This document shows, in pieces, positions 1-50,294 of a stretch of DNA of 50,294 nucleotides. Source of the stretch: an uncultured archaeon (lineage in GTDB: Archaea > Thermoproteota > Nitrososphaeria > JACIWG01); assembly GCA_938034445.1 (NCBI GenBank), contig CALHLD010000002.1:1-50294 (forward strand). The letters run 5' to 3'. The notes under the pieces were generated by a model that was given only the letters and a program-made list of their open reading frames with translations, made no database searches and had not been told where the DNA came from. Made by a program: the position numbers and the translations under genes. Within the stretch, counting starts at the first letter, position 1. Each line of letters opens with the position of its first letter.

Positions 1-77
1 CCTATTTTTGTTCCACACTTAGGACAATAGACTGCGTCATCAGGAACTTCTTGGCCACATTTTGGACAAAATGGCAA
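1..77 (-). CDS. Zinc-ribbon protein, N-terminal fragment (runs off the window)
   Basis: Reading leftwards from a TTG at 77, the minus strand encodes MPFCPKCGQEVPDDAVYCPK and continues with CGTKIG before the window ends. Two CPxCG knuckles 15 residues apart are typical of the double zinc ribbon at the start of many archaeal membrane or regulatory proteins. An in-frame TAA lies just upstream, so TTG is the only usable start. A TATA-like TATAAAG on the minus strand at 93-99 fits a nearly leaderless transcript. Most of the protein lies outside the window, so its function cannot be given. Confidence 0.6.
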   Translation of the reverse strand, partial: MPFCPKCGQEVPDDAVYCPKCGTKI

Positions 78-320
78 AAATTAATACACCATCTTTATAC
101 TTAGACTTCGAAGATAATAAACATTATCATATTCGAATGGAAGAAAGCATATTCTTCCATTCTTTATCATTATACTATGTGGATGTCTATATATACATAC
201 TTTATCTTAAGGCTAATTTTTTAAATAATCCTAGTTTTATTATAGTATAAAGGGTACTAAAGCTGTACTGCCTCTAGGGTGATGGAAACTTTATAAGAAT
301 TATAAAAGAGTGTAAATTGT
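78..320. promoter_or_regulatory. Divergent promoter region, zinc-ribbon gene / AN1-M50 gene
   Basis: This non-coding stretch separates two divergent genes. On the plus strand TTTATAAG at 290-297 lies about 26 bases before the ATG at 321, so the rightward gene is probably leaderless or nearly so. On the minus strand TATAAAG at 93-99 serves the leftward gene. I see nothing else convincing; the 62-codon reading frame across it has no coding character. Confidence 0.45.
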
Positions 321-1082
321 ATGAAATGTGAATATTGTGGTCAAGAGGAGCCTTTGCCTTTCAAGTGCCCATATTGTGGGAAATTTTTCTGTGTAGACCA
401 TCGTCTTCCAGAAGCTCATTCTTGTGAAAAAATTTTTTTAGCAACTTCGCCGTCAAAAAGGAAGGAAATTTATAGGCCTAGGTTTGAAACTTCTTTACCA
501 AGATTTTCATATAAAAGGTTTGGTGTAAGTTTTAGTTCTCGTGAAAAGTTAGAGTTAACCTTTGCAGCCATAATCGTCAGCCTTGTCGGTATGTCCTTTC
601 TAGGCTGGTCTCTTAATGTTTTTGAACTATTTTTTGCCTTAATCGCCTTTGCATTATCGTTTTTAGCTCATGAAATTGCTCACAAAATTTCCGCTGTAAG
701 AGAGGGTCTTATTGCATTCTTTAAACTTGATACTGTTGGAATTATTCTAACATTTATTAGCACCTTCTCTCCTCTTAAGATTATTGCGCCGGGTTCTGTT
801 GTTATTTTAGGCTATTTTGATTTAAGGACTATGGGGAAGGTTTCCTTGTTCGGTCCATTAACAAATATAGTTATAGGTTCAATTTTGTACCCGCTTAGGT
901 TTACAGTACCATTTTCTAATGTTTTAAATGCAATCTGCCTACTAAATCTATGGATTGCATTATTCAATCTTATTCCATTGGGTGTATTGGATGGTAAGAA
1001 GATTTTTGCATGGAATAAAAGGGTTTGGCTTATAATGTTCTTTTTCCCACTATTCTTGCTATTGAGTACATATTTTTATTAA
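321..1082 (+). CDS. AN1-type zinc finger fused to M50-like site-2 protease membrane domain
   Basis: Residues 1-37 form a compact Cys/His zinc finger (CEYCGQ, CPYCGKFFC, VDHRLPEAHSC) of the AN1 type. After a basic linker (about 38-75) come several hydrophobic segments. They include HEIAH at 117-121, the HExxH zinc site of M50 metalloproteases, and NLIPLGVLDG at 216-225, matching the second family motif whose Asp (224) completes the zinc site. The protein is probably an integral-membrane protease that cleaves within the bilayer, with the finger cytosolic and perhaps selecting substrates. This pairing is known from archaea; the substrate is unknown. The ATG at 321 follows a TATA box at 290-297. 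It is convergent with the next gene, only 4 bases apart. Confidence 0.8.
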   Translation: MKCEYCGQEEPLPFKCPYCGKFFCVDHRLPEAHSCEKIFLATSPSKRKEIYRPRFETSLPRFSYKRFGVSFSSREKLELTFAAIIVSLVGMSFLGWSLNVFELFFALIAFALSFLAHEIAHKISAVREGLIAFFKLDTVGIILTFISTFSPLKIIAPGSVVILGYFDLRTMGKVSLFGPLTNIVIGSILYPLRFTVPFSNVLNAICLLNLWIALFNLIPLGVLDGKKIFAWNKRVWLIMFFFPLFLLLSTYFY

Positions 1083-1086
1083 CTTT

Positions 1087-1827
1087 TTATCTTGATAAGA
1101 GTTCCATAAACTTTCTTGCATCTTCTCTCATGTAAACATTATTGAACATTACGTACACTATATTGCAATCATATTTTTCTATCATCGATTTTAGATTGTT
1201 AAAATCTTCAATGGTATACTTGTATCTGTAATTGATTCTATCCCCCTCGTAACTTCCATGTAGTCTATAGTATCCAATCTTTCTTTTGGAAAAATGCAAA
1301 GGTTCTTCTCTTAGGGGGTCGACACAGGAAATTAGGTCAAATTCTTCACATACTTGTCTGAATGTTTCCCTACTCCATCCCCTAAGCTCTAAAGCAATAT
1401 CCAGTCCTTCTCTTTCAATTTTCGAAAAAAATTTCTTAATGTTTCCAATATTTTTCTCATTCTCTTTAAAGCTTACCGGTAACTGTATCACACATAGTGG
1501 TGATTTCAATATTTTGCAGACTTCAACCGTCCTTCTCCAATATTCTAAAACCTCTTGAGTAGGATTTAGGAATCCAACCTTATCCTTTAATTCTTTAAAA
1601 TCCTTTATTCCACTTCTTTTCCATGTTGGTGAGGTGATTGGATGTGTTATTGCCTGATGACATTTTACGGTAAAAATGAAATTGTCTGGAACAGTTTGCC
1701 TCCATCTTTGAACTGTCTCAGTCTTCGGTATTCTGTAAAATGTTGAATTTATTTCTGTAACCTTAAACTCTTCCGAGTACCTTTTTAGTCCCCCGGGTGT
1801 GCCGCAGCATCCAACATATACTTTCAT
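1087..1827 (-). CDS. DUF72 (YecE-like) TIM-barrel protein
   Basis: This 246-residue protein has the hallmarks of the DUF72/YecE family. It starts with VYVGCCGTPGG, followed by EINSTFYRIPKTETVQRW and FTVKCHQAITH. The central part contains the IQLPVSFKEN and ALELRGWSRE segments, and near the end YRLHGSYEGDRINYRY and YVMFNNVY. The length matches the family (about 240-280). The fold is predicted to be a TIM barrel. The biochemical role is not established, although links with nucleic-acid metabolism have been proposed for relatives. The ATG at 1827 is the natural start because the family begins a few residues before the GCC/GTSG strand. It is transcribed alone. Confidence 0.85.
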   Translation of the reverse strand: MKVYVGCCGTPGGLKRYSEEFKVTEINSTFYRIPKTETVQRWRQTVPDNFIFTVKCHQAITHPITSPTWKRSGIKDFKELKDKVGFLNPTQEVLEYWRRTVEVCKILKSPLCVIQLPVSFKENEKNIGNIKKFFSKIEREGLDIALELRGWSRETFRQVCEEFDLISCVDPLREEPLHFSKRKIGYYRLHGSYEGDRINYRYKYTIEDFNNLKSMIEKYDCNIVYVMFNNVYMREDARKFMELLSR

Positions 1828-1925
1828 AAATCTTCCCCGAAAAAATGATAAGAATACTGTTCACATACTTTTAAACATTTTCTAGAGAAAAATAAAAAAG
1901 TATGTAAAGGGTTAAACTGTTATTC

Positions 1926-3662
1926 CTATTCTCTTTCAATTACTTTATCTAATGCTGTACCCATTGATGCATCAGCGTATCTATCTACAATAATATCGAC
2001 TACAGCAGGCCTTCTATTTGTCTCAGAATATTCTACAGCCCACTTGAATGTCTCCTTTATCTCCTCTATCCTTGTAACCCTTCTTCCGGCCGCACCGAAT
2101 GCTTCAGCAAACTTTACAAAATCCGCCATCTGTCCATCGTACCATATGTCAACGGCGAACTCAAAGTTGTAGAGGTACTTTTCCTGCTGTCTAATTAGTG
2201 AAAGGTACCCATTGTTTATAATAATTATGATAAATGGTATATTATACTGGCATGCTACTGCGAACTCTTCACAGCAGAAGCCGAAGCCATAATCTCCTGT
2301 TACTGCAACTACAAGCTTATCTGGTCTAGCAATTTTTGCGCCTATAGCTGCAGGCAGATCCCAGCCTAATGGTCCCGCTCCACCTGGAACAAGATAGTGT
2401 CTTGGATAGAATATTTCCTGCATTTGAGAAGACCATATTTGATTCAAGCCTATTGTGGTAACAAATATTGTGTCTTTTGGAAAGAATTCGTTTATTTCCT
2501 TCATCACCCTCTGCGGCTTTATAGGAATCTGTTCATAGTCCATTTTCCTAGCCATCTTAACACGCAGCTCTGGAATGCTCTTAACCCACTGCGAAGATTT
2601 TCTCTGTTGGACGATCGATAAGAGAATAGAATGTCCTGGATTCGGTGAAACCTCCTCAGCCCTCCGTTTTACCTCCTCAAGCATCATCTGTAAAGTTATT
2701 TTTGCGTCTCCAACAATCCTAAGGTCTGGAGAAAATATTCTACCAATTTGGGTTGGCTCAATGTCTACATGAATAAACTTTCTTCCCCTACGATATACCT
2801 CTAAGTCCCCAGTATGTCTGTCAGAAAATCTACATCCTACAGCAAAAACTAGATCTGATTCTAAAAACACTTTATTTCCTAATGGTGTATTACATATTAC
2901 TCCAACCTGGCCTGCATAGAGTGGATGGTCAGCTGGTACACCACCCTTACCCATCAAGCTTGTAACAATAGGAACCTGCAAGAATTCTGCAAGTTCAATA
3001 AACTCTCTTGTCGCATCAGCTATAATGACTCCACCACCCAATAGGAACACTGGCCGTTCAGCTGCAAGTATCATATCAACAGCCTTCCTAATCTGTCTCC
3101 AGCTGGGCCTAGGCTTAAACACTTCAAGCGAACGGTCTCCTTCTGGATCATATTCTATTTCAGTCCTTTGAACATCTAAAGGCAAATCAATGAGAACCGG
3201 GCCAGGTCTACCCTCTCTAGCAATCCTGAATGCTTCGCGAAAGATCATGGGAATGTGCGATGGCTCCATTACACACCAGCTCTTTTTCGTTATAGGCTTC
3301 ACTATTTCAGCAATTTCAGTTGCCTGAAAAGCATCCTTTCCAAGCTGAGCTCTCACATTTTGGCCTGTTATTGCAACGATTGGCACAGCATCAACTTTCG
3401 CAGCATAAAGTCCTGTTACCATGTTTGTTCCAGCAGGCCCAGATGTACCCACACAAACTCCAACCTTACCACTTGCCCTAGCATAGCCGTCCGCAGCATG
3501 CACTCCCCCCTCCTCATGTCTTACCGTATAATGTTTTATCCTCTTCGAATTTGCTAAGGCCTTATAGAATGGAAGTATTCCAGCACCAGGTATTCCAAAG
3601 ATTACCTCTACACCTTCGTCCTCTAATATTTTCACAGCCGCCTCCATTGCTGGCATCTTCAT
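1926..3662 (-). CDS. Glyoxylate carboligase-like ThDP enzyme (AHAS/Gcl superfamily)
   Basis: 578 residues with the three-domain ThDP-enzyme layout: Pyr domain (1-180), central domain (about 190-340), PP domain (380-560). It resembles glyoxylate carboligase (tartronate-semialdehyde synthase) more than acetolactate synthase. Shared stretches include LGTSGPAGT-type (here VGTSGPAGTNM), SDRHTGDLEVY, HVDIEPTQIGR, TTIGLNQI, AGPLGWDLPAAIG, NNGYLSLIRQ and the C-terminal SMGTALDKVIE. The cofactor motif reads GDYGFGF. Unlike E. coli Gcl, which has Val51, residue 50 here is the canonical Glu (VRHEEGGVH). Either glyoxylate condensation or an acetolactate-type reaction is possible. The true acetolactate synthase lies at 35.0 kb beside ilvN, which argues for a different job here. 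Two glyoxylate-reductase-like genes occur at 18.5-20.5 kb. Confidence 0.7.
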   Translation of the reverse strand: MKMPAMEAAVKILEDEGVEVIFGIPGAGILPFYKALANSKRIKHYTVRHEEGGVHAADGYARASGKVGVCVGTSGPAGTNMVTGLYAAKVDAVPIVAITGQNVRAQLGKDAFQATEIAEIVKPITKKSWCVMEPSHIPMIFREAFRIAREGRPGPVLIDLPLDVQRTEIEYDPEGDRSLEVFKPRPSWRQIRKAVDMILAAERPVFLLGGGVIIADATREFIELAEFLQVPIVTSLMGKGGVPADHPLYAGQVGVICNTPLGNKVFLESDLVFAVGCRFSDRHTGDLEVYRRGRKFIHVDIEPTQIGRIFSPDLRIVGDAKITLQMMLEEVKRRAEEVSPNPGHSILLSIVQQRKSSQWVKSIPELRVKMARKMDYEQIPIKPQRVMKEINEFFPKDTIFVTTIGLNQIWSSQMQEIFYPRHYLVPGGAGPLGWDLPAAIGAKIARPDKLVVAVTGDYGFGFCCEEFAVACQYNIPFIIIIINNGYLSLIRQQEKYLYNFEFAVDIWYDGQMADFVKFAEAFGAAGRRVTRIEEIKETFKWAVEYSETNRRPAVVDIIVDRYADASMGTALDKVIERE

Positions 3663-3740
3663 ATAAATCGGCTTAACTGGTGTAATTGTGTTATATATTG
3701 TTTTCTTTAAATAACGTTTTATTCTTATGCCTCCTATTTT

Positions 3741-4922
3741 CTATATTATTTTAATTATGTTTTCGACTAAACTATCAGCCTTCCTTTTGTCTTCTTCTGT
3801 TAATTTTCCTTTAACAGAAAGTACTGGTTCTATTATCTTCATCCCGTTTTCGCTTAACTTGTTTTTTATCTGTTCACTAATGTTGCTGCCCCAAGTGTAA
3901 TTTACGAATATTCCAAAAGTTTTTGGTCTAATATTTTTTATTCTAACATATTCCATAAAGTTTGTGACCGGAGGATATATTGTACCCTCATATGTTGGTG
4001 AACCAAGTAATACAACCTTTGCGTCAATGATTTCAGGTAAAATGAAGCTTGGGTGTACCTTACAAAGGTTGAAAGATTTTACTTCGATACCTTGTTGTTT
4101 AATCTTTTCTGCTAAATATTCTGCAACTTCTGCAGTATGTTCGTACATGCTTCCATAAATGATTAAAACCTTTTCTTCATCAACTCCACTACTCCATTTG
4201 AGATATAATTCTATAGGATACTTTGGATCCCTCCTATATACGGGTCCATGTGTGGTGCAAAGAATTTTAATCGGTAAGTCCTTTATTTTTTCCGCAGCCT
4301 TAAGCACAAACTGTGAATAATGTGAAACTATGTCCGCAAAATATCTTTTCATTTCACTTTCATACTTTCTAACATCTGTTTCATCATCAAATATTTTTCC
4401 GTTGAGTGCACCGAATGTGCCGAAGGCGTCGCCTGAAAAAAGTGTACCACTATCTATATCATATGTGAAGATTGTTTCTGGCCAATGTAGCCAGGGTGCC
4501 GTAATAAATTTTAAACTATGTCCACCTAAATTTATTATATCACCATCCTTTACAGCTAAAGTTTCAAAATCTTCTCCATAATATGCTTTTGCAAAATTAA
4601 TACCCCTTTGCGAGCTCACAATTTTTGCTTTAGTCGCCTTTTTAACAACTTCTTCAATAGCACCGCTATGGTCCGGTTCAAGATGATTTAAAATTATGTA
4701 ATCGATTTCAGAAAATTTCACTATTTCCTCTATGTTAGAGGAAAATTCTTTTGAATAGAACTTGTCAACAGTATCTATTAAAGCTATCTTTTCAGAACCC
4801 TTGACAATATAAGAGTTGTATGATACTCCATCAGGAATAGGCCATAATCCTTCAAAAAGTATGTTCCTCTTATCGTCAACGCCTACCCAAAAAATGTCCT
4901 CACACACTTTTACTACAACCAA
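3741..4922 (-). CDS. fprA: F-type (FprA-like) flavodiiron protein
   Basis: The N-terminal half (about 1-250) is a diiron metallo-beta-lactamase domain with HLEPDHSG (the HxExDH set), WLHWPET, SGDAFGTFG and CTTHGPVYR. The C-terminal half (about 253-393) is a flavodoxin domain beginning VLIIYGSMYEHTAEVAEYLAE and including GSPTYEGTIYPP. Such proteins reduce O2 to water, or NO to N2O, in the cytoplasm of anaerobes, taking electrons from rubredoxin or F420H2. Length (393) is standard for the two-domain form. The start is TTG at 4922; without it the conserved EDIFWVGV strand would lack its leader. It is divergent from porG, and the shared gap contains a palindromic TATA element. Confidence 0.9.
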   Translation of the reverse strand: MVVVKVCEDIFWVGVDDKRNILFEGLWPIPDGVSYNSYIVKGSEKIALIDTVDKFYSKEFSSNIEEIVKFSEIDYIILNHLEPDHSGAIEEVVKKATKAKIVSSQRGINFAKAYYGEDFETLAVKDGDIINLGGHSLKFITAPWLHWPETIFTYDIDSGTLFSGDAFGTFGALNGKIFDDETDVRKYESEMKRYFADIVSHYSQFVLKAAEKIKDLPIKILCTTHGPVYRRDPKYPIELYLKWSSGVDEEKVLIIYGSMYEHTAEVAEYLAEKIKQQGIEVKSFNLCKVHPSFILPEIIDAKVVLLGSPTYEGTIYPPVTNFMEYVRIKNIRPKTFGIFVNYTWGSNISEQIKNKLSENGMKIIEPVLSVKGKLTEEDKRKADSLVENIIKII

Positions 4923-4951
4923 TATCCTACACCATGTAAGTTAACATATGT

Positions 4952-4995
4952 AATTTTATATAAAATTTTCTCTTTTAAATAAAACCTTTTATATC
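4952..4995. promoter_or_regulatory. Divergent fprA / por promoter elements
   Basis: AATTTTATATAAAATT (4952-4967) is a perfect 16-base palindrome and can act as a TATA element in either direction. It sits 30-45 bases from the fprA TTG at 4922. TTTTATATC at 4987-4995 lies about 30 bases before the porG ATG at 5025, implying a leader of only a few bases. The assignment follows from archaeal promoter geometry and is inferred. Confidence 0.45.
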
Positions 4996-5024
4996 ATTAA
5001 TCAAATATTAAATGTTGAACAATT

Positions 5025-5579
5025 ATGATTTATGAAATAAGATTTCATGGTAGAGGAGGTCAGGGTACAGTAACTGCAGCTGAACTACTAGTTAAAGCCG
5101 CTGTAGCTGAAGGCAAATGGGGGCAATCATTCCCATTCTTTGGTGCAGAAAGGAGAGGTGCTCCAGTGGTAGCTTTTGCTAGAATTTCTGAAGAAAAACA
5201 TTTTCTACACTCTCAAATAACGGAGCCTAACATTATTGTGGTTCTCGATAAAAAAATAATGGAAGCCGTTGATGTTACAGACGGTCTCAAGGAAGATGGT
5301 GTATTGGTAATAAATTCCTCAGGATTATTTTCAAAAGAATCATTACGTAACTTTAGAATATGTGTTGTTGATGCGACAAAGATTGCTGTTTCCTTGGGAT
5401 TATCTGTTGCAGGGTGGGTTATAGTAAATACTGCAATGTTAGGCGCTATTGTAAAGGCTGTGCCATTGGTAAAGGTAGAAAGTATAATGAACGCTATTAG
5501 AAATAATTGGCCCGAAAGAGTTGGTGAAATTAATGCTGAGGCTGCGAGAAGGGCTTATGAGGAGGCGACCGTTTTATGA
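5025..5579 (+). CDS. porG: Pyruvate/2-oxoacid:ferredoxin oxidoreductase, gamma subunit
   Basis: 184 residues beginning IYEIRFHGRGGQGTVTAAELL, the signature of gamma subunits of archaeal POR-type 2-oxoacid oxidoreductases. It continues with SFPFFGAERRGAPVVAFARIS and NTAMLGAIVKAVPLV. It is the first gene of a tight porG-porD-porA-porB operon: its TGA overlaps the porD ATG. The four-subunit enzyme oxidatively decarboxylates pyruvate (or another 2-oxoacid) to the acyl-CoA and CO2, reducing ferredoxin, or runs in the carboxylating direction. Substrate cannot be fixed from sequence; pyruvate is the default. Length is normal. Confidence 0.9.
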   Translation: MIYEIRFHGRGGQGTVTAAELLVKAAVAEGKWGQSFPFFGAERRGAPVVAFARISEEKHFLHSQITEPNIIVVLDKKIMEAVDVTDGLKEDGVLVINSSGLFSKESLRNFRICVVDATKIAVSLGLSVAGWVIVNTAMLGAIVKAVPLVKVESIMNAIRNNWPERVGEINAEAARRAYEEATVL

Positions 5580-5827
5580 AAAAGGTTGCTGCAATATCTT
5601 TTCCATCAAAGGGTGTTGCTGGAAAGACAGGGATATGGCGGGTTAGGAAACCAATCCTCGACAGGAACAAGTGTGTAAGGTGCCTCATATGCTGGATATA
5701 TTGTCCTGAAGGGACCATTTTAAGAAAAGAGGATGATAGCGTAGAAATTGACTACGAATACTGTAAGGGATGTGGTGTTTGCTCGAACGAGTGTCCAACA
5801 AAGGCTATAACAATGGAGGAAGAGTAA
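5576..5827 (+). CDS. porD: Pyruvate:ferredoxin oxidoreductase, delta subunit (2x[4Fe-4S])
   Basis: 83-residue ferredoxin-like protein with two four-cysteine motifs, CVRCLICWIYCPEG (about 37-50) and CKGCGVCSNECPTKAI (about 63-78). Each binds one [4Fe-4S] cluster. The N-terminal GVAGKTGIWRVRKPILDRNKC is typical of POR delta subunits, which pass electrons from the catalytic core to external ferredoxin. Its start overlaps the porG stop by 4 bases and its stop is 3 bases before porA, so translation is probably coupled. Confidence 0.92.
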   Translation: MKKVAAISFPSKGVAGKTGIWRVRKPILDRNKCVRCLICWIYCPEGTILRKEDDSVEIDYEYCKGCGVCSNECPTKAITMEEE

Positions 5828-5830
5828 AAT

Positions 5831-7012
5831 ATGATTCAAGTTTTAACCGGAAACCATTCAGCAGCTTATGCTGCACTATTATCTAATGTTGAAGTAGTTT
5901 CAGCATACCCTATTACACCACAAACTCAAATTGTTGAGAAGATAGCTGAATTTGTTGAAACAGGAAAGTTGAAGGCAAGGTACGTTCGTGTTGAATCAGA
6001 GCATAGTGCAATGGCTGTCTGCATTGGCGCATCTTCAGCTGGCGCAAGAACATTTACTGCAACATCCTCTCAGGGACTACTTTATATGAGCGAAATGGTC
6101 TATTGGGCTTCTGCGGCTAGGCTTCCTATAGTTATGCCTGTTGTCTGTAGAACTCTTGCTCCACCATGGAACATATGGAACGAGCATACGGACATGCTTC
6201 TTGTTAGAGACTATGGATGGATACAGTTTTTCGCAGAATCTAATCAAGAAGTTTTGGATACAATAGTGCAAGCATATAAGATAGCTGAAGACGAACGTAT
6301 CCTATTGCCTGTAATGGTCGGTCTTGACGCATTCACGTTATCCCACACTTCTGAACCTGTAGACGTTCCAGAAATGGATTTGGTTAAAAAATTTTTGCCA
6401 CCAAGAGCCAATGTACCATATGTCCTTGATCCATCAAATCCATTCACATTGGGAAACCTCGCATATCCATCACATCATATGAAACTTAAGTTTATGCAAC
6501 ATACTGCAATGGAGAATGCTAGAAAAGTTGTTTTAGAAGTTGATGATGAATGGTATAAGATTTTTGGAAGATGCTACAGTCTACTTGACAATTTCATGTG
6601 TGATGATGCGAAAGTTATAATTTTAACTATAGGTTCTTCAGCTGGCGACGCTAAAGAAGCTGCAAAATATTTAAGAAAAAGAGGGATTGCAGCCGGTGTT
6701 TTAAGGGTAAGGCTGATAAACCCGTTTCCTGCAAAAGAAGTTTCTGACATTCTCTCAAAGGTTGAAGCCGTAGCCGTTGTTGACAGAAACCTTTCACCAG
6801 GAAATGGTGGCATAATATTGGAAAAGGTGAAAAGCTCCCTTTACAGTTTAAAGAACAGACCCTTTATAAAAGGATACTTAGCTGGCCTAGGAGGAAAAGA
6901 CATAACTGTAGAAGATTACATAAAAATATTCGAGAAAACCCTTGAATCCTATAGAAAGGGAGATAGTGATATGGAATGGTTTAGCATAAATTTGGAGGCG
7001 ACAAGCTTATGA
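5831..7012 (+). CDS. porA: Pyruvate:ferredoxin oxidoreductase, alpha subunit
   Basis: 393 residues. LTGNHSAAYAALLSNVEVVSAYPITPQTQIVEKIAE is the classic alpha-subunit N-terminus, and the YPITPQT motif contributes to the ThDP pyrimidine site. The next conserved block, VESEHSAMAVCIGASSAGARTFTATSSQGL, supplies the Glu for cofactor activation. A transketolase C-terminal-like domain follows (about 250-370), including VRLINPFPAKEV and VVDRNLSPGNGG. Length is typical for archaeal PorA (380-400). It lies between porD and porB with a 4-base overlap into porB. Confidence 0.93.
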   Translation: MIQVLTGNHSAAYAALLSNVEVVSAYPITPQTQIVEKIAEFVETGKLKARYVRVESEHSAMAVCIGASSAGARTFTATSSQGLLYMSEMVYWASAARLPIVMPVVCRTLAPPWNIWNEHTDMLLVRDYGWIQFFAESNQEVLDTIVQAYKIAEDERILLPVMVGLDAFTLSHTSEPVDVPEMDLVKKFLPPRANVPYVLDPSNPFTLGNLAYPSHHMKLKFMQHTAMENARKVVLEVDDEWYKIFGRCYSLLDNFMCDDAKVIILTIGSSAGDAKEAAKYLRKRGIAAGVLRVRLINPFPAKEVSDILSKVEAVAVVDRNLSPGNGGIILEKVKSSLYSLKNRPFIKGYLAGLGGKDITVEDYIKIFEKTLESYRKGDSDMEWFSINLEATSL

Positions 7013-7914
7013 ATATAAAAGATTTAGATAGGGAAGAATATATCTTATCAGGTAATTCGTCATGTCCAGGCTGTCCTGCAAGCATAGGATTTAGGCTGAT
7101 CGGTAAAGCTGTAGGAAAGAACGCTATTATTGTTATTCCCGCAAGTTGCATGACAATAATACATGGCGTATATCCTCATACTGCCATAACCTTACCCACA
7201 TTAAATATTGCGTTTGCAACTTCAGCTGCTGCCGCATCAGGTGTTTCTGCTGCACTTGAAATTAAAGGTAAAAATTATCCTGTAATCGTTTATGCTGGTG
7301 ACGGTGGTACAGCTGATATTGGGTTACAGGCCCTATCGGGTTCAGCGGAAAGAAACGAGAACATAATATACATATGCTATGATAATGAAGCATATCAGAA
7401 CACGGGTATTCAGAGGAGTAGTACTACACCCTATGGTGCCTGGACAACTACAACATTAAAGGGTAAACAAGAAAAGAAAAAGGATGTGCCAAAGATTATG
7501 GCTTCACATAATATACCATATGTTGCAACAGCGTCGATAGCGTATCCAATCGACTTTATAGAAAAGGTTAAAAAGGCATTAAAAATTAAAGGCTTCAAAT
7601 ATATCCACCTGCACGCTCCATGTCCAACGGGATGGCGTTTTCCATCTGAAAAGACTATAGAAGTTGGCCGTTTAGCTGTAGGAACGGGTGCATGGATCCT
7701 TTATGAAATAGAAAATGGTGTTTTAAAGCTTACCGGTCCAAGCAAGAATCTTATAGAAGAAGGTGCACGAAAACCTGTACAAGAGTATTTAAAGGTTCAA
7801 GGACGTTTTCAACATATAACTGACGAAATGGTGAAGGTTATCTCTTGTGAGATTGAAGAAAGGTGGAATGGGATAAAAATGGTAATTAATTTACAAAAAG
7901 TTAATGGAACCTAA
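7009..7914 (+). CDS. porB: Pyruvate:ferredoxin oxidoreductase, beta subunit
   Basis: 301 residues. SSCPGCPASIGFRL carries two of the cluster-binding cysteines of PorB, and further Cys residues appear in IPASCMTI and HAPCPTGWRF. VYAGDGGTADIGLQALSGSAERNENIIYICYDNEAYQNTG is the ThDP pyrophosphate-binding motif (GDG...NN-type). AYQNTGIQRSSTTPYGAWTTTT is strongly conserved in pyruvate-type beta subunits. It is the last gene of the operon, starts within the porA stop (ATGA), and is followed by a 135-base convergent gap. Confidence 0.93.
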   Translation: MNIKDLDREEYILSGNSSCPGCPASIGFRLIGKAVGKNAIIVIPASCMTIIHGVYPHTAITLPTLNIAFATSAAAASGVSAALEIKGKNYPVIVYAGDGGTADIGLQALSGSAERNENIIYICYDNEAYQNTGIQRSSTTPYGAWTTTTLKGKQEKKKDVPKIMASHNIPYVATASIAYPIDFIEKVKKALKIKGFKYIHLHAPCPTGWRFPSEKTIEVGRLAVGTGAWILYEIENGVLKLTGPSKNLIEEGARKPVQEYLKVQGRFQHITDEMVKVISCEIEERWNGIKMVINLQKVNGT

Positions 7915-8049
7915 AACTTTAGTTTGTAGAAGCACAGCATAATCTTTAGCTAAAAATTTAGATTTCAGAAATATTTCCATCCACCACAAAGAATACCGAA
8001 TTCTATTACTATAATTGGTAAGCATAGATCATTATCATATGGTCTTGTT

Positions 8050-8829
8050 TTATCTATAGACTTCCTCAACATCCTTGTACCATTTCTTCTTTTCCCCAAC
8101 CTTAGCCCTAAGTTTCCAGCTTAATGATTTCTCCTCCCTATCTATTACATTTGAAAGTTTCTCTATCCTTTCAATAACAACCTTCTTGTCCTCTTCACTC
8201 AACTTAGAACTGTTGGCTGTATAGTTTTTTACCTTCTCCATGTTCTGTGTAACAGTTTTCCAGAACCCCCAGTCAACAGCAAGAACCTTTGCAATATAAG
8301 GTGCATTTATTTGCTCTCCATCACCTTCTCCAACCTCATGTTCCCTTAATAGCATTATAGTGTCAATTACATCCTTTTCATTTAACATGACAATCTGCAT
8401 TTTCTCAAGAAAAAGTTCCGCTAATGGAATTGTAGGCCTATCAACCTCTAACCTTCCACCAAATTCTATTACATGGTTAAATTCGAGTCTATCAAAAAAT
8501 ATGTCTGAATGTATCTTCTTGTCTGAACCATAATAGTATAGTAGTCTTTTATGACCAAATATTCTTGTAAAATACTGGTCTTCAATCCAGCCATTGTTTG
8601 CATAAAGTTTTCTAACATCAGCCCTAAACCTACTATATGATGCAAAATCTATATCTGAAAACTTTCTACCAAGTTCGTCTTGAATGTAACCAAACTTACT
8701 ACAGTGTATTCTGTAGGCGAGTGAGCCTAAATTTCTCAAAATGATGCTATTCTTTTCAGCTGACTCGACAATCTTGTAGGCTTTATCAGCAAGCTCCTCC
8801 CATCTAAACCATGTTAACCCTTCAGACAT
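8050..8829 (-). CDS. Nucleotidyltransferase-like protein (AbiEii-type fold), uncharacterised
   Basis: 259 residues. RNLGSLAYRIHC (about 32-43) followed by GRKFSDIDFASYSR (about 54-67) resembles the GS...DxD core of minimal nucleotidyltransferases. HSDIFFDRLEFNHVIEF gives a further aspartate, and TIPLAELFLEKMQIV...KDVIDTIMLLREHEVG is the segment usually found after the catalytic domain in AbiEii/NTase-like proteins. The C-terminal third is charged and helical. No HEPN or wHTH partner lies next to it, so toxin-antitoxin membership is not supported. The exact substrate is unknown. It has its own promoter region and is divergent from the gene at 8953. Confidence 0.5.
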   Translation of the reverse strand: MSEGLTWFRWEELADKAYKIVESAEKNSIILRNLGSLAYRIHCSKFGYIQDELGRKFSDIDFASYSRFRADVRKLYANNGWIEDQYFTRIFGHKRLLYYYGSDKKIHSDIFFDRLEFNHVIEFGGRLEVDRPTIPLAELFLEKMQIVMLNEKDVIDTIMLLREHEVGEGDGEQINAPYIAKVLAVDWGFWKTVTQNMEKVKNYTANSSKLSEEDKKVVIERIEKLSNVIDREEKSLSWKLRAKVGEKKKWYKDVEEVYR

Positions 8830-8952
8830 CCGCTTAAGCTTTAAAATTTGAATATTTAAAAGTTAAAAAAATAAAATGAAGTTGAAAAATTTGATTTTTA
8901 TCAAATAAATGAGTAAAGTTAATAAAAATAGCCTTATCACACAATTTATGAT

Positions 8953-9297
8953 ATGAAATGCTGTTTTTCATGTAAGTATTGGGATAAAGCGTCTAAGAAG
9001 GTGCCGGTTGATGTTAGAAAGGTTCCAAAAAAAGATGAGTATATAGAAGTGGTTTTTGAAAATAGAAGAGCATATATTCGTTCTTGGGAATGGGTTGCTA
9101 AAGAACCAGTTAACTTAAAAATGCTCTTAAGAAGGAGGCTTTGCTTTTATGGAAAGGGTATTATAGAACCATGGGATGAATGCGAAAATTATGTGCCAAA
9201 ATATTCTATTGAAATTACCTATTGCAGAGTTAAGGGTGTATGCCAATTTTCTAAAGACTGCCCCAAATATTCTTCTCTAATCTCATACATCTCTTAA
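8953..9297 (+). CDS. Small cysteine-rich protein, function unknown
   Basis: 114 residues with eight cysteines in three clusters: CCFSCKYW at residues 3-10, CFYG...WDECENY in the middle, and CRVKGVCQFSKDCPKY near the end. The spacing suggests metal binding, either zinc or an Fe-S cluster. I do not recognise a family. No signal peptide or membrane segment is visible. An AT-rich promoter lies upstream, and two DUF131 membrane-protein genes follow 41 bases downstream on the same strand, so they may share a transcript. Confidence 0.6.
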   Translation: MKCCFSCKYWDKASKKVPVDVRKVPKKDEYIEVVFENRRAYIRSWEWVAKEPVNLKMLLRRRLCFYGKGIIEPWDECENYVPKYSIEITYCRVKGVCQFSKDCPKYSSLISYIS

Positions 9298-9338
9298 ATT
9301 TTAAAGCTATTTCTCAACAACAAAATTTTATGTAAATA

Positions 9339-9617
9339 ATGCTTAAATTTTATTTTTTAGAACCTTCACCTATGTTGCCTATAGAGTTAGGGTTAACCTT
9401 TTTTATATTAGGTTTCATATTAATATTTATAGGTATTATTTTATCGATTTTTAGTAAGGTTGGTGCTGGAGAAGCTAAGGTTGAAGGTGGTGGTGTAGTG
9501 TTAATTGGACCTATACCAATAGCATTTGGCACGAGTGGTAAATGGGTGGTTATAGCGCTTGTTCTTATGTTAGCTTTAATGATAGTTTACATAATTTTTG
9601 GTAGGTGGCTTATCTAA
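9339..9617 (+). CDS. DUF131 (TIGR00304-like) membrane protein, copy 1
   Basis: 92 residues with two hydrophobic helices (about 17-41 and 70-90) around a glycine-rich loop containing GGGVVLIGPIPIAFG, the family signature. DUF131 proteins are short archaeal membrane proteins of unknown function. The start could be the ATG at 9339 or the in-frame ATG at 9372 (MLPIELGL); the latter gives the more usual N-terminus. The stop TAA overlaps the next gene's ATG by one base. Confidence 0.75.
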   Translation: MLKFYFLEPSPMLPIELGLTFFILGFILIFIGIILSIFSKVGAGEAKVEGGGVVLIGPIPIAFGTSGKWVVIALVLMLALMIVYIIFGRWLI

Positions 9618-9898
9618 TGAAGAAGAACATTCCAACCCTATTTATATTTGCTGGAATATTGTTATGCCTTATAGGTTTTGTAGTAATCCTTTTTGCCTCT
9701 ATTGCTCCAATTACTGGTGCAGGTGGCAACATCTCTACTGGTGGTATAATATTTATTGGCCCTTTTCCAATAGTCTTTGGAAGTGGTGAATACGGTTTAC
9801 AGCTCATATGGCTCTCTATAATAATACTTATACTAATGTTAATCATTTCTTACGCTTTCTTTAAAGGCTATAGTGAACGTGAGAAAGCTACTTTCTAA
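9617..9898 (+). CDS. DUF131 membrane protein, copy 2
   Basis: A second copy of the preceding family, about 93 residues, beginning MKKNIPTLFIFAGILLCLIG. It has two membrane segments and the loop GGIIFIGPFPIVFGSG. I chose the ATG at 9617 because AGGTGG at 9603-9608 is a well-placed ribosome-binding site and the ATG overlaps the previous TAA (TAATG). A GTG at 9605 would put the start inside that site. The tandem arrangement suggests a hetero-oligomer or recent duplication. It is convergent with pus10, overlapping its 3' end by 11 bases. Confidence 0.75.
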   Translation: MKKNIPTLFIFAGILLCLIGFVVILFASIAPITGAGGNISTGGIIFIGPFPIVFGSGEYGLQLIWLSIIILILMLIISYAFFKGYSEREKATF

Positions 9899-11192
9899 TT
9901 CCTATAACATCTAAAATTATTTTTCTAACATTGTTTTGTAAAATTTCTGCTATTGAAGGTTTTGTTCTACCATTGTCTCCATGTATGAATTCTTTCACAT
10001 ATGTTCCTGCATCACATTCAATTATAAGCTCCAATCTTCTTTTACCCAATATCCTATATTCTACATTTTTAACGACTCTTTCTCTTAGAAGGTCAGCTCT
10101 TCTATGTAAAACTCTTATCGGCGTCTTTTGAAGGATTCTGACACTTTTTATATTCGACAATTTTTCTAATTCTTTTTTATCCAGTTTTTTGTTGAACGTG
10201 ACTATTGCCTTATACACTTTATCATTCTTCGCCTCCTTTACAGCTATAACATCCTCTTTTGAAGCAAATTTTAGGTCACTGACTTGAACATACTTTGACC
10301 TATTAATTTCTGTCTTAACCTTATCTAAATCTATACTCCTAACTTTTGGGTCAACAATTTCTATAACAAACGGCCTATAGTCTAAGCATCTTACGTCAAT
10401 ATCTTCTCTTCCTGAACCATGGAAGCTAGATTTTTTCCCCTTCGTCATCTTAATAAGTGGTTTCTCGATTATCTGTTGGACTGAACTTCTATACATTTTT
10501 CCTCTCCAATTACATTTTTTGCACCCTTTACCCTTACATCTTTTGCAATACCATGTTGTTTGAGGTATGCCTCTAACAAGTTTCTTGTACCCTCCGTAAA
10601 TGTAAAGGCTTTTTGATTTTACCTCGATTTTTAGTTTTTTAAGGTTAACAAGTATTTGAAGTTGTGGATCACTATAATTTACGCTTTTACCGGTTTTTTC
10701 ACCTACACTTTTACCTACAATCCTATTTATCTCATCTTTAATGGATTCACTGTAGTCTGGAGAAATCTTAAGTATCATTTGATCTTTTTCATAGAGTGTT
10801 TTGTTTAAGACTGTTCCTACCAAAAAGTTTTCGAACTCGTAGGCTCTAACCTTTTTAATAGCTTCCTTGACAAGTTTTGGAATAATTTCTGTAAAAATAT
10901 TTTCGCAAACACTGCATACACTTTTATTTGATTGAACCTTTTCTAACCTTCTAAAATTATATTCTTGAAAATTTTCCATCTTCACATTAATATTTAGACC
11001 ACTATCTAACAATAATGCTATAAAATCTCTTACAATCTTACCTTTATCCTCATTTGTTTTTCCATACAATAGTTTGGAGAAGGTTCTTCCAAGGCATATA
11101 TTACATACATACCCTATGTTTAATATTTCAGAAGCTATCCTAACGATTTCCAGCTCACTTTCTTTTCCATTATGTAAGTCTTCTGTGCCCAT
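9888..11192 (-). CDS. pus10: tRNA pseudouridine(54/55) synthase Pus10
   Basis: 434 residues. The N-terminal part has CNICLG and CSVCEN zinc-binding pairs and a THUMP-like region. A second Cys-rich patch, WYCKRCKGKGCKKCNWRGKMY (about 217-237), precedes the catalytic PUS domain. FHGSGREDIDVRCLDYRPFVIEI contains the catalytic Asp within GREDIDVR. The C-terminal CDAGTYVKEFIHGDNGRTKPSI is also highly conserved. Archaeal Pus10 makes pseudouridine at tRNA positions 54 and 55. It begins 16 bases after nfnB on the same strand and may be cotranscribed with nfnAB. Confidence 0.93.
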   Translation of the reverse strand: MGTEDLHNGKESELEIVRIASEILNIGYVCNICLGRTFSKLLYGKTNEDKGKIVRDFIALLLDSGLNINVKMENFQEYNFRRLEKVQSNKSVCSVCENIFTEIIPKLVKEAIKKVRAYEFENFLVGTVLNKTLYEKDQMILKISPDYSESIKDEINRIVGKSVGEKTGKSVNYSDPQLQILVNLKKLKIEVKSKSLYIYGGYKKLVRGIPQTTWYCKRCKGKGCKKCNWRGKMYRSSVQQIIEKPLIKMTKGKKSSFHGSGREDIDVRCLDYRPFVIEIVDPKVRSIDLDKVKTEINRSKYVQVSDLKFASKEDVIAVKEAKNDKVYKAIVTFNKKLDKKELEKLSNIKSVRILQKTPIRVLHRRADLLRERVVKNVEYRILGKRRLELIIECDAGTYVKEFIHGDNGRTKPSIAEILQNNVRKIILDVIGIRK

Positions 11193-11208
11193 ATGCTTTT
11201 ATCTTACC

Positions 11209-12606
11209 CTAAATGCTCTTACTCATCAAAGTCTTATTTATGCTTGCAGCCGCTCTTTTTCCGTCTCCTATAGCTTGGATTACCGTTGCAGATCCCCTAA
11301 TAATGTCTCCTCCAGCCCAAACCCTTTCTAGAGAAGTTCTTGCCTCATAATCGACTACAATATATCCATCTTTGTCCAATTTTAGTTCGGGAACAGTTTG
11401 AGTAAAAACTTTATTAGCTTTTTGTCCTATCGCTAAAATGATCATGTCTCCATCAATGGAAAAGTTTGAACCCTCTATTGGGACAGGAACAGATCTTCCT
11501 GTTTCATCAATGTAGGTTAGCTGATTTTTTACTAGCTCAACCTTAATAACATGATTATTTTCATCACCAATGAATCTAACAGGGTTTACTAATGGTAAAA
11601 TCTTGACACCCTCTTCTTTAGCACGCAATACTTCCTCTCTTCTTGCAGGCATATCGTCTTCACTTCTTCTATAAGCGATTTTTACTTCTTCAACACCCAT
11701 TCTTACTGCAACTCTTGCAGAATCTACTGCCGTATTGCCTCCCCCTATGACGATAACTTTTTTTCCAACATCTATTGGTGTATCGTATCTTGGGAAAAGA
11801 TAGGCTTTCATTAAAACGGTTCTTACAAGAAATTCGTTTGCCGTGTATATGCCTCCCAAATTTACTCCAGGTACTTCTAAAACTACTGGTGCACCAGCAC
11901 CTATGCCTAAAAAAACTGCATCGTATCCATCATCAAAAATCTCTTTTAGGCTCACACTCTTTCCAATACAAAAGTTTGTACGAATCTTAACACCACTATC
12001 TTCTAACGTTTTTATCTCTTTTTCGACAACATCTTTTGGTAATCTAAACTCTGGTATTCCATAAATTAGAACACCCCCAGGTTTATGAAGAGCTTCAAAA
12101 ACTGTAACCTCATAGCCTAGTTTAATCAGGTCTCCAGCAACTGTTAAGCCTGCGGGGCCGGAGCCGACGACTGCAACCTTTTTACCATTAAAAGCTTTAC
12201 ATGCAAACCTTTTCCACCCCTTCTTTAAAGCAAGGTCTGCAACAAATCTTTCAAGCAATCCGATGGAAATTGGAACTCCTCTTCTACCCAAAATGCATGC
12301 CTTTTCACACTGCATTTCAACTTGACATACTCTTCCAGTAACAGCTGGTAAACTGTTTGTTTCACAAATTATCTCTATAGCCTTTTTATAGTCCCCCTCT
12401 CTTATTGCTTTTATAAAATTTGGAATTTTCACGTTTGCTGGGCACCCTGCCACACAGTATGCTTTAGCACATTGCAAACATCGGGACGCCTCCCTCTTAA
12501 CCTGCTCCTCTGTTAATCCCAGGTTCACTTCCTTAAATGTACTTATTCTCTCTTCTATCGGTAAAAGTTGTGGGGCTTCCCTTAAACTTTTCTCTTCCCT
12601 AAACAT
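11209..12606 (-). CDS. nfnB: NADH-dependent ferredoxin:NADP+ oxidoreductase / sulfide dehydrogenase, large subunit (GltD-like)
   Basis: About 465 residues from the ATG at 12606 (MFREEKSLREA). A longer frame starts at 12648, but the 12606 ATG overlaps the nfnA stop by 8 bases and gives the usual N-terminus. Cysteine groups CLQCAKAYCVAGCPA and VCQVEMQCEKAC bind two [4Fe-4S] clusters. VVGSGPAGLTVAGDL binds FAD and VIGGGNTAVDSARVAVRMG binds NADP(H). AGGDIIRGSATVIQAIGDGKRAA is the C-terminal FAD motif. Together with NfnA this forms the flavin-based bifurcating transhydrogenase or the related sulfide dehydrogenase, balancing NADPH, NADH and ferredoxin. Glutamate synthase is less likely because no large GltB is present. 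Confidence 0.82.
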   Translation of the reverse strand: MFREEKSLREAPQLLPIEERISTFKEVNLGLTEEQVKREASRCLQCAKAYCVAGCPANVKIPNFIKAIREGDYKKAIEIICETNSLPAVTGRVCQVEMQCEKACILGRRGVPISIGLLERFVADLALKKGWKRFACKAFNGKKVAVVGSGPAGLTVAGDLIKLGYEVTVFEALHKPGGVLIYGIPEFRLPKDVVEKEIKTLEDSGVKIRTNFCIGKSVSLKEIFDDGYDAVFLGIGAGAPVVLEVPGVNLGGIYTANEFLVRTVLMKAYLFPRYDTPIDVGKKVIVIGGGNTAVDSARVAVRMGVEEVKIAYRRSEDDMPARREEVLRAKEEGVKILPLVNPVRFIGDENNHVIKVELVKNQLTYIDETGRSVPVPIEGSNFSIDGDMIILAIGQKANKVFTQTVPELKLDKDGYIVVDYEARTSLERVWAGGDIIRGSATVIQAIGDGKRAAASINKTLMSKSI

Positions 12607-13435
12607 GACATTGGCACCTCGTAAAATCTTCGAAAGCTTTTTTCTCATACTTTATGTAAGTTTTTAATCTTGACTCAAGTGTGTCAAAGTCAAGTAAATG
12701 TGCATCAAAATCAGGTCCATCTACACACGCAAACTTTATTTCTCCGCCAACTATAACTCTACAGACTCCACACATACCTGTTCCATCTATCATTATAGGA
12801 TTTGCACTAACAACTGTCTTAATATTATGTGCACGCGTAACTTTGCTGACAGCCTTCATCATGGGCACAGGGCCAACCGCATATACATAATTTATTTCAC
12901 GCCCCTCCTCGATAAGCTTTTTTAGAGCATCTGAAACAAAACCTTTAAATCCATATGAACCGTCGTCTGTACAAACATAAACTTCATTACAAATAGATTT
13001 GACTTCTTCTACAAGTATAAGCTTGTTTAAACTTCTTGCTCCAATAATAGCAATGACATCGTTTCCTACTTGCTTTAAAGCTCTTATCTGAGGTAAGATT
13101 TCAGCAACCCCAACCCCTCCACCAACTAGAGCAACCTTCCCATATCTTTTAATCTCTGACGGTTTGCCTAGTGGGCCTGCAATAGAATAAATTTGCTCTC
13201 CAACATTTTTTGAAGCAAGTAATGCAGTTGTCTTTCCAACAACTTGGAATATCAGTGAAATTGTTCCATCATAGAAGTTTCCATCAACTATTGTCAAAGG
13301 AATACGTTCACCGTTTTCATTAACCATTAGCACCACAAACTGTCCTGGTTTCCAACTTTTTGCTACATGAGGTGCTTTAATAATCATCTTGAATATGCCT
13401 TCTGTAAGTTGAACCTTATCGACTATAGTGTGCAT
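12599..13435 (-). CDS. nfnA: NfnA / sulfide dehydrogenase small subunit (FAD, [2Fe-2S])
   Basis: 278 residues of the ferredoxin-NADP reductase superfamily. The N-terminal FAD-binding barrel includes WKPGQFVVLMVNENGERIPLTI. The NAD-binding half begins VALVGGGVGVAEILPQIRALKQ, with a YAVGPVPMMKAV strand. Near the C-terminus GMCGVCRV...KFACVDGP binds a [2Fe-2S] cluster. It partners NfnB, whose ATG overlaps its stop. It is the first gene of a probable nfnA-nfnB-pus10 transcript. Dihydroorotate dehydrogenase electron-transfer subunit is a related alternative, but the NfnB neighbour settles it. Confidence 0.85.
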   Translation of the reverse strand: MHTIVDKVQLTEGIFKMIIKAPHVAKSWKPGQFVVLMVNENGERIPLTIVDGNFYDGTISLIFQVVGKTTALLASKNVGEQIYSIAGPLGKPSEIKRYGKVALVGGGVGVAEILPQIRALKQVGNDVIAIIGARSLNKLILVEEVKSICNEVYVCTDDGSYGFKGFVSDALKKLIEEGREINYVYAVGPVPMMKAVSKVTRAHNIKTVVSANPIMIDGTGMCGVCRVIVGGEIKFACVDGPDFDAHLLDFDTLESRLKTYIKYEKKAFEDFTRCQCHV

Positions 13436-13559
13436 AAGTGTATCAGTCCTATTTTATAGCACATACTATTAATACTTTACTTTTTTAATTTTTAATTATA
13501 AAAAATTGCAAATATTTTAAAGTTCTAGTGCGTAGACGATTTTTGTCCCAATAGCATTT

Positions 13560-14318
13560 TTATCCAAAGGGGCCTGTCGCTACTCCTTCTCCGACCCGAT
13601 TAAGTTTGAAAACTAGATCTTCACCATCATCTCCAACGAGTCTAATTTCAATCTCATCCTTTTCCACGTACCCGTTTTCATTAAACGGTGGACTGTGTCC
13701 TGGAATTATTATTGCAGGTTTCAGTTCCTTAACTTTGGTTACACTCTTTTTAGCCTCCTCTTTGTCATAAAATATTATATCAGGATATCCCTTTTTTATA
13801 GTCCTATAGTAGGGGATTGCATCTCCAGAAACTATGACATTTCCTTTCTCCGTTTTAACAAGCACTGAAACATGTCCAATAGTATGCCCGAATGTATTTA
13901 ATGTATAAACGTTTTCGGTCACTTTAAACATATCAGTACCTATGGGGTTCAATTTCATTTTATCCAGTAATGATTGTTTGAACACCTTTGTAGCTAAATC
14001 TTCTTTACCGAAAAGGTTCCCGTTTTCCAATTCTCTCTTGTGAAGAAAGACTTCACTTTTTTCAAAAAGGTCTATGTTTGCACAATGGTCCCAGTTTATG
14101 TGTGTTAGTATCACATAATCTATATCACTTGGGCTTAGGCCAACATTTTTTAAACTCTCCTCTAACCTGAGCCTGGTACCATAATGGCCAACATCAACAA
14201 GAATATTTTTTCCATTATCATATATTAATGTAGAAGTTGAAGCGCCTAAGGTTCCATAATTTGTTCTTAAAATTGTCCCTTTCACAATTCTCACAATATT
14301 TTCATATGCGACAACCAT
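13560..14318 (-). CDS. Metallo-beta-lactamase-fold hydrolase, lactonase-like
   Basis: 252 residues. The metal motif is HINWDHCAN (about 93-101), so the second His of the usual HxHxDH is Asn. Downstream are GHTIGHVSVLV (His), VSGDAIPYY (Asp) and IIPGHSPP (His), giving an otherwise complete di-metal site. The order and length fit AHL-lactonase/glyoxalase-II-like hydrolases; the substrate is unknown. HxNxDH variants are known in this superfamily, so the gene is not necessarily inactive. It stands alone, with 124 bases separating it from nfnA. Confidence 0.7.
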   Translation of the reverse strand: MVVAYENIVRIVKGTILRTNYGTLGASTSTLIYDNGKNILVDVGHYGTRLRLEESLKNVGLSPSDIDYVILTHINWDHCANIDLFEKSEVFLHKRELENGNLFGKEDLATKVFKQSLLDKMKLNPIGTDMFKVTENVYTLNTFGHTIGHVSVLVKTEKGNVIVSGDAIPYYRTIKKGYPDIIFYDKEEAKKSVTKVKELKPAIIIPGHSPPFNENGYVEKDEIEIRLVGDDGEDLVFKLNRVGEGVATGPFG

Positions 14319-14412
14319 ATCAATCGTATCGATTTTTAAAATATCTAATAATATATACTTTTAAAGTCTATTTGGGTTAAAAGCTTAAAAGTGCTAGTAT
14401 ATTATATTAAAG

Positions 14413-14976
14413 ATGATGCATATGTCTTCGACTGGAGAAAAGAAATTTAAAGGCTGGATTGTTTCTCTTGACAAGCACAAGTCTCCAATACCAGAAACTG
14501 TCATATACTTTAATGCTGCAAGAGACTTGAATACCGTAACAGGAAAGATATTACCTCTCTCCTGGATAAAATCACTTAATGCTAATCTCAACAAGTTTTC
14601 AAACTATCATTTAAGTAAATGCATAAACAAAATTGTTTCACCAGACGGTGAGGATATGACCGAATACATGATCTTTGCAGTTTTAGCTTCGAAAAAGGAT
14701 TCTATAAAATCATATTCAGACAACACTTACAGCATTCCCCCATCAGATGTACCCCTATACAGTAAGGTTGGGTTACTTATTAGTGTCTCAGAAGATAATC
14801 AAGTCGGCCTATTCGGATTAAGGCCATATGAGTTATTCAATTCTGTTGCATCTAGGCCTGTGCGCGCCAAAATTTTAGAATCACTTATAGTTAATAGGCC
14901 TGACTTTTGGGAAGAGGTGTACATTCTAGTAACTGCAGACTATGATTGGAGTAAAATCTTTTACACAAGTAAATGA
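14413..14976 (+). CDS. Protein of unknown function, 187 aa
   Basis: I do not recognise this soluble 187-residue protein. It has no membrane segment, no signal peptide and a single cysteine. A mixed alpha/beta character is suggested by KGWIVSLDKHKSPIPETVIYFNAARDLN, EYMIFAVLASKK and VGLLISVSEDNQVGLFG. The gene is a clear reading frame preceded by TATA-like CTTAAAAG (14385-14392) and TATATTAT (about 14398-14405). These allow leaderless starts at the ATG of 14413 or 14422. It lies 147 bases upstream of the transaldolase-like gene on the same strand; a functional link is only a guess. Confidence 0.6.
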   Translation: MMHMSSTGEKKFKGWIVSLDKHKSPIPETVIYFNAARDLNTVTGKILPLSWIKSLNANLNKFSNYHLSKCINKIVSPDGEDMTEYMIFAVLASKKDSIKSYSDNTYSIPPSDVPLYSKVGLLISVSEDNQVGLFGLRPYELFNSVASRPVRAKILESLIVNRPDFWEEVYILVTADYDWSKIFYTSK

Positions 14977-15123
14977 TTTACAAACGGGCTTTAAAATATT
15001 CTAATTTCTTTTAATCATAAATGATAATATTTTTGGAACTTTTGAGTATTATTCTAAATTTTTAGAGTATAAGTTTATGTTAGATTTTAGGAAAATAAAT
15101 AAATATTTTGATATTTTAATCTA

Positions 15124-17265
15124 ATGCACAGGCGAAGAACTATGACAAGTGTTTTAGAATTCATGAATATTAGGCCTAAAAGTTTGTCATTTCCAATCGA
15201 CAGCACTGACCACGTGGATCATGTGGTAAAGCTTGCATTAAATGGTCATGACAAGCTTGCTGCAGACCATTTATTAAACAAGGAAATGATTGGATCATTG
15301 GATTCTACAGTTGGAAGTATAGCGAGAAGACTTTCACTAGAATTTTATGCAAGTAAAAATTTTGGTCCCCAAGAATCTCAGCTTAATAGATTTAAAATCT
15401 ATAATGTCTTAGCACAAATTGCATTAAACCTTTTCGGTTATGAAAGAATAATTGTTGGTTTCAATGAATATGAAGTTAACCGATCACTTGACTACGTTTT
15501 CCAAACCCTGTCAGAGTTAGAGTCGTCTGAAAAGAAAATGTTCTCTTCTCCTACAGCTAAAGTGGCTGTTAATAGGATTTTGTCTGATATGAAAATTGTC
15601 ATGTCAAAGTTCTATAGGGCTCCCGGCTCCATGATATCTAAGATGGCTGAATCGATTGAAAAGAAACTTGATGAAGAAAATATCTTATACAGTTTTTTGA
15701 AGGCGTCAAAGGATGAGATTCAGAAAAATATATACTATCGTTTAAGTTTAAGTAACAATAGGTTTGGAAACGATTATGCTTTAGGATTAAGATGGCTAAG
15801 GCACTTAGGTTTTGTTCAAGTTTCAACAAACCCTGTGCTTGCAGCCGCAGCATATGTTGATGATGAAAGCTTATGGGAAGGATATTGTGGTGAAAGTTTT
15901 TGTGCAGACTTTAAAACAGTAGTTGATGAGAATCCAAAATGGGTTGCCTCACCCGAAACTTACGCTGACGAGATGACGATGAAGGCTACAGAGGTTTCAG
16001 TCTTCCCCAACCTTGCAGTATTTAGACCCATAGCTATTGCATCAAACTTTGAACATGGTATGGTGAGCTATCAGCTTAATCCACACGTTAGTGCAAGTGT
16101 TGAAGGAAGCTTAAAGGATGCGCTACAAATATATTCTGACGCCTACGAGTTCCTAAAAAAATATGATTCTTACCTGCTTTGGGGATACAAAAATAGGGAT
16201 GTTGAAATAGGACGTCCGAACCTTGTTTTCAAGGTTCCGGGAAACAATTCTGCTGCAATAGAGATAACATGTATGCTGGAAAGTCTAGGTATTGGAACAA
16301 ACAATACTGAAACCTATACAGTTTCACAGGAAGCATACCTTATAATATCAAAGATTGATGGTAGGGCGAAGGCTGTAAAAAAAGGTTTCCATGTTACAAC
16401 ATCCTACGAGACTACAATGTGTGGCAGATTAAATGATCATCTACGTGAACTTCAAGCTGAAATGTTACTTAATAGGGTGTGGGCCTGTGAGTCAGGCAAG
16501 TTTCTAGTAATGGAGTTGGCTAAAGCTTTTGGTCTTCAAGGATTTGAAACTATGTCAAAGGACACCCTTATTAGAACCTTAAGTGACCGTAAGTATCTAG
16601 GCAGTTTAACTAATGAAAACTTTGTTAAAATAATTTTGGCTTCAAAAATCTTAGGCTCCTCTGAAAAGGATATTATCCGATATTTAGAAATGCTGGAGGA
16701 CGATATTGGAAAAGCCGGCATTGCTGTAAGCCAAATACTCTTCAGACTCTTCTTTACACCAGAAAGTAGAAGTAAATGGTTCAATTATATTAAACAAAAG
16801 TATGGGTTAAATGATAGTCAAGCAAATGAGGTACTAGACGGCATACATGTGCTTCCAGCGTCAAAGAGGAAGCCGAGAGAAACTCTTCTAACCCTATCTC
16901 CAAATAATATGACTAACACAGAATTTCCAAACCATCAAACTAATGTAATGTTGGAAAGTTTAAAAGAAGGCTTTGATATTAAAATGTATGATAATGCTGT
17001 AATTAATCTAATGGTTGATAAAGAATCGATTTATCGCTTAACCGAATTATATGATATAAAAGAAGACTGTAGACTCGCCCTAGAACTTACGCCTGAACTT
17101 AAAAGTTTCTTTAAAGAAGTCGGTATAGACGTAGATGTAGGAGAAAGAGGCATTAAACCTGAAGATTGGCCGAAGTTCGGTGCTGTAATAAAAACCAAAA
17201 CAGAGTTCACGAACGCGTACAATGATTTTAAGGCTAAGGTCCTAAGTTTCATAATAAAATCTTAA
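15124..17265 (+). CDS. Large transaldolase-family protein (713 aa)
   Basis: The middle of this protein reads like a transaldolase barrel. LGFVQVSTNPVLAAA (about 228-242) matches the TTNP strand. NLVFKVPGNNSAAIEI (about 366-381) supplies a Lys at 370 where the Schiff-base lysine belongs. LGIGTNNTETYTVSQEA (about 388-404) matches GIxxNxTLxFSxxQA, and MCGRLNDH (about 432-439) resembles FVGRIDDW. About 215 N-terminal and 250 C-terminal residues, mostly helical, have no counterpart in standard transaldolases (about 220-340 residues). It may interconvert sugar phosphates, feeding erythrose 4-phosphate metabolism beside the split transketolase, or act as another aldolase. An AATAAATA element at 15095-15102 supports a leaderless ATG at 15124. 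Confidence 0.6.
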   Translation: MHRRRTMTSVLEFMNIRPKSLSFPIDSTDHVDHVVKLALNGHDKLAADHLLNKEMIGSLDSTVGSIARRLSLEFYASKNFGPQESQLNRFKIYNVLAQIALNLFGYERIIVGFNEYEVNRSLDYVFQTLSELESSEKKMFSSPTAKVAVNRILSDMKIVMSKFYRAPGSMISKMAESIEKKLDEENILYSFLKASKDEIQKNIYYRLSLSNNRFGNDYALGLRWLRHLGFVQVSTNPVLAAAAYVDDESLWEGYCGESFCADFKTVVDENPKWVASPETYADEMTMKATEVSVFPNLAVFRPIAIASNFEHGMVSYQLNPHVSASVEGSLKDALQIYSDAYEFLKKYDSYLLWGYKNRDVEIGRPNLVFKVPGNNSAAIEITCMLESLGIGTNNTETYTVSQEAYLIISKIDGRAKAVKKGFHVTTSYETTMCGRLNDHLRELQAEMLLNRVWACESGKFLVMELAKAFGLQGFETMSKDTLIRTLSDRKYLGSLTNENFVKIILASKILGSSEKDIIRYLEMLEDDIGKAGIAVSQILFRLFFTPESRSKWFNYIKQKYGLNDSQANEVLDGIHVLPASKRKPRETLLTLSPNNMTNTEFPNHQTNVMLESLKEGFDIKMYDNAVINLMVDKESIYRLTELYDIKEDCRLALELTPELKSFFKEVGIDVDVGERGIKPEDWPKFGAVIKTKTEFTNAYNDFKAKVLSFIIKS

Positions 17266-17343
17266 TAAACTATACTTCATTCTTTCACTTTTATTTAACG
17301 TAAACTTTATTTACTCACTAAGGAGTATTCTGGATGGTATAAA

Positions 17344-18444
17344 ATGGCAAAAGTATTAATAAAAAATCTCGTAAAAAGGTTCGGTTCAACGCTAGCCGTA
17401 AACAACTTGAACCTTGAAATAAAGGACAAGGAGTTTGTCGTACTCCTTGGGCCTAGCGGTTGTGGTAAGACTACAACACTACGGTGTATTGCTGGACTTG
17501 AAACACCCGATTCTGGAGAAATATATATTGGTGACACTCTGGTCAACGACCTTCCCCCAAAAGATAGAGATATCGCAATGGTCTTCCAAAGCTACGCACT
17601 CTACCCCCACATGACCGTATACGATAACATCGCTTTTCCTTTAAAAATTAGGAAACTTCCAAAAAGTGAAATAGACAAGAAGGTTAAAGAAGTGGCTAAA
17701 CTTTTGCAAATTTCAGAGCTTCTGGACAGGAAGCCTAAGCAGCTTAGTGGTGGTCAAGCACAGCGTGTAGCATTAGGTAGGTCTATTGTTAGAGAGCCTA
17801 AGGTCTGGCTTATGGACGAGCCTCTCAGCAACCTAGACGCAAAGCTTAGACTTTACATGAGAGCTGAATTAAAACGTCTGCAAAAAGAGCTTGCGATAAC
17901 AACCGTATACGTGACACACGACCAGGCTGAAGCAATGACAATGGGCGACCGTATTGCTGTAATGAATAAAGGCTTACTACAACAGTATGCCTCACCAGAT
18001 GAAGTGTTCAATAGGCCTGCGAACGTCTTTGTTGCAGGATTTATCGGAAGCCCACCTACAAATATGGCTCCTGGAACATTTGTTGAAAAAGACGGTAAGG
18101 GCTACTTTGACGGTGGTGCTATAAAGTTTAGACTCCCTGATGCTGCTGTTGAGGCAATAAAATCAAAGGGTGTAAGCGAAATAATATTTGGTATAAGGCC
18201 GAGAGACCTTATCGTTTCAGATAAAAAGCCGGATACAGAAATGTATCTTACAGCAGAACTATACATTAGTGAACCTTTGGGTGACGAAATGGTCTTAGAC
18301 CTAAAAATGGATGATCAGATTTTCAAGGCTGTAGTAATGAGTTACGTTGGAGAAAAATTTGATATAGGCCAAAAATTGTATCTCACATTTGATCCAGCAA
18401 AACTGCATGTTTTCGATAAAAAGACTGAAGAACTAATCTATTAA
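17344..18444 (+). CDS. Sugar ABC transporter ATP-binding protein, MalK/UgpC type
   Basis: 366 residues with Walker A GPSGCGKTT (about 38-46), Q-loop MVFQSYALYPHMTV, signature LSGGQAQRVALGRS, Walker B VWLMDEPLSNLDAKLR and switch VYVTHDQAEAMTMGDR. The C-terminal 130 residues form the TOBE/MalK regulatory domain. Such ATPases energise importers of maltose, trehalose, glycerol 3-phosphate or other sugars. No permease or binding-protein gene is present nearby, so it probably serves one or more transporters encoded elsewhere. It has its own promoter-like gap upstream and a T-rich terminator-like stretch after it. Confidence 0.9.
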   Translation: MAKVLIKNLVKRFGSTLAVNNLNLEIKDKEFVVLLGPSGCGKTTTLRCIAGLETPDSGEIYIGDTLVNDLPPKDRDIAMVFQSYALYPHMTVYDNIAFPLKIRKLPKSEIDKKVKEVAKLLQISELLDRKPKQLSGGQAQRVALGRSIVREPKVWLMDEPLSNLDAKLRLYMRAELKRLQKELAITTVYVTHDQAEAMTMGDRIAVMNKGLLQQYASPDEVFNRPANVFVAGFIGSPPTNMAPGTFVEKDGKGYFDGGAIKFRLPDAAVEAIKSKGVSEIIFGIRPRDLIVSDKKPDTEMYLTAELYISEPLGDEMVLDLKMDDQIFKAVVMSYVGEKFDIGQKLYLTFDPAKLHVFDKKTEELIY

Positions 18445-18449
18445 ACAGC

Positions 18450-18478
18450 AAACCATTTTTCTTTTCTCCTTTTTTATT
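18450..18478 (+). terminator. T-rich archaeal terminator after the ABC ATPase gene
   Basis: Directly after the ATPase stop the plus strand carries runs of T (ATTTTTCTTTTCTCC then TTTTTTATTT). Archaeal RNA polymerase terminates at such oligo-T tracts without a hairpin. The next gene is convergent, which fits. Confidence 0.45.
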
Positions 18479-19442
18479 TAACATAAACTTGTGGGTTCGC
18501 TACATAAATGGGCCTTTGCCCATTAAAGAATCTTCTTAAATCTTCAGCGTTCATCAAATCTGTTCTCTGTAAAGCTTCTAATGTAAAGTTTGCATTATGT
18601 GGTGTTACTATTATATTGTCTAGTGTAAGTAGTGGATTTTTTGGATTTATTGGCTCCTCTTCGAAAACATCTAAAGCGGCTCCAGCTATCCATTTTTTCT
18701 TTAATGCCTCGTATAATGCTTTTTCGTCGATTACCGCCCCTCTTGAAGTGTTTATAAGATATGCTGTACTTTTCATTAACTTTAATTTTTCCCGATTTAT
18801 CAAATGTTTAGTTTCAGGAGTTAATGCCACATGCAATGTTACGATGTCCGATGTTTTCAAAAGTTCATCTAATTTTGAGGGGATTGCACCGATTTTTCTA
18901 ATATCATCTTCTTTGACGTAAGGGTCATATACCAATATTTTTACATCGAAGCCTCCAAGCTTTTTTGCAACTCTTCTACCTATTCCCCCAAAGCCTATGA
19001 TTCCAACCGTTTTCCCCATCAACTCATATCCCAAGATTCTATTCCATCCACCATTAATCGTAAGATTATGGAGTTTAGGTATCATTCTCATAATGTTTAA
19101 GATTAGTGCGATTGCATATTCTGCAACCGAATCAGAGTTAGCTTGAGGTGTGTAGGTTACAACAATTCCCTTTTCTGTTGCAGCCTCAATGTCTATGTTA
19201 TCTATGCCGACGCCATGTCTTGCAATAATCTTTAATCTTACTGCATTATTTATGACTTCCCTGTTTATCTTCTCGTTTCCTACTATAATGCCATCAAAAT
19301 TCTTCACTATATCGACTATTTCTTTATATTCTTTAACACTTTTAACCTCGACTTCAGAAAATGTCTTTAAAATTTCTAGTGCTTCTCTACAATATTGTCC
19401 AAATGATTTTGATATAACACAGATTTTAGGCTTATTTGACAT
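18474..19442 (-). CDS. D-isomer-specific 2-hydroxyacid dehydrogenase (SerA-like)
   Basis: About 322 residues from the ATG at 19442 (MSNKPKICVIS); an in-frame ATG at 19451 adds three residues. The NAD-binding motif is VGIIGFGGIGRRVAKKL. Catalytic-region blocks are INTSRGAVIDEKAL, DVFEEEPINPKNPL and VTPHNANFTLEA. The ARHGVGIDNID block is typical of phosphoglycerate and related hydroxyacid dehydrogenases. It lacks the C-terminal ACT domain of many SerA proteins, so it may be phosphoglycerate dehydrogenase or a glyoxylate/hydroxypyruvate reductase. It lies 84 bases after the next hydroxyacid dehydrogenase on the same strand. Confidence 0.8.
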   Translation of the reverse strand: MSNKPKICVISKSFGQYCREALEILKTFSEVEVKSVKEYKEIVDIVKNFDGIIVGNEKINREVINNAVRLKIIARHGVGIDNIDIEAATEKGIVVTYTPQANSDSVAEYAIALILNIMRMIPKLHNLTINGGWNRILGYELMGKTVGIIGFGGIGRRVAKKLGGFDVKILVYDPYVKEDDIRKIGAIPSKLDELLKTSDIVTLHVALTPETKHLINREKLKLMKSTAYLINTSRGAVIDEKALYEALKKKWIAGAALDVFEEEPINPKNPLLTLDNIIVTPHNANFTLEALQRTDLMNAEDLRRFFNGQRPIYVANPQVYVK

Positions 19443-19535
19443 TTCCATCACAAAAAATGTTAGAGAATATAATTATTAAGTTTTAAGATTGATTGGAAAT
19501 CTGTTGGTGCAAAAGTATAAGAAGTCAACCGTCTC

Positions 19536-20540
19536 TCATATAACTTTTGTTTCATTTAGTGGTCTAATTTTTATTACGTCAGAATTTAGTAATGCTGGTG
19601 GCATTTCACCTTTTAGAACTGAAATCAAGTTGTTTATCGCCAAATTCAGCATAGCCGTTCTTGTTTCAATTGATGCAGAACCCCTATGAGGTGATAGAAC
19701 AACATTTTCCATATCTAATAGTTCACTGTCAAGTGGAAGTGGTTCGGTTTCAAAAACATCCAATCCGGCACCCATTATCCACCCTTCTTTCAATGCCTTA
19801 ATTAGTGCCTTTTCATCGATAACCGCTCCTCTTGAAGTATTAACGATTATCGCATCCTTCTTCATCAATCTAAGCTTGTTTTCATCTATTAAATGGTAGG
19901 TTTCTTTTTGAAGTGGAACATGAATACTAACAACGTCAGCATTTTTTAAGAGTGTTTCAAGGTCACAGTATTCGAAGTCAAGTTTGTCTGCATCCGGCGG
20001 TTTTATGATATCATAGTATATCACACGCATTCCGAAGCATCTTCCTATTTCAGCTACTCTTCTACCGATTCTTCCTAAACCAATTATTCCCAAGGTTTTT
20101 CCCTTTAAGTCCCTTCCTAAAGGCTCCTTGTAAATACCTTTAACCCACTTTCTTGCTCTAACAATACGTTCAGCCTCAGAAATTCTCTTATAGGTTGAGA
20201 TGATAAGTCCCCATGTTACTTCTGCTACACAATCACTTAATACACCTGGTGTATAGCATACGTAGACTCCTCTTCTTGTAGCTTCTGGAACATCTATATG
20301 ATCATAGCCTACACTATATGTGCTTACAACCTTTAATTTTGGTGCGTGTTCAAAAAGTTCTCTATCAACCTTTATATGGGGTGCAGTGAGTAAACCAACT
20401 TTGTCATTGAGACTATTTAATAAGTTTACCCTATCTTTTACTAGTTCAAGTCCTCCTTCAACTATAAAATATTCTCTAAGCTTTTCGAGTGCGTTATCGG
20501 GCAACTCTAATGTGGTTAAAATTTTTGGTTTCATAGGCAT
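19536..20540 (-). CDS. Glyoxylate/hydroxypyruvate reductase-like 2-hydroxyacid dehydrogenase
   Basis: 334 residues, similar in layout to archaeal glyoxylate reductases. It contains STYSVGYDHIDVPEATRRGVYV, LGIIGLGRIGRRVAEIGRCFGM (Rossmann motif), VNTSRGAVIDEKALIKAL, DVFETEPLPLDSELL and LSPHRGSASIETR. The catalytic Arg, Glu and His are in place. It probably reduces glyoxylate or hydroxypyruvate with NAD(P)H. It shares strand and general family with the next gene (18474-19442) but is clearly diverged from it. A link to the carboligase-like gene at 1.9-3.7 kb is possible because both would handle glyoxylate; this is inference. Confidence 0.82.
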   Translation of the reverse strand: MPMKPKILTTLELPDNALEKLREYFIVEGGLELVKDRVNLLNSLNDKVGLLTAPHIKVDRELFEHAPKLKVVSTYSVGYDHIDVPEATRRGVYVCYTPGVLSDCVAEVTWGLIISTYKRISEAERIVRARKWVKGIYKEPLGRDLKGKTLGIIGLGRIGRRVAEIGRCFGMRVIYYDIIKPPDADKLDFEYCDLETLLKNADVVSIHVPLQKETYHLIDENKLRLMKKDAIIVNTSRGAVIDEKALIKALKEGWIMGAGLDVFETEPLPLDSELLDMENVVLSPHRGSASIETRTAMLNLAINNLISVLKGEMPPALLNSDVIKIRPLNETKVI

Positions 20541-20610
20541 AAATACTAATTTTTCTCTTAATAAACATTAAATTTGAAGAAAATTCAGGCTATTGTAAAG
20601 AGGTCACTTT

Positions 20611-21180
20611 TTAGACTACCCCATATATAATGTAATCGTTTAGATTTTCGATATCATATAATTTTTTCAAATCGATTTCCTCGAATATGGACTTAAATTC
20701 ATCTACCCCATACTTTCTTTTTAATCCACTTGCTATTACAAGCGCTCCTTTTTTAGATATTCTTTTAATCTCTTGTAAAGTCACTTTAGGGTGAGGCAAA
20801 TTTTGGATTAACGTTATAGCAAATATTGTTTCAAAAACTTTGCCTCGGAATGGAAGATGATCAGCGTCTGCTTGAACAAACTGTACGTTTGCTTCACCCT
20901 TAAACTTTCTCCACCCCTCCTTCAACATTCTTTCAGATATGTCTACTCCAATGAACATCTTATTTTTATCATACATTGTTTCGAAGAGAATTCCTGTTCC
21001 GCATCCAATATCTAAAACTATATTCTTATCCTCTAAATCGATTTTTTTAAGTATAAAATCTATTTTTATTTTCTGTTCTTCCCCATAGAGTTCATCATAT
21101 CCCTTTGCGAGTGCGTTATAATGTTCCCTACTGCTGATTTTTAATTTCAAAACATCATTTAGCCTGCTTTCATCTACCAT
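20611..21180 (-). CDS. SAM-dependent class I methyltransferase
   Basis: 189 residues. Motif I is NIVLDIGCGTGILFETMY, followed by FIGVDISERMLKEGWRKF (motif II), NVQFVQADADHLPF and ETIFAITLIQNLPHPK (motif IV). This is a small Rossmann methyltransferase of the UbiE/Methyltransf_11 type; the substrate is unknown. It starts 8 bases after the archaeal hypB gene and so is probably part of the hypA-hypB transcript. A role in hydrogenase maturation is not implied by the family. Confidence 0.8.
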   Translation of the reverse strand: MVDESRLNDVLKLKISSREHYNALAKGYDELYGEEQKIKIDFILKKIDLEDKNIVLDIGCGTGILFETMYDKNKMFIGVDISERMLKEGWRKFKGEANVQFVQADADHLPFRGKVFETIFAITLIQNLPHPKVTLQEIKRISKKGALVIASGLKRKYGVDEFKSIFEEIDLKKLYDIENLNDYIIYGVV

Positions 21181-21188
21181 CTACTTTA

Positions 21189-21920
21189 TCACATTCGAAT
21201 CTCGTTAACTATTTTTTCTAATTCCCTTGAAAATTTTGTTGTTAAAAGCATCTTAGTATTTCCAAAACATTTTTCTAGTTCCGGGTCAAACGGGATTTCC
21301 CCTAAAAATTTTGCTTTCACTTCACCAAGTTCTTCTCCAATAGAATATGTTTGATCAGACTTCATATTTTCTATGACTCCAATAATTTCAATCTTTAAAG
21401 TGTTTAATGTATCAATAAGTTTTTTGACTGTCGAAAACGAGAGAATCGATGGTGTTGTAACAATAATAAATTTAACTTTTCTCATGTAACGGATAACATC
21501 TAGGGTTGCATCATTTATTCCAGGGGGCATGTCTAAAATTAGATAATCCAATTTATTCCATTTTGTGATAGCCAAAATTTCTATAAAAGAATCTGAAAAA
21601 TCTTGTCCTCTTAAGGAGAGGGCTTTGTCTTTAGAAAAATATACGATTGACATAAATTTTATATCCTCGAAAGTTGGTGGAATAATACCCTCCTTTTCTT
21701 CAGGAAACAGTCCCTTTATACCTAAGATTAGATGTGTTGAAGGGCTCGTAAAGTCTAAATCCATAAGCCCAACCTTATAACCTTTTTTCGATAAAATTAG
21801 AGCTAATATTGATGATACGACACTCTTTCCAACACCACCTTTTCCACTTGAAACTGCAATTATATTCTTTACTTGGGAAAGTCTATGTTCTATGGCCTTA
21901 ATCCTCGGATCTAACATCAT
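21189..21920 (-). CDS. hypB: Archaeal HypB (Mrp/MinD-type ATPase for [NiFe]-hydrogenase maturation)
   Basis: 243-residue MinD/Mrp-family P-loop ATPase with the deviant Walker A SSGKGGVGKSVVSS (about 23-36). DLDFTSPSTHLILG and LDYLILDMPPGINDATLD are Walker-type motifs, and ENMKSD comes near residue 200. It lacks the CxxC of scaffold-type Mrp/Nbp35. In Thermococcus a Mrp/MinD-type ATPase encoded beside HypA serves as the HypB of archaea and loads nickel onto HypA. The 4-base overlap with hypA here is the same arrangement. The protein probably provides ATP-dependent nickel transfer. A general Fe-S ParA-type ATPase is the alternative. Confidence 0.75.
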   Translation of the reverse strand: MMLDPRIKAIEHRLSQVKNIIAVSSGKGGVGKSVVSSILALILSKKGYKVGLMDLDFTSPSTHLILGIKGLFPEEKEGIIPPTFEDIKFMSIVYFSKDKALSLRGQDFSDSFIEILAITKWNKLDYLILDMPPGINDATLDVIRYMRKVKFIIVTTPSILSFSTVKKLIDTLNTLKIEIIGVIENMKSDQTYSIGEELGEVKAKFLGEIPFDPELEKCFGNTKMLLTTKFSRELEKIVNEIRM

Positions 21921-22315
21921 CTTACTCCACTCACACTTTCAATATACATTCTTCTACCTTCTACAAACTCGAAATCCTGTGCTCCACAGTTAGGGCATTT
22001 TATAAAGGAGTGTGCGACCTCTGGAACAAAATGTATTGCTTCAGCTACTTCCTCGTCCAGCTCGTTTTTATTGAAGTCCCAGACATATTCGCAGATTCTA
22101 CACTTTAACCTTGCCCTAACTGGCTCTATTCTAAATTCTGTGTTTTTCAATTTTCCTCTCTTTAATTGTGTAAGTGCAAATTTTATTATCTCTAAATCCA
22201 CCTGTTGTAGTTCACCAACTTTTACATTAACTCTTGAAACTTCTTTGAACTGCTCTCTTTCAGCAATCTCTGTTACAGTATATATTATCGCTTCAGCCAA
22301 AGCCCATTCGTGCAT
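21917..22315 (-). CDS. hypA: Hydrogenase nickel incorporation protein HypA
   Basis: 132 residues beginning MHEWALAEAIIYTV; the N-terminal Met-His-Glu forms the nickel site of HypA. VNVKVGELQQVDLEIIKFALTQL is the conserved core. The zinc domain uses CRICEYVW and CPNCGAQDFEFVEGRRMYIESV. The insertion between the two Cys pairs is longer than in E. coli HypA, as in Thermococcus. It delivers nickel to the [NiFe]-hydrogenase large subunit. A TATA-like element about 25 bases upstream makes a leaderless ATG at 22315 likely. It is first in a hypA-hypB-methyltransferase transcript; no hydrogenase structural gene is in the window. Confidence 0.92.
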   Translation of the reverse strand: MHEWALAEAIIYTVTEIAEREQFKEVSRVNVKVGELQQVDLEIIKFALTQLKRGKLKNTEFRIEPVRARLKCRICEYVWDFNKNELDEEVAEAIHFVPEVAHSFIKCPNCGAQDFEFVEGRRMYIESVSGVR

Positions 22316-22364
22316 ACTGTCGGTTTTACCGTAAATTGTTTTAAATGTTTTTAATACCTACCAG

Positions 22365-23249
22365 TCAGGTCATCATTTTATCCTGCATGTTTTCTAGCAT
22401 ATCATACATGCTCTCATAAGATTTAGTGTAGTCTGTGTTGATTTTTTCAATCCTATTTTTAATATCCACCATCCTTTTTGCAAATGTAACTCTATCCTTT
22501 CTTTTAACTATGTCAACCCACTGTGTTAGCTTCTCTAAAAGTACTAAGCTAATTTTTTCATTATCTGGTATGCTTGTGTGTAATGTTGCATAAAATTCAG
22601 GCTCTTCTGAAACAATGGATTCCGCTAATGTTATAAGTAGTCTGTAGCTTGTGCCTGAAACCTTCTTTGCCTCAACATAAAATTTTTGTTCTAATAGTGT
22701 ATCGCATACTAGTAGACCTATAATGTGTGGCAAGTAAAGCACCATTGACATAAGCTTATCATGTTTCTTTGGACTCATTATATGGACACTAGCGCCTTTT
22801 TCTTCAAGCCACTTTCTAAATTCTTCAGCAAATCTTTTCTCCTTATGTCTTACAGGAGTTAATACAATATTCTGTCCACTTATACTTTTTGCTCCAGGCC
22901 CAAATAGCGGATGTGTTCCAAGTATCGTACCAAATTTTATGTACTTGTGCATAATATTGACGGGTTTCTCCTTAATGGAACAAATGTCCATTACAACATG
23001 CTGGCGACCAATATAGGGACATATTGATTTTACTGCTTCCTCAAAACTGTCTAATGGTACAGCAAGCATTACTCTATCAACATTTTTTAAAACACTATAA
23101 TCTTTGGTAGGATCGAGTCCAAATTCACCTTTTATTGCAAGAAATTTTCTCTCATCCTTCTCAATAACTTCAACACTATATCCTTCTTTGAGGAAAAATC
23201 TAATAAACCATCTTCCCATCTTCCCAGCTCCAACTACTGCGATTTTCAA
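22365..23249 (-). CDS. tyrA: Prephenate dehydrogenase (tyrosine branch)
   Basis: 294 residues. KIAVVGAGKMGRWFIRFF is the NAD(P) Rossmann motif. GTILGTHPLFGPGAKSISGQNIVLTP contains the conserved His-Pro-Leu-Phe-Gly-Pro signature of TyrA. The helical C-terminal domain follows (about 165-290). It oxidatively decarboxylates prephenate to 4-hydroxyphenylpyruvate. There is no fused chorismate mutase; that activity is encoded separately at 26170. The TTG start at 23249 is supported by a GGTGGGAG ribosome-binding site a few bases upstream. A TATA-like GATATATTTAAAA (about 23295-23310 on the minus strand) predicts a short leader. Confidence 0.88.
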   Translation of the reverse strand: MKIAVVGAGKMGRWFIRFFLKEGYSVEVIEKDERKFLAIKGEFGLDPTKDYSVLKNVDRVMLAVPLDSFEEAVKSICPYIGRQHVVMDICSIKEKPVNIMHKYIKFGTILGTHPLFGPGAKSISGQNIVLTPVRHKEKRFAEEFRKWLEEKGASVHIMSPKKHDKLMSMVLYLPHIIGLLVCDTLLEQKFYVEAKKVSGTSYRLLITLAESIVSEEPEFYATLHTSIPDNEKISLVLLEKLTQWVDIVKRKDRVTFAKRMVDIKNRIEKINTDYTKSYESMYDMLENMQDKMMT

Positions 23250-23428
23250 GCTTTTCTCCCACCTACTATAAGTGGTTAACTCTTTCTCATAGCTTTTAAA
23301 TATATCTTTGTTTAAATTTTGACTTCCAAAATTCTATACACTATTTTTAAATCGTTATTGTTATTATTTGAACGTTAAAGCATTTTATTGTAAAAGTCAC
23401 CATATTGAAGAATTCAATTTTTAGAAAA

Positions 23429-25096
23429 TTATTCTATAACACATCCTTTATCCGCTGAACTAACCAACTTCGCATATCTTCTAAGGTAGCTTGTGGCCTT
23501 TATCTTATGTTCTGGACGTCTCCAGTACTTTAATCGTTCCCTAATTTCTTCGCTTGAAAGTTTAACATTTAAAACACGTTTCCTAATATCTATTTCAATA
23601 ATATCTCCATTTTGTAAAACGGCTATTGGTCCACCATCAAAGGCTTCTGGTGAAACATGTCCAATACATGGTCCTCTTGTTCCTCCAGAAAACCTACCAT
23701 CTGTAACTAATGCTACTGAATCACTTAAACCCATTCCAACTATAGCTGAAGTAGGTGAAAGCATTTCTCTCATCCCAGGTCCACCCTTTGGCCCCTCATA
23801 CCTTATTACTATCACCTGCCCCTTTTCTATTCTCCCACCAAAGATGGCTTTTGCACATTCCTCTTCAGAATCGAAAACTATAGCTGGGCCTTTAAAGTAA
23901 AAATTCTTTTCAGATAGGGCTGCAGTTTTTATAACAGCTCCATTTGGTGCAAGGTTTCCTTTCAAAACAGCTATTCCCCCTTCATTGTGTAAAGGATTTT
24001 CTAGTGGTCGAATAACTTGTGTGTCTAAAATTTTAGCCTCCAATATATTTTCTTTAACAGTTTTTCCTGTAACAGTTAACTGGTCTAAGTCAAGAAATTT
24101 GCTTATGTTTTTCATAATAGCCGGTATTCCTCCTGCCCTATCTAGGTCTTCAAGCATATACTTTCCTCCAGGGTAAACGTCACATACGTGTGGAACCTTC
24201 CTGCTTATTTCATCAAAAACTGAAAGATCTATTTCTATTCCAAGCTCCCTTGCTACAGCTGTCAAGTGCAGGATTGTGTTTGTTGAGCCTCCTAAAGCCA
24301 TGTCGACGGCTATAGCGTTCTCAAAAGACTTCCTTTTCATAATATCTGATGGCCTTAGGTTTTCGTAAACCATTTTAACGATTCTTTCTCCAGACTCCTT
24401 CGCTATTCTAATCTTTAGAGAACTTGTGGCCGGTGTTGTAGCACAGTAGGGGAGTGACATTCCAAGTGCTTCGGTTAAACAGCTCATTGTGTTGGCTGTG
24501 AAGAGGCCACTGCATGAGCCACATGTTGGGCACGCAACATCCTCCAACCTTTTAAGCTCCTCCTCGCCTATTCTTCCAATACTATAGTCTCCAACAGCCT
24601 CAAAGACTGAAATTAGTCCAACCTTTCTTCCTTCATAGAAGCCTGCAAGCATTGGTCCTCCTGTAACAAATATTGTTGGAATGTCTAGTCTTGCAGCGGC
24701 AATCAACATTCCAGGTGTTATCTTATCACAGTTTGTTAGCATAACCATTCCATCAAACTTATGTGCCTCTATCATAGCCTCTATTGAATCTGCTATAAGC
24801 TCTCTGGAAGGTAGGGAATACTTCATTCCACTATGGCCCATCGCTATTCCATCACATATTGCTATGGTATTGAATTCGAAAGGTACTCCTCCTGCGTTTC
24901 TGACACCAGCTTTTATTGCATCGGCTAAAGTATTTAAATGGATATGACCTGGCACAATATTTGTGTAACTGTTTACTATTGCAATGAAAGGTTTTTCAAG
25001 CTCGTTGTCTGTTACTCCAACAGCTTTCAAAAGAGATCTGTGAGGCGCTCTCTCTGCACCATATTTTATAATACTACTTTTCAATTTTTCTTGCAT
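23429..25096 (-). CDS. ilvD: Dihydroxy-acid dehydratase
   Basis: 555 residues. Cluster and substrate motifs are all present: [59 protein letters not shown] and [10 protein letters not shown]. Near the C-terminus are [15 protein letters not shown] and [22 protein letters not shown]. The three cysteines expected for an Fe-S cluster are there. It converts 2,3-dihydroxyisovalerate and its methylvalerate homologue to the 2-oxoacids of valine and isoleucine synthesis. It is divergent from ilvE, with a shared repeat-rich promoter, rather than inside the ilv-leu operon. Confidence 0.96.
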
Positions 25097-25117
25097 GTTG
25101 TGCTAAAAGGGTTGATT

Positions 25118-25188
25118 ATAAGATTATATAAGATTTTAGGAAAGTCTTATCTAAACAAATGTGTAAGATAAACCTTTTTATATCTTAC
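25118..25188. promoter_or_regulatory. ilvD/ilvE divergent promoter with TAAGAT repeats
   Basis: The core TAAGAT (or its complement) recurs five times in about 70 bases. ATAAGATT occurs at 25118-25125 and again at 25128-25135, exactly 10 bases apart. TCTTAT is at 25145-25150. GTAAGATA (25163-25170) and TATCTTAC (25181-25188) form a perfect 8-base inverted repeat. The ilvE TATA box (TTTTATAT, about 25176-25183) lies inside this last pair, and an ilvD TATA (TTATATAA on the minus strand, about 25124-25131) overlaps the direct repeats. This looks like an operator region for one regulator acting in both directions. Confidence 0.5.
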
Positions 25189-25201
25189 CATTATTCCCTT
25201 G

Positions 25202-26134
25202 ATGCGATCGAGTAGCTTGAGCTACAAGACGGAAAAAATATGGTTGGATGGAAAGTTTGTTAACTGGGATGACGCTAAGGTTCATGTTCTTGTCCATGGA
25301 CTACATTATGGTTCAGGTGTTTTTGAGGGCATCAGATGCTATAAAACTTGTAAGGGTTCAGCAATATTCAGGCTTAGAGAACATCTTGAAAGATTCTATA
25401 ATTCTGCAAAAATATATTTTATGAAGATTCCATATTCTATCGATGAGCTTACAAATGTTATAAAAAGCTTGATTAGATTAAATAATCTTGAAGAATGCTA
25501 TATTAGGCCTATTGCCTTTAGAGGCTTAGGCGGCTTTTCCCTTGATCCACGAAATAATAGTGTTCATGTTGCTGTTGCAGTATGGCCTTGGGGCGAATAT
25601 TTGGGTGAAGGTGTGCGCGAGAAGGGGGTCAGATGCACCATTTCCTCATGGGTTAGGGTTCAAAATAGTATGATTCCTATGATGGCTAAAGCTACTGGAC
25701 AGTATATAAACTCTATTCTAGCTTGTACTGAAGCTCATCTTAAGGGTTTCGATGAGGCCATAATGTTGGATTCTAGAGGTTTTGTTTCAGAGGGTTCTGG
25801 TGAAAACCTTTTTATGATTAAGGATAAGACAATATATACTCCTTCAACAAATTCCTCAATATTGTTGGGTATAACTCGTGATAGTGTTATAAAGATAGCT
25901 AAAGATATGGGTTATAGGCTCGTTGAAAAGGATATCTCGAAAGAGGAACTTTTTCTTGCCGATGAACTTTTCTTCACTGGCACTGCTGCTGAAATAACTC
26001 CTATTGTTGAAGTTGATCATAGGCTTATCGGCGATGGTAGGGTTGGGCCTATAACAAGAAGTTTGCAGCAAAAATTTTTTGATATAGTCAGAGGATATGA
26101 TAACAACTACAGTGAATGGCTTTATTTTATCTAA
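25202..26134 (+). CDS. ilvE: Branched-chain amino acid aminotransferase
   Basis: About 310 residues from the ATG at 25202; a TTG directly before it is a less likely start. LDGKFVNWDDAKVHVLVHGLHYGSGVFEGIRCY is the fold-type IV N-terminus. MMAKATGQYINSILACTEA carries the PLP lysine (KATGQY), followed by GFVSEGSGENLFMI and GITRDSVIKIAKDMG. It transfers the amino group from glutamate to the oxoacids of Leu, Ile and Val. A TATA box about 23 bases upstream supports a leaderless transcript. D-amino-acid transaminase is a related alternative, but the branched-chain context decides. Confidence 0.94.
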   Translation: MRSSSLSYKTEKIWLDGKFVNWDDAKVHVLVHGLHYGSGVFEGIRCYKTCKGSAIFRLREHLERFYNSAKIYFMKIPYSIDELTNVIKSLIRLNNLEECYIRPIAFRGLGGFSLDPRNNSVHVAVAVWPWGEYLGEGVREKGVRCTISSWVRVQNSMIPMMAKATGQYINSILACTEAHLKGFDEAIMLDSRGFVSEGSGENLFMIKDKTIYTPSTNSSILLGITRDSVIKIAKDMGYRLVEKDISKEELFLADELFFTGTAAEITPIVEVDHRLIGDGRVGPITRSLQQKFFDIVRGYDNNYSEWLYFI

Positions 26135-26169
26135 AATTATAGCAGTTCAATTGCAAAATTTTTAGTCTC

Positions 26170-26430
26170 CTATTGTATTTTCCTGCACATTTGTATAATC
26201 TCTTTAAATATTTTTTCGCAATCTTCTGGGCTTAAACCATTTTCTATCGCTAAACTCCTTACTCTACTATAAATTTCATTTTCCCTTTTGAAATCTATTA
26301 TCGGTAAACCTTTTTCCTTTTTTAGTCTTCCTATATCCTTTGCAGCCTTAACCCTTTCAGCTAAAAGTTTGACTATTTCCTCATCAATGTAGTCTATCCT
26401 CTTCCTTATAGCCTTAATGTCTTCGCTCAT
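26170..26430 (-). CDS. aroQ: Chorismate mutase, AroQ type
   Basis: 86-residue all-helical monofunctional chorismate mutase. IRKRIDYIDEEIVKLLAERVKAAKDIGRLKKEKG contains the conserved Arg, Lys and Arg residues. Helix 2-3 residues DFKREN and the C-terminal KIFKEIIQMCRKIQ are also typical. It rearranges chorismate to prephenate, which TyrA (22.4 kb) and PheA (41.5 kb) use. It is the last gene of the aro operon and overlaps aroC by 4 bases. Confidence 0.93.
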   Translation of the reverse strand: MSEDIKAIRKRIDYIDEEIVKLLAERVKAAKDIGRLKKEKGLPIIDFKRENEIYSRVRSLAIENGLSPEDCEKIFKEIIQMCRKIQ

Positions 26431-27533
26431 TCTATCACGTCTTTTACAACCTTTGGAACGATTCCTGCTTTCATGGCGTGGTCTGCAAGAACTATTGCGA
26501 CCATGCTTTCAACAACAGGCACAGCCCTTGGAACTATGCATACATCATGTTTTCCTTCGACAACTAATGTCCTTTTTTCCATTTTTACTAGGTCTATAGA
26601 ATATTGTTCTTTAGAAATTGAGGAAGGTGGCTTTATCGCGACCCTACACAGTATTGGCATCCCACTACTTATTCCACCAAGTATTCCTCCTGAATTGTTT
26701 GTTATTGTAACAACTTTTCCATCCTCTATCGTATACTGGTCATTGTTCTCTGAACCCCTTAGTTTGGCAACATTAAATCCTCTACCAAACTCTACACCCT
26801 TTACAGCTGGTATTGCATATAATGCTTTAGAAATGTCCCCTTCTAGTGTATCGAAAACTGGCATACCTAACCCTGCTGGAACGTTTAATGCTAAACATTC
26901 TATTACTCCACCCAAACTGTCCCCCTCAATTTTAACATTTTCAATCATTTCCAATATTTTTTCTGACGCCTCCAAGTCTGGACATCTAACTGGGCTCTTC
27001 TCAACATGTTCTCTAATTTCGTTTAAATCCATTTGTTTCATTCTGATCCCGCCTATTTCTAATGTATAAGCTAAAACTTCAATATTAAGTAGCTTCAATA
27101 TTCTTTTTGCCACAGCTCCAGCCATAACGAAGCCGGCGGTGATTCTTCCCGAAAACCTTCCACCACCTCTGTAGTCGTTGAAGCCACCATATTTTATATA
27201 CGCTGTATAGTCAGCATGTCCTGGTCTTGGAACAAACTTTATCCTCTCATATGATGTTGAATCGAATTCCTTATTCCATATAACCATGCATATTGGTGCT
27301 CCTGTAGTGTAGCCGTTAAATACTCCGGAAAGGATTTCCACCCTATCCTCTTCGCTCCTGCTTGTTGAAAAAATTTCTTGGACCGGCTTCCTTCTATCTA
27401 GTTCCCTTTGAATCATCTCTTCAGAAAGTTTTAGTCCTGCTGGACATCCGTCTACGACGACGCCTATGCACTTTCCATGGCTTTCTCCAAAACTTGTGAC
27501 TTTAAAACTGTCTCCTATACTGTTTCCAGTCAA
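26427..27533 (-). CDS. aroC: Chorismate synthase
   Basis: 368 residues. SFKVTSFGESHGKCIGVVVDGCPAGL is the N-terminal family signature, and RPGHADYTAYIKYGGFNDYRGGGRFSGRIT is the second. FNVAKLRGSENND and HDVCIVPRAVPVVESMVA mark the C-terminal part. The enzyme needs reduced FMN and converts EPSP to chorismate. Length matches archaeal and bacterial monofunctional forms. Its start overlaps the aroA stop by 4 bases. Confidence 0.96.
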   Translation of the reverse strand: MTGNSIGDSFKVTSFGESHGKCIGVVVDGCPAGLKLSEEMIQRELDRRKPVQEIFSTSRSEEDRVEILSGVFNGYTTGAPICMVIWNKEFDSTSYERIKFVPRPGHADYTAYIKYGGFNDYRGGGRFSGRITAGFVMAGAVAKRILKLLNIEVLAYTLEIGGIRMKQMDLNEIREHVEKSPVRCPDLEASEKILEMIENVKIEGDSLGGVIECLALNVPAGLGMPVFDTLEGDISKALYAIPAVKGVEFGRGFNVAKLRGSENNDQYTIEDGKVVTITNNSGGILGGISSGMPILCRVAIKPPSSISKEQYSIDLVKMEKRTLVVEGKHDVCIVPRAVPVVESMVAIVLADHAMKAGIVPKVVKDVIE

Positions 27534-28783
27534 CCAATCACCTTAACATTCGCACCTAACCCTATCATTACTTTCCAGAATTCTGGAAAAGATTTTCTCA
27601 CACACTCTGCACTTAACATTGTTGTTTCTCCTTCAGCTACAAGAGCTAAAGTTGCTAGTGCCATCGCAATTCTGTGATCGTTAGCTGGATCTATTTTTGC
27701 ACCATAAGCTTTTGAGCCAAAAATTTTGAAAAAGTTTTCTCCAACCTCACTTCTTATACCCATCCTTTCAAGATTCTCTTTCATCACATACACTCTATTG
27801 CTTTCCTTAAATTTTAGTCTTTTCACACCATAAATTATACTTTTACCTTTAGCTTGTGAACAGAGTACACATAAGGGTGGAAATAGGTCTGGACAATCTG
27901 AAATATCAAATTCTATTGGCTCTAAACTTGACTTTTCAACCATAACCATGTTTCCATTTGCCCAAACCTTTGCACCCATTGCTTTAAGTACTTCTACAAT
28001 TTTTCTATCAGCTTGCATGCTCTCTAAATTTAATCCCTCAACCTCAACTTTACCACATAATGCGCCCGCAACCAGAATATTTGATGCTGAACTCCAGTCT
28101 CCTTCAACTTCAAATTTTGTAGGAACATATTTTTGTGGGAACATCTCAAATCCGTTTGCCCAAGATACTTTAACACCAAATTTTCTTTGAATATCCACTG
28201 TTAAGTTAACATAAGGTTTTGACTCAATATTATCACATCTTATTGAAACATTTTTTTCAATCATTGGTGAAATTAGGAGTAAGGCTGAAATGAACTGTGA
28301 GCTTATGTTTCCTTCAATTTTCACTTCTCCACCAACAGGCTTTCCCTTGACAGAAATGGTGTCTCCAATTTTTTGGCACTTAACTCCTAGGCTTCTTAAA
28401 GCCTCCAGTAGTGGTTCTATTGGCCTCTGCATTAAGCTACTACTTCCTGTAATCTTGCATTCCTCTCCTACCAGAGATGCTACTGCTGTAATAAACCTTA
28501 GTGTTGTTCCAGAATTCCTGCAAAATATTTCTCTTTCAGGCTTTTTTAGGATGTTTCCTTCCACAAAAATTTTATCCTCTTCCTTTAACATGTTTATGCC
28601 AAGAAGTTGAAGTGCTTCAATTGTAGCCTCTGTATCATCACATAGTAGTGGTGAAATTATAAGACTTTTTCCCTCCGCTAGGCTTGAGCACACCAAAGCC
28701 CTATGTGTTACGCTTTTGGAAGGCGGTGCCTTCAATGATCCACTAACTTCGCCCTTCCCTATCAAAGCCTTCAATTTTATCAC
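27530..28783 (-). CDS. aroA: 3-phosphoshikimate 1-carboxyvinyltransferase (EPSP synthase)
   Basis: 417 residues. Motifs are LKAPPSKSVTHRALVCSSLAEG (N-terminal phosphate-binding Lys-Ser), FCRNSGTTLRFITAVASL, GSSSLMQRPIEPLLEALRSLG, EGDWSSASNILVAGAL and ANDHRIAMALATLALVAEG. It joins phosphoenolpyruvate to shikimate 3-phosphate. The start at 28783 is inside the 3' end of aroK, a 41-base overlap; a GTG is used. Its stop overlaps aroC. Confidence 0.95.
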   Translation of the reverse strand: MIKLKALIGKGEVSGSLKAPPSKSVTHRALVCSSLAEGKSLIISPLLCDDTEATIEALQLLGINMLKEEDKIFVEGNILKKPEREIFCRNSGTTLRFITAVASLVGEECKITGSSSLMQRPIEPLLEALRSLGVKCQKIGDTISVKGKPVGGEVKIEGNISSQFISALLLISPMIEKNVSIRCDNIESKPYVNLTVDIQRKFGVKVSWANGFEMFPQKYVPTKFEVEGDWSSASNILVAGALCGKVEVEGLNLESMQADRKIVEVLKAMGAKVWANGNMVMVEKSSLEPIEFDISDCPDLFPPLCVLCSQAKGKSIIYGVKRLKFKESNRVYVMKENLERMGIRSEVGENFFKIFGSKAYGAKIDPANDHRIAMALATLALVAEGETTMLSAECVRKSFPEFWKVMIGLGANVKVIG

Positions 28784-29282
28784 CTAAAATCTCTATAACC
28801 CTATTCACTACCTCTTCAACACTTTTTCCTGTGGTATCAATTATATAGTCTGCTGCCTCAAGGTAGTAGGGTATCCTTTTCGATAACAGTTCCTCAACAT
28901 GTTTTATGCTATAGTTTGGGCCAAGTAATGGTCTTGTACCTTTATCTTTTAAGCTTCTTTGGTAAATTGTTTCAGGTGTTGCCTGCAAAAGAAATATTAT
29001 TCCATTTTCTTTAAGTGCTTTAACATTACATTTGTCAAGTACGACTCCACCGCCGCAATCTATTACCACACCGTCCATTTTAGACACTTCATTCACGACT
29101 TCCTTTTCAATTTTCCTGAAAAAGAGCTCTCCATACTCTTCAAAGATTCTGGGTATACTCTTTCTACACTTTTCAACTATCATTTCATCTGTGCTCATAT
29201 ACCTTTTTCTTAGCATTTTTGCCACTTCCTTTGCAATAGAAGTTTTTCCTGTAGCCATAAAGCCTATGAAAACTATGTTCAT
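28743..29282 (-). CDS. aroK: Shikimate kinase, P-loop (bacterial AroK) type
   Basis: About 179 residues from the ATG at 29282 (MNIVFIGFMATGKTSIAKEVA). A longer frame from 29357 is unlikely because this ATG overlaps the aroE stop (TGATG) and places Walker A correctly. Conserved AroK features are STDEMIVE (Asp for Mg/shikimate), IFEEYGELFFRKIEKEVV, CGGGVVLD and DKGTRPLLGP. It phosphorylates shikimate with ATP. Many archaea instead use an unrelated GHMP-family shikimate kinase, so this nucleoside-kinase-fold version suggests lateral acquisition or replacement. Confidence 0.92.
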   Translation of the reverse strand: MNIVFIGFMATGKTSIAKEVAKMLRKRYMSTDEMIVEKCRKSIPRIFEEYGELFFRKIEKEVVNEVSKMDGVVIDCGGGVVLDKCNVKALKENGIIFLLQATPETIYQRSLKDKGTRPLLGPNYSIKHVEELLSKRIPYYLEAADYIIDTTGKSVEEVVNRVIEILGDKIEGFDREGRS

Positions 29283-30142
29283 CACGACCTTTCCTTCTCT
29301 AGCACTTCTAGAGCAGCTTTTCTCATAACCTCTAAGGGTGCTTCTACTCCTGTCCAAATTTTAAAGGAAAGTGCTGCCTGATTAACGAGCATGTCTAGGC
29401 CATTTATAGTTTTACAGCCAACTTCTGTTGCATCTTTTAAGAGTCTTGTTTGGAGAGGATTATAGACTATGTCCATGATCACCATATTTTTTCTTAAACA
29501 GTTTTTGGGGACAGGTGTTTTTTCTATGTTCGGATACATTCCTAATGGCGTACAATTTATAAGCAAGTCTGCATCCATTAAGGTTTCCTCTAGTTGGATA
29601 GTATCCAAAATTTTAGCTTCACAATAAACTTTTGTCTCTCTTCTTAAACTTTTTGCGAGTTTTGCTGCGTTTTCTGGTGTCCTATTTAATATCGTTATCT
29701 TGTTAGGTTTTTCTAAAGCAATATAGTATGCTATTGCCTTCGCCGCACCACCGGCACCTACTATTACTACGACCCTGTCCTTTAGGTCAAAGCCCCTTTT
29801 CTTTATTGCCATTAAAGCGCCTTCTCCGTCTGTATTGTATCCCTTAAGTATTCCATTGTCGTTTAATATTGTATTTACAGCACCAATCTTTTCAGCAACT
29901 TCATCAACTTCATCTAAATACTTAAGAACTTCTATCTTATGAGGGATTGTAACATTTAATCCTTTTACATTTAACGCTCTAATGCCTTCAATCGCTTTTT
30001 TTAGCATATCTTTCTTAACCTTAAATGCTAGATAGTAGTAGTTTAATCCAAGTGCTTGGAAAGCGGTGTTATGTATTATTGGGGAAACTGTGTGCTCTAT
30101 TGGGTCTCCTATTAGACAACAGACACTCACATTATAGGTCAT
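29282..30142 (-). CDS. aroE: Shikimate dehydrogenase
   Basis: 286 residues. CLIGDPIEHTVSPIIHNTAFQALG forms the shikimate-binding N-terminus, and NVTIPHKIEVLKYLDEV contains the catalytic Lys. GAVNTILNDNGILKGYNTDGEG follows, then the NADP site VVIVGAGGAAKAIAYYI and ILNRTPENAAKLA. INGLDMLVNQAALSFKIWTG is the C-terminal signature. It reduces 3-dehydroshikimate to shikimate. It begins 15 bases after aroD and its stop overlaps the aroK start. Confidence 0.95.
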   Translation of the reverse strand: MTYNVSVCCLIGDPIEHTVSPIIHNTAFQALGLNYYYLAFKVKKDMLKKAIEGIRALNVKGLNVTIPHKIEVLKYLDEVDEVAEKIGAVNTILNDNGILKGYNTDGEGALMAIKKRGFDLKDRVVVIVGAGGAAKAIAYYIALEKPNKITILNRTPENAAKLAKSLRRETKVYCEAKILDTIQLEETLMDADLLINCTPLGMYPNIEKTPVPKNCLRKNMVIMDIVYNPLQTRLLKDATEVGCKTINGLDMLVNQAALSFKIWTGVEAPLEVMRKAALEVLEKERS

Positions 30143-30157
30143 AGGCTTCTCACCAAT

Positions 30158-30826
30158 CTAGTAAAATATTTCATTGAGCATACTGTAGAAGTCTTCAAGT
30201 TTTTCGAAATCAACCTGTCCCTTTGCTGACTCTAGACCATGTCCAATTGAAGCATACGTGAACATTCCCCCAAAAAATGGCGAAAGTATTCTACTTAAAA
30301 CACCTGCTTCACCCATGCAGAAGGCGACTACTGGCGCAATTTTATAACATTCTCTAATAAGCCTTAATATTGTAAGATTGTCTTCAAAACTTTTTGCAGT
30401 GGTAACTATTTTACATACGTCTGCACCCAATTCAACCTCGTTCTCAAATATTTTCTTTAGTTCTTTTAAAGGTGGTGTTCTGTCAAAATTGTGATAAGAA
30501 ATTAAGACTTTAGTGCCAACTTCCCTTACATTTTTAACAACTTTTTTAATGTTCGATGACTTAAGCTCTATGTCAATGTATTCTGCTCCAAAATTTATTG
30601 CCCTCAAAAGCTCTTTAACTCTACTTTCTTCATCAAAGTTCCATAATCCTCCCTCATCCTTTCGTCTATTGCATGCTATCCAAGGCTTTTCTATCATCTT
30701 CGCAAGCGCTGTCCAAGAATCTCCTATCATGTCTATTCTGACTTCAACAAGGTCGGAGCTGTTTGCCACTTTAACATATCTTTCATCAAATTTTGTGAGT
30801 ACTGTGCAAACTTTTGGTTTCTGCAT
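30158..30826 (-). CDS. aroD: 3-dehydroquinate dehydratase, type I
   Basis: 222 residues of the class I (Schiff-base) enzyme. DLVEVRIDMIGDSW is the first barrel block. ISYHNFDRTPPLKELKKIF contains the catalytic His, and ADVCKIVTTAKSFEDN contains the Schiff-base Lys in the CKI motif. FCMGEAGVLSRILSPFFGGMFTYAS is the C-terminal active-site loop. It dehydrates 3-dehydroquinate. It lies between aroB and aroE with only a few bases either side. Confidence 0.94.
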   Translation of the reverse strand: MQKPKVCTVLTKFDERYVKVANSSDLVEVRIDMIGDSWTALAKMIEKPWIACNRRKDEGGLWNFDEESRVKELLRAINFGAEYIDIELKSSNIKKVVKNVREVGTKVLISYHNFDRTPPLKELKKIFENEVELGADVCKIVTTAKSFEDNLTILRLIRECYKIAPVVAFCMGEAGVLSRILSPFFGGMFTYASIGHGLESAKGQVDFEKLEDFYSMLNEIFY

Positions 30827-30830
30827 TTAA

Positions 30831-31874
30831 CTATACACCATTCTTTAATGCATCCAAAATCTTCTCCCTTTCTACTTCTAGAACGCTCACTTTTCCTATT
30901 TCCTCTGGCAGTACAAGGGCTGTCCTGCCGTACCATGCCTTTTTATCTTTCTCCATTTCCTCCACAATCCTATACAAATTTATTTTTGTTAAAGTAGGCA
31001 ACCCCATCTTCTTCAAAAGTTCTATCACATCTCTAGTTTGCTCAAAACCTGTTATTTTTTCTGCAACCTTACACGCTAAGACCATTCCTATTGAGACAGC
31101 GAATCCATGTTTTATTCTATAATTTGACAGCCTCTCTATAGAATGTCCGAATGTGTGTCCAAAGTTCAAGATTCTCCTCAAACCTTCTTCCCTCTCATCC
31201 CTGCTCACTATATCCACCTTCATCTTCACACATTTTTCAATCACATCTTGCAAGACTTTAGCCTCTCTTTTCCTTAAAACTTCAACATTCTCTTCTATAA
31301 AATCGAAAAATTTTCTATCACATATTATTCCGTACTTGATAACCTCAGCCATTCCATTTAAAAACTCGTCTTCTGGTAAAGTTTCGATAAACTTTGTGTC
31401 GACTATTGTAAATGAAGGTTGGTAAAATGTCCCTATCATATTTTTACCATGAAAATTTATACCATTCTTTCCACCTATGCTTGAATCGACTTGAGCAAGT
31501 AGTGTTGTAGGTATTTGTGCAAAATATATGCCTCTCATAAAGGTTGAGGCTACAAATCCTGTGACATCGCCTACTACTCCACCCCCTAACGCTAGCATAA
31601 GACTTTTTCTGGTATACTTTTCTTCGATAAGCTTCTTCCATAGCCTTTTTGCTGTGCTAAGGCTTTTTCCCTTTTCCCCATTCTCTATCTCAAATTTTTC
31701 AACCTTTTCTCCTAAACCAATTTTTTTAGAGACCTCTTCAAACCAAATTTTTCCAACATTTCTGTCCGTAACAACACATACTTTAAAAGGGTTTAGCCTC
31801 TTAACTTCCTCCTTAAGATGGCTTAATGCGTTTCTCTCAACAATTATGTGTCCCAGTTTTCCCTCTAAAATCAT
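30831..31874 (-). CDS. aroB: 3-dehydroquinate synthase, AroB type
   Basis: 347 residues. ALGGGVVGDVTGFVASTFMRGI is the NAD-binding glycine-rich motif. TTLLAQVDSSIGGKNGINFHGKNMIGTFYQP is the active-site signature, and LNFGHTFGHSIERLS and HGFAVSIGMVLACKVA contain zinc-binding histidines. It cyclises DAHP to 3-dehydroquinate. Its presence together with a DAHP synthase shows the classical entry from erythrose 4-phosphate, not the 2-amino-3,7-dideoxyheptulosonate route of many euryarchaea. Its start overlaps the aroF stop by 4 bases. Confidence 0.96.
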   Translation of the reverse strand: MILEGKLGHIIVERNALSHLKEEVKRLNPFKVCVVTDRNVGKIWFEEVSKKIGLGEKVEKFEIENGEKGKSLSTAKRLWKKLIEEKYTRKSLMLALGGGVVGDVTGFVASTFMRGIYFAQIPTTLLAQVDSSIGGKNGINFHGKNMIGTFYQPSFTIVDTKFIETLPEDEFLNGMAEVIKYGIICDRKFFDFIEENVEVLRKREAKVLQDVIEKCVKMKVDIVSRDEREEGLRRILNFGHTFGHSIERLSNYRIKHGFAVSIGMVLACKVAEKITGFEQTRDVIELLKKMGLPTLTKINLYRIVEEMEKDKKAWYGRTALVLPEEIGKVSVLEVEREKILDALKNGV

Positions 31875-32653
31875 CTTACTTCACGTAATTCGCACATCAT
31901 TTGGTTGAACATTTTAAAGTCAAGCTGCTGTTTTCCATCACTTAATGCCTTATCAGGTTCAGGGTGAACTTCAACCATTATTCCATCACATCCTACAGCC
32001 TTTGAAGCTTTAGCTAAAGGTAGTACAAGTTTTCTAGAACCTGCTGCATGTGATGGGTCCACTATAACTGGAATGCTTGTAAGCTCTTTAACTATTGGCA
32101 CCGAAGCTAAATCTAATGTGAACCTCGTCTCGTTAACGAAGGTTCTTATCCCCCTCTCACATAGTATAACTTTCTCATTTCCTTCACACATTATGTATTC
32201 TGCTGCACACAGCCATTCCTCTATAGTTGAGCTGAATCCTCTTTTTAAAATTACAGGTTTATTCGCTCTACCAACTTTTTTGAGGAGTGTATAATTTTGC
32301 ATGTTTCTTGCACCAATTTGCAATATATCTGATACCTTACAAACTTCTTCTAAGCTGTGTTCGTCCACAACTTCAGTAACAACAGGCATTTTTACTTCCT
32401 CCTTAACTTCCTTTACAATCCTTAAACCTTCGACACCCAGTCCCTGAAAGGAATACGGTGACGTCCTAGGCTTAAAAACCATTGCACGAAGTACATCCAC
32501 TCCACTTTCTTTGAGAAATTTTGCTGTCTTGGAAAATTGTTCCCTAGACTCTACAGCACATGGACCAGCGATTACAACAAATTTCCTACCAAAGACAACA
32601 TCATCAACCTCTACTATTCTATCCTTTTTTTCGAGGACAAGTTTAAGGTTCAT
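31871..32653 (-). CDS. aroF: DAHP synthase, type I-beta
   Basis: 260 residues of the short type I-beta 3-deoxy-D-arabino-heptulosonate 7-phosphate synthase. FVVIAGPCAVESREQ contains the metal-binding Cys. AMVFKPRTSPYSFQGLG binds phosphate and PEP. KPVILKRGFSSTIEEWLCAAEYI and VIVDPSHAAGSRKLV provide further catalytic residues, and MVEVHPEPDKALSDGKQQL closes the barrel. It lacks the fused ACT or chorismate mutase regulatory domain found in some relatives, so any feedback control must act elsewhere. It starts 6 bases after the transketolase C-terminal half, whose product it uses. Confidence 0.95.
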   Translation of the reverse strand: MNLKLVLEKKDRIVEVDDVVFGRKFVVIAGPCAVESREQFSKTAKFLKESGVDVLRAMVFKPRTSPYSFQGLGVEGLRIVKEVKEEVKMPVVTEVVDEHSLEEVCKVSDILQIGARNMQNYTLLKKVGRANKPVILKRGFSSTIEEWLCAAEYIMCEGNEKVILCERGIRTFVNETRFTLDLASVPIVKELTSIPVIVDPSHAAGSRKLVLPLAKASKAVGCDGIMVEVHPEPDKALSDGKQQLDFKMFNQMMCELREVR

Positions 32654-32659
32654 GAGGAC

Positions 32660-33589
32660 TCACCCTTTAACGAAACTTAAAATATTTTTAGTTAAAGCTC
32701 CCACATTTAACCCATATTTTTCAAGAAGTTGTAGATAGTTTCTAGAAGATTCGCCGAACATATCAGGCACACCTAACCTTTTAACCCTAAAACCTTTCTC
32801 AGAAAGCATTTCACAAACAGCTGAACCCATTCCACCAATTATATTATGTTCTTCGATTGTGACAACCTTGTCGGATTTTTCACAGACTTTCTTGAGCTCC
32901 TTGTCCAGGGGTTTAATTGTGTGAAGGTCCACTACAGAGGCCTGAAAGCCATATTCAAGAAGTTTCCTTCTAACTTCAAGTGAAATGTGTACCATTAGAC
33001 CACATGCTATAATTGTTAAGTCCGATCCTTCTTCTAAAATATTTGCTTTACCAAAGACAATATCCTTCTCACCTTCATATATTTTTGGCGCATAATCTCT
33101 TCCGAGCCTCATGTAACAGGGGCCATTCAAGCGAATAAGCTGTTTTAGTAGACTTCTTATTGAAATCGGGTCTGATGGCACAACAACATTCATTCCAGGC
33201 AAAACTCTCATTAACGCAATATCTTCTAAACACTGGTGAGAAGATCCGTCAGCAAAATCGCTTAACCCCGAATGTGTTGCAACAATTTTAACATTAAGAC
33301 TGTCTCTTGCAATAGTATTTCTTATCTGCTCCCAAGCCCTTAAAATAAACATAGAAAATCCTGTGATTATTGGAATAAACCCCTCAAGCGCTAAACCAGC
33401 AGCTATACCCGCCATATCCTGCTCACTTATTCCTACATTAATAAACCTGTTAGGAAACATGTTCCTAAATAGGAATGTTTTAGTGGAAGCACTGACATCA
33501 GAATCTAACACAATTACATTATCGTTTTCTGCTCCTATTTCAATCAAAGTTTCTCCAAACGTTTCTCTTGCACTTATCAAATTAACCAT
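32660..33589 (-). CDS. Transketolase, C-terminal subunit
   Basis: About 309 residues from the ATG at 33589 (MVNLISARETFGETLIEIG). A frame from 33652 would place 21 unlikely residues in front, and the 33589 ATG overlaps the stop of the N-terminal subunit (ATGGTTAA). NVIVLDSDVSASTKTFLF and INVGISEQDMAGIAAGLALEGF contain the catalytic Glu of the pyrimidine domain. TKIVATHSGLSDF-type (here VKIVATHSGLSDFADGSSHQCLEDIALMR) and VVTIEEHNIIGGMGSAVCE mark the rest. It pairs with the upstream N-terminal half to form a split transketolase that makes erythrose 4-phosphate for aroF. Confidence 0.92.
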   Translation of the reverse strand: MVNLISARETFGETLIEIGAENDNVIVLDSDVSASTKTFLFRNMFPNRFINVGISEQDMAGIAAGLALEGFIPIITGFSMFILRAWEQIRNTIARDSLNVKIVATHSGLSDFADGSSHQCLEDIALMRVLPGMNVVVPSDPISIRSLLKQLIRLNGPCYMRLGRDYAPKIYEGEKDIVFGKANILEEGSDLTIIACGLMVHISLEVRRKLLEYGFQASVVDLHTIKPLDKELKKVCEKSDKVVTIEEHNIIGGMGSAVCEMLSEKGFRVKRLGVPDMFGESSRNYLQLLEKYGLNVGALTKNILSFVKG

Positions 33590-34637
33590 TATTTCCCACC
33601 ATTTTATTATAATCTTCTTGACTTGGAATGTAATGGAATATTTTTTTGTCAATATACTCTATTCCACCGTTTCTTTCAGTGGAGGCAATTATCACTGTCG
33701 GCCTTTTCTGGTAAACCTTTATCTCTTGAAGAATGGAAACTAATTCTTCAAACCTTTTTCCATCGACTTCAACCGTGTCCCATCCAAAAGAAATCCACTT
33801 CTCCTTTAAAGGCTCTAAACATTTTATTTCCTCTGTAGCACCATTCATTTGATAGAAGTTTCTGTCGACTATAGCTATCAAATTATCTAACTTATATGTT
33901 GATGCACTCATTGCAGCCTCCCAAACCTGCCCCTCATCAAGTTCGCCGTCTCCAAGTAAGACTATAACTTTGCCATTACTATTCTTCAACTTTTTTCCAA
34001 GGGCTACGCCTACACCTATCGATAAACCCTGTCCAAGAGAGCCTGTAGAAACTAATGTTTCTTTGATAAACCTTTTGTCAGGATGTCCTTGAAGTCTGGA
34101 CCCAAGCTCACAAAAGTAAGGAAGCTCATTTTCTTCTATAATACCCTCATCTACTAATACAGCGTATAGTGCAAGTGAAGCATGTCCTTTGCTTAAGACA
34201 AAAGAGTTTTCAGAACCTACAAGGTTTGGTCTAAAAACCCTGAATACCGCTAAAATTATGTTTGCTGAAGAAAGGGAAGAAGGCAGGTGTCCAGTTTTAG
34301 AACTGTATGCTTGTAAAAGTATTTTTGATCTAACATTTTGCACAAATTTTTTATCATTTTCACTTAAAACATACGTCGAACAGTCTACCGGTCTATCATT
34401 TATTTCTGAAGAAAGAATCTGTAGAACGATCTCTCCTGCTCCAGTGAGCTTTACCGGTTTAGGATCACCAATTTTGCCATATGAAACTAAACCTTTTTCT
34501 CTCAAAATTTTAAGGTTCAACTTTAAGGTTGAAAGCGGTATGCCCGTCTTTTTAGAAACCATCTTTAGAAAGGATGATGCAGTAAGATCAGCGTTTTTAG
34601 AAACCAAACGTAATATAAGCGCCTGATTTTTGTTCAA
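33582..34637 (-). CDS. Transketolase N-terminal subunit with fused winged-helix DNA-binding domain
   Basis: As written, 351 residues from a TTG at 34637. Residues 4-74 form a winged helix-turn-helix (NQALILRLVSK, TGIPLSTLKLNLKILREKGLVSYG, PVKLTGAGEIVL). Residues about 90-345 are the ThDP-binding half of transketolase: SKTGHLPSSLSSANII, SKGHASLALYAVL, GSRLQGHPDKR, STGSLGQGLSIGVG, LLGDGELDEGQVWEAAM and DRNFYQMNGAT. The frame stays open to 34787 and reads protein-like (about ETVAGEYGRPIPISIEPLSS) but contains no ATG, GTG or TTG. The real start may therefore be a rare codon in that stretch. The enzyme may bind DNA and regulate the operon it heads. Confidence 0.8.
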   Translation of the reverse strand: MNKNQALILRLVSKNADLTASSFLKMVSKKTGIPLSTLKLNLKILREKGLVSYGKIGDPKPVKLTGAGEIVLQILSSEINDRPVDCSTYVLSENDKKFVQNVRSKILLQAYSSKTGHLPSSLSSANIILAVFRVFRPNLVGSENSFVLSKGHASLALYAVLVDEGIIEENELPYFCELGSRLQGHPDKRFIKETLVSTGSLGQGLSIGVGVALGKKLKNSNGKVIVLLGDGELDEGQVWEAAMSASTYKLDNLIAIVDRNFYQMNGATEEIKCLEPLKEKWISFGWDTVEVDGKRFEELVSILQEIKVYQKRPTVIIASTERNGGIEYIDKKIFHYIPSQEDYNKMVGNNG

Positions 34638-34787
34638 AGCCTTTTCAAAAAGCTTTGCAATAATTGCTCTATCATCCCCTGTAAGGGAAGATAGAGGTTC
34701 TATGGATATTGGAATTGGTCGCCCATATTCACCGGCAACAGTTTCACAAAGGTTATTTAAAAATATGATGGACAGGTGAATATAACC
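34638..34787 (-). other. In-frame upstream extension of the wHTH-transketolase gene, no canonical start
   Basis: Between the TAA at 34788-34790 and the TTG at 34637 the same frame is open for 50 codons. Its product includes GEYGRPIPISIEPLSSLTGD and DRAIIAKLFEKAL, which look like real protein (balanced composition, amphipathic helix leading into the wHTH). No ATG, GTG or TTG occurs in it; ATT, CTG, ATC and ATA codons lie near 34769-34781. TATA-like elements on the minus strand at 34831-34839 and about 34794-34803 precede it. Either a rare start codon is used or the region is leader. Confidence 0.4.
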
Positions 34788-34862
34788 TTACAATTTTTAA
34801 ATTCCTAAATTTTTAGTAGAAATTGTTAATTTTTTTATAGCCATAATATGTTGGCCGAAAAG

Positions 34863-34870
34863 TTTATTAA
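34863..34870 (+). promoter_or_regulatory. TATA box of the ilv-leu-pheA operon
   Basis: TTTATTAA is preceded by purine-rich CCGAAAAG, which resembles a TFB recognition element. Its centre lies about 23-26 bases before 34889-34892, predicting transcription from at or next to the ATG of the leader reading frame. Between box and predicted start sits an inverted repeat, CATGTG (34873-34878) and CACATG (34886-34891). CCCATG (34871-34876) can also pair with CATGGG (34899-34904). Either may be a repressor site. Confidence 0.5.
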
Positions 34871-34888
34871 CCCATGTGTATTCTCCAC

Positions 34889-34945
34889 ATGCCAACAACA
34901 TGGGCAATTTCGCTATCTCAAATAATATTGTTGTGTATATGTTAG
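34889..34945 (+). CDS. Putative ilv leader peptide (18 aa)
   Basis: ATG at 34889 opens an 18-codon frame, MPTTWAISLSQIILLCIC, ending TAG at 34943-34945. Four codons are Ile and three are Leu, with Ile-Ile-Leu-Leu in a row (34922-34933), just before a hairpin and the branched-chain operon. The predicted transcription start coincides with its ATG, so it could be translated as a leaderless message. It resembles the leader peptides of bacterial ilv/leu attenuators. AT-rich DNA yields Ile and Leu codons often, so translation and function need proof. Confidence 0.45.
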   Translation: MPTTWAISLSQIILLCIC

Positions 34946-34964
34946 GTCTACTTGTAGTAGACCT
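34944..34964 (+). terminator. Hairpin followed by T-run between leader frame and ilvB (candidate attenuator)
   Basis: AGGTCTAC (34944-34951) and GTAGACCT (34957-34964) are perfect complements around a 5-base loop TTGTA, and four T residues end at 34967. The 5' arm begins inside the leader-frame stop codon. In RNA this is an intrinsic-terminator-like stem-loop 27-56 bases before ilvB. As DNA it is a 21-base palindrome that could bind a regulator. Upstream CAACAA (34893-34898) can pair with TTGTTG (34928-34933) as an early competing stem. Confidence 0.5.
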
Positions 34965-34990
34965 TTTACAAATTATTATTCTTTAGGGAG

Positions 34991-36742
34991 GTGATTTCAA
35001 TAGCCAAACTCTCTGGCGCCCAGGCCCTCATCGAGTCCCTCAAGAAAGAGGGTGTTGAAGTAATATTTGGTTTACCTGGTGGAGCAATACTACCAGTATA
35101 CGATGTCCTTTATGATTCGAATATAAGACATGTTCTTGTAAAGCATGAACAATCTGCTGCCCACATGGCTGATGGTTATGCAAGAGTGAGTGGCAGGCCA
35201 GGAATCTGTATGGCCACTTCTGGACCTGGTGCAACTAACCTTGTTACTGGAATAGCTACAGCTTACATGGATTCTTCCCCACTAATAGCCGTAACCGGGC
35301 AAGTCGCTAAGGCGATGATAGGAAAAGACGCCTTTCAAGAAGCGGACATAATGGGCATCACCACTTCTATAACAAAATATAATTTTCAACCGAGGACTGC
35401 TTCTGAAGTTCCAAAGGTTGTTAGGCTGGCCTTTCAGCTTGCGTCATCAGGAAGGCCTGGTCCTATACTAATAGACTTGTCAAGAGACGTTCAAACGGAA
35501 GTTGACGAAATATCGTTCACAGAAAATATTGGTTTTTCTAGATTAAAGCATAATATTGTGCCACATCCATTGCAGGTAGAAAAGGCTGCATCCATGCTCT
35601 TGAATGCTGAAAGACCCGTTATTCTGGCAGGAGGTGGTGTAATAATCTCGAATGCTTGGCAACAGCTTCTTGCCTTGGCTGAACTTCTAATGGTCCCTGT
35701 TGCCACCACATTAATGGGCAAAGGATGTTTTCCTGAAAATCATCCACTTTCCCTAGGTGTGGTCGGCATGCACGGAACCTATGAAGCAAACAAGACTATT
35801 CTTGAAGCTGATGTCCTACTTGCTGTAGGGTGCAGATTTTCTGATAGGACAACATGTAATGTTTCAGAGTTTTGTCCAGACGCAAAAATAATACATGTTG
35901 ATGTTGATGCCTCTGAAATAGGCAAAAATAGGAAGGTCGATGTCCCAATAGTAGGTGATGCCGGTGAAACTCTTTCAAAAATTTATGATATGATTGTTAA
36001 AAGCTTGTGTAGGAAGGAAAAAAGCCTTTGGCTAAAGAGGATAGAGGAGATTAGAAGCGAGAGTGAAAATGTTTACAGTAGTATTCAAGAAAGTAACCTA
36101 TCACCTATAAAAATTTTGAAGGAACTTAGGGAAATACTGCCATATGATGCTATAGTTACCACAGAAGTGGGCCAAAATCAGATGTGGGCATCCCTGTATT
36201 TTAAAGTATTAAAGCCTAGAACATTTATTACATCAGGAGGCCTTGGTACAATGGGATTCGGTTTTCCAGCATCTCTTGGTGCAAAGGTTGCAAAACCGGA
36301 TACCCCTGTTTTAGATATTGCTGGAGATGGAAGTTTTATGATGACATCAAACATGCTTGTAACTTCTGTTAATGAAAACATTCCTGTAATGGTCGTTATT
36401 TTAAATAATTCTATGCTTGGTATGGTTGCACAGTGGCAGAGACTATTTTATGGTAGAAGATATTCTGCAGTAAAGTTAGTTAATCCTGACTTCGTTAAGA
36501 TTGCTGAAGCATGTGGTGCAATGGGCGTTCGTATTGGTTCTTTGGAAGAGTTAAAAAATGCTATTGGACAAGCGTTAAAAAGCGAGGTTACAACAGTTAT
36601 AGATGTTCCAATTTCACCAGAAGAGGATGTTTTCCCAATGGTTCCTCCTGGAAAAGGCTTGAAGGCGATGATATATGGTGCTCTTAAAACATCTTCTGCC
36701 TTAGCAAAAAGGTCTGAACGTCTGAAGGAGATGATGGATTAA
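34991..36742 (+). CDS. ilvB: Acetolactate synthase, large (catalytic) subunit
   Basis: About 580 residues. SGAQALIESLKKEGVEVIFGLPGGAILPVYDVL and VKHEQSAAHMADGYARVSG (catalytic Glu) form the Pyr domain. TSGPGATNLVTGIATAYMDSSPLIAVTGQV, GKDAFQEADIMGIT, and IAGDGSFMMTSNMLVTSVNENIPVMVVILNNSMLGMVAQWQ (ThDP motif) follow. It condenses two pyruvates, or pyruvate and 2-oxobutyrate. The GTG at 34991 overlaps the perfect ribosome-binding site GGGAGGTGA (34986-34994), so the working start is probably ATA at 35000, giving MAKLSGAQ, five bases after that site. Only this or ATT is available in frame. It heads a seven-gene operon behind a putative attenuator. Confidence 0.96.
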   Translation: MISIAKLSGAQALIESLKKEGVEVIFGLPGGAILPVYDVLYDSNIRHVLVKHEQSAAHMADGYARVSGRPGICMATSGPGATNLVTGIATAYMDSSPLIAVTGQVAKAMIGKDAFQEADIMGITTSITKYNFQPRTASEVPKVVRLAFQLASSGRPGPILIDLSRDVQTEVDEISFTENIGFSRLKHNIVPHPLQVEKAASMLLNAERPVILAGGGVIISNAWQQLLALAELLMVPVATTLMGKGCFPENHPLSLGVVGMHGTYEANKTILEADVLLAVGCRFSDRTTCNVSEFCPDAKIIHVDVDASEIGKNRKVDVPIVGDAGETLSKIYDMIVKSLCRKEKSLWLKRIEEIRSESENVYSSIQESNLSPIKILKELREILPYDAIVTTEVGQNQMWASLYFKVLKPRTFITSGGLGTMGFGFPASLGAKVAKPDTPVLDIAGDGSFMMTSNMLVTSVNENIPVMVVILNNSMLGMVAQWQRLFYGRRYSAVKLVNPDFVKIAEACGAMGVRIGSLEELKNAIGQALKSEVTTVIDVPISPEEDVFPMVPPGKGLKAMIYGALKTSSALAKRSERLKEMMD

Positions 36743-37246
36743 ATGCTTTCTGTAAATGATAAAGGAGAAAATTATATTGTGTCCATACTTGTAGAAAACA
36801 AGCCGGGTGTCCTATATAGGGTCTCAAACCTTTTTAGACGCAGAAACTTTAACATAGAAAGTATCTCAGTAGGTCCTACGGAGAAGAGAGAGTTTTCGAG
36901 GATGACGATAACTTTAAATGGTGATGATGCAACTGTCGAGCAGTTGGTTAAGCAGCTGGCTAAGATAATAGATGTGGTAAAAATATCTCTTCTTAATCCA
37001 AAGAATACGATTTTAAGGGAACTTGCTCTAATTAAACTGTACGCTAAAGATTCTAGAGCTAGATCTGATATACTAAATTATGCTCAAATTTTTAAAGGCA
37101 AGATAGTTGACACTACAGAAGATGCCATGACTGTTGAAGTTGTAGGCACACCTGATAAGATAAACGCTTTCATAAAGATTGCTTTATCTTTTGGAATTAA
37201 GGAGATGGCTAGAACAGGATTAACAGCTTTGGAGAGAGGTGGTTGA
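36743..37246 (+). CDS. ilvN: Acetolactate synthase, small regulatory subunit
   Basis: 167 residues. ACT domain at about 9-80: [37 protein letters not shown] is the standard valine-binding signature. The C-terminal domain includes [10 protein letters not shown] and [29 protein letters not shown]. It confers feedback inhibition by branched-chain amino acids and stimulates IlvB. Its ATG follows the ilvB stop with no gap, so translation is probably coupled. Length matches the archaeal form. Confidence 0.95.
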
Positions 37247-37247
37247 A

Positions 37248-38237
37248 TTGGCTAAAATATACTATGATTGTGATGCTGATTTAAAAGTCTTGGAAGGGAA
37301 GAAGGTTGCTATAATAGGCTATGGAAGTCAAGGTCGTGCACAAGCCCTAAACCTAAGAGATTCAGGAGTAAATGTAATACTAGGGTTAAGAGAAAATGGG
37401 TCTTCTTGGAAGAAGGCTATAGAAGATGGTTTTAAACCGTATCCAATAAGAGCGGCTGCAGAAGAAGGGGACATAGTGCACATGCTTATACCGGACCTAG
37501 AGCAACCTCATGTTTACAGTACCCAGATTGCTCCAGTGTTAAAGGAGGGGAAAACGCTGGCATTTTCTCATGGTTTCAATATACATTACAAGCTTATTGT
37601 TCCTCCACCATATGTTGATGTTATCATGGTCGCGCCTAAAAGTCCGGGAAAGAGTATGCGAGACGCTTTCTTGAAAGGCTTTGGTGTACCAGCACTTATC
37701 GCCGTTGAACAAGACTTTAGTGGTAGAGGAAAAGAAACAGCTCTAGCAATATGTAGGGGACTAGGGTGCACTAGGGCAGGCGTTCTTGAAACATCCTTTA
37801 AGGAAGAAACTGAAACAGATCTATTTGGAGAGCAGGCTGTACTTGTTGGCGGCCTTATGAGCCTAATAAATACAGGATTCCAAGTTCTAGTAGAAGAAGG
37901 TTACCAGCCTGAGCTAGCATACTTTGAAGTTTGCAATGAAATGAAACTTATAATGGATCTTGTCTATCAAAGTGGTTTTATTGGCATGTTAAAAGGTATA
38001 TCGGATACAGCGAAATATGGTGGCATAACGGTCGGCCCAAAGGTTATAGACGAGCATGTGAAAGAGAATATGAAGAAGGTTCTGAAGGCGATTCAAAGTG
38101 GCGATTTTGCTAAAGAATGGGTTGGAGCGCCTGAGGAAAGTCGCCGTAGGCTTAACTCTTTAATGGAAGATGTTTCAAAATATGATATAGAAAGGGTTGG
38201 AAAGCTGATAAGGAGAATGGCTGGGATCGAAAAATGA
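37248..38237 (+). CDS. ilvC: Ketol-acid reductoisomerase
   Basis: About 329 residues. I place the start at TTG 37248 ([19 protein letters not shown]), the usual IlvC N-terminus; AGGTGG lies five bases before it, and the GTG at 37239 falls inside that site. [30 protein letters not shown] is the NADPH motif. [40 protein letters not shown] and [14 protein letters not shown] hold the metal-binding acids. It isomerises and reduces acetolactate or acetohydroxybutyrate. It begins just past the ilvN stop and overlaps leuA by 4 bases. Confidence 0.96.
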
Positions 38238-39754
38238 GCTCTTTTGAATATGTTGAAATTTTTGATACAACATTAAGGGATGGTGAACAGACTCCAGGGG
38301 TATCCTTAACCCCTCAAGAAAAGCTTGAAATAGCTAAGCAACTTGATAAGCTTGGTGTAAATGCTATAGAAGCCGGATTCCCTATTGCCTCTCAAGGGGA
38401 AAGGGATGCGGTTAAGCTTATTGTTAAAGAAGGTTTAAATGCTGAAGTCTATGCCCTCTCAAGGGTAAACAAAAACGATATCGATGCAGTCCTTTCATGT
38501 GATGTTAAAAACATACACCTGTTCATAGCAACTTCGGACATCCATTTAAATTACAAGCTAAAACTTTCACGAGAGCAGGCTTTACAGAAGGCTGTCGAAG
38601 GCGTTGAGTATGCTAAAAGTCATGGACTGAATATAGAGTTTTCTGCAGAAGATGCTACAAGATCTGATCTAGACTATCTCAAAAAAGTGTATAAGAGTGT
38701 AGTTGAAGCTGGGGCGAATAGGGTTGACATACCAGATACCGTAGGTGTAATGACACCTTTAAAGATGTCGAATATAGTTAGAGAAGTTAAAAGTGTTGTT
38801 GATGTCCCAATAAGTGTACATTGTCATAACGACTTCGGGTTAGCTGTAGCAAATACCCTTGCAGCAATAGAAGCTGGTGCAAAAAGAGCTCATGTGACAG
38901 TAAACGGGATAGGGGAGCGTGCTGGAAACGCTGCCCTAGAGGAAGTTGTTATGGCACTTCATTCACTCTATGGTATAAAAACTAGGATAAACACACAACT
39001 AATATATGCAACGTCAAAGCTTGTTTCACAGCTTACTGGAGTAATGATCCAACCTAACAAGGCGATTGTTGGAGAAAACGCTTTTGGACACGAGTCCGGA
39101 ATCCACACACACGGTATACTTTCTATGCCTCTCACATATGAGCCTATAAGTCCAGAAGTTGTGGGCAGGAGGAGATGGATTCAGGCTGGAAAGCATGCGG
39201 GCGCCCACGGTATCCTTGCAAAGTTACAGGAAATGGGCTGGCAGCCTACAGAAGAACAGTTGAAGGAGATAACGAATAGGGTTAAAGAGTTAGGTGATAA
39301 GGGTAAAACTGTTACAGACACAGACCTCTCCGCGATCGCAAGGTCAATAATAGGAAGAGGTTCTGAAGAGAAGGTGATAGACCTTCTAGATTTGGCTGTC
39401 ATGACAGGTTTTAAAGTTGTTCCAACAGCTTCAGTTAAGCTTGTTCTTGAAGGAAAAGAGTATATTGCAGCTGAAACAGGAGTAGGTCCTGTTGATGCTG
39501 CAGTGAAAGCAATACAAAAGGTTACAGATAGTCTAGCAAATATAAGATTAAAGGAATATCGTCTTGAAGCAATTACAGGAGGATCTGATGCTCTTGCTGA
39601 AGTTATTGTAAAGGTTGAAGATAGGGATGGAAATGTTATGTCAGCAAGGGCTGCTGGAGAAGATATTGTTATAGCAAGTGTCGAGGCAATGATAAACGGT
39701 ATAAACGAAATACTTAGGAAAAGGAAGAGGATGCAAACTAGTATAAGCGAATAG
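38234..39754 (+). CDS. leuA: 2-isopropylmalate synthase
   Basis: 506 residues. [35 protein letters not shown] is the family start. [24 protein letters not shown] and [43 protein letters not shown] hold the metal ligands (HxH). The C-terminal LeuA dimer/regulatory domain occupies about 385-500 and suggests leucine feedback inhibition. It condenses acetyl-CoA with 2-oxoisovalerate. Citramalate synthase is a close relative, but leuC, leuD and the ilv genes directly around it favour the leucine pathway. It may serve both reactions if ilvA is absent from the genome. Confidence 0.9.
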
Positions 39755-39763
39755 TGTTACTAA

Positions 39764-41029
39764 ATGAACGTTATTGAAAAGATTTTAGCCAACGCTTCTG
39801 GTAAAAGGGAAGTTGTTCCAGGAGAAATAGTGGAAGCAAACATAGACTGCGCAATGGTAAACGAAATAACAGGCCATCTAACAATAAAATATATTCAAGA
39901 GCTTGGCGTGGAAAGGGTTTGGAACCCTGACAAGATAGTCATGGTAATCGACCACACGGTGCCTGCAGCAAGCGTCGAAGCAGCAGAACTTCATAAGATA
40001 ATGAGAAGGTTTGCTAAAGCACAAAATATAAAATATTTTTATGATATTGGATTTGGTGGCATAGCTCATCAGATTATGGTTGAAAAGGGGCATGTTGTTC
40101 CAGGGAATGTTATAGTAGGCGCTGACTCACACACATGCACATATGGTGCCCTTGGAGCATTTGCTACAGGAATAGGTTCAACTGAAATGGCTGCCGTTTT
40201 TGTGAAGGGGAAACTTTGGTTCAAGGTTCCGAAGGTGATTAGAGTGGCTGTGAAAGGAAGTTTTAAAGAATATGTTACAGCAAAAGACCTCTTCTTAAAG
40301 GTTGCAGAAATTTTGGGCGAAAATGGTGCAAACTATAGGGGTCTAGAATTTAGAGGACCAACAGTAGAAAGTATGAGTGTACATGAGCGGATGACTGTAT
40401 GTAATATGGCTATAGAAGTTGGTGCAAAAACTGGTATCGTTGAAGCAGACGATAAAACATTGGCATATCTAAAAGGTAGAGTAAATAAGAGCTTCCAAAT
40501 AATAAAGGGTGATGATGACAACTCCTATGAGCGTTCTCTAGAAATAGATGTATCAAACCTTGAACCTCTTATAGCGTGTCCGGGTTCTGTTGCCAATGTT
40601 AAACCAGTCTCTGAAGTTGAGGGTGTTGAAGTGGATCAAGTGTTTATAGGCTCGTGCACTAATGGTAGGCTTGAAGATCTAAAGATTGCTGCAAAAATAT
40701 TAAAGGGGCGAAAGGTGAAGGAAGGAACCAGACTAGTAATTGTTCCAGCATCACAGGAAGTCTATCTTGAAGCACTCAAGGAAGGCTTGATTGAAACATT
40801 TATATCCTCAGGTGCAATTGTAGCGAATCCCACATGTGGTGCATGCTACGGAGGCCACATAGGTGTACTCGCCTCAGATGAAGTGTGTGTTAGCACAACT
40901 AACAGGAACTTTGTTGGGAGAATGGGAAGCCCTAAGTCTAAAGTCTATCTAGCTTCTCCCGCAACTGCCGCCGCATCAGCTCTAGAGGGTAAGATAAAGG
41001 ATCCAACAACATTAAGGTGGTCTACTTGA
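39764..41029 (+). CDS. leuC: 3-isopropylmalate dehydratase, large subunit
   Basis: 421 residues of the aconitase family, archaeal LeuC type. [19 protein letters not shown] and [48 protein letters not shown] form the N-terminal domains. The [4Fe-4S] cluster ligands lie in [11 protein letters not shown] and [13 protein letters not shown]. It isomerises isopropylmalate together with LeuD. Archaeal homologues can also act as homoaconitase or citraconate hydratase. It starts 9 bases after leuA, and its stop overlaps leuD. Confidence 0.94.
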
Positions 41030-41517
41030 AAATTTCTGGAAAGGTTATCAAATATGGTGACAACATTAACACAGACCTAATTATACCAGGAAAATACCTG
41101 ACCCTAACAGATCCACAGGAAATGGCAAAGCATGCAATGGAAGGTATAGACCCCTCATTTACTAAAAAGTGTAAGGATTCCATAATTGTGGCAGGAGAAA
41201 ATTTTGGATGTGGTTCAAGCAGAGAACAGGCCCCACTAGCACTAAAGCATGCTGGAGTTAAGTGCGTGGTTGCAAAATCGTTTGCAAGAATATTTTATAG
41301 AAATGCTATAAACATAGGTCTTCCACTGGTTGAATGCGAAAACATCTGGGATAAGGTTCAAGAAGGTAACATGGTTGAAGTAGATCTTGAAACTGGAACC
41401 CTTACAGTATCAGATAAAAATGTTAAAGTTAGCGCTCAACCACTTCCAAAATTCATGCTCGACATTCTTAAAGAGGGAGGTCTAATTAATCTTTTAAGGA
41501 AGGAGGCTGGAAAATGA
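41026..41517 (+). CDS. leuD: 3-isopropylmalate dehydratase, small subunit
   Basis: About 163 residues from TTG 41026 ([25 protein letters not shown]). AGGTGG at 41015-41020 is a good ribosome-binding site for it, whereas a GTG at 41017 would overlap that site. [45 protein letters not shown] is the swivelling-domain signature. It forms the substrate-specific subunit with LeuC. Start and leuC stop overlap as TTGA, and its stop overlaps the pheA ATG. Confidence 0.94.
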
Positions 41518-42365
41518 GCGGCAAAAACTTTTACTACAACCTAGATGAAGTTAAAGTCTCATTTCAAGGAGAAAGAGGCGCATACAGTGAAGAAGCGGCC
41601 TACAAGTTTTTCGGGAACAAAATTAAACTAAAACCTTGCAAAGAATTTTCAGAGGTCTTTGAAAGTGTCGACTCCAGTGAAAGCGATTACGGTATTGTTC
41701 CAGTAGAAAATTCCTTGGAAGGAATAGTTAACCAAACATACGATCTACTACTATCCTCTTCACTCAAAATTTGTGGAGAAATAATATTGAGAATAGTACA
41801 CTGCCTAATAGGCCATCCTACAGCAGACATTAACTCTATAAAGGTCGTATACTCGCATCCACAAGCTCTAGCGCAATGCAAAAATTTTCTAAAAAAATTA
41901 GGTTTTAAAGTTGTGCCCTACTTTGATACAGCAGGCAGTGTCAAAATGATAAAGGAAGAAAATATCTATGATGCTGCAGCAATAGCAGGAAAGAGAGCTG
42001 CAGAAATATATCAAATGAAGGTCCTGCTAGAGGGGATAGAAGATCAACCAAACAACTATACAAGATTCTTTGTCCTCTCAAAACACGATTCCCCTCCAAC
42101 AGGAGACGATAAAACCTCAATAGTGTTTTCGGTAAAACATGTTCCTGGAGCCCTCTATCACGCTCTTGAAGAGTTTGCTGTAAGAAACATTAACTTGACA
42201 AAGATCGAGTCTAGGCCTACAAGAATCGCTCCATGGGAATACAACTTTTACCTAGACTTCGAAGGACATATTAGTGAAGAAAGGTGCAGGAATGCTATAG
42301 AAGGTTTGAAAAGTAAGTCACTTTTTGTAAAGATCCTAGGCTCTTATCCGAAAGCAAAACCATAA
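41514..42365 (+). CDS. pheA: Prephenate dehydratase with ACT domain
   Basis: 283 residues. [43 protein letters not shown] and [35 protein letters not shown] form the PDT domain (about 11-190). The Thr of NNYTRF is catalytic. The ACT domain (about 200-280) contains [28 protein letters not shown], where GAL and ESRP form the phenylalanine-binding site. It converts prephenate to phenylpyruvate and is feedback-inhibited by Phe. It is the last gene of the ilv-leu operon, an aromatic gene carried on the branched-chain transcript. Confidence 0.95.
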
Positions 42366-42535
42366 CAGAACTCGACAAATTAGTCCACAAATCCAATTCC
42401 AATGTTAATAAAAAATTTAATGTCAAGAAGAAAATTTTGTTTTTCCTAAAAAACTGTAGCATAAATTATAATACTTTCTTAAAACGTTCCCAAGTTTAGT
42501 GGAAAAGGATTAAAAATATGTACCCTCATACATAA
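42366..42535. promoter_or_regulatory. Intergenic region with T-tract and promoter of the UxaE-like gene
   Basis: After pheA there is an AT-rich gap with a T-rich stretch (TTTTGTTTTTCC, 42436-42447) that could end the ilv-leu transcript. TTAAAAATAT at 42510-42519 is placed like a TATA box about 24 bases before the ATG at 42536, so the next gene is probably leaderless. No other structure is apparent. Confidence 0.4.
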
Positions 42536-44002
42536 ATGACTTGTATGATAGAAACTCCAAGATATCTTGGTTCCATACCTCATCCCTCCATAGGTGTTCG
42601 CATGCCAAAAATTTTCCTGGAAGGCATACTCACAGCATTTAAAGAACGAAACACAGCAGGAGGACTAATGCTATCATATGGTAGGGAAACAGCCCCACAG
42701 TATGTGATAGAATCTAAACCTGGAACCTATGATATAACCTTAGGTCACACTGGTGTATCCATAAAAGAATATATTATGGAAAGTGTTTATGCAGCAAGAA
42801 AAAAGAATGTTGTTGTAGAAATTGAAGCAGACCATTTGATAATAGGCTCATCTTTGCAAGCAGTCCAAAGACTTTACGAAGCACGTGAAAGCCTATCTCT
42901 GGATAATGAAATAATCGAATCCTCTATGGAATATAATAGGAGCGCAATAGATGAAGCTATAGCAACAGGCTACGTTAACACCTTCACCATAGATGCGACA
43001 AGCCTAATAGACTATAAAGTAATGGAATATCCTAAAGAAAAAGTGTACGAACTATTTGAGGAAGGAATAAAAGAAGGTAAAGAGCTGCTGAAAAAGTATG
43101 CAAACAAAAACTTACTCTTTAGCTGGATAAACAGTAAACTGTACAAAGTCCATTTCACTGATGTTGAAGTAATGAAGATCGCTTTAGCCTTCGACAAAAA
43201 CTTGAAGGCTACAAAACAGCTTTACTCGTACATTGAAAAGAAAATGGATGGAAAACCTTTTGGTTTTGAAATAGCCTTAGATGAAATCCCCGTCTACACT
43301 GGTAAAGAGCTTGCTCTATACTTGGACATGTGGAAATCTATGGAGGCGCATGTAGACTTTATAGCACCCTATATTGGATTCAGGAAAAGAGAAGACTACA
43401 CAGGAAGTCTAGAGGAACTTGAAAATAGGTTAAGCTTTTTGTCTGCAATAGCATACGGATACGGATGCATGCTTTCTATACATTCTGGAAGCGGCCTAAC
43501 ACCATACACTGGAAAAGGTGAAGGAGTATATGATTGTATACTTAGGGCGACAGGAGGTCGTGTAAAATATAAGATTTCAGGAATATATGTGGAACTACTT
43601 CTCGAACTTTTAGCAAGCTCAAAAGAAACTGGATATAGGAACATTTTTGAAAAAATTTTCGATGACGTCAAAACATATATTGAAGAGCAAATAAAACAGG
43701 GTACACCATTTGCTAGTAAAGGATTAAAGGAAAAATACACTATGTACTTAGAAAATTTGAGAAAAGGCTTATGTAAGGAAAGGGATAGTAGAGCCGACTT
43801 CTTTAGACATTATTCCTTTATAGCATTAAACCTAAGAGACCCTTCAGGCAAAAGATACCTAAAGGAAACATTAGAGAACCTCTACCAAAATGATAAAGAG
43901 TTCAAGACACTAGTAGATCAAGAAGTCAAAGCACTTACACTAAGATTAATAGACGGCCTAAACTATTCAAACAACATTCAAAACATTCTTAAAAAATGTT
44001 AG
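42536..44002 (+). CDS. UxaE-family (tagaturonate/fructuronate epimerase-like) protein
   Basis: 488 residues. The C-terminal half follows the UxaE pattern: FGFEIALDEIPVYTGKELALYLD, then FIAPYIGFRKREDYTGSLEELENRLSFLSAIAYGYGCMLSIHSGSGLTPY, then GRVKYKISGIYVELLLELLA. The last 60 residues (HYSFIALNLRDPSGKRYLKETLENLY) also match. EIEADHLI and TFTIDATSLID in the first half correspond to further family blocks. UxaE enzymes epimerise tagaturonate and fructuronate with a divalent metal in hexuronate breakdown. No other hexuronate gene is nearby, so the natural substrate here may differ. A damaged second copy of its 3' end lies at 45.6-46.0 kb. The ATG is leaderless with a TATA-like box upstream. Confidence 0.65.
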   Translation: MTCMIETPRYLGSIPHPSIGVRMPKIFLEGILTAFKERNTAGGLMLSYGRETAPQYVIESKPGTYDITLGHTGVSIKEYIMESVYAARKKNVVVEIEADHLIIGSSLQAVQRLYEARESLSLDNEIIESSMEYNRSAIDEAIATGYVNTFTIDATSLIDYKVMEYPKEKVYELFEEGIKEGKELLKKYANKNLLFSWINSKLYKVHFTDVEVMKIALAFDKNLKATKQLYSYIEKKMDGKPFGFEIALDEIPVYTGKELALYLDMWKSMEAHVDFIAPYIGFRKREDYTGSLEELENRLSFLSAIAYGYGCMLSIHSGSGLTPYTGKGEGVYDCILRATGGRVKYKISGIYVELLLELLASSKETGYRNIFEKIFDDVKTYIEEQIKQGTPFASKGLKEKYTMYLENLRKGLCKERDSRADFFRHYSFIALNLRDPSGKRYLKETLENLYQNDKEFKTLVDQEVKALTLRLIDGLNYSNNIQNILKKC

Positions 44003-44191
44003 AAAAAGTATCTTTAGAAGCCTTGATAAAGGCATCAAACATTTGCTAGAAAAAGTAAAAACAATTTTAAAATTTTTCATCTTAAATAATCTTGCCATGT
44101 TAGAAACGATTTTAGTCGCTTATAGAATTATTTAATCCATAAAAACTTGAATATATTGTTGTACAATTTGTAGAAAACTAAAGAATGCTAG

Positions 44192-44233
44192 GTTTATATA
44201 TTCGAGTTATAACTATAATAGTTATGAATCGAA
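44192..44233 (+). promoter_or_regulatory. TATA box and palindromic operator-like site of the DEXX ATPase
   Basis: TTTATATA at 44192-44199 lies about 28 bases before the ATG at 44224. ATAACTAT (44209-44216) and ATAGTTAT (44218-44225) are perfect inverted repeats around one base. The symmetry extends imperfectly to TTCGA (44201) and TCGAA (44233). The palindrome covers the predicted transcription start and the start codon, an ideal place for an autorepressor. Confidence 0.5.
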
Positions 44234-45591
44234 TATTTATTGACAGGGTTGATGAGTTAAAAATATTAAATGAGTGCCTACAGTCCAAAAAGTTCGAATT
44301 TATAGTAGTTTTTGGCAGAAGAAGGGTTGGAAAGACTGAACTATTAAAAGAGTTCATAAAGGATAAGACATCACTATATTTCCTCTGTTCAAACAGAAAG
44401 GTTACATATAACTTAAAAAAATTTTCTGAGAAAGTGTGCCAATTCATAAACATACCATCCGTCACATTTAACAGTTTTCAAGATGCATTTGATGCAATAT
44501 TAAGTAAAGTGAAGGAGAAGACTATAATAGTTATAGACGAGTTCGGATATCTTGTAAGAAGGGATTCGGGCATACTCTCAGATTTTCAAGAAATTGTAGA
44601 TGAAAAGTTGAAGGGGAGAAACATTATGTTGATACTATGTGGTTCAAGTGTTAGTATGATGGAGACACGTGTGCTAGGCTATAAATCGCCTTTATATGGA
44701 CGTGCCACAAGATATATTAAAGTTGAACCATTCGACTTCTTAACTCTAAAACTATGGTTTCAAAACACACCATATGAAGATATAGTAAAAATTTACTCCA
44801 CCACAAATGGTGTTGCAAGATATCTGGAATTTTTTAGTGGAAAAAATGTTGAAGAAGAAATTATAAAAAACTTCTTTGACCCATCGTCTTTTCTATTTGA
44901 AGACGCTTTAAGACTACTTTCTGATGAATTAAGAGACTATTCAACATACATTCAAGTTTTAGAAGCAATAGGACTAGGATATAATAGGATAAATGAAATA
45001 GCAGATTATGCATTTATACAGCCTAAGGACGTCTTCTTCTATCTTAAGGTTTTGTCTTCTTTAGGAATTGTAAAAAGAATAGTGCCCATATTTTCACCTA
45101 AAAGGGTGAAAAGAGGCCTATACATTATAGACGATAATTACTTTAACTTTTGGTTCAGATTTGTTTCACCTTTTCAGGCTGAGATAGAAAGTGGTATGCA
45201 AGAGGTTGCTGTAGAGAATTTTAAAAATAACTTTAATTCGTATCTTGGAATAGTGTTCGAAAAGATGGTGCAGCAGCTTCTCTACAAAAAAAGGATACTT
45301 CCATTTAACATCACCAAAATTGGTAAATGGTGGTATAAGGATAGAGAAATAGACCTGATTGCGGTAAACGAAAAAGGTAAGCAGGCGGCTTTTCTTGAAG
45401 TTAAATGGTCAAAGTTGAGAGATGAAGAAGCCCTAAAAATAATTGACAGAATTAAAAAAGCATGTAAGGAGATCGGATGGTTTAAAGATAAAAGAACTGA
45501 ACATTTTGGTGTAATCGCCAAAGAAATAGAAAATAAAGAAAAGTTAAGGAAAGAAGGTTATATTGTATTTGACCTAAAAGATTTAACATAA
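44224..45591 (+). CDS. Archaeal DEXX-box ATPase with C-terminal DUF234 nuclease-like domain
   Basis: About 455 residues from ATG 44224 (MNRIFIDRVDELKILNECLQ). The longer frame from 44185 starts upstream of the TATA box and is unlikely. Walker A is VFGRRRVGKTELLKEF, and Walker B/sensor is TIIVIDEFGYLVRRDSGILSDFQ with LILCGSSVSMM. A winged-helix region follows (about 255-310). The C-terminal DUF234 domain has FEKMVQQLLY and REIDLIAVNEKGKQAAFLEVKWS, resembling a PD-(D/E)xK nuclease core. These ATPases are numerous and often mobile in archaea; their role is unknown. It sits between the UxaE-like gene and its broken copy. Confidence 0.85.
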   Translation: MNRIFIDRVDELKILNECLQSKKFEFIVVFGRRRVGKTELLKEFIKDKTSLYFLCSNRKVTYNLKKFSEKVCQFINIPSVTFNSFQDAFDAILSKVKEKTIIVIDEFGYLVRRDSGILSDFQEIVDEKLKGRNIMLILCGSSVSMMETRVLGYKSPLYGRATRYIKVEPFDFLTLKLWFQNTPYEDIVKIYSTTNGVARYLEFFSGKNVEEEIIKNFFDPSSFLFEDALRLLSDELRDYSTYIQVLEAIGLGYNRINEIADYAFIQPKDVFFYLKVLSSLGIVKRIVPIFSPKRVKRGLYIIDDNYFNFWFRFVSPFQAEIESGMQEVAVENFKNNFNSYLGIVFEKMVQQLLYKKRILPFNITKIGKWWYKDREIDLIAVNEKGKQAAFLEVKWSKLRDEEALKIIDRIKKACKEIGWFKDKRTEHFGVIAKEIENKEKLRKEGYIVFDLKDLT

Positions 45592-45605
45592 TATTGGCAT
45601 TATCA

Positions 45606-45976
45606 GTCGTGGAATCGTTCAAAGTTTCTCGACTATATATGGAACTACTTCTAGAACTGTTAGCAAACTCAAAAGAAAACTAGGAAGAGAATGGTTTTTT
45701 AAAATCTTTGGTAACGTAAAAAACATATGTTGAGGAGTAGATAAGATAGGTTACACTACCCGCTAGCTAAGGACCAAAAGAAAAGTACAGAATATACTTA
45801 AAAAAAATTTGGGTAAGAACTTATTCAAAGAAAGGGATGGTAAGATGGTTTCTTCAGAAAAAAGATATTTAAAGGAAACTCTAGAAATCCTCTATCAAAA
45901 TGATAAAGAATTTAAAATGCAAGTAGATTAGGGTGTTAAAGCGCAAGCGTTAAGATTATTAGATGGTCTAAACTAT
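45606..45976 (+). pseudogene. Decayed duplicate of the 3' end of the UxaE-like gene
   Basis: The stretch aligns by eye with about 43550-43985. For example, ATATGGAACTACTTCTAGAA (45640-45659) matches 43586-43605 nearly base for base. AAGATATTTAAAGGAAACTC near 45863 matches the segment near 43852, and AGATTATTAGATGGTCTAAA at 45953-45972 matches the segment near 43953. Several in-frame stops and frameshifts interrupt it, and roughly 60 bases are missing in places. The 5' two thirds of a gene are absent. It overlaps the last bases of nrdG. It is the remnant of a tandem duplication or of a paralogue, with the ATPase gene now between the two copies. Confidence 0.75.
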
Positions 45977-46741
45977 TTTATCACCTAAACCGATTTCGAC
46001 CAATATTCCACGTACCACTTCTACGTCTTTAGACGAGGGATTGCAATGTTTTTGCGCCCATAAACTATTTCTTGTGATAGTGTAAGGTGGTCCCAAGATT
46101 GGGTTAAGTCGGATATAATATTCGCATTCTGCCCCCTCAAGTATGTAAAGGGCATCCTTTAATTCAGATTTAAACTCTTTAACATCAACTTCCTTTAATA
46201 TTGGCACTCTAACTTCTAACAAAATTTGTCGCTCACTAACAATCTTTAAGCCTTTAAGGTACTCTTTCCAAAGCCTCTCTGACTCTTTTCCAGTAAGCCC
46301 ATATAATTCAGAATGTGGTGCCTTTACATCTATCGCTATAAAATCGATTAAATTTCGTTCTAGCAGGTCCCTAATTTCTTTTGGAAAAGTTAAGTTTGTG
46401 TTAACGCCGATCCTAACATCGAATAAACGTTTTACATGTGCCAGCAATTTGATTAGTTCCCTAAACTGTAGAAGGGGTTCCCCTCCGGATACAAAGAAAT
46501 AGTCTACATATCTACTTGAAACGTTCAACTTTCCAATTAAAGCGTTTACATCTAAATTTTTACATAATTCTGGGCATGATTCAGCTAATCTGTAATTGTG
46601 GCAGAATGGACATTTTAGGTTACAGCCACATAGCCATAACGTGAACGCAACCTTTTTAAAAATGTCAACTAAACTTATAGACTTCCACCCTGCCCCATAA
46701 AGCACAATTTTACTAAGGTCTTCAAGGTAACTAGAATCCAT
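45968..46741 (-). CDS. nrdG: Anaerobic ribonucleotide reductase activating enzyme (radical SAM)
   Basis: 257 residues. The radical-SAM motif is CNLKCPFC, with C40, C44 and C47 binding the [4Fe-4S] cluster. FVSGGEPLLQF is the GGE SAM-binding motif, and IGVNTNLTFP and FIAIDVKAPHSELYGLTG continue the partial barrel. It is longer than E. coli NrdG (154) and resembles the archaeal/Thermotoga activase type. It makes the glycyl radical on NrdD. It lies 10 bases after nrdD on the same strand. The 3' end has been reached by the UxaE-like remnant, but the frame appears complete. Confidence 0.9.
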   Translation of the reverse strand: MDSSYLEDLSKIVLYGAGWKSISLVDIFKKVAFTLWLCGCNLKCPFCHNYRLAESCPELCKNLDVNALIGKLNVSSRYVDYFFVSGGEPLLQFRELIKLLAHVKRLFDVRIGVNTNLTFPKEIRDLLERNLIDFIAIDVKAPHSELYGLTGKESERLWKEYLKGLKIVSERQILLEVRVPILKEVDVKEFKSELKDALYILEGAECEYYIRLNPILGPPYTITRNSLWAQKHCNPSSKDVEVVRGILVEIGLGDKIV

Positions 46742-46751
46742 AATAATCTTC

Positions 46752-48593
46752 TCATAAAAGAGGATAATGTTTTCTTGTCTGAAACTCTCTTCTTCTATAA
46801 GGGTTCCAATTCTTTAAAGGTCTATAATATCCTATAATCCTACTCCAAACTTCAACCTTCTCGCTCCCACAAACTGGACAGCCTTCAAGTATGCCAACAA
46901 AGCCTTTACCACACTTTAAACAAACGGTAATTGCTGGAGTAAAACTCCAGTAAACGAGGTCCGAATTCACTAATCTCTTATTAAATTTAGCTAAAGCATC
47001 AGCATCGGGCTCCTCACCTAAAAAGATGTGCATCATGACACCGCCAGTGAAGCTCCTCTGAACTTTGGATTCAATCTCAATTCTATCGATTAAATCAATT
47101 TCCCCATAATATGGTGCAATACTTGTAGAATATACTGGATTTTTTGGCTCAACAAAATATTCTAAAATTTCAGGGTACTTAATTGAATCATTTACAGCAA
47201 GCTTTGCGGCAGCGGATTCCCCTGGAACCTCTTCCACATTCCATGGAATACTATCCTCAATCGTCCACTCTTTTGTCCTCTTAACAATATGGTCAACAAC
47301 TTCCTTCATCCAACTTGCAGCATTTAACCAGTCCCTGCTACTTCCATTAAACCATAAATTTGGTGAATTATAAAGAATGGCTACAGCCTCAGGCAAACCT
47401 AAAACCCCAACAGTATTAAAGTGTAGAAAGGGAAACTCGCTCATATACTCCAATATCATATAATACATTCCGGGAAAATCCTTTAACAGTTTAAGATAAC
47501 GTTCTCTCATCCATTTACCACAAACTCTTATATGCTCCAAAACCTCATCAAGTTTCTCATAAAATATTTCATCATTTTTTCCAGCCTCTAATACAATTCT
47601 CGGCAAGTTAACAGTAATAACTCCAATGGAACCAGTAGCATCAGGTATAGACCATAATCCACCAAACCCTCTTTTACTTAAATCGACAAAATTATAATCA
47701 AAAACATCACTCACATTAATATGATTAAGTTCCTTCATATCTATAGAAAGCCTACAACACATCGCATAGGTAGCATCAGGATCAATAACCCTACTATTAA
47801 GCCAATAAAAACTACCCTTCTTAGCGGCCGTAGAAAATATTGCATCAAAAACTTCAGAATCTTCATAAAGTATCCTACTATTGGCCATTAAAGTAGGTAT
47901 TGGGAAAGTGAATGGCTGACCAACGCCATCACCTTTGCCAAGAACATGAGCGAAAGCTAAAACAAAAAGTTTCGATTCATCAATAAACTCATTTAATAAT
48001 CCAACCTTCTTCCCGCCAACTACAGCCCATTCCTCTCCAAGCTTCCTCCTAGCAGCATCCAATAGGATAGTAAAGTTTGTAAAAGGAGTCTGCATACCAA
48101 TCCTACTAGGAAAGTTTAAATTGTAAACCAGCCTCTGAAGTTGTTGTTCGACATGCCTTAAACTTGCACCCTCATCCCTAACAAAAGGTCCAGCATATAA
48201 TTCAACACCCGAAAGAGCCTGCGCGCCACTAAAATAGTGTTGCATAGTGATAAGATAATTGGAAATTTGGTCAACAAAACTGTCCAAATGTTTAGCGGGT
48301 CTCGCAACAATCGTTGGAGTCTTAAGCCCAATCTCCAGAAGCCTCTGCAAACTATGTCCAGTACAATATGGGATATAAAGACAATGTGGAAGCTTATGAA
48401 TATAAATAAGACCATCATAATGCATCTTAACTGCCTCAGAAGATATTAGAAAAAGATATTTCATTAACTCCTTTTCTGCTACATAGGCAAAGAAGCCTGT
48501 AGGGCCTGGGCAACGATTAGCGTTTTCGTAAACTTCAAAATTTTCGGAATTATTATATTCTTTTACTGGGTCTCTTTTGCAAACTTTTTCCAT
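46752..48593 (-). CDS. nrdD: Anaerobic (class III) ribonucleoside-triphosphate reductase
   Basis: About 613 residues if it starts at ATG 48593 (MEKVCKRDPVKEYNNSENFE). A frame from 48620 exists, but its first codons fall inside a perfect palindrome next to the predicted transcription start. The body has the NrdD core including QTPFTNFTILLDAA and FTFPIPTLMANSRILY. The C-terminus has a zinc site, CLKCGKGFVGILEGCPVCG. It is followed by RIIGYYRPLKNWNPYRRREF, which holds the radical-bearing glycine, and a final RKHY. No N-terminal ATP-cone is present, so dATP inhibition through a cone is not expected. It makes dNTPs without oxygen and is cotranscribed with nrdG. Confidence 0.93.
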   Translation of the reverse strand: MEKVCKRDPVKEYNNSENFEVYENANRCPGPTGFFAYVAEKELMKYLFLISSEAVKMHYDGLIYIHKLPHCLYIPYCTGHSLQRLLEIGLKTPTIVARPAKHLDSFVDQISNYLITMQHYFSGAQALSGVELYAGPFVRDEGASLRHVEQQLQRLVYNLNFPSRIGMQTPFTNFTILLDAARRKLGEEWAVVGGKKVGLLNEFIDESKLFVLAFAHVLGKGDGVGQPFTFPIPTLMANSRILYEDSEVFDAIFSTAAKKGSFYWLNSRVIDPDATYAMCCRLSIDMKELNHINVSDVFDYNFVDLSKRGFGGLWSIPDATGSIGVITVNLPRIVLEAGKNDEIFYEKLDEVLEHIRVCGKWMRERYLKLLKDFPGMYYMILEYMSEFPFLHFNTVGVLGLPEAVAILYNSPNLWFNGSSRDWLNAASWMKEVVDHIVKRTKEWTIEDSIPWNVEEVPGESAAAKLAVNDSIKYPEILEYFVEPKNPVYSTSIAPYYGEIDLIDRIEIESKVQRSFTGGVMMHIFLGEEPDADALAKFNKRLVNSDLVYWSFTPAITVCLKCGKGFVGILEGCPVCGSEKVEVWSRIIGYYRPLKNWNPYRRREFQTRKHYPLL

Positions 48594-48602
48594 ACTATCA
48601 CC

Positions 48603-48640
48603 ATTGGATGGATTATCCATCCAATAATGTGTAATATAAG
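48603..48640 (-). promoter_or_regulatory. nrdDG promoter with 23-base perfect palindrome
   Basis: ATTGGATGGAT (48603-48613) and ATCCATCCAAT (48615-48625) are perfect complements around one base. On the minus strand CTTATATTA (48632-48640) is placed like a TATA box and predicts transcription from about 48610, within the palindrome. A GGTGAT element and the ATG at 48593 follow. This is the expected geometry of a repressor operator. It does not look like the bacterial NrdR box. Confidence 0.6.
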
Positions 48641-48816
48641 TTTTGCTTTAACCAAAAAAGCAAAAATCCTACTTTCCCTAAGAAATGCGTCTATGAATAT
48701 TTTCCATTCCTATAAAAATTTTCCAAAGTTATATCTTTTCTGGTAAATTATAAAAATGAAACAAATACTTTACAAGAAATAGTAAAACGTAAGCAGATGG
48801 TAAGCCTTAAAGTTAT
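48621..48816. other. Intergenic region between nrdD and the HEPN gene
   Basis: About 196 AT-rich bases between the nrdD promoter and the 3' end of the HEPN gene. It holds the nrdDG TATA element at its left edge. I see no coding frame, tRNA or further repeat in the rest. Confidence 0.4.
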
Positions 48817-49245
48817 CTATACTATTCTTAATTCTGAAAGAAGCTTGTTTACAATATTTAAAACATATTTTGCATCCGATAACGCTTTTTCCGCATCTTT
48901 TTCATTGAATATTTCTGCAGCCGTTTTGCCAACTGATTCTATTCCATAAAGACTTGGGCTTCTCTTATCCGCTAACTCTCTTGAAATTTCGCCAACCTTA
49001 TCAGCCTCTCTTCTAAACCATTCGGGAAACCTGTCCTTAACAGCCTTTAAAATTCTACTCATGTCATGCTCCTTAGGATATTCTACACCAACCGCCCTTA
49101 ATGCTGCCTTTAAAGAAAGTTCTACACATTCTTGACTATACCTAACCACATCAGGATATGAATGCTCCGAATAAGCTAGTTCCGCACTTTTAACTCTAAT
49201 CATAGCCCTCTTAAAATAGTCCTCCGCCAGCCTTGCAAATTTCAT
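48817..49245 (-). CDS. HEPN-domain protein, partner of the nucleotidyltransferase
   Basis: 142 residues, all-helical. FARLAEDYFKRAMIRVKSAELAYSEHSYPDVVRYSQECVELSLKAALRAVGVEYPKEHDMSRIL is the HEPN core as found in HEPN/MNT pairs. The strict R-x4-6-H RNase motif of toxic HEPN proteins is not clear: the nearest is R...EHD at about 52-62. Hence toxin activity is uncertain. Its start overlaps the stop of the nucleotidyltransferase by 4 bases, the usual two-gene arrangement in which the nucleotidyltransferase may modify and silence the HEPN partner. Confidence 0.82.
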   Translation of the reverse strand: MKFARLAEDYFKRAMIRVKSAELAYSEHSYPDVVRYSQECVELSLKAALRAVGVEYPKEHDMSRILKAVKDRFPEWFRREADKVGEISRELADKRSPSLYGIESVGKTAAEIFNEKDAEKALSDAKYVLNIVNKLLSELRIV

Positions 49246-49985
49246 AACTCTATCTCCCTCGACTTTTCAGGCACCGGACTTATAATCCAGTACCAGCTTC
49301 CATCAGGTTCCTCAAATCTTTTAGCCCCAATTTTTTCAAGCTTTATCTTAACTTCCTCTATCTTATTTAACATAATATTATTCCTATCGTATATTATTAT
49401 AGCCTCTTTTGCCATATCCAGATAAAATGGATGCGTAACATTAGCTTCCTCTTTATCTATCAGCAGAATATCTAAGTCTGCGTAAATATCATAATTCTTC
49501 CACAAATAAATTATAATATCATCCATCAACTTAAAAGACACAACATCTTGAATAATTCTCGTCCTATCACTATAATTTTTAGGCAAGTCCCTAGCCACAA
49601 CAAGCAAATCTATATCACTTTCAGGCTTAGCTGTACCCTTAGAAAGCGAACCAAATAATACAATAGACTCAAGTTTAGGCCCAAACACTTCAAATAATTT
49701 TGCCACAGCAAGCTCTAGCACAGGCAGTCTGTCCCTCTGTTTTATCCTATCCCTCCACACTAATCCTGAAACTTCCATTAAAGCTATAAGCGGATGTACA
49801 ACCCTATATACGCCCCTCTTCACTTTATCAATCCAACCATAATGAACCATTTTATATAGGAAAAGTGAAGCCTTTTTAGAATTTAAAACTGCCTCAGCAT
49901 CTTTTACTGTAAAAGGAATAAGGTTGAAGTATGAAAATAGAGTAAAGTACTTCTCCACCAACCAATTCGGTAAAGCTTTAGCCAT
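49242..49985 (-). CDS. Winged-helix/minimal nucleotidyltransferase protein (MNT antitoxin-like)
   Basis: 247 residues. Residues about 1-75 form a winged helix (LPNWLVEKYF, KDAEAVLNSKKASLFLYKMVHYGWIDKVKRGVYRV). The nucleotidyltransferase core is SIVLFGSLSKGTAKPESDIDLLVV (about 107-130), with Gly112-Ser113 and the DxD at 124-126. A further acidic strand is YADLDILLIDKEEANV. It is probably the AMP-transferring or DNA-binding partner of the HEPN protein directly downstream. The ATG at 49985 is preceded by a GAGGAAAG-like site. A strong TATA-like CTTTATATATTAAA on the minus strand (about 50054-50067) lies upstream. Confidence 0.82.
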   Translation of the reverse strand: MAKALPNWLVEKYFTLFSYFNLIPFTVKDAEAVLNSKKASLFLYKMVHYGWIDKVKRGVYRVVHPLIALMEVSGLVWRDRIKQRDRLPVLELAVAKLFEVFGPKLESIVLFGSLSKGTAKPESDIDLLVVARDLPKNYSDRTRIIQDVVSFKLMDDIIIYLWKNYDIYADLDILLIDKEEANVTHPFYLDMAKEAIIIYDRNNIMLNKIEEVKIKLEKIGAKRFEEPDGSWYWIISPVPEKSREIEL

Positions 49986-50294
49986 ATCAAAAAGTTTTCT
50001 TTCCTCTTCTAATAAATTTTTCTTATAAGGTAATAATCACCTATCAAGTAATGTTTAATATATAAAGTTATCATGTTACTAAAATAGGGATAGTGAACGC
50101 ATAAACCATCTTTTTTCCATTTAGGATGGCTGCCGAAGGCTGAAGGTTCGACTAGCATACCGTATTCTACCAAAATCCTGGAAAAAATACTATATCAGGA
50201 AACCTATTTAAAACGAAAATGTTTGCTTTAAACCATTCTTCTTGCAATAGATAGTACTTGAGCGTAGTGGTGCCTATGAAACCTGGAAGTGATG
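49986..50294. other. Upstream region of the MNT/HEPN pair, right edge of the window
   Basis: About 309 bases without a confident gene. The minus strand has a TATA-like element near 50054-50067 for the nucleotidyltransferase gene. A minus-strand frame of 54 codons (TTG at 50173 to TAG at 50009) begins MVEYGMLVEPSAFGSHPKWK and could be a small or broken gene, but the TATA element falls inside it. The segment 50123-50160 is richer in G and C than its surroundings and could be part of a structured RNA. I could not identify a tRNA. Confidence 0.3.

Follow-up and report, generated by a model that had tools for sequence, protein, structure and literature searches.

Results

The long transaldolase gene and its surroundings

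The window analysed here, a stretch of 50,294 nucleotides from an uncultured archaeon of the Thermoproteota, contains at 15124..17265 (+) an uninterrupted frame of 713 residues that codes for a long transaldolase-family protein, as indicated by the ORF, a Pfam match, orthologues and a structural model. The true start is probably ATG 15142, which gives 707 residues, since the orthologue at locus L002 aligns from this codon onward and residues 1–8 of the model have a pLDDT below 50. Pfam TAL_FSA (PF00923) scores 27.0 bits against the ORF, which is exactly the curated cut-off of 27 (E 3.6e-6), and 28.7 bits in the genome scan, placing the protein in this family. The match is not due to chance, for in a family alignment each of the 32 members matches this profile at E≤1 (best E 3e-13). 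The motifs STNP (residues 234–237), FKVPGNN (369–375, including K370), GTNNTETYTVSQEA (391–404) and MCGRL (432–436), which a first-pass annotation had picked out, are all in place. As to another transaldolase gene in the genome, also raised there, this protein was the only PF00923 match in the assembly, even with E allowed to reach 10. A viral or plasmid origin was considered and rejected: phages gave no match, viral contigs none, and no viral fold matched at E≤0.001, while plasmids yielded one weak, ordinary tal (25% identity).

Profile matches identify a sugar-type (MalK/UgpC-like) ABC transporter ATPase directly downstream (17344..18444, +), of which members of the same cluster also follow the gene at L033, L034, L063 and L065, and two 2-hydroxyacid dehydrogenases of the glyoxylate/hydroxypyruvate reductase group (18474–19451 and 19536–20540, both −), whose relatives adjoin the long transaldolase in other archaea. 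Just upstream lies a 187-residue ORF (14413–14976, +), conserved in the genus (L002, L003), for which Pfam and NCBIfam gave no match. Further away, a divergent UxaE of the tagaturonate epimerase family (42536..44002, +; 488 residues; PF16257, E 1.4e-19) has a syntenic copy, 86% identical, in genus-mate G003. The split transketolase noticed in the first pass was also found (32660–33652 and 33582–34637, both −); it heads a single gene cluster (26427–34637, −) that also encodes DAHP synthase and the remaining shikimate enzymes as far as chorismate synthase.

Fold and domain layout

We built an AlphaFold2 model of the long transaldolase on 52 aligned family members (pLDDT 93.9, pTM 0.92). In this model, eight barrel strands follow each other in transaldolase order between residues 213 and 600, with strands 1–4 at 213–216, 230–235, 313–317 and 367–372, and strands 5–8 at 391–395, 427–432, 574–579 and 596–600. 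The predicted structure hence shows the eight-stranded barrel with a lysine on strand 4 that characterizes the superfamily. By VIA, residues ~200–711 superpose on the transaldolases from Neisseria and Corynebacterium with Z 31–32 (Z 32 for residues 202–707) and an rmsd of 2.5–2.6 over 332–342 aligned residues. As modelled, the barrel of the 713-residue protein is a complete transaldolase barrel.

The first-pass annotation had confined the transaldolase part to residues 215–450, flanked by two unrecognized regions. The model and the superposition retain an extra, unrecognized N-terminal part of ~210 residues but extend the transaldolase part well beyond these limits. Strands 1–6 with their helices, assigned from model, superposition and alignments, occupy residues 213–453 (15760..16482, +), which hold D217, STNP 234–237, Q317, K370, N393, T395, T430, M432 and R435. 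Strand 6 is separated from strand 7 by 141 mostly helical residues, of which ~120 form a helical insert in the model (residues ~454–572; 16483..16839, +). Residues 573–713 (16840..17262, +) comprise, on the same evidence as the first six strands, strands 7 and 8 and the C-terminal helices, and hold E600 as well as ASKR 579–582 with the equivalents of the phosphate-site Ser and Arg. The 260 C-terminal residues described before as matching nothing known thus include strands 7 and 8, S580-x-R582 and the classical C-terminal helices, and only ~454–572 are extra.

The N-terminal domain (residues 1–212; 15124..15759, +) is predicted to be all-helical, also when its ~210 residues are modelled separately (pLDDT 93.1). 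Foldseek gave no match in the PDB at E≤0.001, the best VIA hit (Z 8.2) stays below the level that helical models without clear relatives reach, and the one sequence match is weak (E 0.66). The predicted domain is thus without a convincing PDB match, which in itself does not make it a new fold.

Active site

Over the 52 rows of the family alignment (A4), K370, N393, T395, D217, R435, S580 and R582 are invariant, and so are Q317, M432, K581 and E600. As reference we used 29 classical archaeal transaldolases of ~223 residues from the same phylum, nearly all of the same class, together with C. glutamicum transaldolase. K370 (codon 16231..16233, +), the predicted Schiff-base lysine, aligns with the Schiff-base lysine of these enzymes, and N393/T395, R435, S580 and R582 align with their counterparts. 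These data bear out the earlier assignment of Lys370 as the Schiff-base residue, and by strand assignment and alignment the barrel residues do not appear to be misplaced for Schiff-base chemistry.

Two positions set the family apart. In the alignments Q317 (16072..16074, +) stands where transaldolases have their catalytic Glu, and M432 (16417..16419, +) where they have a Phe. These correspond to what we take to be the functional switch positions of the superfamily, namely Glu96/Phe178 in TalB, Glu60/Phe132 in the Thermoplasma enzyme and Gln59/Tyr131 in fructose-6-phosphate aldolase (FSA); PDB titles include mutants at exactly these positions. In classical transaldolases (EC 2.2.1.2), strand 3 carries the catalytic Glu and strand 6 the Phe, whereas all 52 members have Gln317 and Met432. 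An FSA has Gln and Tyr there, with which Gln317 agrees but Met432 does not.

A conserved family in Thermoproteota

The long transaldolase belongs to a conserved and widespread family of ~720-residue proteins. Matches were obtained in 55 of 398 sampled genomes of the phylum, and 53 of these carry true family members, some of them as fragments at contig ends; the weak matches in G180 and G241 are to proteins of ~400 residues and were set apart from the 53 family carriers. Frames of ~399–437 residues that match PF00923 (G180:C26, G241:C29, G080:C38 and G101:C152) point to a further size class of the transaldolase family in the phylum. Scanning named genomes, we obtained 61 loci, with hosts among Bathyarchaeota, Thermofilum and relatives, Ignisphaera, Desulfurococcales, Brockarchaeota and metagenome-assembled 'Thaumarchaeota'. 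Five members (L048, L053, L066, L085 and L091) come from bins with the bacterial labels Aerophobetes, Parcubacteria and Poribacteria, which could reflect either transfer or mis-binning. In a set of 61 closely related genomes, the gene is confined to three from the window's genus, one of which is the window genome itself. Many other genomes of the same class carry a classical transaldolase of ~223 residues instead. Several carriers of the long transaldolase (G070, G105, G325 and G408) have a separate classical one as well. Literature searches, which covered few subscription journals, returned nothing on a long transaldolase family or on a fructuronate aldolase; as far as they show, this is an uncharacterized subfamily of a known superfamily.

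Gene neighbourhoods

We compared 62 loci, i.e. the 61 from named genomes and 18 kb of the window; many of them end at contig ends. Within the stretch covered, UxaE is found at 13 loci, a 2-hydroxyacid dehydrogenase at 16, a PF01261 protein at 17, a KduI/IolB protein at 6 and IolN at 5. At L071, the sister of the window's genus (support 95/92), IolG-like, IolM, IolN, IolO-like, long transaldolase, UxaE and glyoxylate/hydroxypyruvate reductase genes stand in a row. Of these, IolM (546 bits, cut-off 450), IolN (302, cut-off 245) and the glyoxylate reductase (488, cut-off 455) exceed their cut-offs, while the IolG-like (286, cut-off 355) and the IolO-like protein (271, cut-off 300; opposite strand) stay below. 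Genus-mate G001 has an IolG-like protein (298 bits, cut-off 355), IolN (513 bits) and part of IolM. At L043, an IolB gene (222 bits, cut-off 205) begins 12 bases downstream of the long transaldolase.

On a tree of 52 members, vicinity to UxaE (12 loci plus the window, where UxaE is 25 kb off) requires 11 changes, at least 10 of which are forced by well-supported branches. Hence, the linkage is scattered over the family and found on either side of the tree, rather than being limited to one clade; indeed, 160 of 500 shuffles needed as few changes, i.e. the label is not clustered on the tree. In the UxaE tree, the divergent proteins of L042, L044, L059, L075, L077–L079 and L088 group with that of the window, so that the clade of the window's UxaE sits near the long transaldolase in other lineages. 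Over 17 near-full-length UxaE sequences of both the strong and the divergent kind, 24 residues are invariant.

Other neighbours are less uniform. The PF01261 proteins (cluster 1) are mixed, and none of the 10 tested reaches the cut-off for IolO or hydroxypyruvate isomerase. The cluster labelled IolM (cluster 5) is mixed as well: IolM over the cut-off was confirmed only in L059, L062 and L071, and the member at L051, for which only a Pfam scan is at hand, matches generic zinc alcohol dehydrogenase families. Neighbourhoods vary by lineage, and some include URO-D-like proteins, PhoPQ-related proteins or a DhnA-type aldolase that lack an obvious place in the scheme proposed below. At L072, L073, L081 and L089 the gene lies near URO-D-like and PF01261 proteins and an AmmeMemoRadiSam-type radical SAM gene, and at three of these four loci a protein of the PhoPQ-related cluster is also nearby.

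Co-occurrence with uronate and inositol genes

UxaE was matched in 38 of the 398 genomes, and 35 of these 38 carry the long transaldolase. Of the 53 carriers, UxaE was thus matched in 35 and not in the other 18, as against 3 and 342, respectively, of the 345 non-carriers (Fisher p 2e-33). Counted by genus, from lists compiled by hand, it occurs in 21 of the 29 genera with carriers and in 2 of the remaining 135 (p 6e-18). Both p-values ignore relatedness beyond the genus. Nine of the 38 UxaE proteins are strong matches (E <1e-100); the rest, including that of the window, are divergent. By the thresholds used, UxaE gave no match in 18 of the 53 carriers, and 16 have neither UxaE nor IolM.

For other genes, we compared 55 carriers, i.e. 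the 53 family carriers of the sample plus genus-mates G001 and G003, with 25 hand-chosen non-carriers, three of which have UxaE. IolN exceeds its cut-off in 18 of 55 carriers versus none of the 25 chosen non-carriers, and the KduI/IolB family is found in 15 of 55 versus none. IolM exceeds its cut-off in 28 of 55 carriers and, among 14 control genomes, in one (T. maritima). Mannonate dehydratase (UxuA) was matched in 8 of 55 carriers and 2 of the 25 chosen non-carriers; it gave no match in the other 47 carriers, and none in 32 of the 35 carriers with UxaE. Since UxuA is rare in carriers and non-carriers alike, its absence points to a step that must be provided otherwise and does not distinguish the carriers. 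Uronate isomerase UxaC was matched in none of these 80 genomes, so that free hexuronates would need another entry. Glycerate 2-kinase was considered as support and set aside as non-discriminating, as it was matched in 54 of the 55 carriers and in 21 of the 25 chosen non-carriers. Its family, PF13660, has five matches in the window genome (G000; C5 twice, C4, C34 and C28), four to five in genus-mates G001 and G003, and no more than two in any other genome that was searched.

In the window genome itself, neither IolM nor IolN was found over the cut-off, and both a UxuA match and a transketolase are present. The case for an inositol or uronate connection in the window hence rests on the relatives and on the divergent UxaE 25 kb away.

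Discussion

Altogether, the long transaldolase is associated in genomes with enzymes that would make 5-ketohexonates, i.e. ketohexoses with a carboxylate at carbon 6. We thus tentatively propose, at somewhat less than even confidence, that it acts as a class I Schiff-base (trans)aldolase for 5-ketohexonates, including D-fructuronate and 2-deoxy-5-keto-gluconate. A novel activity of this type is plausible. Among the three suggestions of the first-pass annotation (pentose interconversion, a new aldolase or a regulated version), that of a new aldolase fits best, with a context of inositol and uronate genes in relatives.

In the proposed mechanism, UxaE would supply D-fructuronate, and in some lineages IolB would provide 2-deoxy-5-keto-gluconate. 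Attack of K370 (strand 4) on the C2 ketone would be followed by retro-aldol cleavage of the C3–C4 bond. IolO and UxaE invert both carbons of this bond, yielding the fructose-type configuration that transaldolase-family enzymes cleave, and in the IolB product C3 and C4 are configured likewise. The leaving three-carbon acid would be tartronate semialdehyde or, from the deoxy substrate, malonate semialdehyde. The enzyme-bound dihydroxyacetone would be either freed, which the Gln at the FSA position favours, or handed to glyceraldehyde 3-phosphate to give fructose 6-phosphate, which the retained phosphate-site residues favour. A hydroxypyruvate-reductase-type enzyme encoded nearby, followed by glycerate 2-kinase, would channel the acid half into glycolysis in place of the mannonate/KDG route. 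An isomerase step from tartronate semialdehyde to hydroxypyruvate would be needed, for which none of the 10 PF01261 neighbours tested reaches the cut-off. We infer this isomerase step, the substrate and the product, as well as what the helical domains do and whether a sugar phosphate or water accepts the dihydroxyacetone. As to the upstream steps, PMC12632266 describes the conversion of 5-keto-L-gluconate to D-tagaturonate by IolO, and PMC12076931 the interconversion of tagaturonate and fructuronate by UxaE. PMC12076931 also gives tartronate semialdehyde as a known precursor of D-glycerate, with which the neighbouring hydroxypyruvate-reductase-type gene would fit.

A fuller scheme is conceivable, though less likely than not: a new enzyme activity, namely an archaeal 5-ketohexonate transaldolase in a KDG-free inositol/hexuronate route, which would yield transferable dihydroxyacetone and tartronate semialdehyde from fructuronate. 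Its acid-base carboxylate would have shifted from strand 3 to another site, for which Glu600 at the end of strand 8 is a candidate, and it would have a new helical domain.

The most serious alternative is that the protein is the transaldolase of pentose interconversion. In the window organism this is backed by the lack of another transaldolase-family match in the assembly, by the cluster of transketolase and DAHP synthase genes in the same window, by the retained equivalents of the phosphate-binding Arg/Ser/Arg, and by the classical enzyme that other members of the class have instead. Across the family, however, Transketolase_N was matched in only 26 of the 55 carriers, the window organism among them, and gave no match in the other 29. 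Six of these 29 (G123, G156, G191, G201, G213 and G219, all of one genus) are 95–99% complete and assembled in 1, 2, 1, 1, 4 and 30 contigs, respectively. We take their genus to be Thermofilum or a close neighbour, since the copy in G219 agrees with that of Thermofilum sp. NZ13 (L032 and L065) in length and in identity to the window protein. Where transketolase is missing, it is hard to see what a transaldolase would contribute to the non-oxidative pathway. Hence, completion of the pentose interconversion, as suggested in the first pass, cannot be the general role of the family and stands for the window organism alone, owing to its transketolase. Moreover, the several carriers with both types, the replacement of the catalytic Glu and Phe in all members, and recurrent neighbours identified as inositol/uronate and related sugar-acid genes speak against this reading, which we regard as unlikely.

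A Schiff-base aldolase for another ketose of inositol or sugar-acid catabolism, e.g. a free fructose-like sugar or 5-keto-gluconate before epimerization, we consider improbable as well. The Gln at the position of FSA Gln59 (a position that appears in PDB titles) and the adjoining sugar-type ABC ATPase in the window would suit such an enzyme, and with neighbourhoods that vary by lineage the substrate may vary across the family. Yet Met replaces the equivalent of FSA Tyr131, and no single alternative substrate that we conceived accounts jointly for UxaE, IolB and the hydroxypyruvate reductase. Finally, a protein that has lost catalysis and serves as a sugar-acid sensor or scaffold, as the replacement of both superfamily acid-base positions and the large added helical domain might suggest, is highly improbable, since all 52 members keep the Lys, the Asn/Thr, the Asp and the residues of the phosphate site unchanged, as expected under selection for catalysis.

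The proposed 5-ketohexonate (trans)aldolase would bear on a gap in the inositol and sugar-acid metabolism of uncultivated heterotrophic Thermoproteota, where UxaC gave no match and mannonate dehydratase mostly none: as a widespread protein with an invariant site, encoded next to suitable upstream genes, it offers one candidate for the missing cleavage that can be put to the test. It also follows that a 'transaldolase' match in such genomes is no evidence for a pentose phosphate pathway. If true, the long transaldolase would, like sulfofructose transaldolase, be a transaldolase-family enzyme whose evolution led to the cleavage of a sugar that ends in an acid other than phosphate.

With the classical transaldolases (C. 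glutamicum, 3r5e; N. gonorrhoeae, 3clm/7oey; E. coli TalB, 1onr), the long transaldolase shares the barrel topology (Z 28–32), the strand-4 Lys, the strand-5 Asn/Thr, the Arg after strand 6, the strand-7 Ser-x-Arg and the C-terminal helices. It differs from them by Gln317 for Glu, Met432 for Phe, the invariant Lys581 and Glu600, the N-terminal domain of ~210 residues and the 141 residues between strands 6 and 7, at 10–18% identity. FSA (1l6w; 220 residues, barrel Z 17.3) has the strand-3 Gln in common with it but carries Tyr131 where the long transaldolase has Met. The inositol catabolism of the Thermotoga maritima type (IolG/M/N/O), together with UxaE, draws on the same gene families that lie beside the long transaldolase. 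In that route, the keto acid is reduced and then proceeds via KDG, whereas UxuA is mostly unmatched in the carriers and a transaldolase-type enzyme is present instead. As closest functional analogue we propose sulfofructose transaldolase (BmSF-TAL; 8bc2–8bc4, 8c4i), also a member of the transaldolase family (Z ~18.5), which, according to PMC9594981, cleaves a ketohexose with a non-phosphate acid at C6 and passes a three-carbon unit on. BmSF-TAL is short (~218 residues), decameric and encoded in sulfoquinovose clusters, whereas for the long transaldolase a carboxylate substrate is proposed and inositol/uronate neighbours were identified.

Follow-up and report, generated by a model that had tools for sequence, protein, structure and literature searches.

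The ilv-leu operon of an uncultured archaeon of the class Nitrososphaeria is preceded by a short leader ORF dense in Ile, Leu and Val codons and by an RNA hairpin, and comparison with related loci strongly supports the view that this arrangement controls the operon. The window, i.e., the whole stretch of DNA that was analysed, is 50,294 nucleotides long. We consider it quite probable that the best explanation of the conserved pattern is a cis-acting, ribosome-sensing leader, through which the operon would be controlled by charged Ile-, Leu- and Val-tRNA. Three things suggest sensing of these tRNAs by a ribosome: the composition of the leader, its confinement to ilvB, and a hairpin adjacent to the run of codons. 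The idea of such a leader and hairpin controlling an archaeal ilv-leu operon was put forward in the original prediction from a single sequence, and the comparative evidence bears it out, while the reading frame, the competing stem and the terminator described there mostly do not hold.

Profile matches assign the genes 3' of the leader to the synthesis of Ile, Leu and Val (Table 1). The start codon of ilvB is probably ATA at 35000-35002 rather than the GTG given in the ORF list, because that GTG sits within the Shine-Dalgarno sequence, and because in the congeneric locus L002 an in-frame TAA is found immediately 5' of the ATA; the spacing between the Shine-Dalgarno sequence and the ATA (both within 34987-35002) is compatible with this start. 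AUA start codons are very unusual. The ilvD gene (24047-24994, minus strand) is also in the window, but is not part of the ilv-leu operon and lacks a leader; G004 and G010 have ilvD divergent from ilvB.

Table 1. Features of the ilv-leu operon and of its leader region, in window coordinates.
Feature	Position	Strand	Evidence and remarks
TATA box, TTTATTAA	34863..34870	+	Sequence; 37 nt to leader ORF, within the 31-40 nt mode of relatives
18-codon frame of the original prediction, MPTTWAISLSQIILLCIC	34889..34945	+	Open here; broken in L002 and L003
Conserved leader ORF, MGNFAISNNIVVYMLGLLVVDLLQIIIL, 28 codons + stop	34900..34986	+	Open and stop-aligned in three species
Leader ORF segment partly complementary to ilvB Shine-Dalgarno sequence	34909..34918	+	Minimum-energy fold; weak evidence
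Dense Leu/Val/Ile codons of leader, TTA GGT CTA CTT GTA GTA GAC	34942..34983	+	Translation
Same stretch, continued, CTT TTA CAA ATT ATT ATT CTT	34942..34983	+	ILV-rich 3' end common to relatives
RNA hairpin, AGGUCUAC-UUGUA-GUAGACCU	34944..34964	+	Compensatory changes over 8 sequences; folding
U-rich stretch 3' of hairpin, a possible termination site	34964..34983	+	Sequence; T-runs not enriched class-wide
ilvB Shine-Dalgarno sequence, GGAGGTGAT	34987..34995	+	Sequence; directly 3' of leader stop
ilvB, acetolactate synthase large subunit	35000..36742	+	TIGR00118, 781.6 bits
ilvN, acetolactate synthase small subunit	36743..37246	+	TIGR00119
ilvC, ketol-acid reductoisomerase	37239..38237	+	TIGR00465
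leuA-type 2-isopropylmalate synthase	38234..39754	+	NF002085, TIGR02090
leuC	39764..41029	+	TIGR02086
leuD	41017..41517	+	TIGR02087

The conserved leader ORF runs from ATG at 34900 to TAG at 34986, and its stop abuts the Shine-Dalgarno sequence of ilvB. The counterparts in the same genus are MGTFTISNKINVYKVGLLQVDLLQIIIL in L002 and MSTFEIVVNGPEYTICLLDVGILSIILIL in L003, whose IlvB proteins are, respectively, 89% and 79% identical to that of the window. The leader ORFs of the three species (L001, L002 and L003) are 28, 28 and 29 codons long, so that the sole length difference is one whole codon, and in all three the stop adjoins the Shine-Dalgarno sequence. In the L001-L002 pair, pN/pS is 0.57 in the leader frame, and the two shifted frames give 2.8 and 3.6; purifying selection on the leader peptide is weak (pN/pS 0.57-0.99).

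This ORF overlaps the 18-codon frame at 34889-34945 that was originally proposed as the leader. That frame, with its TAG at 34943-34945, exists as read, and so do the TATA box at 34863-34870, the ATG at 34889, the ribosome-binding site and ilvB. In both relatives tested the frame is disrupted: in L002 an indel removes the ATG and a TAA occurs early, and in L003 the frame is broken by TAG or TAA. It is probably not the leader, and we reject it, for lack of conservation, as an accident of one species; the conservation among relatives that was expected of it is found instead in the overlapping element at 34900-34986. The ATG at 34889, 26 nt from the TATA box, coincides exactly with the predicted transcription start site, and the conserved ATG at 34900 fits the spacing common in relatives. 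The stop of the 18-codon frame lies within the 5' arm of the hairpin by coincidence, yet in most relatives the true stop is indeed at or beside that arm. Upstream of the TATA box, CCGAAAAG resembles a BRE.

At the DNA level the hairpin is AGGTCTAC-TTGTA-GTAGACCT, a perfect 8-bp palindrome at 34944-34964 followed, as originally described, by TTTT (34964-34967), of which the first T belongs to the stem; in the window's genus it is located inside the conserved leader ORF. Rarity of such a hairpin is ruled out as evidence, as the window contains 15 perfect 8-bp hairpins with loops of 3-8 nt (overlaps counted) against 6-16 in Markov sequences. With the hairpin count at the chance level and the 18-codon frame disrupted in congeners, these features mean little when taken alone. 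The compensatory base changes that had been suggested as a check were found: in the window's genus and its closest sister family, both partners of a pair have changed without loss of pairing (3 pairs, 7 cells), and covariation is 0.371 versus 0.228 in shuffled alignments (0/500) in a small alignment of 8 sequences. G-U pairs are present, and the sequence of the hairpin changes while the pairing stays. The early stem CAACAA/TTGTTG, thought to compete with the hairpin, is present in the window; as a competing antiterminator it is rejected, being absent from L002 and not conserved in the genus. Complementarity between the leader ORF and the Shine-Dalgarno sequence, similar to that listed in Table 1, can be seen by eye also in L002.

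We gathered ilvB upstream regions from genomes of the window's class, the one that holds ammonia-oxidising archaea, taking the ilvB starts from alignments. In each region we considered every ORF of 12-50 codons within 200 nt, counted Ile, Leu and Val among its 12 C-terminal residues, and took the highest count as the score, with 7 or more as the threshold for a leader. Ile/Leu/Val-rich leader ORFs were found in 65 of the 93 upstream regions. The same score was reached before 5 of 140 other genes (3.6%), one of the five being this very leader, and in 5.7% of Markov sequences. The difference between ilvB and control leader scores has a Mann-Whitney p of 4.6e-26, which overstates independence, as the loci are related and the sample is heavy in one ammonia-oxidiser family. 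Similar leaders were looked for at trpE (0/30), ilvD (0/30) and hisG (4/30 by the same score), and no Trp- or His-rich leaders were found before trpE or hisG. The low scores of these and other genes, and the lack of Trp- and His-rich leaders at trpE and hisG, indicate that the element belongs to ilvB.

Examples of the leaders are MDKRLSLTRLLNIDVLVVPLLVLLL in L004, MSERVSASSSSVALIVLLIVV in L006 and MEQLEASSKLVSIIRRLNVILLIIV in L010 of the same family, MTYILTQPFLVLVELVL in L016, and MEDVEIDYKYQGSVLSLEVLLKVVLLSSVVLQ in L128. In the last nine residues, Leu accounts for 42%, Val for 23% and Ile for 10% (75% together), a share that is partly circular, as the ORFs, and likewise the controls, were picked by it; the scarcity of Phe (0.7%), Met (1.3%) and Ala (3%) was not selected for, and argues for codons cognate to the amino acids made by the operon rather than for a generic hydrophobic peptide. 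Families f6 and f9 of the class are without a clear leader. In f9 (L142-L146), TATA boxes are found 5' of ilvB, and several loci have Met-rich short ORFs made of ATG runs, not of Leu, Val or Ile codons.

The distance from the TATA box to the leader start is 31-40 nt in most loci and 37 nt in the window, the distance from the TATA box to ilvB is variable (127-244 nt in most loci), and in most families 30-86 nt separate the leader stop from the start of the ilvB match. Archaeal transcription initiates about 26 nt 3' of the TATA box, so the leader ORF appears to be leaderless or nearly so; the promoter geometry thus suggests a leader mRNA with little or no 5' UTR.

Folding of the 65 leaders in 45-nt segments gave a z-score peak that coincides exactly with the leader stop (mean -1.71, 54% below -1.5), a second peak 45 nt 5' of the stop (-0.88), and values near 0 elsewhere. 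In most families the hairpin begins at or just 3' of the stop; its sequence is unrelated between families and its position is the same. In ammonia oxidisers the leader ORF contains another conserved stem, which does not overlap the stop hairpin. Family f16 likewise has a second conserved stem, and there TCCTCC in the leader is able to base-pair with the leader start or, as judged by eye, with the Shine-Dalgarno sequence of ilvB, an alternative pairing that possibly constitutes a switch. In several Nitrosopumilus-type leaders (L021, L179 and similar), the opening codons (for instance ATGAGCAC) are able to pair with the post-stop GTGCTCA, and a AATTTTAAC-n-TTAAAATT hairpin comes next, before ilvB; RNAalifold gave no consensus fold for these leaders.

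Two ways in which the leader might act on ilvB were rejected as general features. The original prediction saw a terminator made of hairpin and T-run, but class-wide the longest T-run 3' of the stop averages 3.56 versus 3.09 in shuffles, and is not clearly enriched; in Archaeoglobi it is 4.38 versus 3.53, and the T-run after the hairpin is clear in single loci, such as L004. Sequestration of the Shine-Dalgarno sequence, relieved by a stalled ribosome, was modelled for the 65 leaders, with no consistent rise in exposure when the ribosome covers the Leu/Val/Ile run; such release is suggestive in L004, L010 and, by eye, f16.

The mechanism that we propose would begin with transcription from a site about 26 nt 3' of the TATA box. 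The resulting mRNA would have the leader ORF almost at its 5' end, and the ORF would be translated as a nearly leaderless message. As comparison of the loci makes apparent, Leu, Val and Ile codons form a run at the end of the ORF, beside the hairpin. By analogy with bacterial leaders, a shortage of charged Leu-, Val- or Ile-tRNA would stall the ribosome in this run, where it would cover or disrupt the hairpin and neighbouring pairings, and ilvB would be expressed; with charged tRNA plentiful, the ribosome would finish and leave, the hairpin would form, and ilvB expression would fall. The output may be exerted on transcription, through premature termination, or on the translation of ilvB, and we lean slightly toward the latter. 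The ORF of the window's genus continues across the hairpin up to the Shine-Dalgarno sequence of ilvB, which makes coupling between leader and ilvB translation likely, and which fits poorly with the simple model of a stalled ribosome blocking a terminator. How starvation would raise expression in this genus-specific variant is the least certain part of the model.

Other explanations of the same observations have to be considered. The position of the Leu/Val/Ile run at the extreme C-terminus, beside the stop, is where arrest peptides act, and the leader peptide might sense Leu, Val or another free metabolite inside the ribosome and stall it with no codon-by-codon sensing, in the manner of nascent-peptide arrest in TnaC and SpeFL. 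Arrest peptides usually require specific residues, whereas the leaders, composition aside, vary widely between families, and Leu, Val and Ile are freely interchanged, which renders this explanation unlikely. It is still harder to believe that the ORF encodes a small hydrophobic protein with a function of its own, placed 5' of ilvB by chance. Conservation of the ORF within families and weak purifying selection would agree with such a protein, but Phe, Met and Ala are nearly missing from its hydrophobic run of 9-12 residues, the N-termini are unrelated between families, the position is fixed relative to the TATA box, and there is a hairpin at the stop; we regard this as highly improbable.

The palindrome at 34944-34964 could instead be a DNA operator for a transcription factor, with the ORFs incidental: it is perfect, and archaeal regulators often bind near promoters. 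Its sequence, however, changes with the pairing kept, and among the pairs are G-U pairs, which a palindrome acting as DNA would not preserve; it is located about 75 nt 3' of the TATA box, and the enrichment of ORFs is independent of it, so that a role as operator seems very unlikely. We give about as little credence to simple translational coupling, in which leader translation would open the ribosome-binding site of ilvB and feed it ribosomes, without the leader acting as an amino-acid sensor. The direct junction of leader stop and Shine-Dalgarno sequence in the window's genus, and the weak start codon of ilvB there, probably ATA, are as coupling of this kind would have it; the Leu/Val/Ile composition and the restriction to ilvB are left unexplained, and a gap of 30-86 nt separates the stop from the ilvB match in most families. 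Sensing of charged tRNA by the leader ribosome is the reading that we retain.

Leaders of this kind are found also beyond the class. In Archaeoglobi, 24 of 28 ilvB genes have one, often ending in VVVQ, VVVC or VVLL and situated 21-43 nt 5' of ilvB. By the 200-nt score, they precede 2 of 29 ilvB genes in Thermoplasmatota, to which L340 may be added with a leader farther upstream, and 7 of 37 in other classes of Thermoproteota, where L278, L280 and L285 are convincing by eye; the complete crenarchaeal genomes sampled (L295-L311) yielded no convincing leader. On balance, we favour the view that archaea of at least three phyla would share an old and widespread ribosome-mediated attenuation of branched-chain synthesis, based on near-leaderless leader peptides, lacking a bacterial-style terminator, and perhaps acting via factor-dependent termination or control of ilvB initiation.

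Attenuation by leader peptides is a textbook mechanism of bacteria, known from the ilvGMEDA, ilvBN and leu operons of E. coli; in its transcriptional form, the ribosome and RNA polymerase have to be closely coupled. If the system is conserved in ammonia oxidisers and Archaeoglobi, it would allow transcription-translation coupling in archaea to be tested on a natural example, and would represent a sensor of amino-acid shortage in organisms with poorly known regulation, of which the ammonia oxidisers are globally abundant. The archaeal element may work like a bacterial leader-peptide attenuator, with putative membership in the transcriptional-attenuator family. It shares with the bacterial ilv/leu attenuators a short leader ORF in which codons for the operon's products abound and a hairpin between the ORF and the first gene, and differs from them in its archaeal promoter, near-leaderless ORF and codon run abutting the stop and hairpin, as well as in having no general hairpin-plus-T-run terminator and no conserved antiterminator identified. 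Translation attenuators of the ermC/cat type, in which a stalled leader ribosome could rearrange RNA at the downstream ribosome-binding site, are a plausible parallel in f16; these sense antibiotics, and Shine-Dalgarno sequestration is not general in the archaeal element. In Corynebacterium, the ilvBNC operon has a ribosome-mediated attenuator (PMC11857589, PMC10272879), and the ilvB-II motif goes with a conserved uORF before ilvB in a branched-chain operon (PMC10272879). Such a uORF is shared with the archaeal element, but the motif is bacterial, and Rfam gave no match at the gathering threshold in the window and only chance-level miRNA matches in the leader. For a branched-chain leader peptide in archaea, no precedent was found in the literature searched, which describes bacterial leaders only and had subscription journals mostly outside its scope.

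Several other observations concern the biosynthetic genes of the window's genome and its relatives. No N-terminal domain of trpE was found in the window's genus or family (G000-G004), which do have DAHP synthase and prephenate dehydratase; the organisms may be tryptophan auxotrophs, or the assemblies may have gaps. The window's genome (G000) has five more genes of the acetolactate synthase/thiamine-diphosphate enzyme family, one of them at 2028-3659 on the minus strand. The ORF at 33585-34637 (minus strand) matches TK0271 family transcriptional activators at its N-terminus and the N-terminal half of transketolase in the remainder; the C-terminal half of transketolase is a separate ORF (32660-33652, minus strand), followed by aromatic-pathway genes.
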